DNA of 64,000 nt from Streptomyces adustus (GTDB lineage Bacteria; Actinomycetota; Actinomycetes; Streptomycetales; Streptomycetaceae), in assembly GCF_009377175.1 (NCBI RefSeq), contig NZ_VJZD01000010.1, positions 1 to 64,000 on the forward strand, read 5' to 3'. The translations under genes and the position numbers were made by a program. The notes beneath the pieces were generated by a model, which saw only the letters and a program-made list of their open reading frames with translations, made no database searches and was not told the DNA's origin. Shown here one piece after another: positions 1-64,000 of the stretch. How positions within the stretch are numbered: position 1 is the first letter of the stretch; every line of letters starts with the position of its first letter.

Positions 1-2
1 CG

Positions 3-893
3 GCGGCCCCCTGCCGGCCCCTGTCGTTCACCACCCACGACCAGGCCCTGGACTGGTGCGAGACCGAACGTCCCAATCTGGTCGGCGCGGTCCAGCAGGC
101 CGCCGCATCCGGGCTGACGGGCATCGCCTGGCGGCTGCCCGCCGTGCTGTGGGGGTTCTTCTACCTGCGCAGCCATCTCGGCGACTGGGCCAACACCTCC
201 CGTACGGGGCTGTCCGCCGCGCGCGCCGCCCACGACCGTCCCGGCGAGGCGCGGGCGCTGGGCGATCTGGCCGCGGCGCTGCGCAGCGCGGGCCGCTTCG
301 ACGAGGCCATCGACCACTACCACCGGGCCATGACCATCTACCGGGAGCTCGGGGACGCGGAGGGCAGGCTGCGGGCCGTGGGCAACCTGGGCGACGCCTA
401 TCTGCACGCCGGCCAGTTCGCCAAGGCCGTCGAGTACAGCCGCCGGGGCCTGGCGCTGGACCGGAAGCTCGGCGACATCTGGGGCGAGGGAATCGCGCTG
501 AGCAACCTGGGCGACGCCTATCAGCGGCTGGGCCGGTACGACGACGCCGTCCGCTGCCTGGAGCAGGCGCTGACCGTCCTGCGTACCGGAGGCAACCGGT
601 GGGTCGAGGGGGTCGCCCTCGACGTGCTCGGCACGGTCCACCACCGGCTGGGCGCCCATGACCGCGCGGTCGACCACTACGACCAGGCACTGGCGACCCA
701 CCGGGACATCGGCAACCGGTGGGGGGAAGGGCACACCCTGGGCCACCTCGGCGACGTCCAGCTGGCTGCGGGCGACCCGGAGGCGGCCGACGGCAGCTGG
801 CGCCAAGCTCTGGCGATCTTCGCGGAGTTCGATCACCCGGACGCCGAGAAGATCAAGGAGAAACTCGACTCCTCTCGGCCCACGGCCCGGTAG
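3..893 (+). CDS. AfsR/SARP-type regulator, C-terminal TPR part (5' end outside window)
   Basis: The reading frame is open from the left edge, so only the C-terminal ~296 residues are visible. The first visible segment (ALDWCETERPNLVGAVQQA) matches the region that follows the NB-ARC ATPase in AfsR-like SARP/LuxR regulators. It is followed by at least five ~40-residue tetratricopeptide repeats with a LGDLA/NLGDAY...GR(F/Y)DEAI...AL pattern, ending in IKEKLDSS. In this family an N-terminal OmpR-like DNA-binding and BTAD region, or an HTH, drives transcription of secondary-metabolite or adaptive genes. That part is not visible, so the exact subclass and target are unknown. GC3 is very high across the repeats. 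Confidence 0.8.
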   Translation, partial: AAPCRPLSFTTHDQALDWCETERPNLVGAVQQAAASGLTGIAWRLPAVLWGFFYLRSHLGDWANTSRTGLSAARAAHDRPGEARALGDLAAALRSAGRFDEAIDHYHRAMTIYRELGDAEGRLRAVGNLGDAYLHAGQFAKAVEYSRRGLALDRKLGDIWGEGIALSNLGDAYQRLGRYDDAVRCLEQALTVLRTGGNRWVEGVALDVLGTVHHRLGAHDRAVDHYDQALATHRDIGNRWGEGHTLGHLGDVQLAAGDPEAADGSWRQALAIFAEFDHPDAEKIKEKLDSSRPTAR

Positions 894-1071
894 CCCCGGC
901 CGGCTCGAACCCAGGAGGCAGCGGGAGCAGCACGTCGGGCACCGAAGGCGCGGGGGGTTCCGAGGCGGGACCGCCGGGCTGCGCCCGCTGCTCCGGTCGC
1001 GCCGCGGGGCCTTCCGCGTCCGACCCGGTCCTGCGCCGGCTCATGAGACCGCGCGGCCCGAGCCGCGCACG

Positions 1072-1099
1072 ACCGTACGGGACGGGCCGCCCGTACGGT
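1072..1099. repeat. Inverted repeat, 10-bp perfect arms
   Basis: Arms accgtacggg (1072-1081) and cccgtacggt (1090-1099) are perfect complements separated by 8 nt. It lies in the otherwise featureless stretch 894-1346 between the TPR regulator and the next gene. It could be a distal terminator or a regulator binding site. I see no convincing gene in 894-1346. Confidence 0.5.
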
Positions 1100-1346
1100 T
1101 CCGACGAAGTGAACGACGACGTGGACATGGGGATCCTCCCCGGCTCGACGATCGGCCATCGCGACCGGTCTCGACTGCACAACGGCCGCCGGGCGCCCGA
1201 CGGTTCAACCCGACACGCGGACCTGGTCTCACCGCTCGCGCCGGAACCGGCCGAGGTGCGGAAACTGCGTGGCTGGCGAGTTCGCGGTGGCGGTATCGTC
1301 CGGTCTCCCGATCCGCGCCGTACCAGCGGCCTACGTTCAGCGAGCG

Positions 1347-1706
1347 ATGCAGATGACCAGCCGGCAAGCAACGACGACCCTGTGGCGCCCCACCGGCCCC
1401 AAGGAGCTGGCTCTCGTGCGAGAGCTGAACTGGCGTGCCTGGCCGCCCCGACTGCCCGAGCAGCCGATCTTCTACCCGGTCCTCAACGAGGACTACGCGG
1501 TCAGGATCGCACGGGACTGGAACGTGAAGCACAGTGGCGCGGGTTTCGTCACTCGCTTCGACGTCGAGTCGGAGTTCTTGAGCCGGTATCCCGTCCAACA
1601 GGCCGGCGGACGGACGATCCTGGAGCTGTGGGTCCCGGCCGAGGAGCTGGACGACTTCAACGCCCATATTGTCGGCGAGATCCAGGTGGTCCACGAGTTC
1701 CGCTGA
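1347..1706 (+). CDS. ADP-ribosylation/crystallin J1-like small conserved protein
   Basis: Protein of ~119 residues built around TTLWRPTGPKELALV, WPPRLPEQPIFYPVLNEDYA, IARDWNV, GFVTRF and LWVPAEELDDFNAHIVG. This conserved pattern is found in actinomycete proteins usually annotated 'ADP-ribosylation/crystallin J1'. No catalytic function has been assigned to the family as far as I know. The frame is open further upstream (to 1269), but similarity begins at TLWRP, so I chose the ATG at 1347 (1353 is equally possible). No strong ribosome-binding site distinguishes them. It stands alone, convergent with the exporter gene on the other side of a long hairpin. Confidence 0.7.
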   Translation: MQMTSRQATTTLWRPTGPKELALVRELNWRAWPPRLPEQPIFYPVLNEDYAVRIARDWNVKHSGAGFVTRFDVESEFLSRYPVQQAGGRTILELWVPAEELDDFNAHIVGEIQVVHEFR

Positions 1707-1830
1707 GGCGACTACCGGCACTCGACCAACCAACAGGTCGTCATCGACACCCGACCTTTGATGAGCCGGGTCGGGCGAGCCATGACGCCGAAGATCCCCG
1801 TCGACGGTGGCGACCCGGGACAAACCGAAA

Positions 1831-1870
1831 GCCGTCCGGGGCGGTCCGCTGAGGGACCGTCCCGGACGGC
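1831..1870. terminator. Long bidirectional hairpin terminator
   Basis: gccgtccggg (1831-1840) pairs perfectly with cccggacggc (1861-1870). The inner gcggtcc/ggaccgt segments extend the stem to ~17 bp with a G-U pair and a 5-6 nt loop. It sits between two convergent genes and probably ends transcription of both. Confidence 0.8.
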
Positions 1871-1887
1871 TCGGGTTGTGTGGTGGG

Positions 1888-3495
1888 TCAGCCCGCGGTG
1901 GCCGGGGCGGGGGTGTCCTGGTCGGTGCCCTCGGGGGCCGCGTCGGGCTTGGCGGCGGAGTCGAAGCCGCGCAGCGGGACGTGGCGGATGAAGACGGCGA
2001 TCAGCAGTCCGGCGGCGGCCACGGCCGCGCCCCAGGCGAAGACCTCGCCCACGCCGTCGCTGACGGCCTGCTGGAACACGTGCTGCACCGTCTCCGGCAG
2101 GCCCTTCAGGGCCTGCGGCGTCATCTGGGCGACCTCGAACTGGCCGCCGGACGCGCCGGCCGCGGGGTTCATGTGGGAGGTGACGCTGTCGGTGAGGGTG
2201 GTGGCGTAGAGCGAGCCCAGCAGGGAGACGCCGACGGAGCCGCCCATGTTGCGCAGGAAGGTCGCGGCGCCGGTGGCGGCGCCTATGTCACGCAGCGGTG
2301 CGTTGTTCTGGGCGATGAGCATGGTGCTCTGCATCAGGCAGCCCATGCCGGCGCCGAGCACGACCATGTACAGCGAGGTGGTGGCGCTGGTGGTGTTGAT
2401 GTCCATGGTGGCGAACAGCGCCAGACCAGCGGCCATCAGGACGGTGCCGGCGATCGGCAGGGCGCGGTAGCGACCGGTGCGGCTGATCACGGCACCTCCG
2501 GCCAGCGACACGGCCATGGACGACAGCATCATCGGCATGAGCAGCAGGCCGCTGTTGGTGGCGGAGGAGCCCTGGACGAACTGCTGGAACTGCGGCAGGA
2601 AGGTCACCCCGCCGAACATGGCGAAGCCGACGATGAAGCTGAGGGCACCGGCGAGCGAGAAGTTGCGGTTGTTGAAGACCGCCAGCGGCATGATCGGCTC
2701 GGCGGCGCGGCGCTCGACGATCACGAAGGCGACGAAGGCCAGCACGGTCAGCACGGCCAGGCCGATGATCGTGGCCGAGCCCCACTCGTACTCGTTGCCG
2801 CCCCAGCTGGTGATCAGGACGAGGGTGCTGATCCAGATGGTGAGCAGGGCCGCGCCGGTCCAGTCGATGCGCGCCTTGCCGGTGCCGCGGGACAGCTTGG
2901 CCAGGGTGAACCAGCACACCGCGAGGGCGGCGATGCCCAGCGGCAGGTTGACGTAGAAGGCCCAGCGCCAGTTCAGGTGGTCGGTGATGAAGCCGCCGGC
3001 CAGCGGGCCGCCGATCATGGCGACGGGCATGACGGCCATCAGCACGCCCTGGTACTTGCCGCGCTCGCGCGGCGGCACGATCTCGGCCATGACCGCCATC
3101 ACGCCGACCATCAGGCCACCGGCGCCCAGGCCCTGAAGGGCGCGGAAGCCGACCAGCTCGCCCATGTTCTGCGACATGCCGCAGAGCACGGAACCGATGA
3201 GGAAGATCACGATCGACGAAAGGAAGGTCACGCGGCGGCCGAGGAGGTCGCCGAGCTTGCCCCAGATCGGCGTGGCGGCGGTCGACGCCAGGATGTAGCC
3301 GGTGGTCACCCATGCCAGGTGGTTCAGCCCGCCCAGGTCACCCACGATGGTGGGCAGCGCGGGAGCGACGATCATGTTGTCGAGCATGGCCAGCAGCATC
3401 GCGATGACCAGGCCGCTCATTGTCACCATGATCTCACGGTGGGTGAACCTGGGCGGCGCCTCCCCCTCGGCGGTCTTCGTTGCTGTCGACTCCAT
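1888..3495 (-). CDS. DHA2-family (EmrB/QacA-type) MFS drug exporter
   Basis: A 535-residue, 14-TM major facilitator of the drug:H+ antiporter-2 family, expected to export hydrophobic drugs or dyes using the proton gradient. Visible hallmarks: TM1 with MLDNMIVAPALPTIVGDL (the LD..IVNVALP motif of DHA2), the loop GKLGDLLGRR (motif A), RALQGLGAGG in TM4, and GPLAGGFI with the NWRWAFYVNLPLG signature (motif C region). Start chosen at ATG 3495 because AGAGAGG lies 7 nt upstream; the open frame continues 57 codons further but is not family-like. It is transcribed divergently from a TetR gene across a strong palindrome, the classic drug-induced exporter/repressor arrangement. Confidence 0.93.
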   Translation of the reverse strand: MESTATKTAEGEAPPRFTHREIMVTMSGLVIAMLLAMLDNMIVAPALPTIVGDLGGLNHLAWVTTGYILASTAATPIWGKLGDLLGRRVTFLSSIVIFLIGSVLCGMSQNMGELVGFRALQGLGAGGLMVGVMAVMAEIVPPRERGKYQGVLMAVMPVAMIGGPLAGGFITDHLNWRWAFYVNLPLGIAALAVCWFTLAKLSRGTGKARIDWTGAALLTIWISTLVLITSWGGNEYEWGSATIIGLAVLTVLAFVAFVIVERRAAEPIMPLAVFNNRNFSLAGALSFIVGFAMFGGVTFLPQFQQFVQGSSATNSGLLLMPMMLSSMAVSLAGGAVISRTGRYRALPIAGTVLMAAGLALFATMDINTTSATTSLYMVVLGAGMGCLMQSTMLIAQNNAPLRDIGAATGAATFLRNMGGSVGVSLLGSLYATTLTDSVTSHMNPAAGASGGQFEVAQMTPQALKGLPETVQHVFQQAVSDGVGEVFAWGAAVAAAGLLIAVFIRHVPLRGFDSAAKPDAAPEGTDQDTPAPATAG

Positions 3496-3665
3496 GGCAC
3501 GGCCTCTCTTCGAACGGTCACTGCAAGACTGCGAGCAGCCCACGCCGACGGACGCCCCGGTCCACAGGGCGTGTGGACGACGGAAGCGCCGAGAAAAAAG
3601 GGGGGATCTGCTCCAGGTGCGGCCCGCGTACTGCGAGGCCGAAGCAGAGTTCGATGGGCACTCCA

Positions 3666-3704
3666 CTTACCTGTCGTTAAGTAAACTACTTGCCGGACGG
3701 TAAG
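3666..3704. promoter_or_regulatory. Nested palindromic TetR-type operator between exporter and repressor
   Basis: Outer arms cttacctgtcg (3666-3676) and cggacggtaag (3694-3704) match at 9 of 11 positions. A second, perfect inner inverted repeat aagta-aac-tactt lies at 3679-3691. The site lies between the two divergent starts (3495 and 3747), consistent with one repressor dimer pair controlling both promoters. Confidence 0.75.
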
Positions 3705-3746
3705 CTTGCAAGCCGAACCCCCGGGGACGAGAGAAGGCGGACATCG

Positions 3747-4382
3747 ATGGCGGCAGGGACAGGGCACCGACGCGGCAGCGACACCAAGGCCGAGATCCGC
3801 AGCGTGGCCATGGAACTGTTCACCGAGAAGGGGTACGAAGCCACCTCGCTGCGCGAGATCGCCGAGCGGCTCGGGGTCACCAAGGCGGCCCTCTACTACC
3901 ACTTCACCAGCAAAGAGGACATCGTAGTCTCGCTCTTCGCCGAGCACCTGGCCACCTTCGACGAGCTGATCGCCTGGGCCCGGACCCAGACCCCGGGACC
4001 GCAGCTGCTCACACAGGCCATCGACCGGATGATCGACATGGCGTCCGAGCGGGGATCACGGATGGTGCGGTTCGCCCTCGCCAACCAGCGCGTGATCAAG
4101 GACCTGCACCCTGGTCACCAGAGCGTCCACGAGCGGATGAACACCCTGTTCGAGGCCCTCACCGGCCCGGGCGCGTCCGTCGAGGAGGCGCTGCGCATCC
4201 GCATGGCCCTGCTCAGCGTCAACTTCACCTACTTCGCCGCCCAAGGCCTCGACGCCTCCGACGCCGAGGTCACCGCCGCCGCCCGCAGCATCGCCCACCT
4301 GCTGAACCCCGTGACCGCCGAGGCCTCGGCGGCAGCCGCCCCGGTCACGCCGCCGGTCGCCGAGGCTCCGGCCGTCGGCTGA
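3747..4382 (+). CDS. TetR/AcrR-family repressor of the adjacent exporter
   Basis: A 211-residue TetR regulator. The N-terminal HTH is clear: IRSVAMELFTEKGYEATSLR, then EIAERLGVTKAALYYHFTSK with the YYHF recognition helix. The remaining ~150 residues form the ligand-binding helical domain, ending in an Ala/Pro-rich tail. ATG 3747 is preferred (agaaggcgg upstream); the open frame reaches back to 3690 but that would place codons inside the operator. Divergence from the DHA2 exporter with a shared palindrome implies it represses both genes and is released by an exported substrate. Confidence 0.92.
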   Translation: MAAGTGHRRGSDTKAEIRSVAMELFTEKGYEATSLREIAERLGVTKAALYYHFTSKEDIVVSLFAEHLATFDELIAWARTQTPGPQLLTQAIDRMIDMASERGSRMVRFALANQRVIKDLHPGHQSVHERMNTLFEALTGPGASVEEALRIRMALLSVNFTYFAAQGLDASDAEVTAAARSIAHLLNPVTAEASAAAAPVTPPVAEAPAVG

Positions 4383-4466
4383 TCCGAGGGGACGGCCCCG
4401 GGTCACGGCCAGGGGCTGAGTACGGGTACTCATGACGCCGTGTGCCGCGCGGGCGACCCTTGCCGG

Positions 4467-4844
4467 ATGAACGCGGATCCCGAGCGCAGAGGTCGACTCG
4501 TGGCCATAGCCGTGGCCCTGGCGGTGGTCGAGGTGGCGGCTCTCGCGCTGATCTGGCTGTCCTGGGCCGCGACCTACTGGTCGTTCGATCCGCAGAGCCA
4601 CGGCGTGCCGCCGGGTCCCTACCTGCACGAGGCCGCGTTCGTGGCGGTCGCCGCCCTGGTCGCCTCGGTCGTGGGCGCGGTCCGTCGGGCCCACGTGATC
4701 ACCATCACCCAGATCGTGATGGTTGTCGTCGTCTGCGGGATTCTGAGCAGCGCGAAGGTCGCCGGTGAACGGGCCTACGAGACCTCCTATCGCGATGCCT
4801 GCCGCTCCGGCCTGGGCTGCGCCACCACTCCGCCGACGCCATGA
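4467..4844 (+). CDS. Small membrane protein, unknown function
   Basis: About 125 residues with three predicted membrane segments: LVAIAVALAVVEVAALALIW near the N-terminus, AAFVAVAALVASVVGAV in the middle and ITQIVMVVVVCGIL near the C-terminus. The tail is polar with two Cys (ACRSGLGC) that could form a disulfide outside the membrane. I do not recognise a characterised family. ATG 4467 (MNADPERRG) is chosen over GTG 4440 because the extra residues look unlike a membrane-protein N-terminus; neither has a strong ribosome-binding site. It is monocistronic. Confidence 0.6.
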   Translation: MNADPERRGRLVAIAVALAVVEVAALALIWLSWAATYWSFDPQSHGVPPGPYLHEAAFVAVAALVASVVGAVRRAHVITITQIVMVVVVCGILSSAKVAGERAYETSYRDACRSGLGCATTPPTP

Positions 4845-4944
4845 GCCGTCACCGGCCACGGCACGGTCACGTCGGGTGATCTCCACGGTATGCCCGTACC
4901 GGATGATGGGGGTGGAACGACGGAACGCAAGGTCAGGAGCTTCC

Positions 4945-5283
4945 ATGGTGCAGCGGGTTCACCAACCGCGTGAGGACGCGGAGTTCGATTTCATCCTCAG
5001 GATGAGCGCGGCCCCGGTCCTCGCCTACTTCACCGGGGCATGGCCCAAGGCGATCGAGCCTTCGCGGGCGATGGACCTGGTCATGGGTGACATCGCCGAG
5101 ACGTACCAGGACCGTCTGACGGTCGTCCGCACCGACATCACACGCTGCCCGCGGACGACCGGCCGCTACGAGATCACCGGAGCCCCGTCCTACGTCCTGC
5201 TCAAGGAGGGAGAAGCGGTGGCTCACGGTACGGGGGTCCTGACGGTCGCCGAGGCGGAGCAGTTGCTCGAAGGCCACCGGTGA
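4945..5283 (+). CDS. Thioredoxin-fold protein lacking the CxxC active site
   Basis: A 112-residue protein with a thioredoxin-like order of elements: APVLAYFTGAW strand, ETYQDRLTVVRTDI strand/helix, and EITGAPSYVLLKEGEAVAHGTGVLT with the cis-Pro (GAPS) and the Gly-rich final strand. Where thioredoxins have WCGPC this one reads WPKAIE, so both redox cysteines are absent; the only Cys (TRCPRT) is elsewhere. It therefore cannot be a classical disulfide reductase and may be a binding or scaffold module. ATG 4945 follows caggagc. A strong hairpin ends the unit. Confidence 0.75.
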   Translation: MVQRVHQPREDAEFDFILRMSAAPVLAYFTGAWPKAIEPSRAMDLVMGDIAETYQDRLTVVRTDITRCPRTTGRYEITGAPSYVLLKEGEAVAHGTGVLTVAEAEQLLEGHR

Positions 5284-5294
5284 AGAGCCGGGGC

Positions 5295-5326
5295 GGGTTC
5301 GTGCCGACTGCGCTCGGCACGAACCC
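5295..5326 (+). terminator. Hairpin terminator after the thioredoxin-like gene
   Basis: A 13-bp perfect stem (5295-5307 with 5314-5326) and a 6-nt loop, 12 nt after the stop codon. The following ~250 bp (5327-5577) show no gene I can support. Confidence 0.8.
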
Positions 5327-5577
5327 ATTGTGGCGGCGCAACGTCGATGAAAGCAGCCGCCACCGCGAGACTGTCGGCAGCCCGCTGCCGCATCGGTCCG
5401 GCAGGCAGTGATCAGGTCGGCCCCAACCTCGTCGAGCACAGCGCGTCGGCCGTCTTGTTCACGGTTACCACCACCAGCCCGGCCCGGTCCCACCCGCGGC
5501 ATGTGTCCGGCGACCACTGCGCCACCACCCCGGCCGCCCGTCATCCGATTCGGCCTCACCGGCACCCGACATCGGAT

Positions 5578-5595
5578 GTCGGCCTTTCGGCCGAC
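5578..5595 (-). terminator. Short hairpin directly after the HEAT-repeat gene
   Basis: gtcggcc (5578-5584) and ggccgac (5589-5595) form a 7-bp stem with a 4-nt loop immediately beyond the minus-strand stop codon. Confidence 0.5.
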
Positions 5596-6810
5596 CTAAA
5601 CACCCCCGACGTATAGGCGCAGAGCGGAGCGTTCCGTCGGCACCTTCCACCGCCTCAGAGCATCCATTCCGCCAGAGGGCCAGCCATCGGCGTCCTGGTC
5701 GACGACGAACCGCACGACACGTTGCTGCACGTCGCTCAGGTCTCCGAAGGACTGTGGCCGTTGGGCGGGTTCGCCCGGAAAGACCAGCGTGAACAGCCTG
5801 TGTGCTGTGTAGTACCTGTCGTGCCACCTCTCGACGCCCGTGCAGTCGGCCAGGCCGACCAGCACGGCCTCGACCGCCCGGAGCGTCGTGCCCTCGGACG
5901 TCTCGGCCAGGGCCATCGCGGCGAGGCTGCCGTAGGAGCCGCTCAGGAACGACATGGTCTCAGCCCTCTCCGGCGGCCGGGCGACAACCTCGATCAGCAC
6001 GTCGACGACGGCCGGGCCGGCGATGCCGAGCCGTGTCAGCGCGAAGGCGGAGGCCCAGCGCAGCTCGGTGACAGGGCTGTCCAGGTAGCCCTCGATGAAG
6101 GGGACAGTCGCCGGATCGCCGAGCAGCCCGAGGGCGACCAGGCCCGTCGCCGCAGCGCCGGGCGAGGCTTCATCGACGACGAACGCCTTCAGCAGCGGAA
6201 TCGAGGTCGCCGCGGACTCGGGGAACCATGCGAAGAGATTCGCCGTCTCGGCGCGCAGCTCAGGGCTGTCCGAGGTCAGCAGGACGGCGAGGTCGGGAAG
6301 CGCCTCCCGAACGGCGTCGTAGGAGAGCACGATCGCTTCGGCGTCGATGAGTACCTGCTCCCAGCTCGCTTCGCGTTGCTCGCGCTGCTCGTCGTCCGTG
6401 GCTTCGGCGATCCACTGGGCCCAGTCGTCGGCTTCAGCTCGCAGGTTTGCCAGGTTGTCGCGGTCCTCCCGAGGGTCGTAGGCGTTCGGCAGATGGTTGT
6501 TGTCCAGTCCGATCGCGATGGCGACCAGCAGAGCGACGAACCGGTGCCTGTTGACCAATCTCGGGTCGAGCGCCATCCGCACGAGAAACGGAACGGTGTA
6601 CACCGCAGCCTGCGATCGCGTGCCCTGGTGCACGATGTGGTTCGCGAGCTGCGCACTCGGCGGGTACTGGCCCTCCCAGTCCCCAGCCTGCATCGCCCGG
6701 AGGTGTCCAGGGACGTCGTCGGCCTTGCCGTAGGAGTGCTGAAGTTCGGCCCACGGCACATCGTCCAGGTTGGCAAGAGGATCGCTGGTCACAGCAGCAG
6801 ATCCTGACAC
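5596..6810 (-). CDS. HEAT-repeat domain-containing protein
   Basis: A 404-residue soluble protein. The first third has a distinctive N-terminal part (WAELQHSYGKADDVP, then TVPFLVRMALDP, a helical pair repeated in related actinomycete proteins). The middle contains HEAT-like helical pairs, for example ELRAETANLFAWFPESAATSIPLL, GLVALGLLGDPATVPFIEGY and ELRWASAFALTRLG. HEAT solenoids are protein-interaction scaffolds; no catalytic motif is seen. The C-terminus (DLSDVQQRVVRFVVDQD...GGMDALRRW) is typical of this subfamily. It is monocistronic, so the partner is unknown. Confidence 0.75.
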   Translation of the reverse strand: MSGSAAVTSDPLANLDDVPWAELQHSYGKADDVPGHLRAMQAGDWEGQYPPSAQLANHIVHQGTRSQAAVYTVPFLVRMALDPRLVNRHRFVALLVAIAIGLDNNHLPNAYDPREDRDNLANLRAEADDWAQWIAEATDDEQREQREASWEQVLIDAEAIVLSYDAVREALPDLAVLLTSDSPELRAETANLFAWFPESAATSIPLLKAFVVDEASPGAAATGLVALGLLGDPATVPFIEGYLDSPVTELRWASAFALTRLGIAGPAVVDVLIEVVARPPERAETMSFLSGSYGSLAAMALAETSEGTTLRAVEAVLVGLADCTGVERWHDRYYTAHRLFTLVFPGEPAQRPQSFGDLSDVQQRVVRFVVDQDADGWPSGGMDALRRWKVPTERSALRLYVGGV

Positions 6811-6929
6811 ACCAGGAGTTCGACGTCGGCCTCATGTCCGCCGCGGGTGTGAGCCGGTGCAGCGCGGCTGGCTTCTCCCAGGGATCCGGTCCGACTTCGT
6901 TGGCAGACGGACCCGTTCGACGTCACAGA

Positions 6930-7158
6930 GCATCGAAGGCCAAGGAACAAGCTCCGAGCAGCCGCCGGCACCGCGGCCGTGACGCCCGCCCGCGCGGTCG
7001 GTCGCTGCCTTCACTTGTTCGGCGACTACGGCTATGTACGGGAGTACCCGATCGCCCGTCCGTAGGCGGACGGGCGCATCACCCGTATCTACGCAGGGAC
7101 CAGTGAGGCCATGAAGGTCATCAGCGCCGAATCCCTCGGCTGTGACGCATGTTCCTGA
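6930..7158 (+). pseudogene. Decayed 3' end of an acyl-CoA dehydrogenase gene
   Basis: Translation from 6991 gives RAVGRCLHLFGDYGYVREYPIAR, an in-frame TAG at 7063-7065, then ADGRITRIYAGTSEAMKVI and SAESLG. This is the conserved C-terminal end of acyl-CoA dehydrogenases (LFGGYGY...REYP..R.Y.DARI.RIY.GT.E.MK). The TAG replaces the conserved Tyr of R-x-Y. An upstream piece ASKAKEQA (6930-6953) fits the preceding ACAD helix but is in another frame. The rest of the gene is gone. Its expected stop would fall just before the SDR start, suggesting the two once formed an operon. Confidence 0.75.
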
Positions 7159-7925
7159 ACGAGTTCTCCGAGCGGCACGGAGTCGCTCTGGTCGCCGGCG
7201 GCACCGGCGGCATCGGTTCGGCGGTCGTCCGGCTCCTCGCCGGGCGCGGCAGCGCGGTCGCCTTCACCTACCGCTCCGACAAGGAGAAGGCCGACGCGCT
7301 CGCCGGGGAGGTGCGGGCCTCCGGCCGCTTCGTCGGCTCGGTGCGGGTGGACCTCACCGACGAGGAGGCCACCGCGCGGGCCGTCAACGACCTCGCCCGC
7401 CGCGGCGGGGGTCTGCACACCCTGGTGTACGCCGCGGGACCGCACGTACCCATGACGCATCTGAGCAAGGTCACGCCAGGCCAGTACCGTGCCCAGCTGG
7501 AGGCCGACGCCGTGGCGTTCTTCGATCTGGTGCACCCGGCGCTGCCGCTGCTGCGGGAGAGCCGCGGCAGCGTCGTCGCCGTGACGACGGTCGCCACGCG
7601 GCGGTTCCCCGTCCGCGACGGACTGTCCTCGGGCGCCAAGGGGGCGGTCGAGGCCGTCGCCCGTGCCCTCGCCGCGGAGGAGGGACGATACGGCGTGCGC
7701 GTCAACTGCGTCGCCCCCGGCATGCTCACCGACGGCATCGCCGGCCGCCTCATCAGCTCCGGCGAGCTGGACGAGGGCGCCCTCGCCGTCACCCGCCGCA
7801 ACATACCGTTGCGCCGGTTCGGGCAGGCGCAGGACATCGCGGAGGCGGTGGCCTTCCTCGCCTCGGACCGGGCCGGGTTCATCACCGGTCAGGCGCTGGG
7901 GGTGGACGGCGGGTACAGCGTCTGA
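7149..7925 (+). CDS. SDR-family oxidoreductase with altered catalytic Tyr
   Basis: A 258-residue classical short-chain dehydrogenase/reductase, FabG-like in length. The NAD(P)-binding motif GGTGGIGSA is near residue 17, YAAGPH replaces the usual NNAG, and NCVAPGML and GQALGVDGGYSV are typical C-terminal motifs. In the catalytic segment the family has YxxxK, but here the sequence is LSSGAKGAVEA, so the Lys is kept and the Tyr position is Ser. That change should abolish or alter ordinary dehydrogenase activity. The gene overlaps the end of the decayed acyl-CoA dehydrogenase, pointing to a former lipid or polyketide catabolic operon that may no longer function. Confidence 0.88.
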   Translation: MFLNEFSERHGVALVAGGTGGIGSAVVRLLAGRGSAVAFTYRSDKEKADALAGEVRASGRFVGSVRVDLTDEEATARAVNDLARRGGGLHTLVYAAGPHVPMTHLSKVTPGQYRAQLEADAVAFFDLVHPALPLLRESRGSVVAVTTVATRRFPVRDGLSSGAKGAVEAVARALAAEEGRYGVRVNCVAPGMLTDGIAGRLISSGELDEGALAVTRRNIPLRRFGQAQDIAEAVAFLASDRAGFITGQALGVDGGYSV

Positions 7926-8060
7926 CCGACCTCGGGATCAGCGTCCAGGTGACCGCCGCACCGACGACCGTCACCACGGACAGCAGGACCAGCCCCAGCG
8001 CCTCGGCCGCCTTCGGACGGGGTGCCGCCAAGCGCGCCCAGCTCGTGTTCGTCTCGCTCC

Positions 8061-8222
8061 GTCTACCTGCTGCGCACCGGCGGCATCAAGCGCAGTCAGC
8101 GCACCACCATTCGGCGCCAGGACGGCTCGTTCGAGGAGAAGGAGACCGTCGATTACGCCGACCCCCTCGGGCCGATCGCCGCGCTCACGCGATTCCTCGG
8201 GCGCTCCCAGCCGCCACAATAG
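8061..8222 (+). pseudogene. Possible 3' remnant of an unidentified gene
   Basis: Within the 374-bp gap after the SDR gene, this frame has coding-like GC3 and reads VYLLRTGGIKRSQRTTIRRQ...EEKETVDYADPLGPIAAL, ending at TAG. No start codon or RBS supports an intact gene. I do not recognise the family. The flanking 7926-8060 holds a minus-strand stretch resembling a lone transmembrane helix, also without gene structure. Confidence 0.3.
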
Positions 8223-8299
8223 GCGCCTGGCCTGACGAGAGCTGCGGCTAGCGAACCACGGCAGGCTTCGTAATTCGCCGACCTGGGGAGAGCAGCCGC

Positions 8300-8632
8300 A
8301 TGACCGACATCGTGATTGCGCAGACGACCATCGACGACGCACGGCGGGCTGAGGCTCTCGCGCGTGGCGCTGTCGAGAACCGGCTGGCCGCCTGCGCGCA
8401 CATCGATCAGCCGTTCACCGCGGTGTACTGGTGGAACGATGCCGTCGAGACTGCCCAGGAGTGGCGGATCTCGTACAAGACGACCGCCGAGCGACTTCCC
8501 GAGCTGGAGGCGTGGGTGTCCGAGCAGCACGGCTACGAGGTGCCTGAGTGGATCACCGTCCCGGTGACCGGGGGCTCAGTGGCCTACCTCGCCTGGGTGG
8601 CCGAGGAGACCAGGCCTCGCCCCGCCGTCTAG
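8300..8632 (+). CDS. cutA: CutA1-like divalent-cation tolerance protein
   Basis: A 110-residue protein matching the CutA1 family across its whole length: VIAQTTIDDARRAEALARGAVENRLAAC at the N-terminus, the central VYWWNDAVETAQEWRISYKT, and the C-terminal YEVPEWITVPVTGGSVAYLAWV. CutA proteins form very stable trimers with a ferredoxin-like fold. The historic link to copper tolerance is weak and the biochemical role is unsettled. ATG 8300 is preceded by ggggagagcag. It is a single-gene unit ended by a shared hairpin. Confidence 0.93.
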   Translation: MTDIVIAQTTIDDARRAEALARGAVENRLAACAHIDQPFTAVYWWNDAVETAQEWRISYKTTAERLPELEAWVSEQHGYEVPEWITVPVTGGSVAYLAWVAEETRPRPAV

Positions 8633-8710
8633 CCCCTCGCGCTGCGAACTTGCGCAGGTGTCGGGCGAGTTCGGGCCCAGCCCCGGCAGTCGGGGAGATG
8701 GAGGCTGGTA

Positions 8711-8734
8711 CGGCACGGGGTCAGGCCCGTGCCG
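8711..8734. terminator. Bidirectional hairpin terminator
   Basis: cggcacggg (8711-8719) pairs perfectly with cccgtgccg (8726-8734) around a 6-nt loop, between convergent cutA and the MFS transporter. Confidence 0.7.
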
Positions 8735-8743
8735 CACCAGCGG

Positions 8744-9952
8744 TCAGCGGTCGGCGGTGGCCATCTCGGTGCGGGGCATGCGGTCGGATCCGGTGCGCAG
8801 GATCCCGGCGGCCGCGGCGGTGGTGACACACAGCAGGGTCAGCAGGACGAAGGCGTGGTTGAGGGGGACGAGGTGGGTGAGCCAGCCGATGACGGCGGGT
8901 CCGGCGAGCATGCCGACGTAGCCGAGCCCGGCGACCCGGGAGACGTTGGCCCCGGCGGCAGCGGGGTCGGCGTGACCGGCCGCGCTGAACAGTTGCGGGA
9001 CCGTGCCGGACAGGCCCAGGCCGAACAGCGCCCAGCCGATGAACGCGGCCCACATCCACGGGGCGAGAGCCACGAGCGTGATGCCGACGGCGGCCATCGC
9101 CGCTCCGTGGCGCAGGATCGCCATGGAGCCGAACCGGGCGACGAGGCGGTCCGCGAGCAGCCGGCCGATGGTCATGGCCGCCGCGAACGTGCCGTAGGCG
9201 AAGGCGGCCGTCCCGGCGGGTGCGCCGAGAACGTCCTTCAGGTGCAGAGCGCTCCAGTCGTTCGCGGCGCCCTCGCACAGCATGACCATCAGCGCCAGGA
9301 CGGCGAGCAGCCAGATGCGTCCCCTCGCGCTGCCGGGCGCGGTGTCCGGTACCGCCTCGGTCTCCGGCGGGGAGTCGGAGCTCTCGGCGTTGGGGGCGGA
9401 CGGCAGGAGCGCACGGATCGACACCAGGGCGACGACGATGCCCACGGCTCCCATGGCGGCCATGCTGGCGACCGGGGTCAGGCCGGCGCTCGCGGCACCG
9501 GCCGCGACGAGCGCGGCGACGACACCGCCGACGGAGAACGTGGCGTGGAAGCCTGACATGACGGGCCGTCCGTAGGCCTTCTCCACGTGCACGGCGTGGG
9601 CGTTCATGCTCACGTCCAGGCAGCCGTTGCAGAACCCGAAGACGAACAGGGCCCCCGCCAGCGTCCAGGGGTCCCGGGCGAGACCGGGCAGGATCAGGGA
9701 CGCGCCGCACAGCACACCACTGGCGGGAACGACGACGCGCGCGCCGAAGCGGTCGGCCAGGGGGCCGGCCACCTGCATCCCGGCGAAGGCCCCGAGCCCG
9801 AGCAGTACCAGCAGGCCGCCCAGTGCCGCGTGGCTGACACCCACGCGCTCCTCGACGGCGGGAATGTGCACCACCCAGGCACCCATCAAGGTGCCGCACA
9901 AGACAAAGTAGACATAGGTAGCCACACGGGCGGCTCGAAGCGAACGTTCCAT
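8744..9952 (-). CDS. MFS transporter (YbjJ/fucose-permease-like)
   Basis: A 402-residue major facilitator with ~12 membrane segments. TM1 contains YFVLCGTLMGAWVVHIP, followed by AGPLADRFGAR (motif A) and FGFCNGCLDVSMNAHAVHVE, a signature of the YbjJ-like sugar/solute branch. A hydrophilic central loop (SSDSPPETEAVPDTAPGSAR) separates the two six-helix halves. ATG 9952 is chosen (GGTGAG upstream); GTG 9961 in frame is possible. It is divergent from a DeoR-type repressor, which suggests import or efflux of a sugar-related metabolite controlled by a phosphosugar. Confidence 0.88.
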   Translation of the reverse strand: MERSLRAARVATYVYFVLCGTLMGAWVVHIPAVEERVGVSHAALGGLLVLLGLGAFAGMQVAGPLADRFGARVVVPASGVLCGASLILPGLARDPWTLAGALFVFGFCNGCLDVSMNAHAVHVEKAYGRPVMSGFHATFSVGGVVAALVAAGAASAGLTPVASMAAMGAVGIVVALVSIRALLPSAPNAESSDSPPETEAVPDTAPGSARGRIWLLAVLALMVMLCEGAANDWSALHLKDVLGAPAGTAAFAYGTFAAAMTIGRLLADRLVARFGSMAILRHGAAMAAVGITLVALAPWMWAAFIGWALFGLGLSGTVPQLFSAAGHADPAAAGANVSRVAGLGYVGMLAGPAVIGWLTHLVPLNHAFVLLTLLCVTTAAAAGILRTGSDRMPRTEMATADR

Positions 9953-9970
9953 ACCGCTCACCGTAACGAA

Positions 9971-10036
9971 CAAGTTGAATGTTCGAAAGCCTTGAAATTG
10001 AACACGTTGCATGTTCATTGCGCGGTGGTGTTCAAT
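9971..10036. promoter_or_regulatory. Repeated TGTTCA/TGAACA half-sites, putative DeoR operator
   Basis: The 90-bp divergent promoter region contains ttgaatgttcgaa around 9975-9987, an inverted pair tgaaca (9999-10004) ... tgttca (10012-10017) and another tgttcaat at 10029-10036. Multiple spaced half-sites are typical of GlpR/DeoR operators, so this is the likely binding region for the adjacent regulator. Confidence 0.6.
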
Positions 10037-10042
10037 CCCCGT

Positions 10043-10804
10043 ATGAGCAACGCAGAGCGGCACGGGCTGATCGCGAAGGCCGTCAGGGACTCCGGCGCCG
10101 CCACGGTCCAGGAGCTCGCGGAGCTGACCGGCGCCTCGGAGATGACCATCCGGCGCGACCTCGACACCCTGGCGGCCCAGGGCGTCCTCGAACGCGTCCG
10201 GGGCGGGGCACGCACCTTGCTGCTCAGGGGCGAGGAGCCCCCCTTCGCGCTGCGCACCAACGAGTCGGTCGACGCCAAACGCCGGATCGCCGCCGAGGTC
10301 TGCGCGCTCATCGCCGACGGCGAAAGCGTCCTGCTCGACAGCGGCACCACCTGCCTGGAAGTCGCCCGCCTGCTGCGCGACCGCCCCGTCACCGTCATGC
10401 CGCTGTCCCTCCAAGCCATCAACCTGCTCAGTACGGCACCCGGCCCGGCCACGCTGATCGTGCCCGGCGGACAGCCCCGGGCCGCCGAGGGAGCCCTCAC
10501 CGGCCCCCTCACCCTCGCCTCCCTGGCAGCGCTGCGCTTCGACACAGCCGTCATCGGCTGCTGCGGACTGAGCGCGGCCGACGGCCTGACCGCGTACGAC
10601 CTCGACGACGCCGCGGTCAAAAGGGCGGCCATGACCTCGGCACGCCGGGTCCTGCTCGCCACCGACGGCAGCAAACTCGGCCACACCGCCTTCGCCTACG
10701 TCGGCCCGTCCGCGCTCCTGCACACGCTCGTCACCGACACCACCGCACCCCCCGACGAGCTGACCGCACTCGAGGACGCGGGCACCGTCGTCAAGATCGT
10801 CTGA
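10043..10804 (+). CDS. DeoR/GlpR-family transcriptional regulator
   Basis: A 253-residue regulator. The N-terminal winged HTH reads GAATVQELAELTGASEMTIR followed by RDLDTLAAQGVLERVRGGA, the DeoR signature. The C-terminal DeoRC sugar-phosphate sensing domain shows ALIADGESVLLDSGTTCLEV (phosphate-binding loop), LIVPGGQPR, FDTAVIGCCGLSAADGLT and the final KLGHTAFAYVGP. Such proteins repress sugar catabolic or transport genes and are relieved by a phosphosugar. It is divergent from the MFS gene with repeated half-sites in between, so that transporter is its likely target. Confidence 0.92.
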   Translation: MSNAERHGLIAKAVRDSGAATVQELAELTGASEMTIRRDLDTLAAQGVLERVRGGARTLLLRGEEPPFALRTNESVDAKRRIAAEVCALIADGESVLLDSGTTCLEVARLLRDRPVTVMPLSLQAINLLSTAPGPATLIVPGGQPRAAEGALTGPLTLASLAALRFDTAVIGCCGLSAADGLTAYDLDDAAVKRAAMTSARRVLLATDGSKLGHTAFAYVGPSALLHTLVTDTTAPPDELTALEDAGTVVKIV

Positions 10805-10852
10805 CCACCCCCGCACCGCCGGGCGGGTCACACTCGGACACGAAGGCGACCT

Positions 10853-10870
10853 GGTGCCACCGGTGGCACC
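10853..10870. terminator. Perfect 18-bp palindrome, probable terminator
   Basis: ggtgcca-ccgg-tggcacc lies between two convergent genes, 48 nt after the DeoR stop. Confidence 0.55.
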
Positions 10871-10879
10871 CGGGACGGT

Positions 10880-11260
10880 TCATCCGTGGTCGGCCGACAG
10901 GACGGCGGCAACGACCGTCTCCTCGGCTCGGGTTGCCACCTGTCGGCGGGGTGCATGTCGCCCGGCGAGGCGGCAGCCGAGGCAGTCCGGGTGTCCGCCC
11001 CGGGCGGCGAGGTCCCTGACGCGCCAGTCCCACTGGGCGGCCGGGCGCGGGCCGGTCGGCTTGCCCCAGCCCGCCAGGTGCAGCATCCATGTGGTCAGCA
11101 GCGCCAGGACCAGTACCGCCACTCCCCCGAGCGCGAGCAGCCCCGAGGCCCTGACCGTCGCGAGTCCGCACAGCCCGAATCCCGGCACCGCGATGCCCAC
11201 ACCGGTCCAGCCGGCGACAGTGTGGCCCAGGTCGTGTTCGTCGTCACCGTGGATGAACAT
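10880..11260 (-). CDS. Small two-TM membrane protein (resembles HGxxPAAW-type proteins)
   Basis: A 126-residue protein. The N-terminus MFIHGDDEHDLGHTVAGWTG leads into TM1 (VGIAVPGFGLCGLATVRA), then TM2 (LLALGGVAVLVLALLTTWML). The cytosolic tail carries WGKPTGPRPAAQWDWRVRDL and CLGCRLAGR, with a CxxC pair. The H...AGWTG entry into TM1 resembles the actinobacterial HGxxPAAW motif, though I am not sure of membership. The tail is conserved-looking and might bind metal. ATG 11260 follows gggagcacg. It is divergent from a MarR gene and may be part of that regulator's target set. Confidence 0.6.
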   Translation of the reverse strand: MFIHGDDEHDLGHTVAGWTGVGIAVPGFGLCGLATVRASGLLALGGVAVLVLALLTTWMLHLAGWGKPTGPRPAAQWDWRVRDLAARGGHPDCLGCRLAGRHAPRRQVATRAEETVVAAVLSADHG

Positions 11261-11313
11261 GATCGTGCTCCCTGGGCTGTGAAGATGGTAGGGCTGACCC
11301 GCCGTGAGATCTC

Positions 11314-11341
11314 TTATCTCGCGAGCTAATTATCTTAGATA
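11314..11341. promoter_or_regulatory. Two adjacent palindromes, putative MarR operators
   Basis: ttatctcgcgagctaa (11314-11329) is palindromic at 14 of 16 positions, and tatct-t-agata (11331-11341) is a perfect interrupted palindrome. Both are AT-rich islands in GC-rich DNA just upstream of the MarR GTG start and within the divergent promoter region. Confidence 0.7.
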
Positions 11342-11353
11342 CTAAGGGGACTC

Positions 11354-11881
11354 GTGAGCGATCACAAGACGCGCCCGGCCGCAACGGCAGACCAGGCCCT
11401 CTATGCCATGGACCGGATGATCGCCACCGCCCAGTTCGGACAGCAGGACATCGCCCGTCGGATGGGTCTGAACGTCACGGACCTCACCTGCCTGGGCTTC
11501 CTCATCGAGGCCTCCACGGCGGGCGAGTCACTGGTCGCGGGCGATCTCGCGGAGCGGGCCAGGCTGACCACGGGAGCGGTCACGGGCGTGCTGAACCGCC
11601 TGGAGAAGGCCGGCTACATCCGGCGCACCGCGGACCCGAGCGACCGTCGACGGGTGTACGTGGTCATGGAGGAGACCGCCCAGGGGCGCATTGTCGAGAT
11701 CTACGGCCCCGTCTACCAGCGACTGGCGGCCCTCTTCGGTGACTACGGGCCGGAGGAGATCGCCGTACTGACGGACTGGTTCACCCGCGCCCGCAGCATG
11801 TTCGACGAGGCGCTGCACGAGATCCGAGAGGGAGCATCGGCTTCACCGTCACCCGACGCGTCTCGATCCCGTCAGGGATGA
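11354..11881 (+). CDS. MarR-family transcriptional regulator
   Basis: A 175-residue winged-helix regulator. Core: MGLNVTDLTCLGFLIEAS, LVAGDLAERARLTTGAVTGV as the HTH, then LNRLEKAGYIRRTADPSDRR with the DxRR wing motif characteristic of MarR. The C-terminal tail is Ser/Arg-rich and unlike the family, probably disordered. The start is GTG 11354 with aagggga 5-6 nt upstream. The two palindromes just upstream suggest autoregulation and control of the divergent small membrane protein. It ends 3 nt from the convergent TetR stop. Confidence 0.9.
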   Translation: MSDHKTRPAATADQALYAMDRMIATAQFGQQDIARRMGLNVTDLTCLGFLIEASTAGESLVAGDLAERARLTTGAVTGVLNRLEKAGYIRRTADPSDRRRVYVVMEETAQGRIVEIYGPVYQRLAALFGDYGPEEIAVLTDWFTRARSMFDEALHEIREGASASPSPDASRSRQG

Positions 11882-11884
11882 CGG

Positions 11885-12484
11885 CTACTCGGCCGGACGG
11901 CCGCCGAGTGACCCCAGTGCGGCAACCACGGTCGCGCTCAGCGAACCGGCCTCGGCGCCCGCGCGGGAACGCAGGTTGACGCCGTAGGTGAGCAAGGCCA
12001 GCAGGTCGGCCGCCGTGGCCGGGTCGGTGGCGGGAGCCAACTGGCCTTCCGCCTCCGCGACGAGCAGCACCGCATGCAGGGCCTCCCGCAGTTCCTCGTG
12101 GTGCCGGTCGAGGAAGGCACGGACGTCGGGGTCGCCGTTCTCCGCGCCGGCCTGCGCGTTGGAGACCAGGCAACCCCAGCGCGCGTACGCGCCCGAACAG
12201 CGCACCGTGATCAGCGCGTCGAAGAACTCCGCGACGGCGGGCAGCCCCCGGCGGTCCTCGGCGAGTCCGCGGAACGCCGGCCGGGACCATTGCTCGCGGT
12301 ATCGCTCCAGCGCGGCGAGGTAGAGCTCCTGCTTGCCGCCGAAGGTGGCATACAGGCTGGAGCGGTTGAGGCCGGTCGCGGTCACGATGTCCTGGATCCC
12401 GGTCGTGGCCACGCCCTGGTGCCAGAACAGCCGTACCACCGTGTCCAGCGCCGCGTCCGGATCGAAGTGCTTGACGTCCGGCAT
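11885..12484 (-). CDS. TetR-family regulator of the peroxiredoxin-like gene
   Basis: A 199-residue TetR regulator with HTH DTVVRLFWHQGVATTGIQDI then VTATGLNRSSLYATFGGKQE (the SSLYATFG variant of NemR/AcuR-like TetRs), and a C-terminal domain with RWGCLVSNAQAG. That conserved Cys-containing segment occurs in regulators of redox and electrophile stress. ATG 12484 is preferred because ggggtgg precedes it; an in-frame ATG at 12499 exists. It is divergent from a thiol peroxidase-like gene across a duplicated operator, so a redox or electrophile-responsive repressor role is inferred. Confidence 0.9.
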   Translation of the reverse strand: MPDVKHFDPDAALDTVVRLFWHQGVATTGIQDIVTATGLNRSSLYATFGGKQELYLAALERYREQWSRPAFRGLAEDRRGLPAVAEFFDALITVRCSGAYARWGCLVSNAQAGAENGDPDVRAFLDRHHEELREALHAVLLVAEAEGQLAPATDPATAADLLALLTYGVNLRSRAGAEAGSLSATVVAALGSLGGRPAE

Positions 12485-12499
12485 GTGCCACCCCATCAA

Positions 12500-12570
12500 C
12501 TTGAAACAATGATTCCAAGATACCTGGCGCGAGGACAGGGCCGTCGTTATCTTGGAACGGTCGTTTCAAG
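12500..12570. promoter_or_regulatory. Duplicated inverted operator between TetR and peroxiredoxin-like genes
   Basis: Two 23-bp blocks, 12500-12522 and 12548-12570, are near-exact reverse complements of each other (19 of 23 positions). Each contains half-sites TTGAAAC/GTTTCAA and TTCCAAG/CTTGGAA. They flank ~25 bp of core promoter, as expected for a pair of TetR-dimer sites controlling divergent promoters. Confidence 0.75.
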
Positions 12571-12601
12571 AAGCTCGTTCCACGGATGCGGAGGAACCCC
12601 G

Positions 12602-13273
12602 ATGACCGACCTCGCCACCGAACTGCTCGCGCTCAGCGCAACCCGGGACCAGCACATCCCCGTCGAGATGCGCCAGGTCATGGACCGGGCGGCCCAGGAG
12701 CTCGCCGACTCCGGTCAGGGCGGCCGTGCCCGCACCGTCGGCGAGCCCGCACCGCGCTTCACCCTGCCCTCCGCGACCGGCGCCCTGGTGACCCTGGACG
12801 ACCTGCTCGCCTCGGGCCCGGTCGTCCTCACCTTCTACCGCGGCGCGTGGTGCCCGTACTGCAACCTCGCCCTGCGCGCCCTCCAGCGGCACCATGCCGA
12901 CATCACCGCGCGTGGCGGCCGTCTGGTCGCCGTCTCCCCGCAGATTCCCGACGAGTCGCTCACCCTCACCGAGAAGCACGGTCTGGCCTTCGACGTCCTC
13001 AGCGACCTCGGCTCCGACACGGCCAAGCAGTACGGCCTCGCATTCGACCTCCCCGACGAGCTCGCCGCCGTCTACGACAAGCTCGGCTTCGACCTCCAGC
13101 GCGTCAACGACAGCCACCCCCGCACACTGCCCCTGCCCGCCACGTATGTCATCGACCGGGGCGGGGTGATCCGCTGGGCCTTCGTCGACACCGACTACAC
13201 CGCCCGCGCCGAACCGGCCGACGTCGTCGCGGCCTTGGACATGCTCGGCGAAACCGGCGACGGCATGAATTAG
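12602..13273 (+). CDS. Peroxiredoxin-like (AhpC/TSA-fold) protein
   Basis: A 223-residue protein with an N-terminal helical extension (~60 residues) followed by the AhpC/TSA domain: GEPAPRFTLPSATGALVTLD, then VVLTFYRGAWCPYCNLALRA with a CxxC motif in the peroxidatic-Cys position, LVAVSPQIPDES, and LPLPATYVIDRGGVIRWAFV. This 'peroxiredoxin-like' subfamily has CPYC rather than the PxxxTxxC of typical peroxiredoxins. It probably reduces peroxides or electrophilic disulfides. ATG 12602 follows gcggaggaa. Divergent TetR control across paired operators supports stress induction. Confidence 0.88.
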   Translation: MTDLATELLALSATRDQHIPVEMRQVMDRAAQELADSGQGGRARTVGEPAPRFTLPSATGALVTLDDLLASGPVVLTFYRGAWCPYCNLALRALQRHHADITARGGRLVAVSPQIPDESLTLTEKHGLAFDVLSDLGSDTAKQYGLAFDLPDELAAVYDKLGFDLQRVNDSHPRTLPLPATYVIDRGGVIRWAFVDTDYTARAEPADVVAALDMLGETGDGMN

Positions 13274-13403
13274 GAGAGTGCGCGGCCGGGAGACGGCTCG
13301 GTGAGCACTGAGCCGGTTCGCGGGTGTCGAGAATGGGTCGTCGGCTCCGTCCCCGGTATACCGGTGGCCTCGGAGGGTCGCGCGACACAGAGGGAGAACC
13401 GTC

Positions 13404-13847
13404 ATGACGCTTCAGCGGATGGACAACGTCGGCATCGTCGTCGAGGACCTGGCCGCCGCCGTCGCCTTCTTCACCGAACTGGGCATGGAGGTCGAGGGCA
13501 GGGCGGAGATCGAGGGCCTCTTCGCGGATCAGGCCGTCGGACTCGACGGGGTCCGCAGCGACATCGCGATGATGCGGACCCCGGACGGCCACGGCAAGCT
13601 GGAGCTCGCGCAGTACCACTCCCCCACGGCGATCGGCGACGGATCCCACAATCCGCCGCCGAACACGCTGGGCCTGCACCGGGTCATGTTCGCCGTCGAC
13701 GACATCGACGACACCATCGCCCGCCTGCGCCGCCACGGCGCCGAACTGATCGGCGAGGTGGCGCAGTACAAGGACATCTACCGCCTCTGCTACCTCCACG
13801 GCCCCTCGGGCATCGTCCTCGCCCTGGCCGAGGAGATCGGCCGCTGA
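13404..13847 (+). CDS. VOC/glyoxalase-superfamily protein
   Basis: A 147-residue single vicinal-oxygen-chelate protein with the paired beta-alpha-beta-beta-beta modules: MDNVGIVVEDLAAAVAFFTE, DIAMMRTPDGHGKLELAQYH, GLHRVMFAVDDIDDTIARLR and LCYLHGPSGIVLALAEEIG. Metal-ligand candidates are the E in KLELAQ, the H in GLHRVMF and the final E. VOC proteins include glyoxalase I, dioxygenases and antibiotic-binding proteins; the substrate cannot be told. GGGAGAAC precedes ATG 13404. It is probably monocistronic. Confidence 0.88.
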   Translation: MTLQRMDNVGIVVEDLAAAVAFFTELGMEVEGRAEIEGLFADQAVGLDGVRSDIAMMRTPDGHGKLELAQYHSPTAIGDGSHNPPPNTLGLHRVMFAVDDIDDTIARLRRHGAELIGEVAQYKDIYRLCYLHGPSGIVLALAEEIGR

Positions 13848-13876
13848 CCCGCCGGTACCGTGCGCCGATCAGGTCC

Positions 13877-15151
13877 TCAGCGCATGTCCGTGAGGAGGGT
13901 GTTGAGTTCGGCCTCCTGCTGTGCAGGCGACATCGGCGGGTTCGAGTGGTCGATGCCGAAGGTCTTCAGGACCTGGTCCATCTGCGCGTCGAGGAACGTC
14001 CAGCCGGTGTTGTCCAGCGGCTGCAACGTGTCCTGGTCGGCGTCCCAGAGGTCGCGCAGCGACTGGGCGGCCGCGTGGGCCCCGGTCGCGTTCCCCGACT
14101 GCGCGTCCTTGAGCGAGGTCGATGCGAGTGCCTTCAGCGCGTCGACCTTCGTGGCCGGGAACTTCTTCACGGCCTGGCCAGGGGCGAGGTGAACGGTCGA
14201 GGTGGCATCCTCCTCCGGCGCCGGGCCGACGTGCGGCTGGCTGTGCGCCCAGACCAGCAGGCCCGTGGTGGCGACGGCGAGGAGGCCGAAGCCCGCCAGC
14301 GCGACGCGCTCCCTGCGCGGGTCGGCGGTGGTCTGCGGGGTGTGCGTGGCGTCGTAGGTCTCGGTCACGTCGGAGCGCGTCACCGTCAGGTAGACGACAG
14401 TCGCCAGGATCAGGCCGAGGAAGATCAGGCTGGTGGTGAAGGTGCCGAGCGCGAGTCCGGTCGGCTCGCCCGGCTGGGCGACCTTCGGGGAGGCGAGCCA
14501 GTCGCCGATGTTGGCGCCCAGCGGGCGGGTCAGGATGTAGGCGAGCCAGAAGGACAGCACCGGGTTCGCGCCGGACCTCCACAGCAGCGTGATCGCCGCG
14601 ATGAGGCCGAGCGGCAGCAGGACCGAGGCTCCCGGGCTCCAGCCGGTCAGTTCGAGGGTCCAGTCGCCGGTCGCGGTGCCGAGGGCGAAGGTGACGAGCA
14701 CGGTGAGCCAGTAGAACGACTCACGCGGCAGCGTGTTGACCGAGTGGATCGAGAGGGTGCGCTCGCGCAGCCACCACACGCCGAAGACCACGGCGAGCAG
14801 GACCGAGAACACCGCGGTGCTGATCCACAGCGGCACATTGAGCTGGTCGGTCAGGATGTCGGTGTACAGGGTGCCCGTGACACTGACGACGACCACGGTC
14901 AGCCAGTACGGGAAGGGGACGTACCGCTTCAGCCGCAGCTGGACGCCCAGCACCACCACGAACACCGCGGTGAAGATCCAGGCCGTGTTCACCAGGCCGA
15001 CGCCCAGCTTCATGTTGATCCAGTCGGCGAAGCTCTCACCGACGGTCGTGCACAGGATCTTGATCACCCAGAACCAGATGGTGACCTCGGGAACCTTGTT
15101 CAGCAGCAGCCGCCCGCTGCGGCCCGTGCGGGTCTCGCTCGTCGTCGTCAT
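13877..15151 (-). CDS. COG4705-like multi-pass membrane protein of a two-component operon
   Basis: A 424-residue protein with about 10 membrane segments in repeated units. It begins KVPEVTIWFWVIKILCTTVG and ESFADWIN, followed by a second related block ESFYWLTVLVTFALGTATGD and DWTLELTGWSPG, then SFWLAYILTRPLGANIGDWL. This internally repeated pattern is that of COG4705 membrane proteins of unknown function. The last ~130 residues are a soluble, probably extracellular domain (PEEDATSTVHLAPGQAVKKF onward) ending in PMSPAQQEAELNTLLTDMR. It is downstream of, and cotranscribed with, an RR-HK pair, so it is likely either their target or a sensing partner. Confidence 0.75.
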   Translation of the reverse strand: MTTTSETRTGRSGRLLLNKVPEVTIWFWVIKILCTTVGESFADWINMKLGVGLVNTAWIFTAVFVVVLGVQLRLKRYVPFPYWLTVVVVSVTGTLYTDILTDQLNVPLWISTAVFSVLLAVVFGVWWLRERTLSIHSVNTLPRESFYWLTVLVTFALGTATGDWTLELTGWSPGASVLLPLGLIAAITLLWRSGANPVLSFWLAYILTRPLGANIGDWLASPKVAQPGEPTGLALGTFTTSLIFLGLILATVVYLTVTRSDVTETYDATHTPQTTADPRRERVALAGFGLLAVATTGLLVWAHSQPHVGPAPEEDATSTVHLAPGQAVKKFPATKVDALKALASTSLKDAQSGNATGAHAAAQSLRDLWDADQDTLQPLDNTGWTFLDAQMDQVLKTFGIDHSNPPMSPAQQEAELNTLLTDMR

Positions 15152-15189
15152 GCGGCAAGGCTGGCTCGGCCGACCTGCACGCAACCTGA

Positions 15190-16458
15190 CTACGCGATCG
15201 CCTCCGGGGTGGGGAAGGTCACCTCGACGCGACCGTGGCCGTCCGCGATCGCACGGACCGCCACTCCCGCGGACGCGGCGAGACGCTTGACCACGGCCAG
15301 CCCCAACCCGTGCCCGTCGCCGCTGGTCACGCCCGCTTCGAAGACCCGGTCGACCTCCGCCGGATCGAATCCCGGGCCATCGTCGAGGACATCGATCACG
15401 ACCCCCTGCGGCTGGATGCGCGCCGTGACCCACACGCGCGAACTCGCATGCCGCAGGCCGTTCTCCAGCAGGGGGGACAGCACGGCCACGACGAGTTCCG
15501 TGGCCACGGCGACGTCGACGTCGGCCGGGACGGCGAGTTCGATGGAGCGCCCGGCGATCGCCTGTCGGGCCGCCGCCCTGAGATCGCAACGCGTACCGCC
15601 GTCGATCCGTGTCCGGGCGGAACCCAGAATCGTCGTGATCGCCGTGTTCAGACGGTCGACCTCGGTCAGGACGGACTCCGGTGCCAGACGATGACCGGAG
15701 AGCTGCGCCAGTTGCGCCTCGCCCCGCAGGGCCGTCAAGGGCGTTCGCAGTTCGTGGGCGATCTCGTCGGTGAGCCGGCGCTCGTCCGCGAGCGCGTTGT
15801 CCACACGGTCGAGCAGGCGATCGAGGGTCCGCCCGAGCTCCCCGAACTCATCGCGCGGAACGCCGAGGTCGAACCGGCGTCCGGGTTCGTGATCGCCCCA
15901 GTCGTCGGCGAGAGCGGCCATGTCGTGGACCACCCGCAACGCACGACCCACCACGACGTGTGCGACGGCGCCTGCGAGCAGGATCACGACGCCGCCCAGC
16001 ATGAGCGACATCGTCAGGCTGCGCTGCTCCGACGTCTCGTACGGCGTCAGATCCACCCGCACGACCGCCATGACGTGGTGGCCTTCGAGCCGGATCGGCC
16101 GGGCGTACAGGAGGTGACTGCCGACCAGGGTGGTCCGGGACTGCCCGGAGCCGACGAGCGCGTCGACGCGGGCGACGTCACCATCCGGCACGAGCCCGTC
16201 GATGAGGTGCCCGTCGGCGTACACCCATGAGACCGTGTCCAGCGCTTCGTTTCCGCTCTCGATCAGCACGACGCGGCCACCGCGTACGGCCACGTTCGCC
16301 GCCACCGCCTCCGCACGGCTGTGCGCCAGAGCGTTCGCGTCGGCGTCGGTCACCTGGCTCAGCAACACATGTGAGACCACCACCAGCACCGCGACCACCG
16401 CTGTCGCGATCAGAACCGCGAGCGCGACGACCCTCCCGCGGAAACCCGTCACTCCCAT
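15190..16458 (-). CDS. Two-component sensor histidine kinase
   Basis: A 422-residue membrane kinase. TM1 is VVALAVLIATAVVAVLVVVSH, a ~110-residue extracytoplasmic sensor follows, TM2 is LMLGGVVILLAGAVAHVVVG, then a HAMP-like linker. The H-box is DEIAHELRTPLTALRGE, the N-box LSPLLENGLRHA, with G-boxes DDGPGFDP and GHGLGLAVV. The start overlaps the response-regulator stop by 10 nt, implying translational coupling. It belongs to the RR-HK-membrane protein operon. Confidence 0.93.
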   Translation of the reverse strand: MGVTGFRGRVVALAVLIATAVVAVLVVVSHVLLSQVTDADANALAHSRAEAVAANVAVRGGRVVLIESGNEALDTVSWVYADGHLIDGLVPDGDVARVDALVGSGQSRTTLVGSHLLYARPIRLEGHHVMAVVRVDLTPYETSEQRSLTMSLMLGGVVILLAGAVAHVVVGRALRVVHDMAALADDWGDHEPGRRFDLGVPRDEFGELGRTLDRLLDRVDNALADERRLTDEIAHELRTPLTALRGEAQLAQLSGHRLAPESVLTEVDRLNTAITTILGSARTRIDGGTRCDLRAAARQAIAGRSIELAVPADVDVAVATELVVAVLSPLLENGLRHASSRVWVTARIQPQGVVIDVLDDGPGFDPAEVDRVFEAGVTSGDGHGLGLAVVKRLAASAGVAVRAIADGHGRVEVTFPTPEAIA

Positions 16459-17102
16459 CGATAGCCCACCCCACGGACCGTCGCCAGGCGATCGGCCACG
16501 CCCAGAGCGCCGAGTTTGGTCCGCAGCCGGCGCACGAAGGAGTCAAGGGTGTTGTCGCTGACGTGCGCGCCATGCGGCCAGCCCGCGGCGACGAGGGCGT
16601 GGCGGCGTACGGCGTCGCCCTGCGAGGCGATGAGCCGGCCCAGCAACCGGAACTCGGTCGGCGTCAGGTTCTCGCTCGTCGAACCGTGCCTCACGACGTG
16701 TTTCGCCGGATCGAGGACGACGCCCCTGGGTGGGGTCGTCGCGGTCGTTCTGCGCAGCAGGGCGCGGACCCGCACCAGCAGCTCCGGGATGTCGAACGGT
16801 TTCGTCATGTAGTCGTCGGCTCCCGCCTCGAAGCCGCCCACTTTGTGATGCATGCCGTCCAGGGCGGTGAGCATCAGCACCGGGGCGTCGACGCCGCGTG
16901 CCCGCAGCGCCAGGCAGACGTCGCGGCCGTCGGCGTCCGGGAGCCCCAGATCCAGGACGATCAGCTGAGGGACGGGTTCAAGGTGCCGCAGCAGGCTGTC
17001 CGCCGTGGAAGCGACGGCGATCGTATGGCCGTCGTGCTCGAGTGCGCGCTTGAGCACGTCACGGACCGCAGCGTCGTCCTCACACACCATAATCAAAGCC
17101 AC
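16449..17102 (-). CDS. OmpR/PhoB-type response regulator
   Basis: A 217-residue response regulator. Receiver: acidic pair CEDD near residue 8, phosphoacceptor Asp in IVLDLGLPDADG, conserved Thr in VLMLTAL, Lys in MTKPFD. The winged-helix output contains LTPTEFRLLGRLIASQGDAV, SDNTLDSFVRRLRTKL and TVRGVGYRWE. First gene of a three-gene operon with its kinase and a COG4705-like membrane protein. The start at 17102 is ATG. Confidence 0.93.
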   Translation of the reverse strand: MALIMVCEDDAAVRDVLKRALEHDGHTIAVASTADSLLRHLEPVPQLIVLDLGLPDADGRDVCLALRARGVDAPVLMLTALDGMHHKVGGFEAGADDYMTKPFDIPELLVRVRALLRRTTATTPPRGVVLDPAKHVVRHGSTSENLTPTEFRLLGRLIASQGDAVRRHALVAAGWPHGAHVSDNTLDSFVRRLRTKLGALGVADRLATVRGVGYRWE

Positions 17103-17232
17103 AGCCTGCCCCTAGATGCTCCACGGCCAGAGTTCTCCGCTCTCCCTGGTCGGCGCACCGGTGGTCCGCGAGACTCTCTCGGAGGGAGGGGTTCGGACAA
17201 GCCACTATACGACTACAGCTTTGTAGTCGCCG

Positions 17233-18024
17233 TCACAGTTCCAGCCGGTAGCCGTGTCCTCTCAGTGTGACGACGCGCGGCAGTCGGCACGGGCGCCTCG
17301 CCGCCTCCGCGGCCTGGGCGAGCTGACGGCGCAGGCCCGCCATGGTGACATCCAGCGTCTTGGTGGGACCGAACCAGTTCTCGTCCCACACCTCGGCCAT
17401 CAGGGTCTCGCGTGCGACGGCTTCTCCCGGGTGCCGGGCGAGCGTGGCCAGCAGTTCGAACTCCTTGGGGCGCAGTCTGATCTCCTCGCCGTGGAGGGTG
17501 CACCGGCGGGCTTTCGCGTCGACGACGAGGTCGTGCAGGTGTATCGGGGTCTGCTCGGTGGGTGTGGCTGCTCGGCGGCGCAGATGGGCACGCAGGCGGG
17601 CGAGGAGCACGGTCAGGGAGAAGGGCTTGACCAGGTAGTCGTCGGCGCCGGCCTCCAGGCCGGCGATGATGTCGATGTCGTCGGTGCGTGCGGTGAGGAT
17701 GACGATCAGCAGGTCCGGGAACCGGGTGCGCAGGTCCCGTGCGACGTCCAGGCCGTCGATGTCGGGCAGGCCGAGGTCGAGCAGGACGGCGTCGTAGGAG
17801 GAGGTGCCTGCCTCGGTGAGAGCGGCGACGCCGGTGCGGATCCAGGCCGTGGCGTAGCCGTTGCCGCGCAGGCCGGTCTTGAGGTGGTGGCCGATGGTTT
17901 CATCGTCCTCCACGACGAGGACGCGCAGGCTGTTTCGGTCCGGTGCCGTGGACGTGCCCATGGTCGCCAGCGTAGGTCCCTTGGTGAGTTCTTCGATCGT
18001 TGCGGCTCGTTCGGCGTGGTTCAC
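17233..18024 (-). CDS. OmpR-type response regulator at the end of the ABC operon
   Basis: A 263-residue regulator with a ~33-residue N-terminal extension before the receiver. Receiver: VLVVEDDETIGHHLKTGLRG, phosphoacceptor in AVLLDLGLPDIDGLD, ILTARTD, and VKPFSL. The output domain shows LRPKEFELLATLARHPGEAV, TKTLDVTMAGLRRQL and TLRGHGYRLEL. Start taken as GTG 18024, just beyond the permease stop; ATG 17961 (MGTSTAPDR) is an alternative giving a more standard length. Its probable kinase is the divergent gene at 22861, the other end of this ABC locus. Confidence 0.9.
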   Translation of the reverse strand: MNHAERAATIEELTKGPTLATMGTSTAPDRNSLRVLVVEDDETIGHHLKTGLRGNGYATAWIRTGVAALTEAGTSSYDAVLLDLGLPDIDGLDVARDLRTRFPDLLIVILTARTDDIDIIAGLEAGADDYLVKPFSLTVLLARLRAHLRRRAATPTEQTPIHLHDLVVDAKARRCTLHGEEIRLRPKEFELLATLARHPGEAVARETLMAEVWDENWFGPTKTLDVTMAGLRRQLAQAAEAARRPCRLPRVVTLRGHGYRLEL

Positions 18025-18061
18025 ATGTCGCGCAGCTCCGGTTCACATGTCGCGCAGCTCC
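18018..18061. repeat. Perfect 22-bp tandem duplication at the permease/RR junction
   Basis: Copy 1 is 18018-18039, copy 2 is 18040-18061, with no mismatches. The unit encodes the last codons of the permease (EELRDM) and contains the sequence in which the permease TGA would overlap the RR GTG. The duplication moved a previously overlapping stop/start pair ~18 bp apart. Confidence 0.9.
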
Positions 18062-20688
18062 TCCACGGCGGGGCGCCGGGAGCTGCGGATGCCGTTGAGG
18101 GCCGCGGCCAGTACGGCGGTGACGGCGGCGAGCCCGGTGAGGGTGAGGTAGGCGCCGGGGACGGCCAGCGTGGCCGGCGGGGGGTCGAAGACGCCGGTGA
18201 GGACCTTGACGAGCATCTGTGACAGGGCCCAGCCGATGAGGGTGCCCGCGGCCAGGCCGGGCGCGGCCAGCAGGAGGGCCTCGGTGAGGACCATGCCGCG
18301 CAGTTGCCGTTTCGTCGCGCCGAGGACCGTGGCGATGGCGAAGGTGCGGCGCCGTTCGGCGAGTCCGAGGGCGAGGACCAGTCCTCCGGCTCCGGCGGCC
18401 AGCAGTACCGCGAAGGCGAGTTCGATGCGGGTGAGGCCGGCCAGGTCGACGGAGGTCAGGCTGGTGCCGACCGTGCCGCGGGTCTGGGTCAGATCGGTGA
18501 CGGTGGCGTCGCTGCCCAGTTGCTTGCGCAGGTGAGCGGCGATCTGCTGCTGCCGGCTGCCGCCTGTGTCGATCAGGAAGGCACCCACGGCGTCGTTGCC
18601 GGTGGTCCGGGTGATGTAGGCGGCATTGGCTACGAAGAAGCTGTCCTTGGGGGCGGTGGGGAATTCCTTGACCACTCCGGCGTAGTGGAAGGGGACGGTG
18701 CGCAGGGCCTTGGTCCGGGCGTCCTGGATGCGGAGGTTGACGGTGTCGCCGGGCCGGAGTTGGAAGTCGTGCACGGTCTCCTCGCTGACCAGGAGGTTGT
18801 CCGGGCGTCGGGCCAGGCTGCGCATGAGCTGCTGCGCGGTCCCGCCTGCGAAGTAGGCGTCCTGCAACGAGGTGGCCCGGGTGACGGTGTCGGGGCGGAC
18901 GCCGTAGAGGTCCTGGAGGTCGGAGCCGACGTAGGCGAACCGGTGCTGGAGCGGCTCGACGTGTCGTACGCCGCTGACCTGCAAAGCGGTTGCCTCGGTC
19001 GGTGGGATGTGAGCGCCCGGAGGTTCGGTGACGGTGACGTCGGCGCCGTTGGTCAGCCGGGCGTCGACTTCCGCCTGCTGCCGGTAGGTGGCGTTGAAGA
19101 CCGCGGTGGACACGGCGAAGGAGACGGCGAGGGCGAGCAGGACCACCGACCGTGCGAGCGTGCGGCTTCGGCGCGAGAGGGTGGCCGCAGTGGTGCCGGC
19201 CAGGTTCCCGGTCAGGGGGCGGGCGAGCCGGGTCAGCGCGGGGCGGCCGTGGTCGAGGGCCAGCAGGGTGAGGCGCCACACGAGCAGGGCTGCGCCGATC
19301 CACAGCAGTACGGGCCCGAGGAAGGCCCAGTACGACACGGAGATGGTGGGCACGCCCTCGGGCGCGAGGACGAGGGCGTACTGGTTGCCGGAGGAGGCGC
19401 GGAAGACCAGCCACGAGCCGGCCAGCAGGACGAAGTCCAGGCCGTAGCGCATCCACCAGGGGGTACGCCGGGGACTGTTCTCCTTACGGGTCTCGGCGAC
19501 GGTGACGGTGCGCAGATCGCGCAGGGCGGGTACGAGGACGGCTCCGGCGGCCACCGCGGCCCCGAGGGCGAAGGCGACGCCGTACCAGAGCGGCCAGGTG
19601 GCACGGCCGGCACCGAAGGACGCGGCGCCGAAGACGAGGTGTCCGGTCAGGGCGGCCGTGCCCAGCCCGACGAGACCGCCGAGCAGGCCGATCAGGGCTG
19701 CTTCCAGGGCCGCGAGCGCGGTGATCTGCCCGGGGCGCAGCCCGCGCAGCCGCAGCAGCCCCTGTTCCCGGCGGCGGCGGTCACCGCCCGCGGAGGCGAC
19801 CGCGGCAGTCAGTGCCGCGGCGAGGACGGCGCCGGGGACGCCGAGGAAGAGGAAGAGGACCTGGGCGTACAGGGCGTCCTGGCGGGCGGAGTCCAGGGCG
19901 GCGCCGACGTTGTTGCCGACGAGTGCGGTGCCCGCGGAGTGGGCCTCCAGGTTGTGGGCTGCGCCGGTGACGGTGGTGAAGGCGGCCGCGGGGTCGGTGG
20001 GCAGGTGGGTGTGGTCGCGGGCGACGTGGATCTGTGTCGTGGTCGCGGTGGCCCCGTGGGTGAGGGCGGCGAACTGTGCGGCGGGCAGGAGTACGACGTT
20101 GTCCGGCGGCGCGGTGGGCTGGGACTGGCTGGGTGCGCCGACGGTCTGGAAGAGGGAGTCGGCCTGGGGCAGGTCGACCACCGCGTTCACGGTGACCTGG
20201 CGGCGGCCGACGCCGGGGAGCCCGACGGTGATGGTGTCTCCCGGGGCCGCGTGCAGGTTGGACGCGGTCTGCTGGGCGAGCAGGACGCCGGTCGGGGAGC
20301 CCGCGAGCGTGCGGATCGCGTCGGGGAACCGGTCGCGGTAGCCGTCGGGCAGGCCGAGTGCGATTCCGGGCCCCGTGGTCTGGGTGCTGCCGTGCGCCTG
20401 GGCGCTGAAGCCGGTGGTGTGGGCGTAGCCGACCGGGAGCGCGGTCTGTGTGCCGGGGGCCTTGCGGACCAGGGACAGGACGGTGTTCGGGTCGGCGCCG
20501 GGCTGGACCTGGACCTGCCAGTCGACGGCGACCGAGCGCAGGGCGCGCTGGGTCATGGTCGCCTTCGACGCGGTGAGGAAGGAGCCGAGTGCCGCGATCA
20601 GGGCGACGGCCAGGGCGACGCCGGCCAGGGCGGCCAGGAGCCGTCCGGTGCGGTGACGGGTCAGGCCTTTCGCCCATGCGGTGATCAT
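18043..20688 (-). CDS. FtsX/MacB-type ABC transporter permease
   Basis: An 881-residue permease with the FtsX duplicated architecture. TM1 (LLAALAGVALAVALIAALGS) is followed by a large extracytoplasmic domain (~residues 45-270), a central cluster of membrane segments including LFLGVPGAVLAAALTAAVAS, LAALEAALIGLLGGLVGLG and LLWIGAALLVWRLTLLAL, a second extracytoplasmic domain beginning TYRQQAEVDARLTNGADVTV, and a C-terminal FtsX core (LAFAVLLAAGAGGLVLALGL, MVLTEALLLAAPGLAAGTLI). Such permeases act as mechanotransmitters for lipoprotein or antibiotic export and sensing. The start overlaps the upstream ATPase by ATGA. Confidence 0.92.
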   Translation of the reverse strand: MITAWAKGLTRHRTGRLLAALAGVALAVALIAALGSFLTASKATMTQRALRSVAVDWQVQVQPGADPNTVLSLVRKAPGTQTALPVGYAHTTGFSAQAHGSTQTTGPGIALGLPDGYRDRFPDAIRTLAGSPTGVLLAQQTASNLHAAPGDTITVGLPGVGRRQVTVNAVVDLPQADSLFQTVGAPSQSQPTAPPDNVVLLPAAQFAALTHGATATTTQIHVARDHTHLPTDPAAAFTTVTGAAHNLEAHSAGTALVGNNVGAALDSARQDALYAQVLFLFLGVPGAVLAAALTAAVASAGGDRRRREQGLLRLRGLRPGQITALAALEAALIGLLGGLVGLGTAALTGHLVFGAASFGAGRATWPLWYGVAFALGAAVAAGAVLVPALRDLRTVTVAETRKENSPRRTPWWMRYGLDFVLLAGSWLVFRASSGNQYALVLAPEGVPTISVSYWAFLGPVLLWIGAALLVWRLTLLALDHGRPALTRLARPLTGNLAGTTAATLSRRSRTLARSVVLLALAVSFAVSTAVFNATYRQQAEVDARLTNGADVTVTEPPGAHIPPTEATALQVSGVRHVEPLQHRFAYVGSDLQDLYGVRPDTVTRATSLQDAYFAGGTAQQLMRSLARRPDNLLVSEETVHDFQLRPGDTVNLRIQDARTKALRTVPFHYAGVVKEFPTAPKDSFFVANAAYITRTTGNDAVGAFLIDTGGSRQQQIAAHLRKQLGSDATVTDLTQTRGTVGTSLTSVDLAGLTRIELAFAVLLAAGAGGLVLALGLAERRRTFAIATVLGATKRQLRGMVLTEALLLAAPGLAAGTLIGWALSQMLVKVLTGVFDPPPATLAVPGAYLTLTGLAAVTAVLAAALNGIRSSRRPAVEELRDM

Positions 20689-21350
20689 GGCGTCTCCTCG
20701 GGTGCGAGCAGTCGTCCGTCGCGCATGGTGCGGCGCCGGGCGAGCCGGGCGGCGACGGACGGGTCGTGGGTGGTGACGACGAGTGCGGCCCGCGTCAGGT
20801 CCGCGGCGGCCAGCAGGGCGTCCAGGACGCGTCCGCCACTGGCGTGGTCGAGGCGGCCGGTGGGTTCGTCGGCGAGGATCAGGCGGGGGGCCTGGGTCAG
20901 TACGCGGGCGACGGCCACGCGTTGGGCCTGGCCGCCGGAGATCTCTTCGGGCAGCCGGTCGGCCAGGTGCCGTACGCCGACCTGGTCGAGTGCCGTGAGA
21001 GCGGCCTGCTGCGCCTCCTTCTCGGGATGGCCGGCGAGGATCAGCGGGAGGGCGGCGTTCTCGGCCACGTTCAGCGCGGGAATGAGGCTGTCGTTCTGGA
21101 AGACCAGCCCGATGTCGCTCCGCTCGACATCCGTGGCTCGGGTGACGGATCCGGTGGTGGCTTGTTCGAGTCCGGCGATCAGGTGCAGCAGCGAGCTCTT
21201 GCCCGAGCCGGACGATCCGACGACGGCGAGCCGGTCGCCCGCACGGATGGTCAGGTTCGCTCCGTGCACCGCCACCACCGCCTGCGCGTCGCGGCCGAAG
21301 GTGAGGGCTGCGTCGGTGCAGGTCACGAGTGCGTCATCGGGCGGCATCAT
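20685..21350 (-). CDS. ABC transporter ATP-binding protein (MacB/LolD type)
   Basis: A 221-residue ATPase. Walker A is VVGSSGSGKSSLLHL, Q-loop VFQNDSLIP, signature ISGGQAQRVAVARVL, Walker B RLILADEPTGRLD and H-loop VVTTHDP. The order and length are typical of MacB/LolD-like ATPases that power FtsX-type permeases. It overlaps the permease start by four bases and the preceding ATPase stop by ~17 nt. Two different ATPase genes in one operon with one permease suggests a heterodimeric motor. Confidence 0.93.
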   Translation of the reverse strand: MMPPDDALVTCTDAALTFGRDAQAVVAVHGANLTIRAGDRLAVVGSSGSGKSSLLHLIAGLEQATTGSVTRATDVERSDIGLVFQNDSLIPALNVAENAALPLILAGHPEKEAQQAALTALDQVGVRHLADRLPEEISGGQAQRVAVARVLTQAPRLILADEPTGRLDHASGGRVLDALLAAADLTRAALVVTTHDPSVAARLARRRTMRDGRLLAPEETP

Positions 21351-22080
21351 GGGTTCTCCCCGGGGCAGCAGAGGACGGCCTGTCGGTGGCCCTTCCGTCG
21401 TCGAGGGCGATGACCCGGTCGGCGATGCGGACTGCTTCCGCGCTGTGTGTCACGATCAGCACCGCGCAGCCCTCCGCCGCCCGTTGCCGCAGCATGGTGA
21501 GGACGAGTTGTTCGGTCTCGCCGTCGAGTTCACCCGTGGGTTCGTCCGCCAGGAGGACGGAAGGGGAGTTCGCCAGGGCGACGGCCAGTCCGGCCCGCGC
21601 GAGTTCGCCGCCGGACAGCTGGCGGGGCAGGGCGTGGGACCGCTCGCCGATCCCCGCCTGTGCCAGGAGCTCGTCGGCCGTGACGGTGGGCTTGCGGCCA
21701 CCGGCCTGCTGCGGCAGCCGGACGTTGTCGCGCACGCTCAGGTGCGGCAGCAGGTTGCGGGTCTGGAGCAGGACGCCGATGTGACGGGAGCGCAGCCGGG
21801 CCCGTTCCGTCTCGGGCCGGTGGCTGACGCGGACGCCGTCGACGCGGACTTCTCCTCCGGAGGGTTCGTCGAGACCTGCCAGAATGGCCAGCAGGGTGGA
21901 CTTGCCCGCCCCCGAGGGTCCTACGACGGCGACCGTCTCACCGCGCCGCACCGACAGCGACACCCCGCGCAGCGCGAGTGTCTCCTCCTCGCCCGCGCGG
22001 TAGAAGCGGTACAGCTCGCGGGCGGTGAGGACGTCCTCGTCGCCGGAGCGTACGACGGTGGGGTTGCGCACTGCTCTCAC
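21334..22080 (-). CDS. ABC transporter ATP-binding protein (second ATPase)
   Basis: A 248-residue ATPase. Walker A is VVGPSGAGKSTLLAI, signature LSGGELARAGLAVALA (the usual R after Q/E is replaced), Walker B VLLADEPTGELD and H-loop IVTHSAE. The Q-loop is QTRNLLPHL. GTG 22080 is chosen because it overlaps the lipoprotein TGA (GTGA at 22077-22080), the usual coupling in this operon; an upstream ATG at 22113 would overlap 37 nt. It works with the neighbouring ATPase and permease. Confidence 0.9.
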   Translation of the reverse strand: MRAVRNPTVVRSGDEDVLTARELYRFYRAGEEETLALRGVSLSVRRGETVAVVGPSGAGKSTLLAILAGLDEPSGGEVRVDGVRVSHRPETERARLRSRHIGVLLQTRNLLPHLSVRDNVRLPQQAGGRKPTVTADELLAQAGIGERSHALPRQLSGGELARAGLAVALANSPSVLLADEPTGELDGETEQLVLTMLRQRAAEGCAVLIVTHSAEAVRIADRVIALDDGRATDRPSSAAPGRTHDAAR

Positions 22081-22706
22081 CGCCAGGTGACGGAGTCGCT
22101 GACGATGCGCCACGGGTCGACGTTGTCGGCGTTCACCGGGCCGGACAGGGTCAGGTTCACTTCATGACCGGACCGGTAGTAGGCGTAGCGTTCGAAGGCG
22201 TCGCGCACCACCTTGCCGGTGACCGGGTCCTTGGCCGAGTCGCCCCGGTAGGTCAGCAGAACGACGCGTCCCGCGTGCCGGGTCACCTCGGACACCTTCG
22301 GTTCGGCGAACTTCGGTGTCTGGGTGCGAAGTTTCGGGACCTCGGTGGCGCTGACCGAGCCGGTCGTCGGGGCGGCGGCGGCCGGCACCGACGTGATGGT
22401 GATGGTGTTCAGCTTGTCCGTGAACGTCGTGGTGCCGCCCTGGACCGTGCGGGCCCAGCCTTCGGGCACCTTCACGGTGAAACCGGTGAACGAGCCGCCG
22501 GTCGGCCGGTAGGCGACGTAGACCTGGTTGTCGGGGATGTCGCCGGGCGGGTTGGACTCGGTGGGCGCGGCATGAGCCTGCCCGTCACCGCCCGCCGTGG
22601 ATTTCGTCGGTGCCGAGCCCTGCGCTCCGGAACCGGAACAGCCGGCGGTCACCGCGACGGCGATCGCCACCCCCACCGCCGCGACCGCTGGTGTGTGTCG
22701 TCCCAT
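22077..22706 (-). CDS. Lipoprotein encoded first in the ABC operon
   Basis: A 209-residue lipoprotein. The signal VAAVGVAIAVAVTAGCSGSG has a lipobox ending AGC, with the acylated Cys near residue 23, then a Ser/Thr/Gly-rich linker. The mature domain (YVAYRPTGGSFTGFTVKVPE through NADNVDPWRIVSDSVTW) looks like a compact beta-rich fold, possibly a PsbP/LpqN-like 'membrane-attached beta' fold, which I infer only from the pattern. ATG 22706 is preceded by aggagagg. It is the first gene of lipoprotein-ABC-ABC-permease-RR, so it may be the substrate-binding or sensory part of the transporter. Confidence 0.85.
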   Translation of the reverse strand: MGRHTPAVAAVGVAIAVAVTAGCSGSGAQGSAPTKSTAGGDGQAHAAPTESNPPGDIPDNQVYVAYRPTGGSFTGFTVKVPEGWARTVQGGTTTFTDKLNTITITSVPAAAAPTTGSVSATEVPKLRTQTPKFAEPKVSEVTRHAGRVVLLTYRGDSAKDPVTGKVVRDAFERYAYYRSGHEVNLTLSGPVNADNVDPWRIVSDSVTWR

Positions 22707-22860
22707 GGTTGCTGCCCCTCTCCTGAGGTACCCGTGCCGCCCTGCCATGACAGTGACGTTAGGAACCGGCCGGTTAACGTTGCGCCCGGCGAGGGTTAGA
22801 CGAAGGCAAAAGCGGTGCCGCGTCGCGTCGGACCAGGTGGCGGGCCCGCATCATGAAGGC

Positions 22861-24177
22861 ATGAGACAGCGAGTGGTGCGAGTAGCGCTCACCGCCGCAC
22901 TGGTCGCCGTGGTCCTTCTTGCCGTCCCGTTGGCTTTGGTCATCCGGTCGTCCCTGTACACGGCGCAGCGCGACGCTCTGGAGCGGGAGGCCCTGGCGGC
23001 CGCGGTGCGCGTGAGCCCCGATTACGTCACCGGCGACCTCGTGGAACTGCCCCCTGCTCCGTCCGGCGGGCACCTGGGCCTGTACGACCCCCGAGCCCGG
23101 CTGCGGGCGGGCAGCGGTCCGACGAACGGGGACGCTCCGGTCCGCCGTGCCCTGGGCGGTGGACTGGTCCGCGGCGAGACGCGCGGACAGATCGTCGTCA
23201 CCGTTCCGGTCCCGCACGCCGAGCAGGTGATCGGTGTCGTGCGGGCGTCGTCACCGGCGGCCTCCGTGCAGCACCGGGTCCTCGCGGCATGGAGCGTCCT
23301 GCTGGGCGTGGCTGTGCTGGCGGTCTGCATCGCGGTGCTCGTCGCCCGTCGCCAGGCACGGGCGCTGGCCGCACCACTGGAGGAGCTCTCCCGGCACTGT
23401 CGGGCCGTCGCCGAGGGCGACCTGTCCCGGCGGGCCGCTTCCAGCAGCATCGCCGAGATCGACCAGGTCGCGCGCACCCACAACGAGATGCTGGACAGCC
23501 TGTCCGAACTCCTGCGCCATGAACACGACTTCACCAGCAACGCATCCCATCAGCTGCGCACCCCGCTGGCGGGTCTGCAACTCGCGCTGGAGGAAGGGCT
23601 CGGCCAGGACGACGAAACCCGGCTGCGGCCGGTCGTGGCCGAGGCGTTGGCCACCACCGAACGTCTGCACCACACGGTGGAGGAACTTCTACGGCTGTCC
23701 CGCTCGCAGGGCTGGGCCCACTCGGCTGCCACGCAGGTGGCGGCAGAACAGCTGATCCGGGAGACGGCCGAGAGGTGGCACGGGCTCTTCGCCCGGGACG
23801 GCCGGCGCCTGGTGAGCGCCGCCGATGATCTGCCCGCGGATGTACGGATCCCGGCCGGGCCCGTGTCCGAGGTGCTGGGCATTCTGCTCGACAATGCCAG
23901 AGTCCACGGGCGCGGCACCGTCCGGCTCCGGGTACGTGATCTGGGCAGCGCCCTCGCCTTCGACGTGAGCGACGAGGGCAGCATCAAGGGGGATCCCGCG
24001 CGGTTGTTCGACCGCGGGCATTCGGGTGGCGGTCCTGGAGCGGGCATCGGTCTGGCGCTCGCCCGTGACCTGGCCGTCTCGCTCGGCGGACGGCTCTCCG
24101 TGACGCACGCCAGTCCGGCCACCTTCATGCTCCTCCTGCCCATCGCCCAGGGCGGCGAGGAGGACCTGACTCGCTGA
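22861..24177 (+). CDS. Sensor histidine kinase, probable partner of the ABC-operon response regulator
   Basis: A 438-residue kinase. TM1 is VALTAALVAVVLLAVPLALV, followed by a short ~100-residue sensor loop, TM2 VLLGVAVLAVCIAVLVARR, a HAMP domain, and the H-box FTSNASHQLRTPLAGLQLAL (SHQLRTPL variant). The N-box reads VLGILLDNARVHGRG, and the G-boxes DEGSIKGDPARLFDRG and GAGIGLALARDLA are somewhat degenerate. ATG 22861 follows gaagg. It is transcribed divergently from the lipoprotein-ABC-RR operon, which encodes the only unpaired response regulator nearby, so the two most likely form one split system. Confidence 0.9.
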   Translation: MRQRVVRVALTAALVAVVLLAVPLALVIRSSLYTAQRDALEREALAAAVRVSPDYVTGDLVELPPAPSGGHLGLYDPRARLRAGSGPTNGDAPVRRALGGGLVRGETRGQIVVTVPVPHAEQVIGVVRASSPAASVQHRVLAAWSVLLGVAVLAVCIAVLVARRQARALAAPLEELSRHCRAVAEGDLSRRAASSSIAEIDQVARTHNEMLDSLSELLRHEHDFTSNASHQLRTPLAGLQLALEEGLGQDDETRLRPVVAEALATTERLHHTVEELLRLSRSQGWAHSAATQVAAEQLIRETAERWHGLFARDGRRLVSAADDLPADVRIPAGPVSEVLGILLDNARVHGRGTVRLRVRDLGSALAFDVSDEGSIKGDPARLFDRGHSGGGPGAGIGLALARDLAVSLGGRLSVTHASPATFMLLLPIAQGGEEDLTR

Positions 24178-24221
24178 GACCGGCGCGCTCTCCGTCGCGG
24201 CCGGCCGTTGCCGCCGTGTCC

Positions 24222-25055
24222 TCAAACGCCGTGCCGGAGCCGACCGTCGGGGCGCTTCGCATCGCACCGCAGGCTCCGCGTCAGTGCAGTCCGTGCCCGA
24301 TCCGCCGAGCGGGGAGGAGGGGATCCGTGGTCACGGAGCGGACCTGCCTCGTACCCTCGTTCCTCGCAGGTGTCGAGGATGCGCGGAAGGGCGCCGAGGG
24401 CGGAGCGCCACGCACCGGGCGCGGAGGTGCAGTCCGAGTCGTGGAGCAGCACGGTGCCTCCGCCGTACAGGTCGGTGACGACGGTGCGATGGACCGACTC
24501 CGGGGTGGCCCTGGCGGTCCAGTCCTCGCCCCAACAGGTCCACAGGACAGGGGTGAGTCCGAGACGGCGGGCCGCCTGGTGGGCCGACCCGGACATGACG
24601 CCGTACGGCGGGCGGAACAGCGTGGGCCGTCTGCCGGTGATCTCGGCGACGGTGTCGCGTGCGCGGGCGAGGTCGGTGTGGGTCGCGCGCGGGCCGCGCA
24701 GCAGCAGCGGGCGGTGCGCCCACCCGTGCACGCCGATCTCATGACCTGCCGCGGCGATCTCGCGGACCAGGTCGGGCGAGCGGCGTGCCTCGGTGCCGAG
24801 CAGGAAGAAGGTGGCCTGCACCCGCCTCGCGGCCAGAAGGTGCAGGAACGAGGGCGTGGACTTGGGGTCGGGACCGTCGTCGAAGGTGAGGGCTACGTGA
24901 TCCGCGCGGCCCTGGCCGGCGAGGCGGGGCATGACGCGGTTGCGAAGAGGCCCGAACGTCGAGATGACCGGTGCGCAGTGGGCGGTGGCCAGCACGGCCG
25001 GAACGGCTGTCGCGACGGCCCTGAGAAGGGGCGCTGTCCTGAGCGGGCGCGTCAT
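24222..25055 (-). CDS. Polysaccharide deacetylase (NodB, CE4 family)
   Basis: A 277-residue protein with an N-terminal hydrophobic signal/anchor (LLRAVATAVPAVLATAHCAP) and a CE4 NodB domain. Motif 1 is VALTFDDGPDP (TFDDGP, catalytic base and metal Asp). Motif 2 is HEIGVHGWAHR (HxxxH metal ligands). Motif 3 is LFRPPYGVMSG (RPPYG). Motif 4 is DWTARA and motif 5 is TVLLHDSD. Expected activity is removal of N-acetyl groups from cell-wall or capsular polysaccharide outside the cytoplasm. It overlaps the upstream glycosyltransferase by ATGA, suggesting a joint glycan-modifying role. Confidence 0.93.
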   Translation of the reverse strand: MTRPLRTAPLLRAVATAVPAVLATAHCAPVISTFGPLRNRVMPRLAGQGRADHVALTFDDGPDPKSTPSFLHLLAARRVQATFFLLGTEARRSPDLVREIAAAGHEIGVHGWAHRPLLLRGPRATHTDLARARDTVAEITGRRPTLFRPPYGVMSGSAHQAARRLGLTPVLWTCWGEDWTARATPESVHRTVVTDLYGGGTVLLHDSDCTSAPGAWRSALGALPRILDTCEERGYEAGPLRDHGSPPPRSADRARTALTRSLRCDAKRPDGRLRHGV

Positions 25056-26437
25056 CGATGATGTCCGTCCGCACCGTGACCGGCGTGGCCGGAGTCGAGG
25101 TCCGGGTCGAGGCTCTGGCTCACCGCGTGCATCAGGGTGCTGCCTTCGTCACTGGTCGCGACCCCGGCGGCAACGGCGGACGTCCACACCGCGCAGGCCA
25201 CGGTGGTCGTGACGGCCAGTTGCCGGAGCCGGGTGCGTCGCCGGGTGGCGGGCGGCGATGCCGCGAGCGGCCGTCCGGAGCGAAGCACGCGCACCGCCTC
25301 GGCCGCCGGTCCATGGTCCGGGGAATCCGCGAAGAGCGCGAGTCCCGCGTCGCGTTGGCTCAGCCCGAGCGGCCCGTCGATCAAGTTGTCCAGTACGTCC
25401 TTGAGTTGATCCTGGTGACGTATCCAGACCGCCACACCTGCCTGGTCGAGGGCCTCGGCGTTGGTCAGGCCATGGCCCGGTATGCAGCCGTAACTGGCCA
25501 CAGGAAGCCCTGCGGAGAAGGCCTCGATCGTGGTGAGTCCGCCCGCGTTCTGGACCAGAACGTCGGCCGCGTGCATCAGGGCGGGCATGTCGTCGACCCA
25601 GCCGTGGACATGCTCGATACCGTCGGCACGCAACTGCGCGGCCAGCGCCGTATTGCGGCCGCACACGACGACCGGGACGACGGCGCCGCAGTCGCGCAGT
25701 TCCCGGGCGGCCTGCCGGACGGGACCGACGCCCCACGATCCGGCCACCAGCAGCGCGAGCGGGGCCAGGGGAGGAAGCCCGAACCTCACGCGCGCGAGGC
25801 TGCGTTGCCGCAAGTCGCGGGGCTGGAACCGGGGGTCGGCCACCGGCCCGCGGACGCGAACGTCCTTGGCCCCCGCCGCCCGCGCCTGAGCGGCAGGCAC
25901 GGCGTGGGCGGCGAGATGCACGTCCACGCCGTCCGCCACCCACAAGGGGTGCACCGAGAAGTCGGTCAGATAGGTGAGAACGGGGATGCCCAGGCGTCCG
26001 TCGAGCCGGAGGTTGCCCAGCACGCGACTGGCCCCCGGGTAGGTCGAGACGACGGCGCCGGTCTGCGGGTGCAGGGCCTTCAGGACGCGGTTCTCGGCGG
26101 ACCTCAGCAGGGCGCGTACCTCGCGGCCACCACCGCCGGCGCGTTCGGTGCTGGAGTAGATCCGCTGGTAGAGCCAGGGCGCACGGTCGAGCATCAGACG
26201 GTAGGCGTCCCTGGCGGTTCGGCCGAGGCGGGCGGGCACGAGGTCGAGCAGGTCGTATCGGTCGACGACGATTCCTTGCGCCGTCAGACGGCGCTGGAGT
26301 TCCGCGGCAGCGCCGTCGTGACCGGCGCCGATGCTCGCCGAGACGATCGCGATGCGGTCCGGGTGTGCCGTCGGCACCCGTCCAGGGGACTCGCCCATGA
26401 CCGCTGGTGTCAGATGCGCTCGTCCGCTGTTGGCCAT
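25052..26437 (-). CDS. MGDG synthase/MurG-like glycosyltransferase with C-terminal membrane segment
   Basis: A 461-residue GT-B enzyme. The N-terminal SIGAGHDGAAAELQRRL is the GxGH motif of the MGDG synthase/UgtP family, and the C-terminal half has LLVAGSWGVGPVR, GWVDDMPALMHAADVLVQNA and GGLTTIEAFSAGLPV, the nucleotide-sugar-binding signature shared with MurG. After the GT domain there is an unusual tail: basic ATRRRTRLR, a hydrophobic helix (AVTTTVACAVWTSAVAAGVA) and a His-rich end HAGHGADGHHR. This places the enzyme at the membrane. Likely substrate is a lipid acceptor. GAGGAAAG precedes ATG 26437. Confidence 0.88.
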   Translation of the reverse strand: MANSGRAHLTPAVMGESPGRVPTAHPDRIAIVSASIGAGHDGAAAELQRRLTAQGIVVDRYDLLDLVPARLGRTARDAYRLMLDRAPWLYQRIYSSTERAGGGGREVRALLRSAENRVLKALHPQTGAVVSTYPGASRVLGNLRLDGRLGIPVLTYLTDFSVHPLWVADGVDVHLAAHAVPAAQARAAGAKDVRVRGPVADPRFQPRDLRQRSLARVRFGLPPLAPLALLVAGSWGVGPVRQAARELRDCGAVVPVVVCGRNTALAAQLRADGIEHVHGWVDDMPALMHAADVLVQNAGGLTTIEAFSAGLPVASYGCIPGHGLTNAEALDQAGVAVWIRHQDQLKDVLDNLIDGPLGLSQRDAGLALFADSPDHGPAAEAVRVLRSGRPLAASPPATRRRTRLRQLAVTTTVACAVWTSAVAAGVATSDEGSTLMHAVSQSLDPDLDSGHAGHGADGHHR

Positions 26438-26678
26438 GGGCTTTCCTCTGTGTAGGTGGAAGATCGAGAACCCCGGCCTGCCTCGTCCGGGCGGCCGTAC
26501 GCGCAGCGCCGGCCACCGCGTCCCGCGCGTCGAGCACCAGGGCAGTCGCGGCCACCGGAGGTGCCCTGCCTCGGCGGGTACGAGCCCGGTCGGCGCACTG
26601 CGCAGGTCACGGCCGCCGGCAGCGGGCCGCGGCTGCTTCGGACCGGGGGCGCTTCGGGCGGGGTGCGCCGCCGTGTCG

Positions 26679-26707
26679 CGTGCGGCGCGGCCGGGCCGCG
26701 CCGCACG
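26679..26707 (-). terminator. Strong GC-rich hairpin terminator
   Basis: A 14-bp perfect inverted repeat (26679-26692 with 26694-26707) starting 13 nt beyond the stop of the minus-strand gene at 26720. The remaining gap up to 26437 shows no supported gene. Confidence 0.75.
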
Positions 26708-26719
26708 AGTGGTCCGGCT

Positions 26720-27307
26720 TCAGCCGCCCAGGACGGTGTTGCCGGTCAGGGTGCCCCCGGTGCCGTCGATGGTCACCGCGTGCCGCACCCCGTCGGGGCC
26801 GACGACCACGATCCGCCAGGCCTGGCCGCCGCCCTGCTGCGTGACCGGCGCCAACGACTCGACCTTGCCGTCCTTGACCGCGGCGACGGCCTTGTCCACG
26901 GCGTCCGCGGCAGCGAGCGAGGGCAGCGGGGCCGGGGCCTCGTCGGCCGACGACCCGAGGCCGTCCTCGGCGCGCGAGCCGCGTTCGCCGTCCCGGATCC
27001 GGCCGTCGCGCTCCTTCGCGCCGTCGGATCCGTCGCGGTCCTCGGACTCCGCCCGCTGCCCGTCGCGCCACTCGTGTCCCCCGGCGAACACCGTCCTGTG
27101 CTCGCCGCGGTCCTCCTCCTCGTGGTGGTGGATCGCCGCCGCGGCCGCACCGCCGCCGATCACCACCACGGCCGCCGCGCCGGCCACCGCCCAGCGCGCT
27201 CCGCGTCCGCGCAGCCGGCGCATGCCAAACGGCTTCTTCTCCGTCGGGCCCGGACCGTCCTCGTCCGTCCGCTCCTGCGGCTCCCCCGCGCCCATGCTTT
27301 CGCTCAC
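26720..27307 (-). CDS. Membrane-anchored PepSY-like protein
   Basis: A 195-residue protein: cytosolic acidic N-terminus, one TM (WAVAGAAAVVVIGGGAAAAA), a histidine/charged stretch IHHHEEEDRGEH, a long low-complexity Asp/Arg/Glu-rich linker, and a small C-terminal domain (AAADAVDKAVAAVKDGKVES then AWRIVVVGPDGVRHAVTIDG) matching the PepSY fold pattern. PepSY domains are often inhibitory or sensory outside the cell. GTG 27307 is used (ATG 27295 also possible). Divergent from an RR-HK pair, a common arrangement in which the kinase controls or senses through the PepSY protein. Confidence 0.8.
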   Translation of the reverse strand: MSESMGAGEPQERTDEDGPGPTEKKPFGMRRLRGRGARWAVAGAAAVVVIGGGAAAAAIHHHEEEDRGEHRTVFAGGHEWRDGQRAESEDRDGSDGAKERDGRIRDGERGSRAEDGLGSSADEAPAPLPSLAAADAVDKAVAAVKDGKVESLAPVTQQGGGQAWRIVVVGPDGVRHAVTIDGTGGTLTGNTVLGG

Positions 27308-27458
27308 TGTGCCCGCCCTGGTCTTCTGGAAGGGTCCGGGCCCTGTGCCCGGACATCCGGGGACAGCATCGCCGGAGGGTGCTGAAGACTTGCTGAAGAC
27401 CTGAAGACGCCTTCAGCTTGGTGCGTTGCCCGTCCCGCGACCTGTCACTCTGGGGGGC

Positions 27459-28136
27459 ATGCGTGTACTGGTGGTGGAGGACGAGCGCCGGCTGGCCCTG
27501 GCGCTTCAGCACGGGCTGACCGTCGAGGGCTTCAGTGTGGATGTCGCCCACGACGGCGTGTCCGGGCTCGCCAAGGCCACCGAGCGCGCCTACGACGTGG
27601 TCGTGCTGGACATCATGCTGCCCGGCCTCAACGGCTACCGGGTGTGCCAGCGGCTGCGCGCCACCGGCAGCAACGTCGGCATCCTCATGCTCACCGCCAA
27701 GGACGGCGAGTGGGACGAGGCCGAGGCACTGGACACCGGCGCCGACGACTACCTCTCCAAACCGTTCTCCTTCGTGGTGCTCGTCGCCCGTCTGCGGGCA
27801 CTGGCCCGCCGGATCGGCAGCCGGGCCCCGAGGCGCACCGTGCTGGGCGACCTGGTGGTCGACTCCGCCGCCCGCACCTGCACCCGCGGGGGCGTGTCCA
27901 TATCGCTCACCCCGCGCGAGTTCGCCGTGCTGGACCACCTCGCGCGGCGGGCCGGGGAGGCCGTCTCCAAGCGGGAGATCCTGGACGAGGTCTGGGACAG
28001 CGGCGTCGACAGCGACCCCAACACCGTCGAGGTCCATGTCAGCGCCCTGCGACGCAAGATCGACACTCCGTTCGGACGGGCCGCGGTGCAGACCGTCCGG
28101 GGCGCCGGATACCGGCTGGCGGCCGACGGTGGCTGA
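27459..28136 (+). CDS. OmpR-type response regulator (CutR/TcrA-like)
   Basis: A 225-residue response regulator. MRVLVVEDERRLALALQHGL opens the receiver, the phosphoacceptor is in VVVLDIMLPGLNGY, followed by LMLTAKD and LSKPFSF. The DNA-binding domain shows SLTPREFAVLDHLARRAGEA, NTVEVHVSALRRKID and TVRGAGYRLAADGG. ATG 27459 has ggggggc immediately upstream. It overlaps or abuts the kinase gene and is divergent from the PepSY-like membrane protein, its probable target. Confidence 0.94.
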   Translation: MRVLVVEDERRLALALQHGLTVEGFSVDVAHDGVSGLAKATERAYDVVVLDIMLPGLNGYRVCQRLRATGSNVGILMLTAKDGEWDEAEALDTGADDYLSKPFSFVVLVARLRALARRIGSRAPRRTVLGDLVVDSAARTCTRGGVSISLTPREFAVLDHLARRAGEAVSKREILDEVWDSGVDSDPNTVEVHVSALRRKIDTPFGRAAVQTVRGAGYRLAADGG

Positions 28137-28146
28137 GACGGAGTCC

Positions 28147-29607
28147 ATGGCCCGTGAACCGGGGCGCGGCCCCGGGCTTGTGCGCGCGGTGCGCCGCCGG
28201 GCCCGTGCCTCGCTGCGCCGGCTGACCAGGCATCCCCGGGCGGTCGCAGTGATCCGACGGCGGGCGCCGCGCTCCGTGCGGGCCCGCACCACGCTCGCCG
28301 CGTGCGCGAGCGTCGCCGTCGTCATGCTCGCCGCGTCGGCCGTCGTGGTCCTGCTGTTGCGCGCGAACCTCGAACGCACCGTGGAGACCGGGGTCCACAC
28401 TCAGGCGCGGGACGTCGCCCGTCTCGCCGCGGCCGGCCGTCTGACCCAACCGCTGACGCTCACCCCCGGAACCGACTTCGTGCAGGTCGTCGACGCCCAC
28501 GGGAAGGTCGTGGCGCAGAGCCAGAACCTCACCGGCCGCCCCGCCCTCACCCCCACCGGCACCCGCAACGGCCACCGGACGTACGACCTCGACGCCCTCG
28601 GCGAGGAGCACCACCAGCGCGTCACCACCGTCACCGCCACCACCCCCACCGGCCCGGTCACCATCCACGTCGGGGCCTCACTGCGCACCGCCGACGCCGC
28701 CGAGGACGTGACCACCGGGGCCCTCGCCGCCCTGAGCGCCCTGCTGCTGTGCACCGTCGGCGCCCTGACCTGGCGTACGACCGGCCGCGCGCTGCGGCCG
28801 GTGGAGGCGATCCGCGCCGAGGTGGCCGCCATCGGCGACCGCGGCCTGGACCGCCGGGTCCCCGCCCCGCGCAGCGACGACGAGGTCGCCCGCCTCGCCG
28901 ACACGATGAACGCCATGCTCGAACGGCTGGAGGCCGCGGGCGCGCGGCAGCGCCAATTCATCGCCGACGCCTCGCACGAGCTGCGCAGCCCCCTCGCGGT
29001 GCTGCGCACCCAGCTGGAGGTCGCTCTCACCCATCCCGATCCGGAGGTGCGCGACACTCTGGTGGCGGGCGCCCTCCAGGACACCGAGCGCCTCCAGGCG
29101 CTCTCCGCCGACCTGCTGCTGCTCGCCCGCCTCGACGCCACCGGACACAACCGGCGCGACGAAGTCGTCGACCTCACCGAACTCGCCCGCACCACCGTCG
29201 CGGCCCGCTCCACCGACCCCCACCCGGTCACCCTCCATGCCCCCGGGGACATCACCGTGCCCGGCAACACGCTGTGGATCGGCCGACTGCTGACCAACCT
29301 CCTCGACAACGCCCAGCGCCATGCCCGCACCACCGTCACGGTGCGGCTGTCGACGGACGTCGAGACCGGTGACGCCGTTGTCGACGTCGCCAACGACGGG
29401 CCCCCGATCGCCCCCGCCGACCGGGAGAAGATCTTCGAACGGTTCGCCCGCCTCGACGACGCCCGCAGCCGCGACGACGGCGGCACCGGCCTGGGCCTGC
29501 CCATCGCCGCGGACATCGCCGCCCTCCACGGCGGCACCGTCACCGTCCTCGACACCCCGGACGGCACCACCTTCCGCACCCGCCTGACCACCACCGCCCG
29601 GCAATGA
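28147..29607 (+). CDS. Sensor histidine kinase paired with the preceding regulator
   Basis: A 486-residue kinase with a basic, Arg-rich N-terminus of ~45 residues, TM1 (LAACASVAVVMLAASAVVVL), an extracytoplasmic sensor of ~100 residues, TM2 (ALAALSALLLCTVGALTWRT), HAMP, H-box FIADASHELRSPLAVLRTQL (Ser replaces the usual Thr after R), N-box LTNLLDNAQRHA, G1 VANDGPPIAPADR and G2 DDGGTGLGLPIAADI. ATG 28147 has cggag close by; an in-frame GTG at 28129 would overlap the regulator stop. Confidence 0.93.
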   Translation: MAREPGRGPGLVRAVRRRARASLRRLTRHPRAVAVIRRRAPRSVRARTTLAACASVAVVMLAASAVVVLLLRANLERTVETGVHTQARDVARLAAAGRLTQPLTLTPGTDFVQVVDAHGKVVAQSQNLTGRPALTPTGTRNGHRTYDLDALGEEHHQRVTTVTATTPTGPVTIHVGASLRTADAAEDVTTGALAALSALLLCTVGALTWRTTGRALRPVEAIRAEVAAIGDRGLDRRVPAPRSDDEVARLADTMNAMLERLEAAGARQRQFIADASHELRSPLAVLRTQLEVALTHPDPEVRDTLVAGALQDTERLQALSADLLLLARLDATGHNRRDEVVDLTELARTTVAARSTDPHPVTLHAPGDITVPGNTLWIGRLLTNLLDNAQRHARTTVTVRLSTDVETGDAVVDVANDGPPIAPADREKIFERFARLDDARSRDDGGTGLGLPIAADIAALHGGTVTVLDTPDGTTFRTRLTTTARQ

Positions 29608-29619
29608 ACCCCGAAGGCA

Positions 29620-29808
29620 CTGAGCTCTGAGCCCGACGCTCTCGGCCATCCACGCGGCAACCCGCTCCTGCCCGGCCGCGGTCAGCGCGTAGGCCGCGCG
29701 CCGCGGGCCACGCACCGGCACGTCCTCACGCCCCTGGACCACCAGATCCGCCGTCTCGGGCCGGGTGAGCGTCACCTCACGGACGAGCCGGTTCGAACCG
29801 CTCCGCAA
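29620..29808 (-). pseudogene. Possible remnant of a winged-helix regulator
   Basis: The minus strand reads LVREVTLTRPETADLVVQGR then EDVPVRGPRRAAYALTAAGQ and ERVAAWMAES, like the wing and following helix of a PadR- or MarR-type regulator (RR.YALT.AGQERVAAW). There is no HTH upstream and the frame runs without a stop into the antisense of the histidine kinase gene, so it is not a complete gene. Assignment rests on this short match only. Confidence 0.35.
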
Positions 29809-29874
29809 GACGACTCCGCCTCGGTGACCGCCGTGGCACGTTCTCCGTCACAGGGCGGTCACCGTATGCACCCG

Positions 29875-30531
29875 TCACTCCGGAGGCGTGGCGCGTCTCG
29901 ACCAGCCGCGTGTCTCGCCCTCGTCGATGAGGCGCCGCCCGGCCCGCCACAGGGAGGCGGACGCCTCCCCGATCACCGCCTTGCGGGCCCGCACATCGTC
30001 GGCGGTGACGCCCGGAGTACGCCATGTACCGCCGCGCGCCATCCAGTTGAGCAGCAGCGGCTGAAACCGGTCCATCGCCTTGGCGAATCTGGCTTCCGGA
30101 GTGCGACGTTCCTCGAACTCGTCCCACAGGAGCCGCATGCGCCGAGCCTGATCCGCCGGAAGCAGACCGAACAGCTCGTCGGCAGCGGCGACTTCCCTCT
30201 CGCGCTGATCGCCGCCCGCGGCACTGTCGTACAGGGGGGTGTCGCCCGCGTAGATCTCCACCAGATCGTGCACGAGGACGAGCTGGACGGTGTGACCCAC
30301 GTCGATGGGCTGGTCGGAGTGCTCGGAGAGGATCACGACCATCATCGCCAGGTGCCACGAGTGCTCCGCGTCGTTCTCACGGCGGTCCGCCGCAGCCAGG
30401 GGAGACTGACGCAGGACGGTCTTGAGCTGGTCGATCTCGACGAGAAAGGTGAGTTGGGCATGCAGTCGATCACCGAGGTCGTCGGGGAAGGGTGTCTTTT
30501 CGGCAAGTAAACGGCGACGCTCATCACTCAT
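29875..30531 (-). CDS. HD-domain phosphohydrolase (YfbR/HDDC2-like)
   Basis: A 218-residue HD protein. FLVEIDQLKTVLRQS is followed by the metal-binding residues in RENDAEHSWHLAMMVVIL (H...H), then VLVHDLVEIYAGDTPLYD (HD motif) and RFAKAMDRFQPLLLNW (final Asp). This is the pattern of YfbR/HDDC2-type 5'-deoxynucleotidases and related hydrolases. ATG 30531 follows atgaggtc. Expected to dephosphorylate deoxynucleoside monophosphates in the cytoplasm, though exact substrate is uncertain. It is monocistronic. Confidence 0.9.
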   Translation of the reverse strand: MSDERRRLLAEKTPFPDDLGDRLHAQLTFLVEIDQLKTVLRQSPLAAADRRENDAEHSWHLAMMVVILSEHSDQPIDVGHTVQLVLVHDLVEIYAGDTPLYDSAAGGDQREREVAAADELFGLLPADQARRMRLLWDEFEERRTPEARFAKAMDRFQPLLLNWMARGGTWRTPGVTADDVRARKAVIGEASASLWRAGRRLIDEGETRGWSRRATPPE

Positions 30532-30720
30532 GACCTCATCGTGGCACGCACGGTCCGGCGCGCAGGGTGCGTCGTGCTCCACGGCCATCGGACCGCTGCC
30601 GTCTTCGCCGCCCGCACACGGGCCTCTACCCCGTCAACCCGCGGCGCGCCCTCCCGCTTTGCGGTGAGACCGGCCGCGTGGTGCCGCTCGCCGGGATCCG
30701 CGGTGCAGCACAGTGGCCCG

Positions 30721-31230
30721 GTGTCTTCTCCTCGGCTGACCGTCCTGCTCCTGGCACTGCTGAGTGTCACGGGCTGCACCACCGTGGCTCCCGATACCGC
30801 GCCGCCCGTCGGCCCCCCGGGTGCGGGTGCCTCGCTCTCGGTGGACGGCGCGGCCTCGCCGACACCCGTGCACGTGCCCGTACCCGTGGTGCAGTCCTCG
30901 CCCCGCTCCGCTCTGGTGAGGACCGATCCGCAGCGACCGCGCCGTACGGCCGAGGCCGGAGCGACTCCCCGGCACCAGGCGACGGGACCGGCGCCACACA
31001 CGCCACGTGCGCTCCCGCCGACGCGTGTGGCGCCACCTGCGCCGGCCGCCCCGCGGAACCGGGAGCCGTCGCGCGCGCACCCGCACGCGAAGTCCCACCA
31101 CGGCCCGGCTCAACGGGCACCGCGCGGCCGTCCGCAGAACTGGCCCGGTCAGATGCGTCGGCTGTGCCGCCAGGCGAACGGCGTCGCCTCCTCCGGCATC
31201 GTGGGCCTGTGCCGCCGGACCTGGGGGTGA
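30721..31230 (+). CDS. Pro/Arg/Ala-rich lipoprotein
   Basis: A 169-residue putative lipoprotein. Signal SSPRLTVLLLALLSVTGCTT has a lipobox ending TGC near residue 18-19. A long disordered Pro/Ala/Arg/His-rich region follows. The C-terminal ~25 residues (MRRLCRQANGVASSGIVGLC, then RRTWG) have two Cys and resemble a short conserved end segment of Streptomyces lipoproteins (MC..G..YGGW...S...IC...YG). Start taken as GTG 30721, just before the signal. Function unknown. Confidence 0.65.
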   Translation: MSSPRLTVLLLALLSVTGCTTVAPDTAPPVGPPGAGASLSVDGAASPTPVHVPVPVVQSSPRSALVRTDPQRPRRTAEAGATPRHQATGPAPHTPRALPPTRVAPPAPAAPRNREPSRAHPHAKSHHGPAQRAPRGRPQNWPGQMRRLCRQANGVASSGIVGLCRRTWG

Positions 31231-31278
31231 CTCGCTCCTGGTCCTGCCGGCGCTCCGCGGGCCGTCGCATGTGCGCTG

Positions 31279-32226
31279 TCAGGCGATACGAAGGATGCTC
31301 TTGCCGTGGGTGGAGCCGTCGGCGAGCCGCTGTACGGCTGTGGCCAGGTCGGCGAGCTCGTACTCGGCGGTGATGTCCACCCGCACCTGGCCGTCGGCGA
31401 CGAGGCCGAGCGCGCGGCGGGCGCTGTCCGCGAGCTGCTCCGGGCGGGTCCGGCCGAGCAGGTTGCCGTTGTAGGTCATGAGGGACTTCCCCTGCATGAG
31501 AAGGTCGTTGGCGTCGGCCAGGACCGGTTCATAGGTGCCGAGGTTGCCGTACGCCACCAGCCGGCCGTGTGCGGCGAGCCGTTCCAGACCGGCGAGCCGG
31601 GTCGAGCCGCCGACCGGGTCGAGGATCACGTCGAACTTCTCGTCACCGAGCTTGCCCGGGAACTCCTCGCGCAGCAGGACCTGGTCGTAGCCGAACTGTG
31701 CGGCGTATTCGGCCCTGGCGGTGCTGCCGGCCACTCCGACGACGCGACCGGCGCCGGCGAGCCGGGCGAACTGGGTGGCCAGGGTGCCCACCGAGCCGGC
31801 GGCGGCGTGCACCAGCACGCTCTCGCCGGGACGTACCTGCGAAACGGTGTCGACCAGGTCGTAGGCCGTCGGCCCGCCCCAGCCGACGCCTGCTGCCGTA
31901 CGCAGCGGCAGGCCGCCGATGTCCAGTGCGAGTACGGCGGGTGCCACGACCACTTCGGCCCAGGCTCCTGCGGTGGTCAGCGCGGCGACGGGTTCACCGA
32001 TACGGCCCGGGTCGACGCCTTCGCCGACCGCGGCGATGTGTCCGGACGCCTCGAAGCCGGGCACGAAAGGCCGGGGCACGGGGAAGTGGCCGTCCCGGAC
32101 CATGGTGTCGCCCCACTGGACCCCTGCGTAGGCGACGCGGATCGCCACCTGGCCGGGGCCGGGTGCGGGCTCGGCGAGTTCTGCGATGCGGTAGCGGTTC
32201 TCGGCGTCGAGAAGGACAGACTTCAC
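31279..32226 (-). CDS. Zinc-type alcohol dehydrogenase-like quinone oxidoreductase
   Basis: A 315-residue MDR-superfamily enzyme of the QOR branch. GroES-like N-terminal part: PAPGPGQVAIRVAYAGVQWG and VPGFEASGHIAAVGEGV. Rossmann NADPH motif: VLVHAAAGSVGTLATQFARL with the AAxGxVG pattern, then VVGVAGSTARAEYAAQFGYD. No structural or catalytic Zn cysteines are present, so it is a Zn-independent quinone/enone reductase. GTG 32226 has AGGGGTT upstream. It is divergent from a MarR regulator and probably induced by quinones or electrophiles. Confidence 0.9.
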   Translation of the reverse strand: MKSVLLDAENRYRIAELAEPAPGPGQVAIRVAYAGVQWGDTMVRDGHFPVPRPFVPGFEASGHIAAVGEGVDPGRIGEPVAALTTAGAWAEVVVAPAVLALDIGGLPLRTAAGVGWGGPTAYDLVDTVSQVRPGESVLVHAAAGSVGTLATQFARLAGAGRVVGVAGSTARAEYAAQFGYDQVLLREEFPGKLGDEKFDVILDPVGGSTRLAGLERLAAHGRLVAYGNLGTYEPVLADANDLLMQGKSLMTYNGNLLGRTRPEQLADSARRALGLVADGQVRVDITAEYELADLATAVQRLADGSTHGKSILRIA

Positions 32227-32281
32227 GATTACAACCCCCTGTGCTGACTCAGTATCCTTACTGTCGAAGACGGTAGGTATA

Positions 32282-32293
32282 TAAGGTTCCTTA
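32282..32293. promoter_or_regulatory. Putative MarR operator
   Basis: taagg-tt-cctta is a perfect interrupted palindrome in an AT-rich pocket between the divergent oxidoreductase (32226) and MarR (32329) starts. A related gtatccttac element is at 32250-32259. Confidence 0.5.
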
Positions 32294-32328
32294 GTCAATC
32301 CATGGACCTGTCATTGGAGTGGGAGTAC

Positions 32329-32793
32329 ATGGCGCACACCCCGGTCGAACAGGACCTCTGCACCCGGATCAGGCGGTCGGAACAGGCGCTGATGGCGCAC
32401 CACGAGGCGGTGCTGCGCACCTACGGCCTGACGATGACCCAGTACACGGTGCTGCTGGCCCTCTCACGCGAGGGCGGCATGTCCGGCTCCCAGCTGGCCC
32501 GCTCCTGCGGGGTGACCCAGCAGAGCATGAGCAGCGTGCTGACCAACATGGAGACCAAGCAGCTCATCCACCGCGAGACGTCCCCAGTGCATGCCAAGGT
32601 GCAGATCGCCACCCTCACCGACCAGGGCCGGACACTCCTGGACCGCGCCTACGAGGAGGTGATCATCCTCGAACGCGCACTCACCGACGCTTTCACCCCG
32701 TCCGAACACGCCGCCCTGTGCGAACTCCTGGAGAGAGCCACCACCGTGCTGATCCAGCAGACCCGCAACGCGAGCTCCCCGCCCTCCGCCTGA
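32329..32793 (+). CDS. MarR-family regulator
   Basis: A 154-residue winged-helix regulator. HTH and wing: YGLTMTQYTVLLALSREGGM, SGSQLARSCGVTQQSMSSVL, TNMETKQLIHRETSPVHAKV. The final helix pair TDAFTPSEHAALCELLERAT forms the dimerisation end. In the wing the usual DxRR is replaced by SPVHAKV. ATG 32329 is chosen because gtgggag lies 4-9 nt upstream; ATG 32302 in frame would overlap the operator edge. It likely represses the divergent quinone oxidoreductase. Confidence 0.9.
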   Translation: MAHTPVEQDLCTRIRRSEQALMAHHEAVLRTYGLTMTQYTVLLALSREGGMSGSQLARSCGVTQQSMSSVLTNMETKQLIHRETSPVHAKVQIATLTDQGRTLLDRAYEEVIILERALTDAFTPSEHAALCELLERATTVLIQQTRNASSPPSA

Positions 32794-32855
32794 GGCCCCG
32801 GCAGCCGTACACGCAGCGCACCCCGGCATTCGGCGTGATCCCGCCGGGGGGTCGG

Positions 32856-33101
32856 TCAGTCCACCGGGCGGATCAGTCCGCCGGTCTTCCGTCGGAGCGC
32901 GGCTGCCGGCCGGTCGCGGGCCTCGGCCTGGGTGGCGATCCGCTCATGGAGGGCTGCCAGCCGTTGCCATGCGACCCGCAGACCCATGTCCGACGGCGGT
33001 GCGCCGGCCACATCGCCGTCCGGGCACGGCAGGAACACACGCACGTCGTCCAGGGTGAGTCCGGCGGCCGGCAAGGAACGGATGCTGCGCACCCGTACCG
33101 C
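32856..33101 (-). pseudogene. Decayed MerR-family regulator (C-terminal remnant)
   Basis: The minus strand reads AVRVRSIRSLPAAGLTLDDV, RVFLPCPDGDV and RVAWQRLAALHERIATQAEA, then RDRPAAALRR, the post-HTH and dimerisation coiled coil of MerR regulators (V.R...IR.LRAAGL.L..I...LPC... ARD.LA). The N-terminal HTH (normally ~35 residues with YY.. GLL.P.R) is missing. It abuts the SDR remnant, joined out of frame. MerR and SDR genes are commonly neighbours, so one deletion probably fused the ends of the two genes. Confidence 0.65.
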
Positions 33102-33124
33102 CGCCCCTCCGCCAACTGCCATTC

Positions 33125-33358
33125 CCGCACCGCGGCCCGGCGCTCCGGTGTCAGGCCCTGGTGCTCGCCGATGGGAGTGTCGATCGCGCCCGGGGCGACA
33201 GCCACGACCCGGATCCCCCGGGGTGCCGGCTCGACCGCCCAGCTGCGGGTCAGCGAGTCCAGGGCGGTCTTGGCCGCGGCGCAGACCGAGCTGCCGGGCC
33301 AGGCCCGCTGCCCGACCGACGTACTGACGTTGACGATCAGCCCGCGAGCGGCCTCACG
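33125..33358 (-). pseudogene. Decayed short-chain dehydrogenase (internal remnant)
   Basis: The minus strand encodes GLIVNVSTSVGQRAWPGSSV, CAAAKTALDSLTRSWAVEPA and RGIRVVAVAPGAIDTP, an SDR segment from the catalytic Ser to the post-catalytic PG motif. The Tyr of YxxxK is Cys (CAAAK). The N-terminal Rossmann GxxxGxG half and the end of the protein are missing. It runs directly, in another frame, into a MerR remnant. Upstream sequence to ~33540 holds no recognisable start. Confidence 0.75.
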
Positions 33359-33550
33359 CCAAGGAACTCCACGTTGTGTCTCCAGATGGACAGGAGCACA
33401 TGGGGTCGGACGGCGGTCAAGGAGGGTTGAACAACCGGAGCGCGGGATCCGCGCGAGTTCGACGGGACAGGCGCGCTCGAAGCCGCCCCGACGCTGCCCG
33501 GGCGATGAAACGGGGGTACGTTCGCGGCCCATCAGCGGGCTCGAGTGGAC

Positions 33551-34024
33551 TCAGTCCAGCGCGAGGCCGCGGTGGTCGAGGGCGGTCCTGGCGGTGTTGC
33601 GGATTCGCCTGGTGCGGCCGGCTTCGGCGAGCATTTCGATGGCCTCGGTGTTGGTGCCGGCGGCGGTCTTGAGCTGGAGCCAGTTGGACGACGCGAGCAA
33701 CTCGTCCGGCTGCCAGGGCAGTTCGAGCGTGACGGCGCGGAAGAGTGCCCACTCCCGCAGACGCTGGGCCAGGAAGGGGTGGTCGATCACGGCCTGGGTC
33801 ATCGTCCGCGCCCAACCGTCGTAGGCGGGACCGGGGTAGAGGCCGTCGGCTCGACGGTCGAGGTGCCGCAGCACGGCGGACCGGGCCATCGTCCGGTCCG
33901 GGTCGGTGAGCACGCGGCCGACCAGGTCGACCTCGTCCGGATCGGCAACGAGCCCCAGCTCGTCGAGGTAGGCCGCGAAGCGGACGTGCTCGTCCGGGTT
34001 CCGCAGGATCTCGTGGACGTTCAA
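33551..34024 (-). CDS. Conserved hypothetical protein
   Basis: A 157-residue, probably all-helical soluble protein: MNVHEILRNPDEHVRFAAYL, DLVGRVLTDPDRTMARSAVL, PFLAQRLREWALFRAV and a C-terminal GRTRRIRNTARTALDHR. No catalytic motif or membrane segment. The pattern looks familiar from other Streptomyces genomes as an uncharacterised protein, but I cannot name a family. Third-position GC is typical of real genes. No partner is evident; the divergent gene at 34241 is also uncharacterised. Confidence 0.65.
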   Translation of the reverse strand: MNVHEILRNPDEHVRFAAYLDELGLVADPDEVDLVGRVLTDPDRTMARSAVLRHLDRRADGLYPGPAYDGWARTMTQAVIDHPFLAQRLREWALFRAVTLELPWQPDELLASSNWLQLKTAAGTNTEAIEMLAEAGRTRRIRNTARTALDHRGLALD

Positions 34025-34240
34025 ACGGCCTGCTCCTCACGCTCGACCGGGACGCCGTTCTCGAATCGTGCGCCGTCGCGGACCGGGGACGCTGCGGATC
34101 GGTGGGCCGAGACGAGGACGAGGATAGCCTCGTGCTGCCGTGATCTCGTCGATGGTTCGGTGAGTGCCGAACCATCCGGTCCGTAACGTGCGGAGTCCTG
34201 CGCGGAAGAGGCCCGCGCCGGTGACGCCGGAGGCAACCAG

Positions 34241-34873
34241 ATGTCGAAGACGGATCTGAAGTCGCAGCTTGCCGCGCGGTTTCGCGAGGTCAATGGCGAC
34301 CATCCGATGACCGACGCGGATGACGTGTACGTCAGCGCGCAGTTCGTTGCCCTGGAGGAACTGTGCGCGGTCCATGGTCGCGATGCCGATGAGGTCCGTC
34401 GGCTGATGCTGGGGCAGCGCCTGCCCCTTCCTGGATATCTCCGCTCGGACGGTGCCGAGATGGTGCCGGGCGACTTGTTCGCTCTCGCTGATGACGCGGG
34501 CGGTGTCGAGGCGCTCAAGGCGTGGTTCACCGGTCACTGGGCCGACCCGATCGCCGGGAAGGAGGAGTGGGATGCCTACCTCAGCGGACAGTACGTCTGC
34601 CTGCATTCGGTGACTCCGGCCGCCATTCAGCGCAAGGATCACCTGACGTCCGCGATCAGTGCCGCCGAGAGCGAACCGGATGCCGGTTCGGCGCGGTGGT
34701 GTGAGCGGCTGCATGCTCTGGTCGACGAACTCGACGCACTGGAACCGGCGTTCACGGCCTACGACCGTCTCCGGTTCGCCGGACCGACGTCCCGGGACAC
34801 CTGCGTCGACGCCGTGCGCGCCCGTTTCCCGCGACCACGACCCGGGGCAACGGCTGTCCCCGGTCAGGCATGA
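34241..34873 (+). CDS. Conserved hypothetical protein (DUF6058-like)
   Basis: A 210-residue soluble protein. VSAQFVALEELCAVHGRDAD then EVRRLMLGQRLPLPGYLRSD and GAEMVPGDLFALADDAGGVE, followed by LKAWFTGHW, resemble proteins I believe are grouped as DUF6058 ('natural product biosynthesis' proteins). The middle contains YLSGQYVCLHSVTPAAIQRK, and the C-terminus is helical. RLPLPGYLRSDG looks like an HTH-type recognition region but this is inference. It is followed 6 nt later by a Cys-rich gene, probably one operon. Confidence 0.6.
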   Translation: MSKTDLKSQLAARFREVNGDHPMTDADDVYVSAQFVALEELCAVHGRDADEVRRLMLGQRLPLPGYLRSDGAEMVPGDLFALADDAGGVEALKAWFTGHWADPIAGKEEWDAYLSGQYVCLHSVTPAAIQRKDHLTSAISAAESEPDAGSARWCERLHALVDELDALEPAFTAYDRLRFAGPTSRDTCVDAVRARFPRPRPGATAVPGQA

Positions 34874-34879
34874 TGCGGT

Positions 34880-35329
34880 GTGAACTGCGATGTCTGTGAC
34901 CACGAGATGCGACGAATGCCGGTCCGCGAACCGCGGATGCCATGGAACATGGCCGTCAAGGAACGCTGGTTCTGTCCCTGGTGCTACGCCTGGACCGAAT
35001 TCGGACACGACCCGCGCGAGGTCTCGCGGCCGCAGTACAGCGACGCGCCGTGGGACTGGGCGGAATCCCCGCAGCTCCCGGAGGAGGTGGCCCACGCCTA
35101 CGACGTGGCGTCCGCGTACTCCGCCGAGGGCTTCGGTGCGACGCTGTGCGGACTGACCCACGAGGGTCTGACCAGCTCACCGTATCCGTGGTTGCCCGAT
35201 GGGCCGCATGCCTGCGAGGTCTGCAAGGAGGTGGCCGCGGTCATCGACGCACGCTGGCCCCTGGAGATGCGGAACGACAACCGTGTCTCTCCCGCCCCGC
35301 CTCCGGGTTCCGACTGGCCGCCCTTCTAG
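34880..35329 (+). CDS. Cys-rich (zinc-ribbon-like) hypothetical protein
   Basis: A 149-residue protein starting at GTG. Two CxxC pairs near the N-terminus (CDVCDHE and WFCPWCYAW) form a probable zinc ribbon, and further Cys occur in TLCGLTHEG and ACEVCKEVA. The middle is Pro/Trp/Asp-rich (APWDWAESPQLPEE). No family recognised. It lies 6 nt after the DUF6058-like gene, suggesting co-transcription. Confidence 0.55.
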   Translation: MNCDVCDHEMRRMPVREPRMPWNMAVKERWFCPWCYAWTEFGHDPREVSRPQYSDAPWDWAESPQLPEEVAHAYDVASAYSAEGFGATLCGLTHEGLTSSPYPWLPDGPHACEVCKEVAAVIDARWPLEMRNDNRVSPAPPPGSDWPPF

Positions 35330-35420
35330 AACAGGCCACTCTGCGATGTCAGCCGCCTGTCCCCGACGGCGCACCAGTGTGCTGGAGATCTTTCGCTGTT
35401 CCGGCGACCGTCCTCTACTT

Positions 35421-35440
35421 TAGGTAGACCGACCTACCTA
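35421..35440. promoter_or_regulatory. TetR-type operator palindrome
   Basis: taggtag (35421-35427) and ctaccta (35434-35440) are perfect inverted arms around accgac, ending 12 nt before the TetR ATG. The close spacing suggests a very short or leaderless transcript and autorepression. Confidence 0.7.
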
Positions 35441-35452
35441 TTTTGGATTGTG

Positions 35453-36049
35453 ATGAGCGAGAGCGACGTGAGCGCCGGACGGCGGCGGCCTGCCCGGGAG
35501 CGGCTTCTGGAGGCGGCGGCCCGGCGCTTCTATGCCGACGGGGTGGCGGCGACAGGCATCGACACCATCACGGCCGAGGCCGGCGTGGCGAAGATGAGCC
35601 TGTACAACAACTTCTCCTCCAAGGCCGACCTGGTCCGGGCCTATCTGGACGCCCGGCACGAGGAGTGGCTCGGTCTCTACCGGGCCCGGCTGGAGGGCGT
35701 CGACGGCCCTCGTGAAGGTGTGCTGGCCGTCTTCGACGCCTACGCGGACCACGCGGCGTTCGCGTACGAGCACGGCTTCCGCGGCTGCGGGCTGCTCAAC
35801 GCCGCCGCAGAGCTCCCGGTCGGCGACGAGGGACGGGCCGTGGTGCGCGCCCACAAGGAGGAGGTCGAGCAGCTGCTCGCGGGCCACTTGGAGCGACTGC
35901 TGCCCGACCGGCCGGACGACGCCCGCGCGGCAGCCGAGCAGCTGTCGTTCCTGCTGGAGGGCGCGATGGCCCGCGCCGGACTGGAGGGCGACGGCGAGCG
36001 CGTCCGGCACGCCCGCTCGATGGCCGCGGCCATGCTGGAGCGGCTGTGA
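35453..36049 (+). CDS. TetR-family repressor of the EamA exporter
   Basis: A 198-residue TetR regulator with HTH RERLLEAAARRFYADGVAAT then GIDTITAEAGVAKMSLYNNF and SSKADLVRAYLDARH. The C-terminal domain has HGFRGCGLLNAAAELP, typical of the YcnC/RutR-like TetR_C_ branch. Starts at ATG 35453 (or GTG 35450), just after the palindrome with no Shine-Dalgarno, fitting leaderless translation. Its stop overlaps the GTG of the DMT transporter (GTGA), so the two are coupled and the transporter is the evident target. Confidence 0.91.
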   Translation: MSESDVSAGRRRPARERLLEAAARRFYADGVAATGIDTITAEAGVAKMSLYNNFSSKADLVRAYLDARHEEWLGLYRARLEGVDGPREGVLAVFDAYADHAAFAYEHGFRGCGLLNAAAELPVGDEGRAVVRAHKEEVEQLLAGHLERLLPDRPDDARAAAEQLSFLLEGAMARAGLEGDGERVRHARSMAAAMLERL

Positions 36050-37020
36050 CCGGCACCGGCCGGTCCGCCGGGGTCGGAGCCCTGTGTGTGCTGGCCGCCT
36101 CCGTGCTGTGGGGTACGACCGGCACGGCCGCCACGTTCGCCCCGGCCGTGGGCCCCCTGGCCATCGGCGCCGCCGCCATGGGTCTGGGCGGCCTCCTTCA
36201 GGCCCTCCTCGCCGCCCCGCAGATCACCGACAGCGTCGCCGGTCTGCGCGAGCGGCGCGGCACGGTGCTGCTGGGCGCCGCCTCGGTGGCCGTCTACCCG
36301 CTGGCGTTCTACAGCTCCATGCACCTGGCCGGAGTCGCCGTCGGCACCGTCGTCTCCATCGGTACCGCGCCACTCGCCTCGGCCCTGATCGAGCGTGTGG
36401 TGGACGGCCGCCGGCTCACGCGCCGCTGGCTGCTCGCGGCCACGCTCGGCCTCCTCGGCACCGTCCTGCTCTGCGTCGCCGAAGCCGCCCACGCCACCGC
36501 TGCCACCGGCCGCTCCTCCCTGAGCGCCACCCTGCTCGGCATCGGCCTCGGACTCGTGGCCGCAGCCACGTACGCCCTCTACTCCTGGGCCGCGCACCGG
36601 CTCATCACCCGCCGGATCCCTTCCCGCGCGGCGATGGGCGCCGTCTTCGGAATCGGCGGACTCCTCCTCCTGCCCGTGCTGGCGATCACGGGCGCGCCGC
36701 TGGTCGCCTCCTGGCCCAATGCCGCCGTCGGCGCCTACATGGCGCTCGTGCCCATGCTCGTCGGGTACGTCCTGTTCGGCTGGGGCCTCGCCCACGTGCC
36801 CGCCAGCACCGCCACCACCCTGTCCCTGCTGGAACCGGCCGTCGCCGCCCTCCTCGCCGTCCTGGTCGTCGGCGAACGCCTCCCCGCCGCCGGCTGGGCA
36901 GGCATCGCCCTCGTCGTCACCTGCCTCGCCGTCCTCACCACCCCCACACCCGCCCGCAGGGCACGCAACCCTGTGGGCCACGACAGCAACCGGTCCCCGA
37001 AGACCGCAGACGCTGTCTAG
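36046..37020 (+). CDS. EamA/DMT-family transporter
   Basis: A 324-residue protein with ten predicted TMs in two EamA repeats. The first starts at LCVLAASVLWGTTGTAATFA and includes MHLAGVAVGTVVSIGTAPLA; the second includes GIGLGLVAAATYALYSWAAH and LAHVPASTATTLSLLEPAVA, ALLAVLVVGERL. EamA drug/metabolite transporters export amino acids or other small metabolites. It is coupled to the TetR gene by GTGA overlap, implying substrate-induced expression. A hairpin follows. Confidence 0.92.
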   Translation: MTGTGRSAGVGALCVLAASVLWGTTGTAATFAPAVGPLAIGAAAMGLGGLLQALLAAPQITDSVAGLRERRGTVLLGAASVAVYPLAFYSSMHLAGVAVGTVVSIGTAPLASALIERVVDGRRLTRRWLLAATLGLLGTVLLCVAEAAHATAATGRSSLSATLLGIGLGLVAAATYALYSWAAHRLITRRIPSRAAMGAVFGIGGLLLLPVLAITGAPLVASWPNAAVGAYMALVPMLVGYVLFGWGLAHVPASTATTLSLLEPAVAALLAVLVVGERLPAAGWAGIALVVTCLAVLTTPTPARRARNPVGHDSNRSPKTADAV

Positions 37021-37047
37021 AGATCGAATCTCAAGATCGGTCGCACT

Positions 37048-37064
37048 CCCCTGCGTTGCAGGGG
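37048..37064. terminator. Bidirectional hairpin terminator
   Basis: cccctgc-gtt-gcagggg, a 7-bp stem, 28 nt after the EamA stop and just before the convergent lipoprotein stop. Confidence 0.55.
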
Positions 37065-37071
37065 CCGAGGC

Positions 37072-37626
37072 TCATTGCCAGCAGGCCGCCTCGCTGCCGC
37101 CACCGCCGTCCGCCGTGCTGCCGACCGACACCTCGTAGGCGATTTCCTTGCCCACCTCGGGCGCGGGCGAGTAGTCCTCCGTGCGGAAGTCGACGTCGAG
37201 CAGCAGGTGTCGGCCCTGGTCGGTCTTGGTCCAGCAGGCCTCCGGCGCGGTGGCCGGCGATGCCTCGGGGTCCGGGTTGCGCTCGAACCGCCAGCCGGCC
37301 GAGGCGGCGGTCCCGGTGTAGTAGGCGATCACGTCGGCGGGCTTGCCCGGGTACGTGTAGAGGCGGTCCGCGTGCAGCCAGGGCTCCCCGGAGCTGTCGT
37401 CGTCGCAGCCGGTGGTCACACCCACGCCGCGATAGTTGGCGGGTTCCGCCGCGCGGGCGGGCGCCGCGTCGAACAGCGGCTGTGCCGCCATCCCCTTGAG
37501 CGCAGCTTCCGTGCCGTGGCAGCCGTCCCCGCCGAGGACGGAGCACGCACCGAGGAAGGCGGTCGGCAGCAAGAGGGCCGCCGCCAGGCCGACACGGGTG
37601 GAGACGGACGACGATATGAGCGACAA
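37072..37626 (-). CDS. Secreted lipoprotein with TTG start
   Basis: A 184-residue putative lipoprotein: RVGLAAALLLPTAFLGACSV gives a lipobox LGAC near residue 28, followed by a mature domain with several Cys (GDGCHGTEAALKG, TTGCDDDSSGE, EACWTKTDQGR, EAACWQ). The middle, RLYTYPGKPADVIAYYTGTA then ASAGWRFERNPDP, resembles secreted Streptomyces proteins of unknown function. Start codon is TTG 37626, supported by caggagc spaced 6-8 nt upstream; no ATG or GTG lies before the signal. Function unknown. Confidence 0.7.
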   Translation of the reverse strand: MSLISSSVSTRVGLAAALLLPTAFLGACSVLGGDGCHGTEAALKGMAAQPLFDAAPARAAEPANYRGVGVTTGCDDDSSGEPWLHADRLYTYPGKPADVIAYYTGTAASAGWRFERNPDPEASPATAPEACWTKTDQGRHLLLDVDFRTEDYSPAPEVGKEIAYEVSVGSTADGGGGSEAACWQ

Positions 37627-37770
37627 CGGTGCTCCTGGCGTCGGGAAATGACGGCCGGGTTCGGCCCTCCGGGGGGACCGTACCCGGCCCGTTGATCGTT
37701 CGGATCGTCGCGGACGCCGATGTCGAAAGCGACTACTCCCAGAGGTGCTTGTACGACAGCGGGGTGATCC

Positions 37771-40170
37771 TCAGTTCTCCGGCACCACGAGCGTGCAGGT
37801 CTGCCCCGGCGCCACGGTCACGGCCCCGTCGGCCAGGACGACGCGCAGCGGTGACTCCTCCGAGCGCGGCACCCGGATCTCCAACTGTCCGCTCCGGCGC
37901 CCCACGCGCACGCCCCAGTGTCCGCGGTAGCGCAGCGAGAAGCCGTACTCGGAGAGCGCCGGAAGGGGGACCGGGTCGAACCGGAGGGCGTCCTCGCGGG
38001 TCTCCAGGCCGGTCAGTCCTCGCTGGACCAGGTCGAGGGTTCCGGCCATCGCCCCGAGATGGATGCCCTCGCCGGTCGTACCGCCCTGGATGTCGGCGAC
38101 ATCGGCCTCCAGTGCCTCCTGGACGTACTGCCAGGCCTCGGCCCGTCGCGCTCTGGCGAGCACCAGTCCGTGGACCAGCCCGCTGAGGGTGGAACCGTGA
38201 CTGGTACGAGGCAGGTAGTAGTCGACCGTCCGGTGCCAGACCTCGTCGTCCACGGCATAGCCGAGGCGCGCGAAGAGCCGCCCGAGTTCGGCGGGCGAGA
38301 ACAGGTGGCCGAGCATGAGGACGTCGGCCTGCTTGGACGCCTGGTAGCGGTTGACCGTGTCGCCCTCGGCCTCCAGGATCCGGTCCAGCCGCCGGATGCT
38401 GCCGTACCGGGCCCGGTAGGTGTCCCAGTCCAGCTCGGCGAGATCGCCGTAACCCTCGAACTGGCTGATCACGCCCTGGTGGAAGGGGACCCGCAGCCCT
38501 CGGGAGACCTCCTCCCACCGGGGCGGTTCGTCGGCGTCCAGCCGGATGCGGTCGCACAGTTCCTCCCTGCGCCAGGCGGGCAGACGGCGCAGCAGTTCCA
38601 GGGCACGGACGAGGACCCAGGCGGCGGTGACGTTCGTATAGGTGTTGTCGTCCAGGCCCGGCCGGGCGGCGTCCGGGTAGGCGTCGTGGTACTCGTCGGG
38701 GCCGACCACGCCCCGGATGCGGTAGCGGCCCGTACCGGGGTCGAAGGCCGCGAGGCCTGCCCAGAACCGGGCGATCTGGAGGAGCATCTCCGCGCCCTTG
38801 GTGTGCAGGTACTCCGTGTCGCCGGTGGCCTCGCAGTACTGCCAGACGTTGTAGGCGATCGCCGAGCCCACATGGTGCTGGAGCCGGGAGTGGTCGGGCA
38901 GCCAGCGTCCCGAGGCGGGGTTCAGATGCCATGCCTGGCTCTCCTCGCGGCCGTCACATCCGCTCTGCCACGGGTACATCGCCCCGGCCCGGCCGGCCTC
39001 GGCGGCCGTCCGGCAGGCCCGCGGCAGGCGCCGGTAGCGGTAGTCGAGGAGCGCCCTGGAAACCTCCGGAAAGTGCAGGTTGAGGTACGGCAGGACGAAC
39101 AGCTCGTCCCAGAAGACATGGCCGCGGTACGCCTCGCCGTGCAGCCCTCTGGCCGGGACGCCCACGTCGAGGTCGGCGGTGTGCGGGGACAGCGTCTGCA
39201 GGAGGTGGAAGAGGTGGAGCCGCAGGACGTGGCCCGCCCGGCCGGGCACCTGGATCTCCGCGCCTCGCCACAGCCGTTCCCAGGCGGCGGCATGGGAGTC
39301 CAGCAGCCGCGGGAAGTCCGCCGCCGTGGCCACCCGGTCGATCGCCGCGCCGAGCGGGTCGCCGATCGCCGAGTCGCGCGAGGTGTGCAGGGCGACGGTC
39401 TTCTCCACGGTGACGGGCCGGCCGGGGGTGAGCGGGACCACCAGCCGGTGCACGGCTCGGCGACGGGTCGGCGGGAACACGGACGTGACCGGGGCGGCGC
39501 CGGTGACGGCCGTACGGGCCGCCATGGCGACCTCGACGCCCGAGGTGCTGGTGCGGCTGGTCAGCCAGACCGTGCCGGGTTCCAGAAATCCGGTGCGTAC
39601 ACCGGTCAGCTGGCGGCGTTCGAGGGCTCGGTAGCGGTGCACGTTGCCGTTGATCACGTCGCCGTCGATGCCGGACCGGACCTCTACCTCACCCGACCAG
39701 CCCTCGGCCGAGAAGACGGTGCGCAGCGCGGCCAGGTGGGGCTCGCCCATGTGCACCAGCCGGGTCTGTTCGACGGCGAGCACGCCGCCTTCGTCCACCC
39801 GGTGGCGGAAGGCGCGGGTGAGCGTGCCACGGCGCAGATCCAGGGCGTGCCGGTGGTCCAGGACCGGGTGCGTGTCCGGGGTGAGCCAGGCGCCCCACGC
39901 TCCGCCGGCACGACGTACCCGGAAGCGCAGGAGAAGCCAGTTCGGCAGGTTGACCAGGTCCTCGTTCACCACCTGTCGTCCCGCCACCGTGGACTCCAGG
40001 CGGTTGTAGCACCCGGCCACATAGGTTCCGGGACAGTGCACCAGCCCTGCCCGGCACTCGGGCACCGCTCCTCGTGTGGCGAAGTAGCCGTTCCCGAGCG
40101 TGCACAGCGATTCACGCAGCTGCTCGCTCTCGGGGACGTAGCCCTCCCACTCCCACGTCCAGTCCGACAT
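37771..40170 (-). CDS. GH65 glycoside hydrolase/phosphorylase
   Basis: A 799-residue protein of normal GH65 length. N-terminal beta-sandwich (~1-270) begins SEQLRESLCTLGNGYFATRG; linker; (alpha/alpha)6 catalytic barrel with GYRGHVFWDELFVLPYLNLH written here as YRGHVFWDELFV, YPWQSGCDGRE and the general acid Glu in GVVGPDEYHDAYPD; QASKQADVLMLGHLF; and the phosphate-site region TSHGSTLSGLVHG; then a small C-terminal beta domain. GH65 enzymes cleave maltose, trehalose or kojibiose, generally by phosphorolysis. Divergent from a CBS-BON protein gene. AGAAGGGCG precedes ATG 40170. Mycobacterial Rv2006 carries the same catalytic module. Confidence 0.93.
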   Translation of the reverse strand: MSDWTWEWEGYVPESEQLRESLCTLGNGYFATRGAVPECRAGLVHCPGTYVAGCYNRLESTVAGRQVVNEDLVNLPNWLLLRFRVRRAGGAWGAWLTPDTHPVLDHRHALDLRRGTLTRAFRHRVDEGGVLAVEQTRLVHMGEPHLAALRTVFSAEGWSGEVEVRSGIDGDVINGNVHRYRALERRQLTGVRTGFLEPGTVWLTSRTSTSGVEVAMAARTAVTGAAPVTSVFPPTRRRAVHRLVVPLTPGRPVTVEKTVALHTSRDSAIGDPLGAAIDRVATAADFPRLLDSHAAAWERLWRGAEIQVPGRAGHVLRLHLFHLLQTLSPHTADLDVGVPARGLHGEAYRGHVFWDELFVLPYLNLHFPEVSRALLDYRYRRLPRACRTAAEAGRAGAMYPWQSGCDGREESQAWHLNPASGRWLPDHSRLQHHVGSAIAYNVWQYCEATGDTEYLHTKGAEMLLQIARFWAGLAAFDPGTGRYRIRGVVGPDEYHDAYPDAARPGLDDNTYTNVTAAWVLVRALELLRRLPAWRREELCDRIRLDADEPPRWEEVSRGLRVPFHQGVISQFEGYGDLAELDWDTYRARYGSIRRLDRILEAEGDTVNRYQASKQADVLMLGHLFSPAELGRLFARLGYAVDDEVWHRTVDYYLPRTSHGSTLSGLVHGLVLARARRAEAWQYVQEALEADVADIQGGTTGEGIHLGAMAGTLDLVQRGLTGLETREDALRFDPVPLPALSEYGFSLRYRGHWGVRVGRRSGQLEIRVPRSEESPLRVVLADGAVTVAPGQTCTLVVPEN

Positions 40171-40369
40171 CCCGCGCCCTTCTCTCGACAGCAGAATCGG
40201 GCCGCGCGGTGGGTCTCGGTCGACCGCCACCGAGAGACCCCTGTGAATACCGTCGCACCGCCCCCGAGTCGGTGCGACACAGGCCGGCCCGCGCCGGCCG
40301 GGTTGCGCTGTGACGCGGCCCGGTGATGCTGGGACGTGGGACCGAAACCGCGGCCCGCGAGGACGGGAC

Positions 40370-41044
40370 ATGCCTGACAGCCCGCACATCGTCAGTGACG
40401 TGATGACCTACCCTGTGGTGGCCGTCCGGCGCGACACGCGGTTCAAGGACCTCGTGCGGGCCCTGGTCGACCGGAATGTCAGCGCCGTGCCGGTCGTGGA
40501 CGGCGACGGGCGGGTCGTCGGCGTGGTCTCCGAGTCCGATCTGCTGCTCAAGGAGGAGTTCCGGGACCGCGATGTCACCCGCGCCGAGCAGCTGCGGCGC
40601 CCGTCCGACCTCGCCAAGGCGGCAGCCCTGACCGCCGAGGAGATCATGAGCACCCCCGCGATCATGGTGCACCAGGACGCCACCCTGGCCCAGGCGGCCC
40701 GGATCATGGCCGTGGAGCACGTCAAGCGTCTGCCCGTGGTCGACGAGGACGGGCGGCTGCGCGCCATCGTCAGCCGTGGCGACCTGCTGAAGGTCTTCCT
40801 GCGACCGGACGAGGAGATCGAGGAGGAAGTGCGCCGCACAGTGGTGTCGTACCTCTTCCCCGCGCTCGGTCACACGATCCACGTGTCCGCGCTCGACGGG
40901 GTCGTCACCCTTCGTGGGAAGGTCCACGACCCGTCGCTCGCCTGGGTCGCCGAACGCCTCGTCCGGGCCGTGGAGGGCGTGGTCGGCGTCGAGGCCAGAC
41001 TCGGCGGCGAGGACGCGTCCCCGGACCGGTCCGGGGACGTGTGA
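40370..41044 (+). CDS. CBS-CBS-BON domain protein
   Basis: A 224-residue protein with three modules. CBS1 (~5-60): DVMTYPVVAVRRDTRFKDLV and VSAVPVVDGDGRVVGVVSES. CBS2 (~95-150): EIMSTPAIMVHQDATLAQAA and VKRLPVVDEDGRLRAIVSRG. BON (~155-215): VSYLFPALGHTIHVSALDGV and VTLRGKV. CBS pairs bind adenine nucleotides and sense energy status; BON domains bind membrane or phospholipid. Divergent from GH65. Related CBS proteins (Hrp1) belong to the mycobacterial DosR regulon. Confidence 0.93.
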   Translation: MPDSPHIVSDVMTYPVVAVRRDTRFKDLVRALVDRNVSAVPVVDGDGRVVGVVSESDLLLKEEFRDRDVTRAEQLRRPSDLAKAAALTAEEIMSTPAIMVHQDATLAQAARIMAVEHVKRLPVVDEDGRLRAIVSRGDLLKVFLRPDEEIEEEVRRTVVSYLFPALGHTIHVSALDGVVTLRGKVHDPSLAWVAERLVRAVEGVVGVEARLGGEDASPDRSGDV

Positions 41045-41049
41045 CCCGC

Positions 41050-41973
41050 CTACTGGTCCGCCGCGGTGATCCTGCGGCCGGTGAGACTCGTGGGCCGGAT
41101 CGACACCCACATCCCGCGCGCTCCGCCCGGCCAGGGCGTGGTGTGGGCCCGTTCGGTGAGCCTGCGCGCGGCGTCGGGATCCGTGACCTCGCTCGCCCGT
41201 CCGACGGCGAGCACGCTCCAGCCCTGGCTGCGCGCGTCGTCCACGTGGTCGACCTCGAAGGCGACCTCCGCTCCGACGGCCGCCGCGGGCAGCGCGTAGG
41301 GGGCGGTCCTGAAGGCGATGACGTCGTCGACGACCTCGTAGTTGACCGGGACGATCGCCGGGCGGCCGTCGGGCGACGACACCGCGATGCGTCCCAAGCC
41401 GTGGGACGAGAGCAGGGCACGGCACTCGCCCGGGTCGAGTTCCTGAAGCCGCGGGTGCAGCAGGGCGTGGCCCTGCCCCGGCGGCCGGTCGACTCCCGCT
41501 CCACGCAGAACGGCCGCGGTCACGCCCAGCGCGTCGGCCAGCCTGATGAGAGCCCCCAGGCTCGGGTCGGCAGGGTGTTCCTCCAGGTACGACAGGTAGC
41601 CGGGCGACATCCGTGCCCGGCGGGCCGTCTCCTCCAGGCTGAGGCCTCGGCTGCGGCGTTCGGCGGCCACCCGGCGGCCGATGTCCCCGGGGTCGGCGGC
41701 ACCGGCCGCCGGGTCACTCGTGAATGCGGCCTCCGTCGCAGCGATGTGCGGTGCGACGGGCCCCTGAGCCGTGCCGGACCGTTCGTGCTCCGGGTGGTGG
41801 ATGTGCGCGTCGGGCCCGGGGAAGACGAGCGCCACCTCGTCCGTGTCCGACCAGTGCACGTCGTACGGCGGTGTGCCGTCCATGTGGTGGAGTCCCACGA
41901 TCTCCCCGTCGCGCCGCGCCGCGCCGGGCTTCGTGCGTTCGACGACGAGCTGGTCACCGAGATGTGCTCGCAT
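41050..41973 (-). CDS. DUF1918-HTH(XRE)-pyridoxamine-oxidase-like three-domain protein
   Basis: A 307-residue composite. N-terminal DUF1918 (~1-60): MRAHLGDQLVVERTKPGAAR and DGTPPYDVHW, ending in HIHHPEH. Middle XRE-type HTH (~95-155): IGRRVAAERRSRGLSLEETA then RRARMSPGYLSYLEEHPA. C-terminal PNPOx/FMN-binding split barrel (~180-307): SHGLGRIAVSSPDGRPAIVP, VNYEVVDDVIAFRTA and GWSVLAVGRASEV. This suggests a DNA-binding protein whose flavin or F420-type barrel senses redox state. caggagagg precedes ATG 41973. It ends 6 nt from the convergent CBS-BON gene. Confidence 0.9.
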   Translation of the reverse strand: MRAHLGDQLVVERTKPGAARRDGEIVGLHHMDGTPPYDVHWSDTDEVALVFPGPDAHIHHPEHERSGTAQGPVAPHIAATEAAFTSDPAAGAADPGDIGRRVAAERRSRGLSLEETARRARMSPGYLSYLEEHPADPSLGALIRLADALGVTAAVLRGAGVDRPPGQGHALLHPRLQELDPGECRALLSSHGLGRIAVSSPDGRPAIVPVNYEVVDDVIAFRTAPYALPAAAVGAEVAFEVDHVDDARSQGWSVLAVGRASEVTDPDAARRLTERAHTTPWPGGARGMWVSIRPTSLTGRRITAADQ

Positions 41974-42197
41974 GGCGGCCGCCCTCTCCTGAAGATGGTG
42001 CTGTGTCTGCCGTGGGGATCCGGTCTCGCTGTCCGCCCACGCGGTCTCCCTGGCCCACATGCGCCGCGGAGGGAACTGGGGTACTTCTCGAAAAGGGAGA
42101 ACGCACGCCCGGCATCTCGTCGGCGTCCGGACCAGGCGCGCGCCGCCTGACTCCTTCACCGTCATCTCCAGCTTCGTACGAGACGGAGACCGCCGCC

Positions 42198-43067
42198 ATG
42201 CAGCCAGTCGTCACCGTGGGCCTGGACGGCTCACCCGAGAGCCTCGCCGCCGCCCGCTGGGCCGCCGACGAGGCAGAGAAGCTCAGGCTCACCCTGCAAC
42301 TGCTGCACGCCTGGCCACTGCTGGCGCCGCAACCGGCCCTCGGCGCCGCCGAGGTCGACCAGAACTACTGGGCGAAGCGTCTCGTCCACACCGCGCGCGC
42401 CGAACTCCAGGCACGCCATCCGGGCCTGACCGTGGTCGGGACGCTGGTCCCCGAGGCCGCCCAAGGGGCCCTCGTCAAGGCCGCCGCCGAGTCCGAGATG
42501 CTCGTGCTCGGCTCCCGGGGACTGCCAGCCGCCGAGAGCTACTTCATGGGCGACGTCAGCATGCCGGTGGTGGCGCGTGCCGAGCGGCCGGTCGTCCTCG
42601 TCCGCGCGGAGCCGACGGAGGAGGGACCGTTCCACGCACCGACGGGTGGTGTGGTCGTGGCGTTGAAACTGCACGACAGCGGTGACGAACTGCTCGACTT
42701 CGCCTTCCACACCGCGGCGGCCCGGCATGTTCCCCTGCTGGCCGTCCACGGCCGCAGCGTACCGCTCCACGCGCGCACGCCCTGGGGCACGGACCACGCC
42801 GTCGCCGAGGAGATGACGAAGGAGGCACGCGAGGCGCTGGGCAAGGCGCTCCGTCCCTGGCACGAGAAGTACCCGCAGGTGGAGGTGGCCGACAGCATCC
42901 GTCTGGCGAGCCCCGCCAAGGCCGTCGTCCAGGCCGCCGAGGGCGCCGCGCTGCTGGTGGTCGGCCGGCGCGCGCACCGGCACGGGGTGGCACCGCATCT
43001 CGGTCCGGTCGCCCACGCCGCCCTGCACCACGCCCGCTGCCCCGTCGCCGTCGTCCCCCATGGCTGA
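42198..43067 (+). CDS. Tandem universal stress protein (UspA x2)
   Basis: A 289-residue protein with two Usp domains. First: VVTVGLDGSPESLAAARWAA then LVLGSRGLPAAESYFMGDVS with the ATP-binding GSRG...GxVS pattern, ending RPVVLVRAE. Second: VVVALKLHDSGDELLDFAFH and LLVVGRRAHRHGVAPHLGPV with AHHARCPVAVVPHG. The first domain keeps the ATP-binding G-2x-G-9x-G(S/T) signature better than the second. Tandem Usps of this kind (Rv2005c-like) accumulate in hypoxia and dormancy. Overlaps the next gene by 8 nt. Confidence 0.93.
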   Translation: MQPVVTVGLDGSPESLAAARWAADEAEKLRLTLQLLHAWPLLAPQPALGAAEVDQNYWAKRLVHTARAELQARHPGLTVVGTLVPEAAQGALVKAAAESEMLVLGSRGLPAAESYFMGDVSMPVVARAERPVVLVRAEPTEEGPFHAPTGGVVVALKLHDSGDELLDFAFHTAAARHVPLLAVHGRSVPLHARTPWGTDHAVAEEMTKEAREALGKALRPWHEKYPQVEVADSIRLASPAKAVVQAAEGAALLVVGRRAHRHGVAPHLGPVAHAALHHARCPVAVVPHG

Positions 43068-44580
43068 GCCCGGCCCGCCCGGCCGGCAGCCGCCGCGGGC
43101 GGAGGTGTACGAGACCCACACCGCGATCCTGTTCTTCGCCGGCGACCGCGCCTACAAGGCCAAGAAACCCGTGAACCTGGGTTTCCTCGACTACACCGAA
43201 CCGGCGGCCCGTCGCACGGCGTGCGAACGCGAGATCGCCCTCAACCGCCGCTTCTCGCCGGACGTCTACCTGGGCCTGGGCGAGATCTCCGGCCCAGACT
43301 CCGAGACGCCGGAACCGCTCGTCGTGATGCGCCGGATGCCGGCGGACCGGCGCCTGTCACGGCTGGTGCGCACGGGCGCACCGCTCGACGACGTGCTGCA
43401 CGTCGTGGCCAGACGGCTCGCCGCCTGGCACACGCAGGCGCCGCGCGGCCCGGACGTGGACGCGCAGGGCACTCGGGACGCGCTGGCGGCACGGTGGGAG
43501 GCGAGCTTCGCACAGATCCGAGCGTTGACCGGGGAGGACTCCGTGCCCGACGGGGTGCCCGAGGTGGAGCGGCTGGTGCGCCGCTACCTCGCCGGGCGCG
43601 AGCGGTTGTTCGACTCCCGCATCGAGCAGGGGCGGGTGGTGGACGGCCACGGAGACCTGCTCGCCGAGGACGTCTTCTGCCTCGACGACGGACCCCGCAT
43701 CCTGGACTGCCTGGAGTTCGACGACCACCTGCGGTACGTCGACGGTCTCGACGACGCCGCCTTCCTCGCCATGGACCTCGAACAACTCGGCGCCCCGGAT
43801 GCCGCGGCCTACTTCCTCGCCCGCTACAGCGGGTACTCCGGCGATCCCGCGCCCCCGTCCCTGTGGCACCACTACGTCGCCTACCGCGCGTTCGTCCGCG
43901 CCAAGGTGTCGCTGATCCAGGCCGAGCAGGGAGCGCCGGGCGCGGAGTCGGCGTCACGACGGCTGGTCTCGACGACCCTGCGCCATCTGCGCACCGCCGC
44001 CGTCGGACTGACGCTCGTCGGCGGACTGCCCGGAAGCGGGAAGTCCACGCTCTCCGGCGCGCTGGCCGACCGGCTGGAAGCCACCCTCCTGAGCAGCGAC
44101 CGTCTCCGCAAGGAACTGGCGGGCATCGCCCCGGAACAGTCAGCGGCGGCCCCCTACGGCGAGGGCCTGTACACACCCGAGTGGACGGCCCGGACCTACG
44201 CCGCCCTGCTCGACCGCGCAGCCGCCCTGCTGTCGTCCGGCGAATCCGTCGTCCTGGACGCGACCTGGTCCACGGCGGAGCAGCGTACGGCGGCACGGGC
44301 AGTGGCCGAGCACACCAGCGCCGACCTGGTGGCCCTGCACTGCGAGGTGCCGGACGAGGTCTCCGCGGCCCGCCTGAGCACGCGCGCGTCCGGGCCGTCC
44401 GACGCCGACCCCGACATCGCCGCCGCCATGGCGGCCGCCGAACCCCCCTGGCCCGAAGCCGTCACCGTCGACACCAGCGGGCCGCTGGAAGCCGCCGCCT
44501 CCCGGGCCCTGGCCGCCGTACGTCCGTGGGGCACCGCTCAGGCACCGGTGTTCCGCCGCCCGTACATGGAGCCGGACTGA
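43060..44580 (+). CDS. APH-like/P-loop kinase-like fusion (Rv2004c-type)
   Basis: A 506-residue fusion. N-terminal ~320 residues resemble an aminoglycoside-phosphotransferase-like kinase fold: AYKAKKPVNLGFLDYTEP, VVDGHGDLLAEDVFCLDDGP with the HGDL catalytic loop, and RILDCLEFDDHLRYVDGLDD. C-terminal part is an AAA/gluconate-kinase-like P-loop NTPase with Walker A LVGGLPGSGKSTLSGALADR at ~residue 321 and VVLDATWSTAEQR. The same fusion occurs in mycobacterial Rv2004c, encoded next to a double Usp. Here too it directly overlaps the Usp gene. Substrate unknown. Confidence 0.9.
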   Translation: MAEPGPPGRQPPRAEVYETHTAILFFAGDRAYKAKKPVNLGFLDYTEPAARRTACEREIALNRRFSPDVYLGLGEISGPDSETPEPLVVMRRMPADRRLSRLVRTGAPLDDVLHVVARRLAAWHTQAPRGPDVDAQGTRDALAARWEASFAQIRALTGEDSVPDGVPEVERLVRRYLAGRERLFDSRIEQGRVVDGHGDLLAEDVFCLDDGPRILDCLEFDDHLRYVDGLDDAAFLAMDLEQLGAPDAAAYFLARYSGYSGDPAPPSLWHHYVAYRAFVRAKVSLIQAEQGAPGAESASRRLVSTTLRHLRTAAVGLTLVGGLPGSGKSTLSGALADRLEATLLSSDRLRKELAGIAPEQSAAAPYGEGLYTPEWTARTYAALLDRAAALLSSGESVVLDATWSTAEQRTAARAVAEHTSADLVALHCEVPDEVSAARLSTRASGPSDADPDIAAAMAAAEPPWPEAVTVDTSGPLEAAASRALAAVRPWGTAQAPVFRRPYMEPD

Positions 44581-44670
44581 AGACGGACGCGCCCCTCGGC
44601 ACCGGCCAGGTCAGGCACGCGACGAACCGGCCGGGCTCCTCGGCGGCGCGCCAGCCTGGCCCACGGCAGC

Positions 44671-45186
44671 TCAGTGGTCGTCGCCCCCGCCCGACGCCGT
44701 CTTGGCGAAGCCGTCCTGCCACGCGGCCTTCGCCCCCGAGTCGCCGATGCGGTAGACGTCCACGACGGCTCCCGCGGCCACCGCGAGCGACAGCACCGCC
44801 GCCGCGACGCGCACCGGCACGCCGGACCGCCGTGTGGTGCCGGAGGCGCCGGACCCCGACCCGGCGGTCCGGCCGGTCGCCCACCAGACGGCGGCCGAGA
44901 GGAGGAACAGGCCTCCGGCCCAGGGAAGCAGGCCGTCGCCGAGTTCGGCGTGCCGGTGCACCAGCGCGTTGCCTGCGACGTGTCCCTCCAGCCATTCCCC
45001 GGCCTGTGTGGTGAGCGGAACGCTCACGAGCGTGACCAGGGCGAGCACGGGCAGGACGACCCCCATGCGTCGTGCGGCCCTGGGCCAGATCGCACAGGCC
45101 ACGAGTGCCAGTGCGGTCAGGGGAACGAGGACGACAACGAAATGCACGAGCAGTATGTGTGCGGGCAGGCCGTTGACCAGGCTCAT
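44671..45186 (-). CDS. DUF2231 membrane protein
   Basis: A 171-residue integral membrane protein. The N-terminus SLVNGLPAHILLVHFVVVLV is the DUF2231 signature (GLP.H...VHF...L.P). Further TMs: MGVVLPVLALVTLVSVPLTT, LPWAGGLFLLSAAVWWAT and VRVAAAVLSLAVAAGAVVDV. A Gly/Ser-rich loop precedes the last TM, and the tail reads GDSGAKAAWQDGFAKT. DUF2231 proteins are sometimes linked to heme or cytochrome systems. It is ~100 bp downstream of phosphoketolase. Confidence 0.85.
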   Translation of the reverse strand: MSLVNGLPAHILLVHFVVVLVPLTALALVACAIWPRAARRMGVVLPVLALVTLVSVPLTTQAGEWLEGHVAGNALVHRHAELGDGLLPWAGGLFLLSAAVWWATGRTAGSGSGASGTTRRSGVPVRVAAAVLSLAVAAGAVVDVYRIGDSGAKAAWQDGFAKTASGGGDDH

Positions 45187-45288
45187 CGGCGCAATCCTCC
45201 AGCGAGTTGGGGTTCCCTGTGTTGATCAGGCGCGCCAGCCTCGCACAGGAACTTCTCAGCTTCTTCTGAGGATCTCTTGTGCCGACCC

Positions 45289-47670
45289 TCAGGCGTCCCA
45301 GGTCCAGTCCGCGACCTCGGGCAGGTCGGTACCGTATGCGCGGATCCATGCCTGGTGCCGGGTGCGCGCGTCGGCCATCTGCTGCCGGACGGAGGCGGCC
45401 CGCACGGCGAGGCCGGGGACACGGTCGATGACGTCCATGACGAGGCGGTAGCGGTCGAGGTCGTTGCGGACGACCATGTCGAACGGCGTGGTCGTGGTGC
45501 CGGACTCCTTGTATCCGCGTACGTGCAGGTTCCGGTGACCGGTACGGCGGTAGGCGAGGCGGTGGATGAGCCAGGGGTAGCCGTGGTAGGCGAAGATCAC
45601 CGGCCGGTCGGTGGTGAAGAGCCCGTCGTACTCGAAGTCGCTCATCCCGTGCGGGTGTTCCTCGCGGGGCAGGAGCCGCGTCATGTCGACGACGTTGACC
45701 ACGCGGACGGCGAGGTCGGGAAGGTGGCGGCGCAACAGAGCGGCGGCGGCGAGCACTTCCTGGGTGGGCACATCACCGGCGCAGGCCAGGACCACGTCGG
45801 GCTCGCCGCCGTTCTCCGTGCCCGCCCACTCCCAGATGCCGGCGCCGCGCGCGCAGTGGGCACGGGCCTGGTCCATGCTCAGCCAGTCGAAGCAGGGCTG
45901 TTTGCCCGCCACGATGACGTTGACGTAGTCGCGGCTGCGCAGCGCGTGGTCCGCCACCGACAGCAGCGTGTTGGCGTCCGGCGGCAGATAGACCCGTACG
46001 ACCTCCGGGCTCTTGTTGAGGACGTGGTCGACGAAGCCGGGATCCTGGTGGGAGAAGCCGTTGTGGTCCTGGCGCCACACGTGCGAGGTCAGCAGGTAGT
46101 TGAGAGAGGCGATGGGCGCTCGCCAGGGCAGCTCCCGTGACGTCTTGAGCCACTTGATGTGCTGGTTGACCATGGAGTCGACGATGTGGACGAACGCCTC
46201 GTAGCAGGAGAACAGGCCGTGCCGGCCGGTCAGGAGATATCCCTCCAGCCAGCCCTGACAGGTGTGTTCGGAGAGGATCTCCATGACCCTGCCGTGATGT
46301 TCGAGGTGTTCGTCGACCGGCAGCCGTTCGGCCTGCCATGCCTTTCCACTGACGTCGAAGACGGCCTGGAGCCGGTTGGACGCGGTCTCGTCGGGGCCGA
46401 CGAGGCGGAAGTCGCGTCGCCGCCCCGTGTCCTTCATCACCCGGGCCAGGAGGTCTCCCAGCACGCGGGTCGGCTCGTGCAGGGTGGCGCCCGGCTTGTC
46501 GACGGGTACGGCGAAGTCGTCGAGCGGAGCGATGGGCAGGTCACGGACCAGCAGGCCGCCGTTGGCGTGCGGGGTGGCGCCCAGCCGCTTGACCCCGTCG
46601 GGGACGCACGCGAGGACGTCGGCGGCGGGCCGTCCGTCGGGGCCGAAGAGCTCCTGGGGCCGGTAGGAGCGGAGCCAGTTCTCCAGCTGGCGGAGGTGTT
46701 CGGGGTTCTCACGGACGCCGGGCAGCGGTACCTGATGCGCGCGCCAGGTGCCCTCGACGGGCTCGCCGTCGACCTCGGCGGGGCCGGTCCAGCCCTTCGG
46801 GGTGCGCAGCACGATCACGGGCCAGTGCACGCGCTCGGTGACGCCGCCCTCGCGGGCGGTCTGCTGCATCGCGGCGATCCGGTCCAGGGCGTCGTCCATC
46901 GCCGCCGCCATGTCCCGGTGGACCTGGGCCGGGTCGTCGCCGGTCACGTGAAGGGGCTCGTGGCCGTATCCCCGCAGCAGGGCGTCGAGTTCGGCCTCCG
47001 GCAGACGGGAGAGCACCGTCGGGTTGGCGATCTTGTATCCGTTGAGGTGGAGGATCGGCAGCACGGCTCCGTCGTGCACGGGATCGAGGAACTTGTCGGA
47101 GTGCCAGGCGGCGGCCAGCGGCCCGGTCTCGGCCTCGCCGTCGCCGATCACGCAGGCGACCAGCAGATCAGGGTTGTCGAAGGCCGCGCCGTACGCATGG
47201 GACAGCGAGTAGCCCAGCTCACCTCCCTCGTGGATGGAGCCGGGCGTCTCCGGGGCGACATGGCTGGGCACACCGCCCGGGAAGGAGAACTGCCGGAAGA
47301 GCCGGGCCATGCCCGCACCGTCCCTCGGCACGTCCGGGTAGGTCTCGCTGTAGCTGCCCTCCAGCCAGGAGTTGGCCAGGATCGCGGGACCTCCGTGGCC
47401 GGGACCCCACACGCACAGGGCGTCGATCCCCCGGGCCTTGATCACCCGGTTGAGGTGGGTGTACACGAGGTTGAGGCCGGGCGAGGTGCCCCAGTGCCCG
47501 AGCAGCCGGGGCTTGATGTGCTCGGGCCTGAGGGACTCGGTCAGCAGCGGGTTGGCCATGAGGTAGATCTGGCCGGCGGCCAGATAGTTGGCGGCCCGCC
47601 AGTGTGCGTCCAGGGAGCGCAGCTCCTCGTCCGTCAGTACGGGGGCGTCCTGGTGTTCGGCCTTGGACAT
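45289..47670 (-). CDS. xfp: Xylulose-5-phosphate/fructose-6-phosphate phosphoketolase
   Basis: A 793-residue ThDP enzyme of full family length. It cleaves Xu5P (and often F6P) with phosphate to acetyl phosphate and G3P (or E4P). N-terminal PP domain: [56 protein letters not shown] and ThDP-binding [14 protein letters not shown]. Pyr domain: [11 protein letters not shown] appears as [20 protein letters not shown], a phosphoketolase hallmark. C-terminal: [19 protein letters not shown]. Acetyl phosphate could support ATP synthesis or protein acetylation in low oxygen. It is preceded by doxX-like and followed by DUF2231 genes on the same strand. Confidence 0.97.
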
Positions 47671-47812
47671 GAGGGGACTCCGGAAGTCGGTGTGGGGCCG
47701 TCGGGCGGTGGCGGCGGCATGGCCGGGCCGGCAAGAGGGCGAGGGTGATCAGGCGGTTCCGCGTGCGGGGGCCGCTGGTCCCGGATCGGGATCGACCGGC
47801 CCCCGAACGGCT

Positions 47813-47844
47813 CGGCTCGGTGGTCCGGGCGGGGGCCACCGAGC
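47813..47844 (-). terminator. Hairpin after the DoxX gene
   Basis: ggctcggtgg (47813-47822) pairs perfectly with ccaccgagcc (47835-47844) around a 12-nt loop, 10 nt downstream of the DoxX stop and ~140 nt before the phosphoketolase start, so xfp probably has its own promoter. Confidence 0.6.
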
Positions 47845-47853
47845 CGGTGCTGA

Positions 47854-48483
47854 TCAGCGCAGCCAGCGGTGGTCGCGGACGAGGGGCAGTCCGGCCCAGT
47901 ACCGGCCCGCGCCCAGGGTGTCGCCGGCCGCGGCGGCGGCCAGAGCGATCAGGGCGACGGCGTAGACCAGGTGGTAGTCGGCGAACGGGTTCGCCGACAT
48001 GCTCGCCGAACCGTCCGCGAGGTGCCTGGCCGGCGGCCACTCGGCGATCCACATCAGCGCCATCATCGCCGTGCCCGCGACGGCGGCGATCCGCAGCGCG
48101 AGCCCGACGGTCAGGGCCAGGCCGATCCCGAGCAGGCCGAGCATGAACAGCCAGTCCGCCCACGGGGCGCCGGCCCAGGAGTGGAAGGTGGATCGCATCG
48201 GGCCGGCGGCGACGGAGCCGAGGAACCCCTTCGTCGGCGATCCGCCGTCGATCCAGCCCTTGCCCGACGGGGTGGCGTAGCCGAGCCCGAAGGTCTTGTC
48301 GAGGAAGGCCCACAGGAAGACGAACCCCGTGAGCAGACGCAGGGACGCGAAGGCGTAGGCCTGCGCGGTGTGCGTGCCGGCGTCCGCCGACACGGCCGAC
48401 TCGGATGCGGAAGCGGTCCGGTTCCCGCGCAGCGACGGCAGGTGGAAGCCGGAGCCCCGGTGCGGGTGCTCGTGCAGGGCCAT
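47854..48483 (-). CDS. DoxX-family membrane protein
   Basis: A 209-residue protein. The first ~40 residues are hydrophilic; then TM1 FASLRLLTGFVFLWAFLDKT leading into FGLGYATPSGKGWIDGGSPT and KGFLG, the DoxX/TQO small-subunit pattern. Further TMs: WLFMLGLLGIGLALTVGLAL, IAAVAGTAMMALMWIAEWPP and YHLVYAVALIALAAAAAGD. DoxX proteins are quinone-reducing or membrane redox subunits (thiosulfate:quinone oxidoreductase, MRC complex). aagggaa precedes ATG 48483. It is divergent from SulP. Confidence 0.9.
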   Translation of the reverse strand: MALHEHPHRGSGFHLPSLRGNRTASASESAVSADAGTHTAQAYAFASLRLLTGFVFLWAFLDKTFGLGYATPSGKGWIDGGSPTKGFLGSVAAGPMRSTFHSWAGAPWADWLFMLGLLGIGLALTVGLALRIAAVAGTAMMALMWIAEWPPARHLADGSASMSANPFADYHLVYAVALIALAAAAAGDTLGAGRYWAGLPLVRDHRWLR

Positions 48484-48703
48484 CGTGGTGGTTCCCTTCG
48501 GGAGTGGTCGGCTCGGTGCCTGACACTCCCTACTCTGGCCGCGCGCGCCGAACGGCGACGGATGCCGAAGGTCCGTGTCCGCGGGGCCGAACGGCCCTGT
48601 TCTGTCCGGCCGTTGGGCCGAGCGGGGCACACCGGGCAGACGGGCTCTCGGCGTAGCCCTCAGGTCCGGTGGATCATGGGGGCAGACGACGGAAAGGCGA
48701 CAC

Positions 48704-50416
48704 ATGTCCAAAGGTTCGGGCAGGCACGTCCCGCAGTGGCGCCGGCTGGCTCCCGGCCTCGTCGCCCTGCTCGGTTACCGGCGGTCGTGGCTGTCGAGTG
48801 ACCTGCTCGCCGGGGTGACGGTGGCCGCCTATCTGGTGCCGCAGGTCATGGCCTACGCCGGCGTGGCCGGGCTGCCGCCGGTCGCCGGTCTGTGGGCGAT
48901 CCTCCCGGCCCTCGCGCTGTACGCGGTGTTCGGTTCCTCACGGCTGCTGTCGGTCGGCCCGGAGTCCACGACCGCCCTCATGACGGCCACCGTGGTCGCG
49001 CCCCTCGCCGCCGGGGACCCCGGGCGCTACGCGTCGCTGGCGGCGGCGCTCGCGGTCACGGTCGGGCTGCTCTGCCTGGCCGCCCGCGTGGTGCGGCTGG
49101 GCTTCCTCGCGGACCTGCTGTCCCGTCCGGTCCTGATCGGCTATCTCGCGGGCGTGGCGCTCATCATGATGGTGGACCAGTTGCCCAAGCTCACCGGTGT
49201 GACGACGAGCGGTGTGGAGTTCTTCCCTCAGCTGTGGTCCTTCCTCGTGCACCTGTCCGACGCGGACCCGGCGACCGTCGTCTTCTCCGCCGTCGTCCTG
49301 GTGTTCCTGTTCGTGACGGCCCGTTACGCCCGTGCCGTGCCCGGCCCGTTGGTCGCCTTCGTACTCGGCACCGCCGCCGTCGTGGTGTTCGACCTCGACG
49401 GGCGGTACGGGCTGAAGGTGATCGGTGAGGTCCCGTCCGGTCTGCCGGGTCTCGCCGTCCCGGACCTGGGTGAGCTGCCGCACCTCGTGCTGCCCGCGCT
49501 CGGTGTGCTGCTGGTCGCGTACACCGACTTCATCCTCACCGCGAGGGCGTTCAACGGCCGGGACGACGAGGGTCCCGGGCTCGACGCCGACCAGGAGTTC
49601 CTCGCTCTGGGCGCGGCGAACCTGGGCGCGGGGGTACTGCACGGATTCCCGGTGAGCAGCAGTGCCAGCCGCACCGCCCTCGCCGCCTCGGGGGGCGCTC
49701 GCAGCCAGGGGTACTCGCTGGTGGCCGCGGGGGTGGTGCTCGCGGTGCTGCTCTTCCTCAGCCCGCTGCTGACGCGCACGCCCTCCGCGGTGCTCGGCTC
49801 GCTCGTCGTCTACGCCGCCGTCCGTATGGTCGATCTCGGCGGCTTCCGCCGACTGGCGTCCTTCCGCCGCCGGGAGCTGCTCCTGGCGCTCGGCTGCCTG
49901 GCCGGGGTCCTCGCTCTGGACATCCTGTACGGCGTGATCGTGGCCGTCGGCCTGTCGGTGGTCGAACTCCTGTCCCGGGTGGCCCGTCCGCACGACGCCG
50001 TCGAGGGACTGGTCCCCGGGATGGCCGGCATGCACGACGTCGACGACTATCCGCAGGCCCGGACGATTCCCGGGCTGCTCGTCTACCGCTACGACTCTCC
50101 GCTGTTCTTCGCCAACGCGGAGAACTTCCGGCGCCGGGCCCTGGCCGCCGTCGACGGGCAGACCGAACCGGTCTTCTGGTTCGTCCTCAACACCGAGGCC
50201 AATGTGGAGGTCGACATCACCGCCCTCGACGCGGTGGACGAGCTGCGCCGCGAACTGATCGACCGCGGCCTCGTGTTCGCCCTCGCCCGCGTGAAGCAGG
50301 AACTGCTGGACGATCTTGAGGCGTACGGTCTCGCGGAGTCGGTCGGCAGGGACCTGATCTTCCCGACGCTCCCGACCGCCGTGGCCGCGTACCGCGGGTG
50401 GCTCGGCCGCCGATAG
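48704..50416 (+). CDS. SulP-family anion transporter with STAS domain
   Basis: A 570-residue SulP transporter. The membrane part opens with SSDLLAGVTVAAYLVPQVMA and YAGVAGLPPVAGLWA (SulP signature), then STTALMTATVVAPLA, and DFILTARAFNGRDDEGPGLD near residue 280. VSSSASRTALAASGGARSQG matches the conserved post-TM8 loop. The C-terminal STAS domain (~430-570): TIPGLLVYRYDSPLFFANAE and EVDITALDAVDELRRELIDR. Transports sulfate or other anions such as bicarbonate. Mycobacterial Rv1739c, near the DosR genes, is a homologue. ggaaagg precedes ATG 48704. Confidence 0.94.
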   Translation: MSKGSGRHVPQWRRLAPGLVALLGYRRSWLSSDLLAGVTVAAYLVPQVMAYAGVAGLPPVAGLWAILPALALYAVFGSSRLLSVGPESTTALMTATVVAPLAAGDPGRYASLAAALAVTVGLLCLAARVVRLGFLADLLSRPVLIGYLAGVALIMMVDQLPKLTGVTTSGVEFFPQLWSFLVHLSDADPATVVFSAVVLVFLFVTARYARAVPGPLVAFVLGTAAVVVFDLDGRYGLKVIGEVPSGLPGLAVPDLGELPHLVLPALGVLLVAYTDFILTARAFNGRDDEGPGLDADQEFLALGAANLGAGVLHGFPVSSSASRTALAASGGARSQGYSLVAAGVVLAVLLFLSPLLTRTPSAVLGSLVVYAAVRMVDLGGFRRLASFRRRELLLALGCLAGVLALDILYGVIVAVGLSVVELLSRVARPHDAVEGLVPGMAGMHDVDDYPQARTIPGLLVYRYDSPLFFANAENFRRRALAAVDGQTEPVFWFVLNTEANVEVDITALDAVDELRRELIDRGLVFALARVKQELLDDLEAYGLAESVGRDLIFPTLPTAVAAYRGWLGRR

Positions 50417-50465
50417 GCGATCGTCACCCGTGCACCACGCCCAACTGGCCCGGCTCGCTACGGTG

Positions 50466-50910
50466 TCAGCGGCCCCGGCGGATCCACTCCCCCAGGTGGG
50501 GTGCTTCCCGCGCGACGGTCGTGCCGTCGCCGTGCCCCGTGTGGACCCGGGTGTGTCCGGGCAGGCCGAGCAGCCGGTCGCGGATCGAGGCGATGACGGT
50601 CGGGAAGTCGGAGAAGGAGCGTCCGGTGGCGCCGGGGCCGCCGCTGAACAGGGTGTCGCCGGAGAACAGGGCGTCCGCGTCGGGCAGATGCAGGCAGACC
50701 GAGCCGGGCGAGTGGCCCGGGGTGTGGATCGCCGTCGGCTCCGTACCGGCCACGCGGATGCGGGTGCCGTCGGCTCCGTACCGGCCACGCGGATGCGGGT
50801 GCCGTCCGCGAACTCCTGGAAGGTGCGTCCCGGATGCGTCATCTCCCACAACTGGCGGTCACCGGGGTGCAGTCGGACCGGTGCGTCCAGCCGCTCACCG
50901 AGTTCGGGGG
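50466..50910 (-). pseudogene. Metallo-beta-lactamase-fold hydrolase, truncated and frameshifted
   Basis: Minus-strand coding reads [40 protein letters not shown] in one frame, then, after a 35-bp tandem duplication, AIHTPGHSPGSVCLHLPDAD, ALFSGDTLFSGGPGATGR and VHTGHGDGTT in the next frame. These are MBL-fold motifs (HTPGHSPGS, SGDTLF, GHGD). The N-terminal HxHxDH metal site is absent. This is the hydrolase usually encoded beside mscR; here its 5' end has been deleted and joined to an mscR fragment. Confidence 0.8.
50731..50800. repeat. Perfect 35-bp tandem duplication inside the MBL remnant
   Basis: Copy 1 50731-50765, copy 2 50766-50800, identical. Because 35 is not a multiple of 3 the second copy shifts the reading frame of the MBL-fold gene; removing one copy restores a continuous frame from RAPELGER to the stop at 50466. 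Confidence 0.93.
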
Positions 50911-51015
50911 CCCGGTGTGCATGGTGTGGAAGGCGTCCTCGACGTCGTCCAGGCCGATGCGTTCGGTGACGAACTTCTCCAGCGGCAACCGGCCCTGCTG
51001 GTACAGGACAGCCGG
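50911..51015 (-). pseudogene. 3' remnant of S-nitrosomycothiol reductase (mscR-like)
   Basis: Reads [20 protein letters not shown] then [15 protein letters not shown], the C-terminal region of MscR/class III-type Zn alcohol dehydrogenases (DLYLQGRL.L..FVSE.I.LDDVE.AF..MH.G). Everything upstream (Zn ligands, Rossmann fold) and the last residues (usually VLRSVVVL) are missing. The break after HTG falls directly onto the MBL-fold coding sequence. Confidence 0.75.
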
Positions 51016-51276
51016 ACCCGGACCCACGCGCAGTGCCGTGACCGTTGGCCAGGAACAGCCGTTCATCGAGGGATGGTCAGCGCAACTTCGCTGATCCGCA
51101 AGGGCGTTCACGCGATCGGCCAAATTTCAACCTTGTCGGCCCGTGCCGCTCGCGCATCAATGGGACCCAGGATCCGACGGTCCGTCAGATCCGGCGCCCC
51201 GCGGTGTGACCGCACCCACCCGGACGGGGTCGCTTCCCACATGGCATTCCCACGTACGGGAAGGAAGCTCGATCCC

Positions 51277-51753
51277 ATGAAGCGATTAGCCTCAGGTGCG
51301 GCACTCACGGCTGGCATCCTGGCCGCCACGGCGCTGGCCTTCGCACCCTCAGCGTCCGCCGCCGTCACCCCCGGTTCGGCCACCATCACCGCCAGCTGCG
51401 GTCTCTTCGGCGGCGGCACGGCCACACTGACCGCGACCCAGGTCAGCAGCACCTCGGCCACCATCACCCTCAGCTCCACCGCCATCACCACCCCGCTCGC
51501 GCTCACGGCGAACTCCATCAACTCCACGCTGACCATGACCAACTCCACGGGCGCCAACCGGGTCTTCAGCGGCACCGTGAACCCGGCCATGCCCGCAGGC
51601 GGGGCGGTCACCGTCGGTCCGCTCCCCGGCACCGTGGCCGTCGGCGACAGCCTGGACTTCTACAAGGGCTCGCTGAAGATGGTCATCTTCGGCATCACCG
51701 TGACCTGTACGTCGAGCGCCGCCCAGTCGCCAGGACCCTTCGTCTTCAGCTGA
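51277..51753 (+). CDS. Small secreted protein, beta-rich
   Basis: A 158-residue exported protein. Sec signal MKRLASGAALTAGILAATAL, cleaved near FAPSASA-AV. The mature ~125 residues are Thr/Ser/Ala-rich with alternating hydrophobic strands (ATITASCGLFGGGTATLTAT, SATITLSSTAITTPLAL) and two Cys (SCGLFG, VTCTSS), probably one disulfide in a small beta sandwich. Not recognised as an enzyme. ggaagg precedes ATG 51277. It ends at a strong terminator and is probably monocistronic; role likely surface or extracellular. Confidence 0.75.
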   Translation: MKRLASGAALTAGILAATALAFAPSASAAVTPGSATITASCGLFGGGTATLTATQVSSTSATITLSSTAITTPLALTANSINSTLTMTNSTGANRVFSGTVNPAMPAGGAVTVGPLPGTVAVGDSLDFYKGSLKMVIFGITVTCTSSAAQSPGPFVFS

Positions 51754-51786
51754 GCCGACTGCGCGTCGAGCGCTTCGTTCGTCCCT

Positions 51787-51837
51787 GATGCCGCGGAGAC
51801 CAGCGGGTTCGGCCGCCCGCCAGGTCTCCGCGGCATC
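51787..51837. terminator. Strong bidirectional hairpin terminator
   Basis: A 15-bp perfect stem (51787-51801 with 51823-51837) with a 21-nt loop, between the secreted-protein gene and the convergent RibD-like gene. Confidence 0.8.
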
Positions 51838-51873
51838 TCAGCACGGCGACGGAGCGTGGCCGGTGTGCTCCGG

Positions 51874-52527
51874 TCACCTCCGCCAGTAAAGGTGGTGCAC
51901 GACGCCGCTCGCGCTGGGCACGGCCTCGTGATTGAACCGGTCCTCCAGTTCGTCGGGCGAGTCCCACAGCCGGAGCCCCGAGCCGAGTTCCACCGGTGCG
52001 ACCGCCACGTGCAGGGTGTCGACGAGGTCGGCGTCCAGGAACTGGCGGACGGTGGTGACCCCGCCGCCGAGTCGGACGTCCTGGCCCTGTGCCGCCTCCT
52101 TCGCCTGTTCGAGGACCGTCTTCGGGTCGCCCTCGACGAAGTGGAAGGTGGTGTCGGAGAGCGTGAACGACGGGCGGCTGTGGTGGGTCATGACGAACAC
52201 GGGGGTGCGGAACGGGGGCTCGTCACCCCACCAGCCCTGCCAGTCGTGGTCCTGCCAGGGCCCGCGCTGGGGGCCGAACTTGTTGCGCCCCATGATCTCG
52301 GCGCCGATGTTGCGGGGGAAGTCCCGGGTGAAGTAGTCGTCGAGGCCGCGGCTGCCGCCGGGGTCGGTCCGGTTGGGCCAGCTGGCCGTGGCGCCGGCCC
52401 AGGAGAACAGCCGCTCGGGACGGGGCAGGCCGAAGGGTTCCTCCAGGCTCTGGTCCTCGCCGGGTCCGCAGGCGATCCCGTCGCGCGAGACACAGAAGTT
52501 CATCACTCTCAGTAGCTGTTCTGTCAT
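51874..52527 (-). CDS. RibD C-terminal/dihydrofolate reductase-like protein
   Basis: A 217-residue protein of the RibD-C/DHFR-like superfamily: LLRVMNFCVSRDGIACGPGE at the N-terminus, RNIGAEIMGRNKFG, PVFVMTHHSRPSFT, VRLGGGVTTVRQFLDADLVD and DTLHVAVAPVELGSGLRLWD. GGGVTTVRQFL is the NADPH-binding loop of the family. These proteins are NADPH reductases with unknown natural substrate. The start at 52527 follows gaggaaac (minus strand). It is not part of riboflavin biosynthesis here, with no rib genes nearby. Confidence 0.88.
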   Translation of the reverse strand: MTEQLLRVMNFCVSRDGIACGPGEDQSLEEPFGLPRPERLFSWAGATASWPNRTDPGGSRGLDDYFTRDFPRNIGAEIMGRNKFGPQRGPWQDHDWQGWWGDEPPFRTPVFVMTHHSRPSFTLSDTTFHFVEGDPKTVLEQAKEAAQGQDVRLGGGVTTVRQFLDADLVDTLHVAVAPVELGSGLRLWDSPDELEDRFNHEAVPSASGVVHHLYWRR

Positions 52528-52728
52528 GTTTCCTCGTTCAGGTCCTGGCCCGTCCCTCGTCCGGCGACGGGCCCCACATCAGGACGTCGAACGAGGCGGT
52601 GCCGGATCGACAGTGCCCGGCAACTCTTCCCCGAAGAACCCCTGCGAACGCCGCCGCGGCGGTGCCGTCACCCGTTCCGGTCTCCCGGCGAGGGGCTGTG
52701 GCACCGCCGCGGTGGCGGGTCGGGACCG

Positions 52729-53595
52729 CTACTTGATGCCGGTCGTGGCGATGCCCTGGACGATCTGCCGCTGGAAGACCAGGAAGACCGCGATGAGCGG
52801 GATGAAGCCGAGGACGGAGGAGGCCATGATCTCGGCGTACTGGGGGCTGCTGGGGTCCACGAGGGAGGCGAGGCCCACCGGGATGGTCTGGGACCTGGTC
52901 TGGCTGAGCACCAGCAGCGGCCACAGGAACGAGTTCCAGGAGCTGATGAAGGTGAGGATCGCGACCGTGGACACCGCCGGGCGGCAGATCGGCATGCACA
53001 CGCTGGCGTAGACCCGCCACCAGCTCGCGCCGTCGATACGGGCGGCCTCGATCAGCGCCGTGGGGATGCCGCGGAAGAAGGAGTGGAAGACGAACACCGA
53101 GATCGGCGCCGCCACCGACGGCAGGACGAGCGCCCAGAACGTGCCGAGCAGGTGGAAGGACCGGTACTCGATGAACTGGGGCAGCACCAGCGCCTCGGTC
53201 GGCAGCATCAGGCCGGCCGTGACGACCGCCATGACCAGGGCGCGGCCACGGAAGCGCAGGAAGGCCAGGGCGAATCCGGCCATCGAGCAGAAGGCCACGG
53301 TGAAGATCACGGCGAGCACCGAGATCACCAGGCTGTTGAGGTACCAGGTGCCGATCGGGTGGTTGTCCCAGGCGGTCGAGTACGCCTTCAGCGACCAGCC
53401 GCCGTCGAAGATCGACGTGGGGCTCTGGGTGATGGCGGCGTCGTCGCGCAGCGAGGTGATCAGTGCCCAGACGAAGGGCACCAGCCAGATCAGCGCGAAC
53501 AGGGTCAGGCACACGGCGCAGAGCCGGTTGAAGAGTCTGGCGCCGTTGACCGTGCCGTTCGGTTCGGCGAGCTGCGGCTGGGTGATGGTGGTCAT
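52729..53595 (-). CDS. Carbohydrate ABC transporter permease (MalG type)
   Basis: A 288-residue permease with six TMs. TM1 is LCAVCLTLFALIWLVPFVWA; the C-terminal EAA loop is EAARIDGASWWRVYASVCMP with ICRPAVSTVAILTFISSW. MalG/CUT1 permeases such as this pair with a MalF-type partner and use a shared MsiK-like ATPase in Streptomyces, explaining why no ATPase gene is present in this operon. It lies 11 nt after the partner permease. Confidence 0.93.
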   Translation of the reverse strand: MTTITQPQLAEPNGTVNGARLFNRLCAVCLTLFALIWLVPFVWALITSLRDDAAITQSPTSIFDGGWSLKAYSTAWDNHPIGTWYLNSLVISVLAVIFTVAFCSMAGFALAFLRFRGRALVMAVVTAGLMLPTEALVLPQFIEYRSFHLLGTFWALVLPSVAAPISVFVFHSFFRGIPTALIEAARIDGASWWRVYASVCMPICRPAVSTVAILTFISSWNSFLWPLLVLSQTRSQTIPVGLASLVDPSSPQYAEIMASSVLGFIPLIAVFLVFQRQIVQGIATTGIK

Positions 53596-53606
53596 GGGTC
53601 CTCCGC

Positions 53607-54554
53607 TCAGGCCGCGCTGCTGGTCGCGCGACGGCGCCGCAGCCCGTACCAGGCCGCCGAGATCGCGACGATGATGACGAAATACACCATGGTGGCGGCA
53701 GCGCCGTAGCCACCCCGGTAGGCGGTGAAGCCGGTGTCGTAGATGTACTCGATGACCGGTCGGGTCGATTGGTTCGGTCCGCCGCCGAGCAACTGGTAGA
53801 TCTGGTCGAAGACCTTCAGCGAGGCGAGGATCTGGAGGATCAGCACCAGGCTGGTGGTCCGGCCGAGCAGGGGGATCGTGATGTGGCGGATCTGCTGCCA
53901 GGGGCTCGCGCCGTCGAGGGCCGCCGCCTCGTAGACGTCCGCGGGGACGTCCTGGATCGCCGCGGTGTAGAGGACGAAGTTGAAGCCGAACGTCCACCAC
54001 ACAGTCATCAGCACGACGGCGGTCCAGCCGCCCGAGGTGCTGCCGATGAAGTCCGGCACCGGCAGTCCGACGGCGTCGAACACCTTGGGTATGAGGCCGA
54101 TCTGCGGGGTGTACATCCACAGGAAGACCAGGGTGACCACGGAGGACGGCACGACGTACGGCACGAAGAACGCGATGCGGTAGAAGAGCCGGCCGCGGCG
54201 TATGCGCGAGGCCAGGATGGCGACGCCCAGGGCGAGGATCACCAGCGGGGGCGTGGTCAGCAGGGTGAAGAGCACCGAGTGCCACAGGCTCTCCCAGAAA
54301 AGGGAGTCGGTGAGCACCTCGCGGTAGTTCGACAGGCCGACGAAGTCCCCGAGGCCGCTCTTGACGGTGGTGGTGTTGAAGAAGCTCAGCACCACACCGA
54401 CGAGCAGCGGGCCGACCAGGAACAGCAGGTAGATCACGAGGAAGGGGGCGGTGAGCAGTCGGCCCGCCCGGCGTTCGGAAGAGGTGGGCCGGTCGGCGGC
54501 GAGTGCCGTGGGGGTTGCGGCGGGTGCCGGTCGCGTCGAGACGACGGTCGTCAT
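53607..54554 (-). CDS. Carbohydrate ABC transporter permease (MalF type)
   Basis: A 315-residue permease with six TMs. TM1 FLVIYLLFLVGPLLVGVVLS, the MalF-like periplasmic loop FFNTTTVKSGLGDFVGLSNY, and EAA loop YEAAALDGASPWQQIRHITI with PLLGRTTSLVLILQIL. It is 12 nt from the binding-protein gene and 11 nt from the MalG-type gene, so the three form one operon repressed by the adjacent LacI-type regulator. Substrate is probably an oligosaccharide processed by the GH2 enzyme. Confidence 0.93.
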   Translation of the reverse strand: MTTVVSTRPAPAATPTALAADRPTSSERRAGRLLTAPFLVIYLLFLVGPLLVGVVLSFFNTTTVKSGLGDFVGLSNYREVLTDSLFWESLWHSVLFTLLTTPPLVILALGVAILASRIRRGRLFYRIAFFVPYVVPSSVVTLVFLWMYTPQIGLIPKVFDAVGLPVPDFIGSTSGGWTAVVLMTVWWTFGFNFVLYTAAIQDVPADVYEAAALDGASPWQQIRHITIPLLGRTTSLVLILQILASLKVFDQIYQLLGGGPNQSTRPVIEYIYDTGFTAYRGGYGAAATMVYFVIIVAISAAWYGLRRRRATSSAA

Positions 54555-54566
54555 GGTGACTGCCTC

Positions 54567-55910
54567 CTACTTCATCGTGACCGGCGGTCGGGACGTGGTG
54601 TACCGCTTTAGCGCGGAGCGCATCGCGCCCGCCATGCCCGTGGGCGAGATCCGCCCGGCGAGCGCCTCGATGACCGTTCCGCCGATCACGCCCTGGAAGT
54701 CCGAGCCGGCGCCGGTGTACCAGGCGACCGGGTCGTACTGGGCGTTGAAGGCGGCCTCGACGTAGTTGCGCTGCGGCGACAGGTCGAGGAACGCCTTGCT
54801 CCTCTGGGTGGGCAGCCAGGCGGGGATGTGCCCGCCCTCGGCCCACACCGCGCTGCTGTCGAGCAGGCTCTTGACGAACTTCGACGCATTGCGGGTGCGG
54901 GTCTCGTCGCCGCGGTCGTTGCGCGGCAGGATCAGCGCGTGCGAGTCGGCGTAGGCCACCGGCTTGTCGCCGAGCAGCGCCGGGAACGGCACGACGTCGA
55001 ACTTCAGGTTCTTGACCCCCCGGTACGACGGGATCTGCCATTCCCCGTCGAAGAGGAAGCCGGCCTTGCCCGTGCTGAAGAGGGCGTTGGCGCCCGCGCC
55101 GGTGAGGTTCTTCGGCATCAGGTTCGGGCCGGTCAGGCTCTGCATGAAGGCGACCGTCTCCCGCATCGCCTCGTCATCGATGGCGATCTTCGTCCCGGAG
55201 TCGGTGACGATCGGGCCGGCCAGGCCGGAGTAGACCATGCTGAAGAAGCGCCAGGCGGTGGACGGGTCGGCGGTGATCGACATGACCGCGCCGTACTGGG
55301 CGCCGCCCGCGTCCTTCATCGCCTTCACCGCGGCGACGAAGTCCTCCTTGCCCTCGAGGGGCACGAGACCGTCGCCGGCGGAGTTCAGCAGGCCCGCCCT
55401 GCGGGCGATGTCGACGTTGTAATAGAGGACGAAGGGGTGCGTGTCCAGCGGGACCGCGTACACCTTTCCGTCCACGGTGGCCTTCTTCCAGGCCGCCGGC
55501 GTGAACTTGTCCTCGGTGACACCCAGCTCCCCGAGGGGGGTGTCCTCGACCGGCTGAAGCAGGCCGGAGGCGGCCAGCAGCGGGAGCCGGGAGAGGTGGG
55601 TGATGCCGACGTCCGGCGGGGTGCCGCTCGCGGTGGCCAGTGCAAGCTTCGTGTAGTACGGATTGCCCCAGCCCAGGATGGTCGCGTCGACCGTCGTTCC
55701 CGGGTTGGCCTTCTGGAACGCCTTCTCCATCAGCACCATGTTGGCGCCGTCACCACCGGTGAAGAGGTTCCAGAAGATGACATCCGCCGTGTTCGGCTGC
55801 GAGCCCATAAGGCCGGACGCGAGCGGGGAGGAGCACGCCGCGAGCCCTCCGGTCAGGGCAAGGCCACCGCCGAGGGCAAGAAACCGCCGGCGCGCCATCG
55901 CTCCGCTCAT
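54567..55910 (-). CDS. Extracellular sugar-binding lipoprotein of the ABC transporter
   Basis: A 447-residue CUT1 solute-binding protein. Signal MSGAMARRRFLALGGGLALT continues to GGLAACSS, combining a twin-Arg-like RRRF with lipobox LAAC. Mature motifs: DVIFWNLFTGGDGANMVLME, AFQKANPGTTVDATILGW, PPDVGITHLSRLPLLAASGL, and WQIPSYRGVKNLKFDVVPFP. It captures a sugar outside the membrane and delivers it to the two permeases downstream. A LacI-type palindrome lies ~60 bp upstream. The start at ATG 55910 follows gaggtg. Confidence 0.93.
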   Translation of the reverse strand: MSGAMARRRFLALGGGLALTGGLAACSSPLASGLMGSQPNTADVIFWNLFTGGDGANMVLMEKAFQKANPGTTVDATILGWGNPYYTKLALATASGTPPDVGITHLSRLPLLAASGLLQPVEDTPLGELGVTEDKFTPAAWKKATVDGKVYAVPLDTHPFVLYYNVDIARRAGLLNSAGDGLVPLEGKEDFVAAVKAMKDAGGAQYGAVMSITADPSTAWRFFSMVYSGLAGPIVTDSGTKIAIDDEAMRETVAFMQSLTGPNLMPKNLTGAGANALFSTGKAGFLFDGEWQIPSYRGVKNLKFDVVPFPALLGDKPVAYADSHALILPRNDRGDETRTRNASKFVKSLLDSSAVWAEGGHIPAWLPTQRSKAFLDLSPQRNYVEAAFNAQYDPVAWYTGAGSDFQGVIGGTVIEALAGRISPTGMAGAMRSALKRYTTSRPPVTMK

Positions 55911-55969
55911 AGGGGTATTCACCTCGTTAAATCGATGTGAACTCGATGGCGCAGACCCTCGCACACGTT

Positions 55970-55983
55970 TTGCAACGATGCAA
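55970..55983. promoter_or_regulatory. LacI-type operator upstream of the ABC operon
   Basis: ttgcaacgatgcaa differs from the perfect palindrome at 57244-57257 by one base (12 of 14 positions symmetric). It lies ~60 bp upstream of the binding-protein start. Confidence 0.8.
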
Positions 55984-56055
55984 TAGACCGCGGCGAACAA
56001 GTCCGCCGGGCCGCTGCCGCGACCGAGCGTCACCTCGCGCGCGCCGGACTCCGAC

Positions 56056-57120
56056 TCACTCCCGGGGGGCCTCGCGGCGCGAGGACTCCCGTACGACCAG
56101 CCGGTACGGTGTGGGCTCCTGGGGCGCCGCCACCACCGCGCCCACCTGCGCCTCCCCGTCCGGCGCGGCCTCCTCGGAGGCCCCGCGGGACTGGATCTGC
56201 TCCTCCAGCAGGGCCAGCGCGCGCTCGGCGATGGCGTCGAGGTCGGGGGCGATCGAGGTGAGCGGCGGGTGGGTGTAGGCCGACTCCTGGATGGCGTCGA
56301 TACCGACGACGGCGACGTCCTCGGGCACCCGCACCCCGGAGGCGTCCAGGGCCCGCAGCGCGCCGACGGCCAGCGCGTCGTTGAAGGCGAAGATGGCGTC
56401 CGGCAGCGGGCCGTCGCCCTCCAGGAGCTCCCGCACGGCCGCGTAGCCCTGGTCCCTGGTCCAGTCCTCGACCGGTACGACCAGCCAGTTCACCCGTCGC
56501 ACCCGGGCGGCGGACATCGCCTGCTCGTAACCCTCGGTGCGCTGGCGGCCGTTCTCGCTGCCGTTGCGGCCGAGCGCGACGATCCAGCGGCAGCCCTGCT
56601 CCAGCAGGTGCTCGACCGCGGTGCGGGCGGCCGCCACATTGTCGATACCGACGCGGGGAAACTGGTCGCCGACGCTGTGCTCACCCAGCATGACCAGCGG
56701 AAAGTCCGGCTTCTTGGCGGCGACGTCGCCCGCGGGCAGGGTCAGGGCGCTCAGCAGCACCCCGTCGGCGACATTGGTCAGACCGCCCTCGATGATCTGC
56801 CGCTCCACCCCGCTGTCGCCCGCGGTCGACTCGACGAGCACCGTGATGCCGCGCCGGCCCGCGGCCCGGATGACGGCCTGGGCGAGCTCGGCGAAGTAGG
56901 GCTCGGCGAGGAACGGCACCGCCAGCGCGATGAAGCCGGTGCGGCCCGAACGCAGGCCGCGCGCCAGGTAGTCCATGCGGTAGCCCAGCTCGTCCAGCGA
57001 GCGCTGCACCTTGGCGCGGGTGTCGGGGCTGACGTGCTCGTAGCCGCTGACCACGTTCGACACCGTGCGCACCGACACCCCGGCGTGCTCGGCCACGTCC
57101 CGCATCCGCACTCTGGCCAC
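56056..57120 (-). CDS. LacI-family transcriptional repressor
   Basis: A 354-residue LacI/GalR regulator. HTH: VRMRDVAEHAGVSVRTVSNV, VSGYEHVSPDTRAKVQRSLD, then ELGYRMDYLARGLRSGRTG (hinge). Sugar-binding core: GFIALAVPFLAEPYFAELAQ, LVMLGEHSVGDQFPRVGIDN, PDAIFAFNDALAVGALRALD, DVAVVGIDAIQESAYTHPPL, LTSIAPDLDAIAERA. Start is GTG 57120 with aaggagg 6 nt upstream. It sits between the ABC operon and the divergent GH2 gene, and two matching palindromes lie at both promoters, so it most likely represses both and is induced by the imported sugar. Confidence 0.93.
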   Translation of the reverse strand: MARVRMRDVAEHAGVSVRTVSNVVSGYEHVSPDTRAKVQRSLDELGYRMDYLARGLRSGRTGFIALAVPFLAEPYFAELAQAVIRAAGRRGITVLVESTAGDSGVERQIIEGGLTNVADGVLLSALTLPAGDVAAKKPDFPLVMLGEHSVGDQFPRVGIDNVAAARTAVEHLLEQGCRWIVALGRNGSENGRQRTEGYEQAMSAARVRRVNWLVVPVEDWTRDQGYAAVRELLEGDGPLPDAIFAFNDALAVGALRALDASGVRVPEDVAVVGIDAIQESAYTHPPLTSIAPDLDAIAERALALLEEQIQSRGASEEAAPDGEAQVGAVVAAPQEPTPYRLVVRESSRREAPRE

Positions 57121-57243
57121 TGGGGCCTCCTTCCCGTCGTGTCGGCACTCGGAGACTGCCGGGTGGCCCCGTCAGCGGCCGGCAGGAACTCAGAGTCTGC
57201 CGCACCGCGGAGCCCCGACTCATCGTCGCATCTCCTCCAGGTC

Positions 57244-57257
57244 TTGCATCGATGCAA
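57244..57257. promoter_or_regulatory. LacI-type operator between repressor and GH2 gene
   Basis: ttgcatcgatgcaa is a perfect 14-bp palindrome with the central CG typical of LacI/GalR sites, 82 bp upstream of the GH2 start and 124 bp upstream of the repressor start. Confidence 0.88.
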
Positions 57258-57338
57258 ATGATCACTCATGATGACAGGGCTTCGATCGTAGAAACACGCC
57301 CATGCCGGGAATTCCGGAAAAGGGCAGGAGGAGGATCC

Positions 57339-59195
57339 GTGAGGGCGAGCGAGCAGGACGGGACGTATCCGAGGCCGATCCTGCGCCGGGAGCGGTGGCA
57401 CAGCCTCGACGGCGTCTGGGAGTTCGGGTACGACGACGCCCGCGACGGCGAGCGCGACGCATGGTTCTCCGAGCAGGCGACGGGCGCCTTCGACCGGGAG
57501 ATCACCGTCCCCTTCCCGCCCGAGGCCCCCGCCTCGGGCATCGGCGAGACCGCTCCGCACGCGGTGGTCTGGTACCGCCGCCGCATCCCCCACGCCACCC
57601 TCGCCGTCAGCGGCGGCGAGCGGGCACTGGTGCACTTCGGAGCCGTCGACCACCGGGCCAAGGTGTGGCTGGACGGCACGCTGGTGGCCGAACACATCGG
57701 CGGCCAGACCCCGTTCACCGCCGACGTGACCGACGCGCTACGCCCCGGCGCCGACGAACACGTACTCGTCGTGCGCGCCGAGGACGACCCGGCCGACCTG
57801 GCACAGCCCCGCGGCAAGCAGGACTGGCAGGACCGGCCGCACGCCGTCTGGTACGAGCGCACCACCGGCATCTGGCAGACCGTGTGGACCGAGACCGTCG
57901 CCGCCCAGCACATCACCGACCTGGCCTGGATCCCCGACCCGATGCGCGGCGTCGAGGCCGAGATCACCCTCGCCTCCACACCCGCCACCCCGGTGACCGT
58001 GGACATCGTCCTCAGCCACGAAGGCCGGACACTCGCCCGCTCCACCACCTCGGTCCACACCCCGCGCGGCCGCGTCGACCTCGTCGTCCCCGCCCTGCGC
58101 AACGGCATCGACCGCGAGGACCTGCTGTGGAGCCCCGAGCGGCCCACACTCGTCGACGCCCGGGTCACCGTCCGCGACGCCGCCACCTCCGAGGTCCTCG
58201 ACACCGTCGACAGCTACATCGGCCTGCGCAGCGCAGGCGTCGGCCGGGGCGCCTTCCTGCTCAACGACCGCCCGTACTACGTGCGTTCGGTGCTCAACCA
58301 GGGCTATCGCCCCGACACTCTGATCGCCAACTCCGGCACCGCCGAACTGCGCCGCGAGGTCGAACTGATCAAGGCGATGGGCTTCAACGCCGTCCGCATC
58401 CACCAGAAGGCCGAGGATCCGCGCTTCCTGTACTGGGCCGACCGGCTCGGCCTGCTGGTGTGGGGCGAGACCGGAGCCGCCTACGAGTACGGCACCGAGG
58501 CCGTGGAACTGCTCACCCGCGAATGGCTGGACATGGTGCGCCGCGACCGCAGCCACCCCTCGATCGTCACCTGGGTCCCGGTCAACGAGAGCTGGGGCTG
58601 CTCCGACATGGCGAACGACCCGGCGCAGCGGGCCTACACGGTCGCCCTCGCCAACCTCACCCGCGCCCTGGACCCGACCCGCCCGGTCATGTCCAACGAG
58701 GGCTGGGAGCACACCGACAGCGACATCATGGGCGTGCACGACTACTCCTCCGACCCCGAACTCCTCACCCGCCGCTACGGCGACACCGACGGATTCGAGG
58801 CACTGCTCGCCTCGCCGGGCCCCGCCGGACGCGTCCTCTCCCTCGACGCACGCCAGACGGAGCGCTACCGCACCGGTGAAGCCCCGCTGATGCTCACGGA
58901 GTTCGGCGGTCTGTCCGTGGGCGCGGAGGAGGACGAGTTCTCCTACACGCGAACCAGCTCCGACACGCAGTACGCCGCCCTGCTCGGCGACATCTTCGGG
59001 GTGCTGCACAAGAGCCCGATCGTCGCGGGTTTCTGCTACACCCAGTTCATGGACACCGCCCAGGAGACCAACGGCCTTCTCTACGTGGACGGTTCACCGA
59101 AGCTGCCGCTGGAGACGATCCACCGCATCGTCACCGGCACCGCTCCCGCCCCCGAGGAGAAGCCCGACTCCCCGGCCCCGGCCGACCGGGTATGA
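57339..59195 (+). CDS. GH2-family glycoside hydrolase
   Basis: A 618-residue GH2 enzyme. N-terminal jelly-roll sugar-binding domain (RWHSLDGVWEFGYDDARDGE, TVPFPPEAPASGIGETAPHA, KVWLDGTLVAEHIGGQTPFT), an immunoglobulin-like domain (~200-300), then the TIM barrel with AMGFNAVRIHQKAEDPRFLY, general acid/base Glu in VTWVPVNESWG (NE) and nucleophile Glu in MLTEFGGLSVG. Family members act as beta-glucuronidase, galactosidase or mannosidase; specificity is open. No secretion signal is seen, so it probably acts on imported sugar. GTG 57339 follows aggaggatcc. Confidence 0.94.
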   Translation: MRASEQDGTYPRPILRRERWHSLDGVWEFGYDDARDGERDAWFSEQATGAFDREITVPFPPEAPASGIGETAPHAVVWYRRRIPHATLAVSGGERALVHFGAVDHRAKVWLDGTLVAEHIGGQTPFTADVTDALRPGADEHVLVVRAEDDPADLAQPRGKQDWQDRPHAVWYERTTGIWQTVWTETVAAQHITDLAWIPDPMRGVEAEITLASTPATPVTVDIVLSHEGRTLARSTTSVHTPRGRVDLVVPALRNGIDREDLLWSPERPTLVDARVTVRDAATSEVLDTVDSYIGLRSAGVGRGAFLLNDRPYYVRSVLNQGYRPDTLIANSGTAELRREVELIKAMGFNAVRIHQKAEDPRFLYWADRLGLLVWGETGAAYEYGTEAVELLTREWLDMVRRDRSHPSIVTWVPVNESWGCSDMANDPAQRAYTVALANLTRALDPTRPVMSNEGWEHTDSDIMGVHDYSSDPELLTRRYGDTDGFEALLASPGPAGRVLSLDARQTERYRTGEAPLMLTEFGGLSVGAEEDEFSYTRTSSDTQYAALLGDIFGVLHKSPIVAGFCYTQFMDTAQETNGLLYVDGSPKLPLETIHRIVTGTAPAPEEKPDSPAPADRV

Positions 59196-59223
59196 CGACC
59201 CACGGCGTTGCCGACACGGCTGC

Positions 59224-59241
59224 CCGGTGCGTGGGCACCGG
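59224..59241. terminator. Weak hairpin between convergent GH2 and FAD genes
   Basis: ccggtgc (59224-59230) pairs with gcaccgg (59235-59241), loop 4 nt, ~30 nt after the GH2 stop. Confidence 0.4.
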
Positions 59242-59306
59242 ACACCGCGTGGCAGCGACGCCGGTCGCGGCCGTGACGGAAGTCCGCCGGGGCATCGGGG
59301 TGTTCG

Positions 59307-60707
59307 TCAGGGCATGGCCGATTTCCGTTCGGCCTCCGTCACCGGCGGGCCCTCCAGGAACGGCTTGCGCGGGCCGAACAGCATGGGCAGGAGCATGTCG
59401 GGTGAGAAGAGCCGGGTGGCCGGCTTCTCCAGGCTCATCACGTCGAGCAGTGCGCCGAGCGCTCGCGGATTGCGGGCGCCGGTGGCGACGGCTCGATCGA
59501 CGAAGCGGGCCAGGAACTTCTCCACGGCGGTGGGCGGGGTGTCGGCGGCTCCGGGATAGAACGCGTCCTGGCCGACGGCCAGGTCCCACGCGGCGGCGAC
59601 GGGACGGGCCACGGCGCGCTGGACACGGAGAGCGGCGCCTGGGTCGGTAAGGTGCGCGCGGCGCAGGACGCGGCGCAGGGCGAGGGCGCTCTGGGCGGAG
59701 ACGGTCAGGCCGTGGCCGTAGACCGGGTTGTAGCCGGCCACCGCGTCACCGAGGACCGAGAACCCCTCCGGCCAGCGCTCGGCCTTCTCGTAGTAGCGGC
59801 GTCGGTTGCCGGTGGCCCGGGTGGTCTCGACGCCTCCGATCGGTTCGGCGCCCTTGATCAGGTCTCCGATGACCGGGTCGCCGAGAGCGAGCGCGAAGTC
59901 CACGAAGGCTTCGGGGTCGGCGGTGGGTTCACCGCCCCGTGTACCGGAGAGCGTGACGATCCAGCGGCCGCCCTCGACGGGCAGGATGATGCCGCCGCGG
60001 CCGGGCGGGGCGGCGGGGTTGGCCTGCACGTTGACCAGCGGGAAGTCCATGTTCTCGGTGGTGCCCGGGGCCCGGTAGAGGCGGGTGGCGTAGGCGACGC
60101 CGGCGTTGACCGTCCGTTCGGTGACGTCCGGGAGGCCGAGGTCGCGCAGCCAGTGGGGGGCGCGGGAGCCACGCCCGGAGGCGTCGATGACCAAGTCGGC
60201 GGAGATGGTGAGTTCTTGGTCTCCCGCACTTGCCCGAATGCCGGTGACCCGCCGGGCGTCGCCTTCCAACGCGTGGACGGTCGTGTGCTGTTGCAGAGTG
60301 ATGCGCTCGTGGGCGAGGACGCGGTCACGGAGCACGGAGTCGAGGAGGTCCCGCGAGCACACCAGGTTGCGGTGATGAGTGGACAGGAAGCGCCGGAACC
60401 AGATCTCGTTGGGGGCGCGGGAGACCATGTCGCCCATGATGTGGACGAGACGGCCACCACCGGCGACGATGCCGTCGACGAGCCCCGGCACGAGGTCGTC
60501 GAAGGCTCTGACGCCGCCGCTCCACACCAGGTGCGCGTGACGGGCCTGGGGCACACCGGTACGCGGCTGCGGTCCGGCGGGCAGGACGTCGCGTTCGACA
60601 AGGGTGACATCGGCGAACTCGGCGAGCACGGACGCGGCGAGGAGACCGGTGACACTCGCGCCTATGACGATCGCGGTGGGCCGACCGGCGGTGGCTCTGT
60701 CAGGCAT
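59307..60707 (-). CDS. FAD-dependent monooxygenase-like oxidoreductase
   Basis: A 466-residue flavoprotein. The FAD Rossmann motif AIVIGASVTGLLAASVLAEF opens the protein, with LVERDVLP and GVPQARHAHLVWSGGVRAFD, the latter typical of the halogenase/monooxygenase branch. DLVIDASGRGSRAPHWLRDL and the FAD ribityl motif LGDAVAGYNPVYGHGLTVSA are also seen. Its N-terminal start overlaps the membrane-protein stop by 8 nt (60700-60707), so it is the last gene of the XRE-HExxH-7TM operon. Substrate unknown. Confidence 0.9.
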   Translation of the reverse strand: MPDRATAGRPTAIVIGASVTGLLAASVLAEFADVTLVERDVLPAGPQPRTGVPQARHAHLVWSGGVRAFDDLVPGLVDGIVAGGGRLVHIMGDMVSRAPNEIWFRRFLSTHHRNLVCSRDLLDSVLRDRVLAHERITLQQHTTVHALEGDARRVTGIRASAGDQELTISADLVIDASGRGSRAPHWLRDLGLPDVTERTVNAGVAYATRLYRAPGTTENMDFPLVNVQANPAAPPGRGGIILPVEGGRWIVTLSGTRGGEPTADPEAFVDFALALGDPVIGDLIKGAEPIGGVETTRATGNRRRYYEKAERWPEGFSVLGDAVAGYNPVYGHGLTVSAQSALALRRVLRRAHLTDPGAALRVQRAVARPVAAAWDLAVGQDAFYPGAADTPPTAVEKFLARFVDRAVATGARNPRALGALLDVMSLEKPATRLFSPDMLLPMLFGPRKPFLEGPPVTEAERKSAMP

Positions 60708-61896
60708 GCGGATTCACGCTTTCTGTGCTGATCACTTCGTGACGGATGCTGTCGACGATTCGCGGGCGGTGCATGGCTTGGGAGACGGCGTCGATACGGT
60801 CGCTCAGTTCGGAGGTGGACTGCGGAGCGGGATTGCCGGAGTGATGAAGGGGTCCTGCTCCTCGATAGGCGTCGGTGGCTGCCTGCACGGTGATCGCCCC
60901 GGCGATGCCGTGTGCTGCCTTCTCGGTGTGCGTGCCGAGCGCTGCCGTGTACGCCCGCGCGTAGAGACCGTCGTCCACATAAGGAGAGAGCAGACGCAGG
61001 GCGTCGTGAATGCGTTGTCGGCGTTGCAGCAGACGCAGGTCCAGGGGTGCCCACACTCCGATGCGGGCCTTGGCCGCCGCCGGGGACAGCAGGCGGGTCG
61101 CTCGCCACAGGGGGTACAGCCGGCGGTACTCACGTTGGTCACGGGTCCACTTCTGGAGGAAGGGTCCCGCCTGGGGAACGATGAAGCCCATGGCCACCAA
61201 AATGGCCTCCAGGAGTGCGAACGGCGGTGCCGCCTGTGTGCTGAGGGCATCCCAGTCGGTTCCGGCCCAGCGAGCTCCGATCGCGGCCCACTTCGCCGCG
61301 TCGTAGAGAAGACCGAAGGCGAACCCCGACTGCAGGCAGACCACTCCCGACTTCATCCAGCGGTTCTCCACCTGGGGAAACCACTTCCAGAGCATGTAGG
61401 CGGCGACCAGCGCCGACACCATGTGCGCCAGGAGGTAGAGCAGGATGTGCTCGCGCATCCAAGCGGTGCCGGCGTAGTAGGTGTCCAGGTCGTAGATCCG
61501 CGGGACGGGGACATCCGCCAGAAGGAACGTCACCCACAGGGCGGCGATGACACCCGCATAGACGAGGTAGATCAGGCGCATCCGGCGCCGACGCCGCTCG
61601 GACGGCTCTTCCCGCCACCGCATGATCATGGTCAGGCTCGTGGCGCAGAACGCGGTGAGGAACGAATAGGCCCACGGCGCGGCGATGTTCGGGACGCCGG
61701 TCCATTGGTTGAGCCGCTCGATGTTGGCGGGCGTGATGACGACGAGGACGGCTGCGGCCCAGGTCAGCAGCAGCGTGGTCGCCCGCACGTCCGGATCGCG
61801 CCAGGCACGCAGAAGCGTCGGGAACTTCAGAACAAGCGCCAGCACCAACAGCACGGTCGGTATCGCATAGGAAATGTGTAAGTTCGCGACGGTCAC
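60700..61896 (-). CDS. Seven-TM membrane protein (MAB_1171c-type putative transporter)
   Basis: A 398-residue protein. Seven predicted helices: ISYAIPTVLLVLALVLKFPT, RATTLLLTWAAAVLVVITPA, WAYSFLTAFCATSLTMIMRW, RLIYLVYAGVIAALWVTFLL, HILLYLLAHMVSALVAAYML, VVCLQSGFAFGLLYDAAKWA and LLEAILVAMGFIVPQAGPFL. The C-terminal ~160 residues are cytosolic: REYRRLYPLWRATRL and RIHDALRLLSPYVD. This layout matches actinobacterial proteins annotated 'MAB_1171c family putative transporter', which usually lie beside XRE and ImmA/IrrE-like genes. GTG 61896 overlaps the upstream TGA. Function unknown. Confidence 0.75.
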   Translation of the reverse strand: MTVANLHISYAIPTVLLVLALVLKFPTLLRAWRDPDVRATTLLLTWAAAVLVVITPANIERLNQWTGVPNIAAPWAYSFLTAFCATSLTMIMRWREEPSERRRRRMRLIYLVYAGVIAALWVTFLLADVPVPRIYDLDTYYAGTAWMREHILLYLLAHMVSALVAAYMLWKWFPQVENRWMKSGVVCLQSGFAFGLLYDAAKWAAIGARWAGTDWDALSTQAAPPFALLEAILVAMGFIVPQAGPFLQKWTRDQREYRRLYPLWRATRLLSPAAAKARIGVWAPLDLRLLQRRQRIHDALRLLSPYVDDGLYARAYTAALGTHTEKAAHGIAGAITVQAATDAYRGAGPLHHSGNPAPQSTSELSDRIDAVSQAMHRPRIVDSIRHEVISTESVNPHA

Positions 61897-62501
61897 AGGA
61901 TGCGCCCGCTTCTATGGCTCAGCGAAAGCGTGATGCGCCCTTCGACGGTGGCCGGGCTGAGGGGACCCTCCGCGTACCGGCCCCGCATCCAGGTGCGCAC
62001 CTCCCTGCCGAACAGCAGGCCGAAAGTCTCCGCGTCCACTTCGTGCTCGTCGGCGGATTCGGCTCGGGCCGCGACGGCCAGCACGGCTTCGCGGGGCACT
62101 TCGTGTGCGGCCAGGAACTGCTCCACGGCGCGCTGGATCGCCTCGGGCGTCCGGTCGGCGGTCAGGGCACGGGCGGCGGCCGGGTACCCGACCGGGTGCT
62201 CGCCGCAGTCACCCTGTTCCTCGTGCCATAACTCATGTCCCAGGATGACCAGTTGGGCCTCGGGGGCCGTGTGTTCCTCCACCACGATGATGGACTGGTC
62301 CGCGCAGTCGAGGCGCATGCCGGAGACGGGGATGTCCGGCGGGAACGCGCGGAACACAAGCCGGATCGGCCGACCTGCGCGCACGCTCATGGCTCGACAG
62401 AACTCCCGCATCACGACCTCAGGTTCAGCCGGCCGTTGGATCGACCGCGAGGCCTCCTCACCCAGGGCGGCGATCAGGAGTTTCATGGCCTTGGTACTCA
62501 T
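61893..62501 (-). CDS. HExxH putative metalloprotease (ImmA/IrrE-like)
   Basis: A 202-residue protein. The zinc-protease motif HELWHEEQGD (HExxH) lies near residue 88, preceded by SIIVVEEHTAPEAQLVILG, the pattern of ImmA/IrrE-like peptidases that cleave XRE repressors. A C-terminal helical half includes AESADEHEVDAETFGLLFGR. ATG 62501 is chosen (gggag upstream); it overlaps the XRE gene by 44 nt, and its own stop overlaps the 7-TM gene by GTGA. Inferred role: proteolysis or control of the adjacent regulator. Confidence 0.8.
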   Translation of the reverse strand: MSTKAMKLLIAALGEEASRSIQRPAEPEVVMREFCRAMSVRAGRPIRLVFRAFPPDIPVSGMRLDCADQSIIVVEEHTAPEAQLVILGHELWHEEQGDCGEHPVGYPAAARALTADRTPEAIQRAVEQFLAAHEVPREAVLAVAARAESADEHEVDAETFGLLFGREVRTWMRGRYAEGPLSPATVEGRITLSLSHRSGRIL

Positions 62502-63108
62502 CGTCAGGGTCTCCCTTCTGGGGCAGCACGGACCGCAGGACTCCGCCCAGGACGCGCTCGAGCTGATCACGGGTCATGGAACCGTCCGTGCGCAGATCCG
62601 CGCTCCGCACTCCGAACTTCTCCATCAGAGCCAGCACGGGGTCCGATTCAGGACCCTCCAAGCGACGCAGGACCGGCAGGAGGACCCGGTTGAGGGCCTC
62701 GTCGGCCGGTGCGGTGAAAAACGCCTCTCCCCCGTCGACCTGGAAGAAGTCCACCAGGCTGTGAAGGAGTTCGACACTCGGCACCTTTTTGCCGTCACAG
62801 ACCTGGCGGGCCCAGTATTCGGACACGCCCACCTGCTCGTGGATCTCCGCGGCGAGGTCCGACATGCGTGTGCGGGTACGGTCCAGACGGGCGGTGGCCA
62901 GCAATTTGATGCGCGCGCGAACACGGTCGTTGACACTGTCGTCCGGCGCACCGCCGCCACCGAGTAGGCTGCGGACGGTCTTTTCGGGCAGTGCTGTCTT
63001 CGCTGCCAGTTCGCGGGGGTCGAGCAGGTGTGACTGTTTGCCGTCCTCGGTGTCCATGTACGTCCTGAGGCGTTCCAGCGTCTCGCGGAGAGGCACCTTC
63101 GATTCCAC
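62458..63108 (-). CDS. XRE-like helix-turn-helix regulator
   Basis: A 216-residue DNA-binding protein. N-terminal segment ELAAKTALPEKTVRSLLGGG resembles one HTH, and a second region MSDLAAEIHEQVGVSEYWAR then QVCDGKKVPSVELLHSLVDF is the XRE-type HTH of antitoxin/ESX-linked regulators that precede HExxH partners (FFQVDGGEAFFT). A C-terminal domain follows (LMEKFGVRSADLRTDGSM). First gene of the four-gene operon; the 11-bp inverted repeat at 63188-63222 lies ~80 bp upstream. Confidence 0.82.
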   Translation of the reverse strand: MESKVPLRETLERLRTYMDTEDGKQSHLLDPRELAAKTALPEKTVRSLLGGGGAPDDSVNDRVRARIKLLATARLDRTRTRMSDLAAEIHEQVGVSEYWARQVCDGKKVPSVELLHSLVDFFQVDGGEAFFTAPADEALNRVLLPVLRRLEGPESDPVLALMEKFGVRSADLRTDGSMTRDQLERVLGGVLRSVLPQKGDPDDEYQGHETPDRRPG

Positions 63109-63187
63109 TGGTGTACTCCCGGGGTTGGGATTGCCACGCCGCGCTTCCGCGGCGCGCCTGGCAGCCTACGCACCCCCACTCCGTCCA

Positions 63188-63222
63188 TCAACGATCGATG
63201 AGCAGCCGAATTCGATCGTTGA
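63188..63222. promoter_or_regulatory. Inverted repeat upstream of the XRE operon
   Basis: tcaacgatcga (63188-63198) and tcgatcgttga (63212-63222) are perfect 11-bp inverted arms around 13 nt. Position ~80-115 bp upstream of the XRE start makes it a candidate operator. The rest of 63109-63512 shows no gene I can support. Confidence 0.65.
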
Positions 63223-63512
63223 CGGAACTCATCACCATGTGCGGCCGGATCACGGCCGAGCACGCACACCAGGGAGAGTGGCAGCCCCACTCCGCAAGCG
63301 TCCTCAGCCAGCGCTACGAGGCTGCCGCGCCGCTCGCGGACGTATCCCGGGGGCTCACCAGAACTCGCCGCGGAATGCGCAGGGTCGAGACCCTGGCACG
63401 CCAGAAATTCCACGACCGCACCCTGGCGACCGGCACTCAACCACCGTCGCCCTGAACGGGGATTGTGGCTTCCATCATGGCGGTCGTGATCTTGTACTGG
63501 TGAGATCGCCGG

Positions 63513-63650
63513 ATGTTCGACCGTGAAGACCGGGGCGGCTACTGCGACATCACCGTGTGGAGCACGTCCGGAGCCCTCCCGGACGACCAAGCCCTCGTCG
63601 ACATCGCCGAGAAGGTTCTTCCGCGGATCCCCGAACGATCCGCCCGGTGA
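63513..63650 (+). pseudogene. Orphan 45-codon reading frame, probable 3' gene fragment
   Basis: ATG 63513 begins FDREDRGGYCDITVWSTSGA then LPDDQALVDIAEKVLPRIPE, ending TGA. GC3 and composition are protein-like, but there is no RBS, an in-frame TGA lies 12 nt upstream, and the sequence looks like the end of a longer (perhaps exported) protein. I cannot assign a family. Confidence 0.3.
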
Positions 63651-63710
63651 GACGCCGACGGGACTTCGGCCTTCGGCAGCAGCGTCGCTCGGTGGCCCCG
63701 CCTCGAACGC

Positions 63711-63762
63711 GCACGACACCGGCGGCGTAAGCCCCGGCACGACACCGGCGGCGTAAGCCCCG
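63711..63762. repeat. Perfect 26-bp tandem duplication
   Basis: Copy 1 63711-63736 and copy 2 63737-63762 are identical, ending 25 bp before the start of the last gene and so lying in its promoter/leader region. Confidence 0.9.
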
Positions 63763-63787
63763 GGACGTGACGGCTAGGCTGCGGCGC

Positions 63788-64000
63788 ATGCTCGTGGCCG
63801 CTGCCATCTGTCCCTGCCTGCCGTCGCTCACGTTCGCGACGGACGTGGGCACGCCTGCCGCGCCGGAGCGGCTGCGCGTGGCGTGCGCGGAGGCGGTGGC
63901 GGCCGTACTGGCCGAGGATCCTGAGATCGTGGCCGTGGTCGGGCCCGGTACGCGGTCCTTTCTCCACGAGGAGGGATTCCTGCCGTCCGCACGGGAGCAC
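63788..64000 (+). CDS. Class III extradiol dioxygenase subunit B-like protein (3' end outside window)
   Basis: Only the first 71 codons are visible. MLVAAAICPCLPSLTFATDV then VACAEAVAAVLAEDPEIVAV and VVGPGTRSFLHEE match the N-terminus of a conserved Streptomyces protein annotated as class III extradiol dioxygenase subunit B-like (usual opening MLVAAAVCPCPPLLVPE). In S. coelicolor such a gene lies near miaB, miaA and dapF, so conserved chromosome may begin here. ATG 63788 is chosen by similarity. Metal ligands would lie partly beyond the edge. Confidence 0.75.
   Translation, partial: MLVAAAICPCLPSLTFATDVGTPAAPERLRVACAEAVAAVLAEDPEIVAVVGPGTRSFLHEEGFLPSAREH

What the first reader, a model, noticed from the sequence alone, without database searches (positions are those of the whole stretch)
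59307..63108. Four-gene overlapped XRE - HExxH - 7TM - FAD oxidoreductase operon
Seen: every junction overlaps (44 nt, GTGA, 8 nt), forcing co-translation of a DNA-binding protein, an HExxH protein next to it, a seven-TM protein with a ~160-residue cytosolic tail, and a flavin oxidoreductase. Known: XRE plus ImmA/IrrE peptidase pairs act as signal-released repressor switches (ICEBs1, DdrO/IrrE). Inference: a membrane-linked sensory or small-molecule system in which the peptidase inactivates the XRE repressor while the 7TM and FAD proteins sense or make the signal. I know of no described function for this set.
Basis: partly seen in the sequence, partly recalled or inferred. Interest (0 to 1): 0.62.

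Follow-up and report, generated by a model that had tools for sequence, protein, structure and literature searches.

The report
Bacterial 7TM receptor–protease–repressor signalling cassette
This is a recurring actinobacterial gene cassette in which a receptor-shaped seven-helix membrane protein sits beside a zinc-protease-like protein, a repressor that probably controls its own operon, and a swappable small-molecule enzyme, so it may be an undescribed bacterial signal-and-receptor system.

Summary
The four overlapping genes are real and recur as a cassette. The HExxH gene lies just upstream of the 7TM gene in 78 of 80 loci (79 named Streptomyces loci plus the window) and 19 of 21 loci from other families. 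The 7TM protein belongs to NCBI's "MAB_1171c putative transporter"/DUF6545 family, but its confident model (pLDDT 90) looks like a GPCR (Z 18), without sequence kinship. The HExxH protein keeps both histidines and a distant glutamate in 42 of 42 sequences and models as an IrrE/CapP-type domain. The XRE protein is a distant EspR relative. A twin palindrome (near AACGATCGTT, 21 bp apart) abuts the predicted -35 before the XRE gene. The flavoenzyme resembles polyether epoxidases; in other lineages its place holds a P450, amidase or other gene, tracking the 7TM tree. Best model: ligand binding to the 7TM protein triggers H-dependent loss of X and induces the operon, whose enzyme makes or changes the ligand. 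Anatomy shown; ligand, proteolysis and coupling untested. New variant of ImmR/ImmA-type switches.

The parts
62458..63108 (-). X: XRE-type regulator, distant EspR relative, predicted autorepressor
   Evidence: Found with H and T neighbours by iterated HMM; Pfam HTH_3 in 23 of 29 aligned members, nothing in the window's own X; 29-row profile hits EspR E 6.3e-27, window X alone does not
61893..62501 (-). H: HExxH...E protein, ImmA/IrrE (M78)-like
   Evidence: G61, H89, E90, H93, E154 invariant in 42 aligned sequences, window included; Peptidase_M78 E 0.002, below Pfam's cut-off, 10 of 42 match at E up to 0.01; fold match to PprI/IrrE and CapP
60700..61896 (-). T: 7TM protein, MAB_1171c/DUF6545 family, GPCR-like predicted fold
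   Evidence: NF042915 128.5 bits over cut-off 100; DUF6545 at residues 249-359; model pLDDT 90.3; VIA-align Z up to 18.1
59307..60707 (-). F: flavin monooxygenase of the Lsd18/MonCI epoxidase type
   Evidence: phmmer E 3.5e-99 to Lsd18/LasC and about 1e-96 to MonCI, over residues 4-458
63190..63199 (.). proximal operator palindrome (reads ATCGATCGTT towards X), abuts -35
63211..63220 (.). distal operator palindrome (reads AACGATCGAA towards X), 21 bp from the proximal one
63163..63191 (-). predicted promoter of the operon: TTGATG (63191-63186), 17 nt, TAGGCT (63168-63163)
   Evidence: positions; a TA(A/C/G)NNT hexamer at this distance in 21 of 23 operator-pair loci against 0.28 of 23 in shuffles; the strict sigma-70 scan finds nothing here

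Best explanation
A self-contained signal-transduction cassette. X is a dedicated local repressor that binds the twin sites on its own promoter and shuts the operon. T is a 7TM receptor with its N-terminus outside and C-terminus inside. When T binds a small, probably hydrophobic, ligand, its cytosolic domain activates or releases the zinc protein H. H removes X, most likely by cleavage as ImmA does ImmR, IrrE does DdrO and CapP does CapH. The operon is then induced, including F, an epoxidase-type flavin monooxygenase that makes, modifies or destroys the ligand and so closes a feedback loop. In other lineages the X-H-T triad carries a P450, amidase, amidohydrolase or other gene in place of F. 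Shown: gene set, order, overlaps, HExxH/E conservation, folds at model level, operator with promoter, enzyme swapping that follows T phylogeny. Inferred: X binding to the sites, H cleaving X, T controlling H, the ligand, the role of the enzyme.
For: H just upstream of T on the same strand (within 400 nt) in 78 of 80 loci, and within 1.2 kb for 55 of 70 family-level and 37 of 40 class-level T genes; of those 40, 19 of 21 from other families and 18 of 19 from the own genus. Conserved overlaps. Catalytic residues invariant in 42 of 42; IrrE/CapP-type fold. T model GPCR-like: the 50 entries listed are GPCRs or designed GPCR-like folds, Z 15.8-18.1. Operator: 92 sites with up to 2 mismatches upstream of X in 43 X-bearing loci against 3.8 expected from 30 base shuffles; among 34 close loci all 23 with a site pair have a detected X, none of 9 without detected X has a pair; the one match without mismatch to the paired pattern in the 10.2-Mb own genome is this one; in 11 of 12 chosen relatives the genome's best pair is at the X promoter (positions compared). 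The fourth gene is often a small-molecule enzyme and its type needs 26 changes on the T tree against 60.4 when shuffled.
Against: No experiment. X was not detected beside H in 36 of 80 loci. X-H pairs also occur without T, so H need not answer to T. 38 of 120 T genes have no co-directional called gene within 400 nt downstream (home-made gene calls). The GPCR likeness is fold-level only: 6-15% identity in the listed rows, best Foldseek E 0.0019, no GPCR among PDB sequence matches of the T profile up to E 10. H has no Foldseek match below E 0.026 and a sub-threshold M78 score. Single operator-like sites are not enriched in the window (9 found, 11.8 expected), 14 sites against 2.8 expected also lie upstream in 34 X-less loci, and the own genome has 36 paired sites with up to 3 mismatches against 3 for the reversed pattern, so further targets are possible. 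NCBI names T a transporter.
Confidence: 0.5

Rival explanations
1. Transport or detoxification operon: T exports or imports a compound, F modifies it, and X-H merely regulate in response to an intracellular cue.
For: NCBI family name 'putative transporter'; an M. abscessus MAB_1171c knockout made about half the biofilm and its authors assume transport (PMC8707978, passages); F is a polyketide-epoxidase-type monooxygenase.
Against: The passages seen report phenotypes, not transport; the model is a single GPCR-like 7TM bundle with a further C-terminal domain. 7TM transporters exist, so this is not excluded.
Confidence: 0.2
2. H is a non-proteolytic anti-repressor or ligand-binding partner of X, as in regulators whose IrrE-like domain acts as a sensor (PrpR; name and function recalled); T then acts by recruiting H to the membrane.
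For: An M. tuberculosis transcriptional regulator with an IrrE-like domain (6d2s) is among the best fold matches (Z 9.7).
Against: HExxH and the third-ligand Glu are invariant in 42 of 42 sequences, including loci without detected X, which argues for kept catalysis.
Confidence: 0.15
3. Toxin-antitoxin or defence module: H is a toxin and X its antitoxin and autorepressor.
For: 'toxin' stands among the features under the T match in 2 of 22 plasmid rows (that it is H is my inference); X has an autoregulatory-type operator.
Against: H without detected X in 34 of 78 loci; T and the swapped enzymes have no place in a TA pair; no phage record holds T; none of the four proteins has a PADLOC match better than E 0.063; in the related ImmRA pair of S. 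mutans ImmA expression had only a minor effect in E. coli (PMC10233336, passages).
Confidence: 0.08
4. The neighbourhood is mostly vertical inheritance plus compact Streptomyces operons, with no functional link between T and the enzyme.
For: Many H-T-F loci sit in one conserved chromosomal place; near-copies inflate the tree test.
Against: X-H-T order recurs in 16 of 21 loci from other families; the fourth-gene type is replaced and clusters on the T tree.
Confidence: 0.07

Closest known systems
ImmR/ImmA of ICEBs1, DdrO/IrrE of Deinococcus, CapH/CapP of CBASS (passages of PMC10233336)
   Same: Adjacent XRE-type regulator and HExxH IrrE-fold protein, shared promoter, predicted removal of a repressor
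   Different: X is EspR-like; the input is probably a membrane 7TM receptor rather than ssDNA, RecA or peptide signals; a metabolic enzyme is in the operon
EspR of M. tuberculosis (PMC3315491, passages; PDB 4ndw, 3qf3)
   Same: HTH plus C-terminal segment align in the family profile; EspR autoregulates and binds paired sites (two sites separated by 19 bp; inverted repeat with a 16-bp gap)
   Different: EspR has hundreds of sites with a TTTGC-type motif; X has a palindrome and 0 to 2 exact pairs in each of 13 genomes
MAB_1171c family putative transporter, NF042915 / DUF6545 PF20182
   Same: T is a member (128.5 bits, cut-off 100)
   Different: The family name suggests transport; the predicted fold suggests a receptor
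Lsd18/LasC and MonCI polyether epoxidases
   Same: Full-length homology (E about 1e-99 to 1e-96) and close variants of the two signature regions (regions from PMC10560226 passages)
   Different: No polyketide synthase was noticed beside F in the loci read (no scan for one was run); PMC10560226 states the two regions occur only in polyether pathways
Bacterial 7TM sensors (7TMR-DISM, 7TMR-HD, microbial rhodopsins; recalled, not compared here)
   Same: Seven helices, N-out with cytosolic output
   Different: Output here would be a separate IrrE-like protein and repressor instead of kinase, cyclase or HD domains

Membership tests
ImmA/IrrE (M78)-like protein H | HExxH with a downstream Glu third ligand | tested here: met
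   H89, E90, H93, E154 invariant in 42 of 42 aligned sequences
ImmA/IrrE (M78)-like protein H | IrrE-like fold | tested here: met
   AlphaFold2 model (pLDDT 79) against PprI/IrrE Z 10.3 and 10.0, CapP Z 8.7 (123 residues), first unrelated zincin 5.5; Foldseek E only 0.026 at best
ImmA/IrrE (M78)-like protein H | Pfam M78 gathering score | tested here: not met
   18.4 bits, cut-off 22 for the window's H; so called IrrE-like, not filed as a Pfam M78 member
ImmR/ImmA-type switch (as a system) | HExxH protein cleaves the adjacent XRE repressor | not testable with these tools
   No cleavage assay; adjacency and operator only
MAB_1171c family (NF042915) | score over the curated cut-off | tested here: met
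   128.5 bits, cut-off 100
MAB_1171c family (NF042915) | transport activity, as the family name says | not testable with these tools
   phenotypes only in the passages seen of PMC8707978
GPCR superfamily, protein T | 7TM bundle with GPCR helix arrangement | tested here: met
   Z 18.1, 236 residues, rmsd 4.5 to 7xp6; 50 of 50 listed entries are GPCR or designed GPCR-like
GPCR superfamily, protein T | sequence relationship or class motifs (DRY, NPxxY; recalled) | tested here: not met
   profile of 44 T proteins matches no GPCR chain up to E 10; no such motif in the conserved columns. So not filed as a GPCR
EspR family, protein X | HTH and C-terminal part align with EspR | tested here: inconclusive
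   29-row profile E 6.3e-27; window-type 14-row profile E 0.085; window X alone no hit; hhalign to the EspR-like X set 96.6%
Polyether epoxidase (Lsd18/MonCI) family, protein F | full-length homology and the two signature regions | tested here: met
   E 3.5e-99; RTGVPQARHAHLVWSGG and GYNPVYGHGLTVSA, close variants of the published strings
Polyether epoxidase (Lsd18/MonCI) family, protein F | encoded in a polyether PKS cluster | tested here: inconclusive
   no PKS gene noticed in the ORFs beside the window's F or among recurrent neighbours; no domain scan for PKS was run
Known anti-phage defence proteins | match to a PADLOC-DB model | tested here: not met
   no match up to E 0.1 for H, T and F; X only RmrA at E 0.063

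The most novel reading that the evidence does not exclude
Actinobacteria carry a modular hormone-and-receptor system. A GPCR-shaped 7TM receptor is co-inherited with a cognate small-molecule enzyme (epoxidase, P450, amidase and others) and signals inward by zinc-protease destruction of an EspR-like autorepressor: a further kind of bacterial membrane-to-gene signalling next to kinases and anti-sigma proteolysis, with the enzyme gene naming the class of ligand.
Probability: 0.3. Interest if true: 0.9.

Novelty: new variant of a known kind. Interest (0 to 1): 0.67.

Why it matters
If right, a family now annotated as transporter plus orphan regulators becomes a receptor system with predicted parts: an operator sequence, a protease substrate and an enzyme that points to the ligand chemistry. 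It would give bacteria a GPCR-shaped receptor with a proteolytic output and open a way to new Streptomyces signalling molecules, a group that often controls antibiotic production (recalled).

Tried and rejected
Toxin-antitoxin, defence and phage origin were considered: T has no match in 50,697 phage records, PADLOC gives nothing for H, T and F, H without detected X is common, and the anatomy does not fit a TA pair. Transport is kept as a rival. Whether the window's neighbours at 54567-59195 (they look like sugar ABC, LacI and GH2 genes; recalled labels) belong to the cassette was considered: the recurrent families beside T in the 60 relatives differ in most of them, so I left them out. The operator was first searched in the own genome with a wrong spacing (23 instead of 21 bp); that result is void and was replaced. 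Shared upstream words were sought for other clades: conserved words appear, but no operator was worked out. The strict sigma-70 scan found no promoter and the terminator scan after F found none, so the promoter call rests on conservation and the end of the transcript was not shown. The first named-genome scan with 44 distant T rows had no conserved stretch; it was repeated with 13 closer rows, which returned the best 80 of at least 554 places, so the 79 named loci are all Streptomyces and lean towards close relatives. In the paper PMC12419801 (passages) nothing bore on this.

Literature: the searches for the gene set or its families found no description of it; the one search for the name MAB_1171c listed one paper, PMC8707978. 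sought EspR, CapH/CapP and Lsd18/MonCI papers. The library lacks most subscription papers, so absence from print is not shown.

Rows dropped: the 60 stretches come from the better-scoring rows and its weaker tail was not fetched; searches took 40 rows and left out several weak or partial ones; alignments A1-A3 used 44, 42 and 29 of the 70, 60 and 45 members found (window included); the tree kept 118 of 120 T rows (length 300-430 aa); one search covered the genomes of 12 of the 79 named loci.
Full report
What is there. The window lies in a 10.2-Mb genome; the closest named relatives of T are Streptomyces. F is followed by a convergent ORF (57252-59195, plus strand), so it is the last gene of the operon.

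Families. T scores over the cut-off of NCBI's MAB_1171c family (128.5 bits, cut-off 100) and has a DUF6545 domain at residues 249-359. H has a sub-threshold Peptidase_M78 match. X has no Pfam match itself, but 23 of 29 aligned members match HTH_3. F matches FAD_binding_3 and, over nearly its full length, the structurally solved polyether epoxidases Lsd18/LasC (E 3.5e-99) and MonCI (about 1e-96). F carries close variants of the two regions that the MonCI paper (PMC10560226, passages) says occur only in polyether epoxidases: RTGVPQARHAHLVWSGG and GYNPVYGHGLTVSA. Of 68 F matches in the named loci and window, 63 have a loose and 30 a strict form of the first, 67 a loose and 55 a strict form of the second.

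Is it a unit? T was searched in 150 genomes of the same family (60 have it), 296 of the phylum (22 with any match, 9 over the family cut-off) and 394 of the class (57 at E up to 1e-10). Reading the neighbourhoods with profiles and a home-made gene caller: at family level H lies within 1.2 kb upstream of T on the same strand for 55 of 70 T genes, and X, H and T stand in order for 35; in 40 class-level loci for 37 and 29. Of these 40, 21 are from other families (H 19, X and H 16) and 19 from the own genus (H 18, X and H 13). In 79 named Streptomyces loci plus the window the arrangement is XHTF 38, HTF without detected X 27, HT 7, XHT 6, other 2. H-family genes occur one to seven times per genome where present (116 of 150 genomes), so chance adjacency is a poor explanation. 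The overlaps are conserved: H/T by 4 or 1 nt in 71 of 78, T/F by 8 nt in 52 of 66, X/H by 4 nt in 30 of 44 (start choice favours overlaps). The window's 44-nt X/H overlap is a local variant, because its X reads past the usual end.

The HExxH protein. In 42 aligned sequences G61, H89, E90, H93 and E154 are invariant. The model (pLDDT 79) has no Foldseek match below E 0.026, but on re-alignment the best nine rows are PprI/IrrE (Z 10.3, 10.0 and lower), an M. tuberculosis regulator (6d2s, 9.7; I recall it as PrpR) and CapP (8.7, 123 residues); the first unrelated zincin scores 5.5.

The 7TM protein. The model is confident (pLDDT 90.3, pTM 0.81). Foldseek's best PDB matches are GPCRs (best E 0.0019, none below 0.001), and on re-alignment the 50 entries listed are all GPCRs or designed GPCR-like folds, Z 15.8-18.1, up to 247 residues aligned. 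The tool warns that helical bundles can reach about 13 without kinship, and the profile of 44 T proteins matches no GPCR sequence in the PDB up to E 10: a likeness of arrangement, not proof of descent. With the loop borders that I set, the loops read as cytosolic hold 8 K/R against 5 D/E and the outer ones 4 against 7, which fits N-out/C-in. The three outer loops have a mean top-residue frequency of 0.55-0.59, above six of the seven helices (0.46-0.52; TM1 0.56); their words in the closer relatives are NRxTGVPN, DLDTYYAxTP and ARWxGxDLDxLST. This is as expected for an outer ligand site, but it is inference.

The regulator and its operator. A profile of 29 X proteins finds EspR first in the PDB (E 6.3e-27). 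The window's X alone does not, and its 14-row profile reaches EspR only at E 0.085, behind other proteins, mostly HTH regulators, but it aligns with the EspR-like X proteins over 102 columns (hhalign 96.6%). Upstream of X lies a twin palindrome, consensus AACGATCGTT, 21 bp apart (window 63190-63199 and 63211-63220, with 1 and 2 mismatches). Single sites are not enriched in the window (9 against 11.8); the evidence is pairing and conservation. In 43 X-bearing loci there are 92 sites with up to 2 mismatches within 700 bp upstream against 3.8 in base shuffles; in 34 X-less loci 14 against 2.8. In several more distant X-bearing loci only a single weak site is found (L159, L165-L170 and others). 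Of 34 close loci (window included) 23 have a pair, 20 at 21 bp and 3 at 22 bp; X is detected in all 23, while of the 9 without detected X none has a pair and 3 have a single site. In 21 of the 23 a TA(A/C/G)NNT hexamer stands where a -10 would, the proximal site mostly running into a TTG-type -35, against 0.28 expected from shuffles. The own genome has one match without mismatch to AACGATCG-N15-CGATCGTT, this one, the next having 2 mismatches; with up to 3 there are 36 against 3 for the reversed pattern, a control that may be too low because it contains CTAG, rare in such genomes (recalled). In 11 of 12 chosen relatives the best pair of the genome is at the X promoter; L133's genome has none there (one search compared). 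X is therefore most likely a dedicated autorepressor, unlike global EspR, though paired-site binding recalls EspR (PMC3315491, passages).

The fourth gene is swapped. Of 120 T genes read, the next co-directional called gene within 400 nt is F in 30, a P450 in 12, a small membrane protein in 11 (one of two scanned has a sub-threshold PAP2 match), an amidase in 5, an amidohydrolase in 3, an SDR in 2, an unnamed pair in 2, other single genes in 8, another cassette gene in 9; 38 have none (one or two members of each named group were scanned). Several overlap T by 4 nt (P450, amidase, membrane protein, methyltransferase). On a quick tree of 118 T proteins seven labels need 26 changes against a shuffled mean of 60.4, as low in 0 of 200; near-copies make this test generous. 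Receptor type and enzyme type thus travel together, as expected if the enzyme makes or changes the receptor's ligand.

Mechanism and its limits. Known XRE-IrrE pairs (ImmR/ImmA, DdrO/IrrE, CapH/CapP; PMC10233336, passages) work by repressor cleavage. With a receptor-like 7TM protein translated from a gene overlapping that of H, the simplest reading is ligand, T, H, loss of X, operon on, F acts on the ligand. Shown: anatomy, conservation, operator. Not shown: binding, cleavage, coupling, ligand. Against it: X is often missing or undetected, X-H pairs exist without T, and H could act without cleavage.

Novelty. The searches named under Tried and rejected found no description of the set. The X-H switch is of a known kind; the GPCR-like receptor and interchangeable enzyme make it a new variant, and if receptor function is proved a new class of bacterial signalling.

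Noticed in passing
L105-L115 (own genome: G000:C530 near 6943-7446): An X-H pair without T at one conserved Streptomyces chromosomal place; judged by shared neighbours, in L060, L062 and L064 the same place also holds T.
   Followed up: partly
L005 (G000:C153) 8592-14150: A second cassette in the same genome with the order T-H-T-T-F; the contig ends there and no X was found on it. Tandem T genes also in L065, L066, L068, L185.
   Followed up: partly
L005, L038-L041, L043-L047, L050-L052, L068: H-T-F without detected X in a conserved place beside genes that look like IclR and SMP-30 families (recalled labels), often near sugar-use genes.
   Followed up: no
L125, L129, L130, L139, L141, L143, L147, L148, about 220-360 bp upstream of X: A second twin operator further upstream of X, perhaps a second promoter or a DNA loop.
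   Followed up: no
window 62458-62500: The window's X runs on about 13 residues past the end seen in relatives, giving the 44-nt overlap.
   Followed up: partly
22 Streptomyces plasmid records: T relatives on plasmids, 'toxin' among the features under the match in 2; 12 records cover at least 80% of T. No phage hit.
   Followed up: no
L091-L093, L239: Rearranged cassette T-X-H, with X and H following T.
   Followed up: no
G000:C487:37811-37841: The only other paired operator-like site with 2 mismatches in the own genome; a possible second target of X.
   Followed up: no
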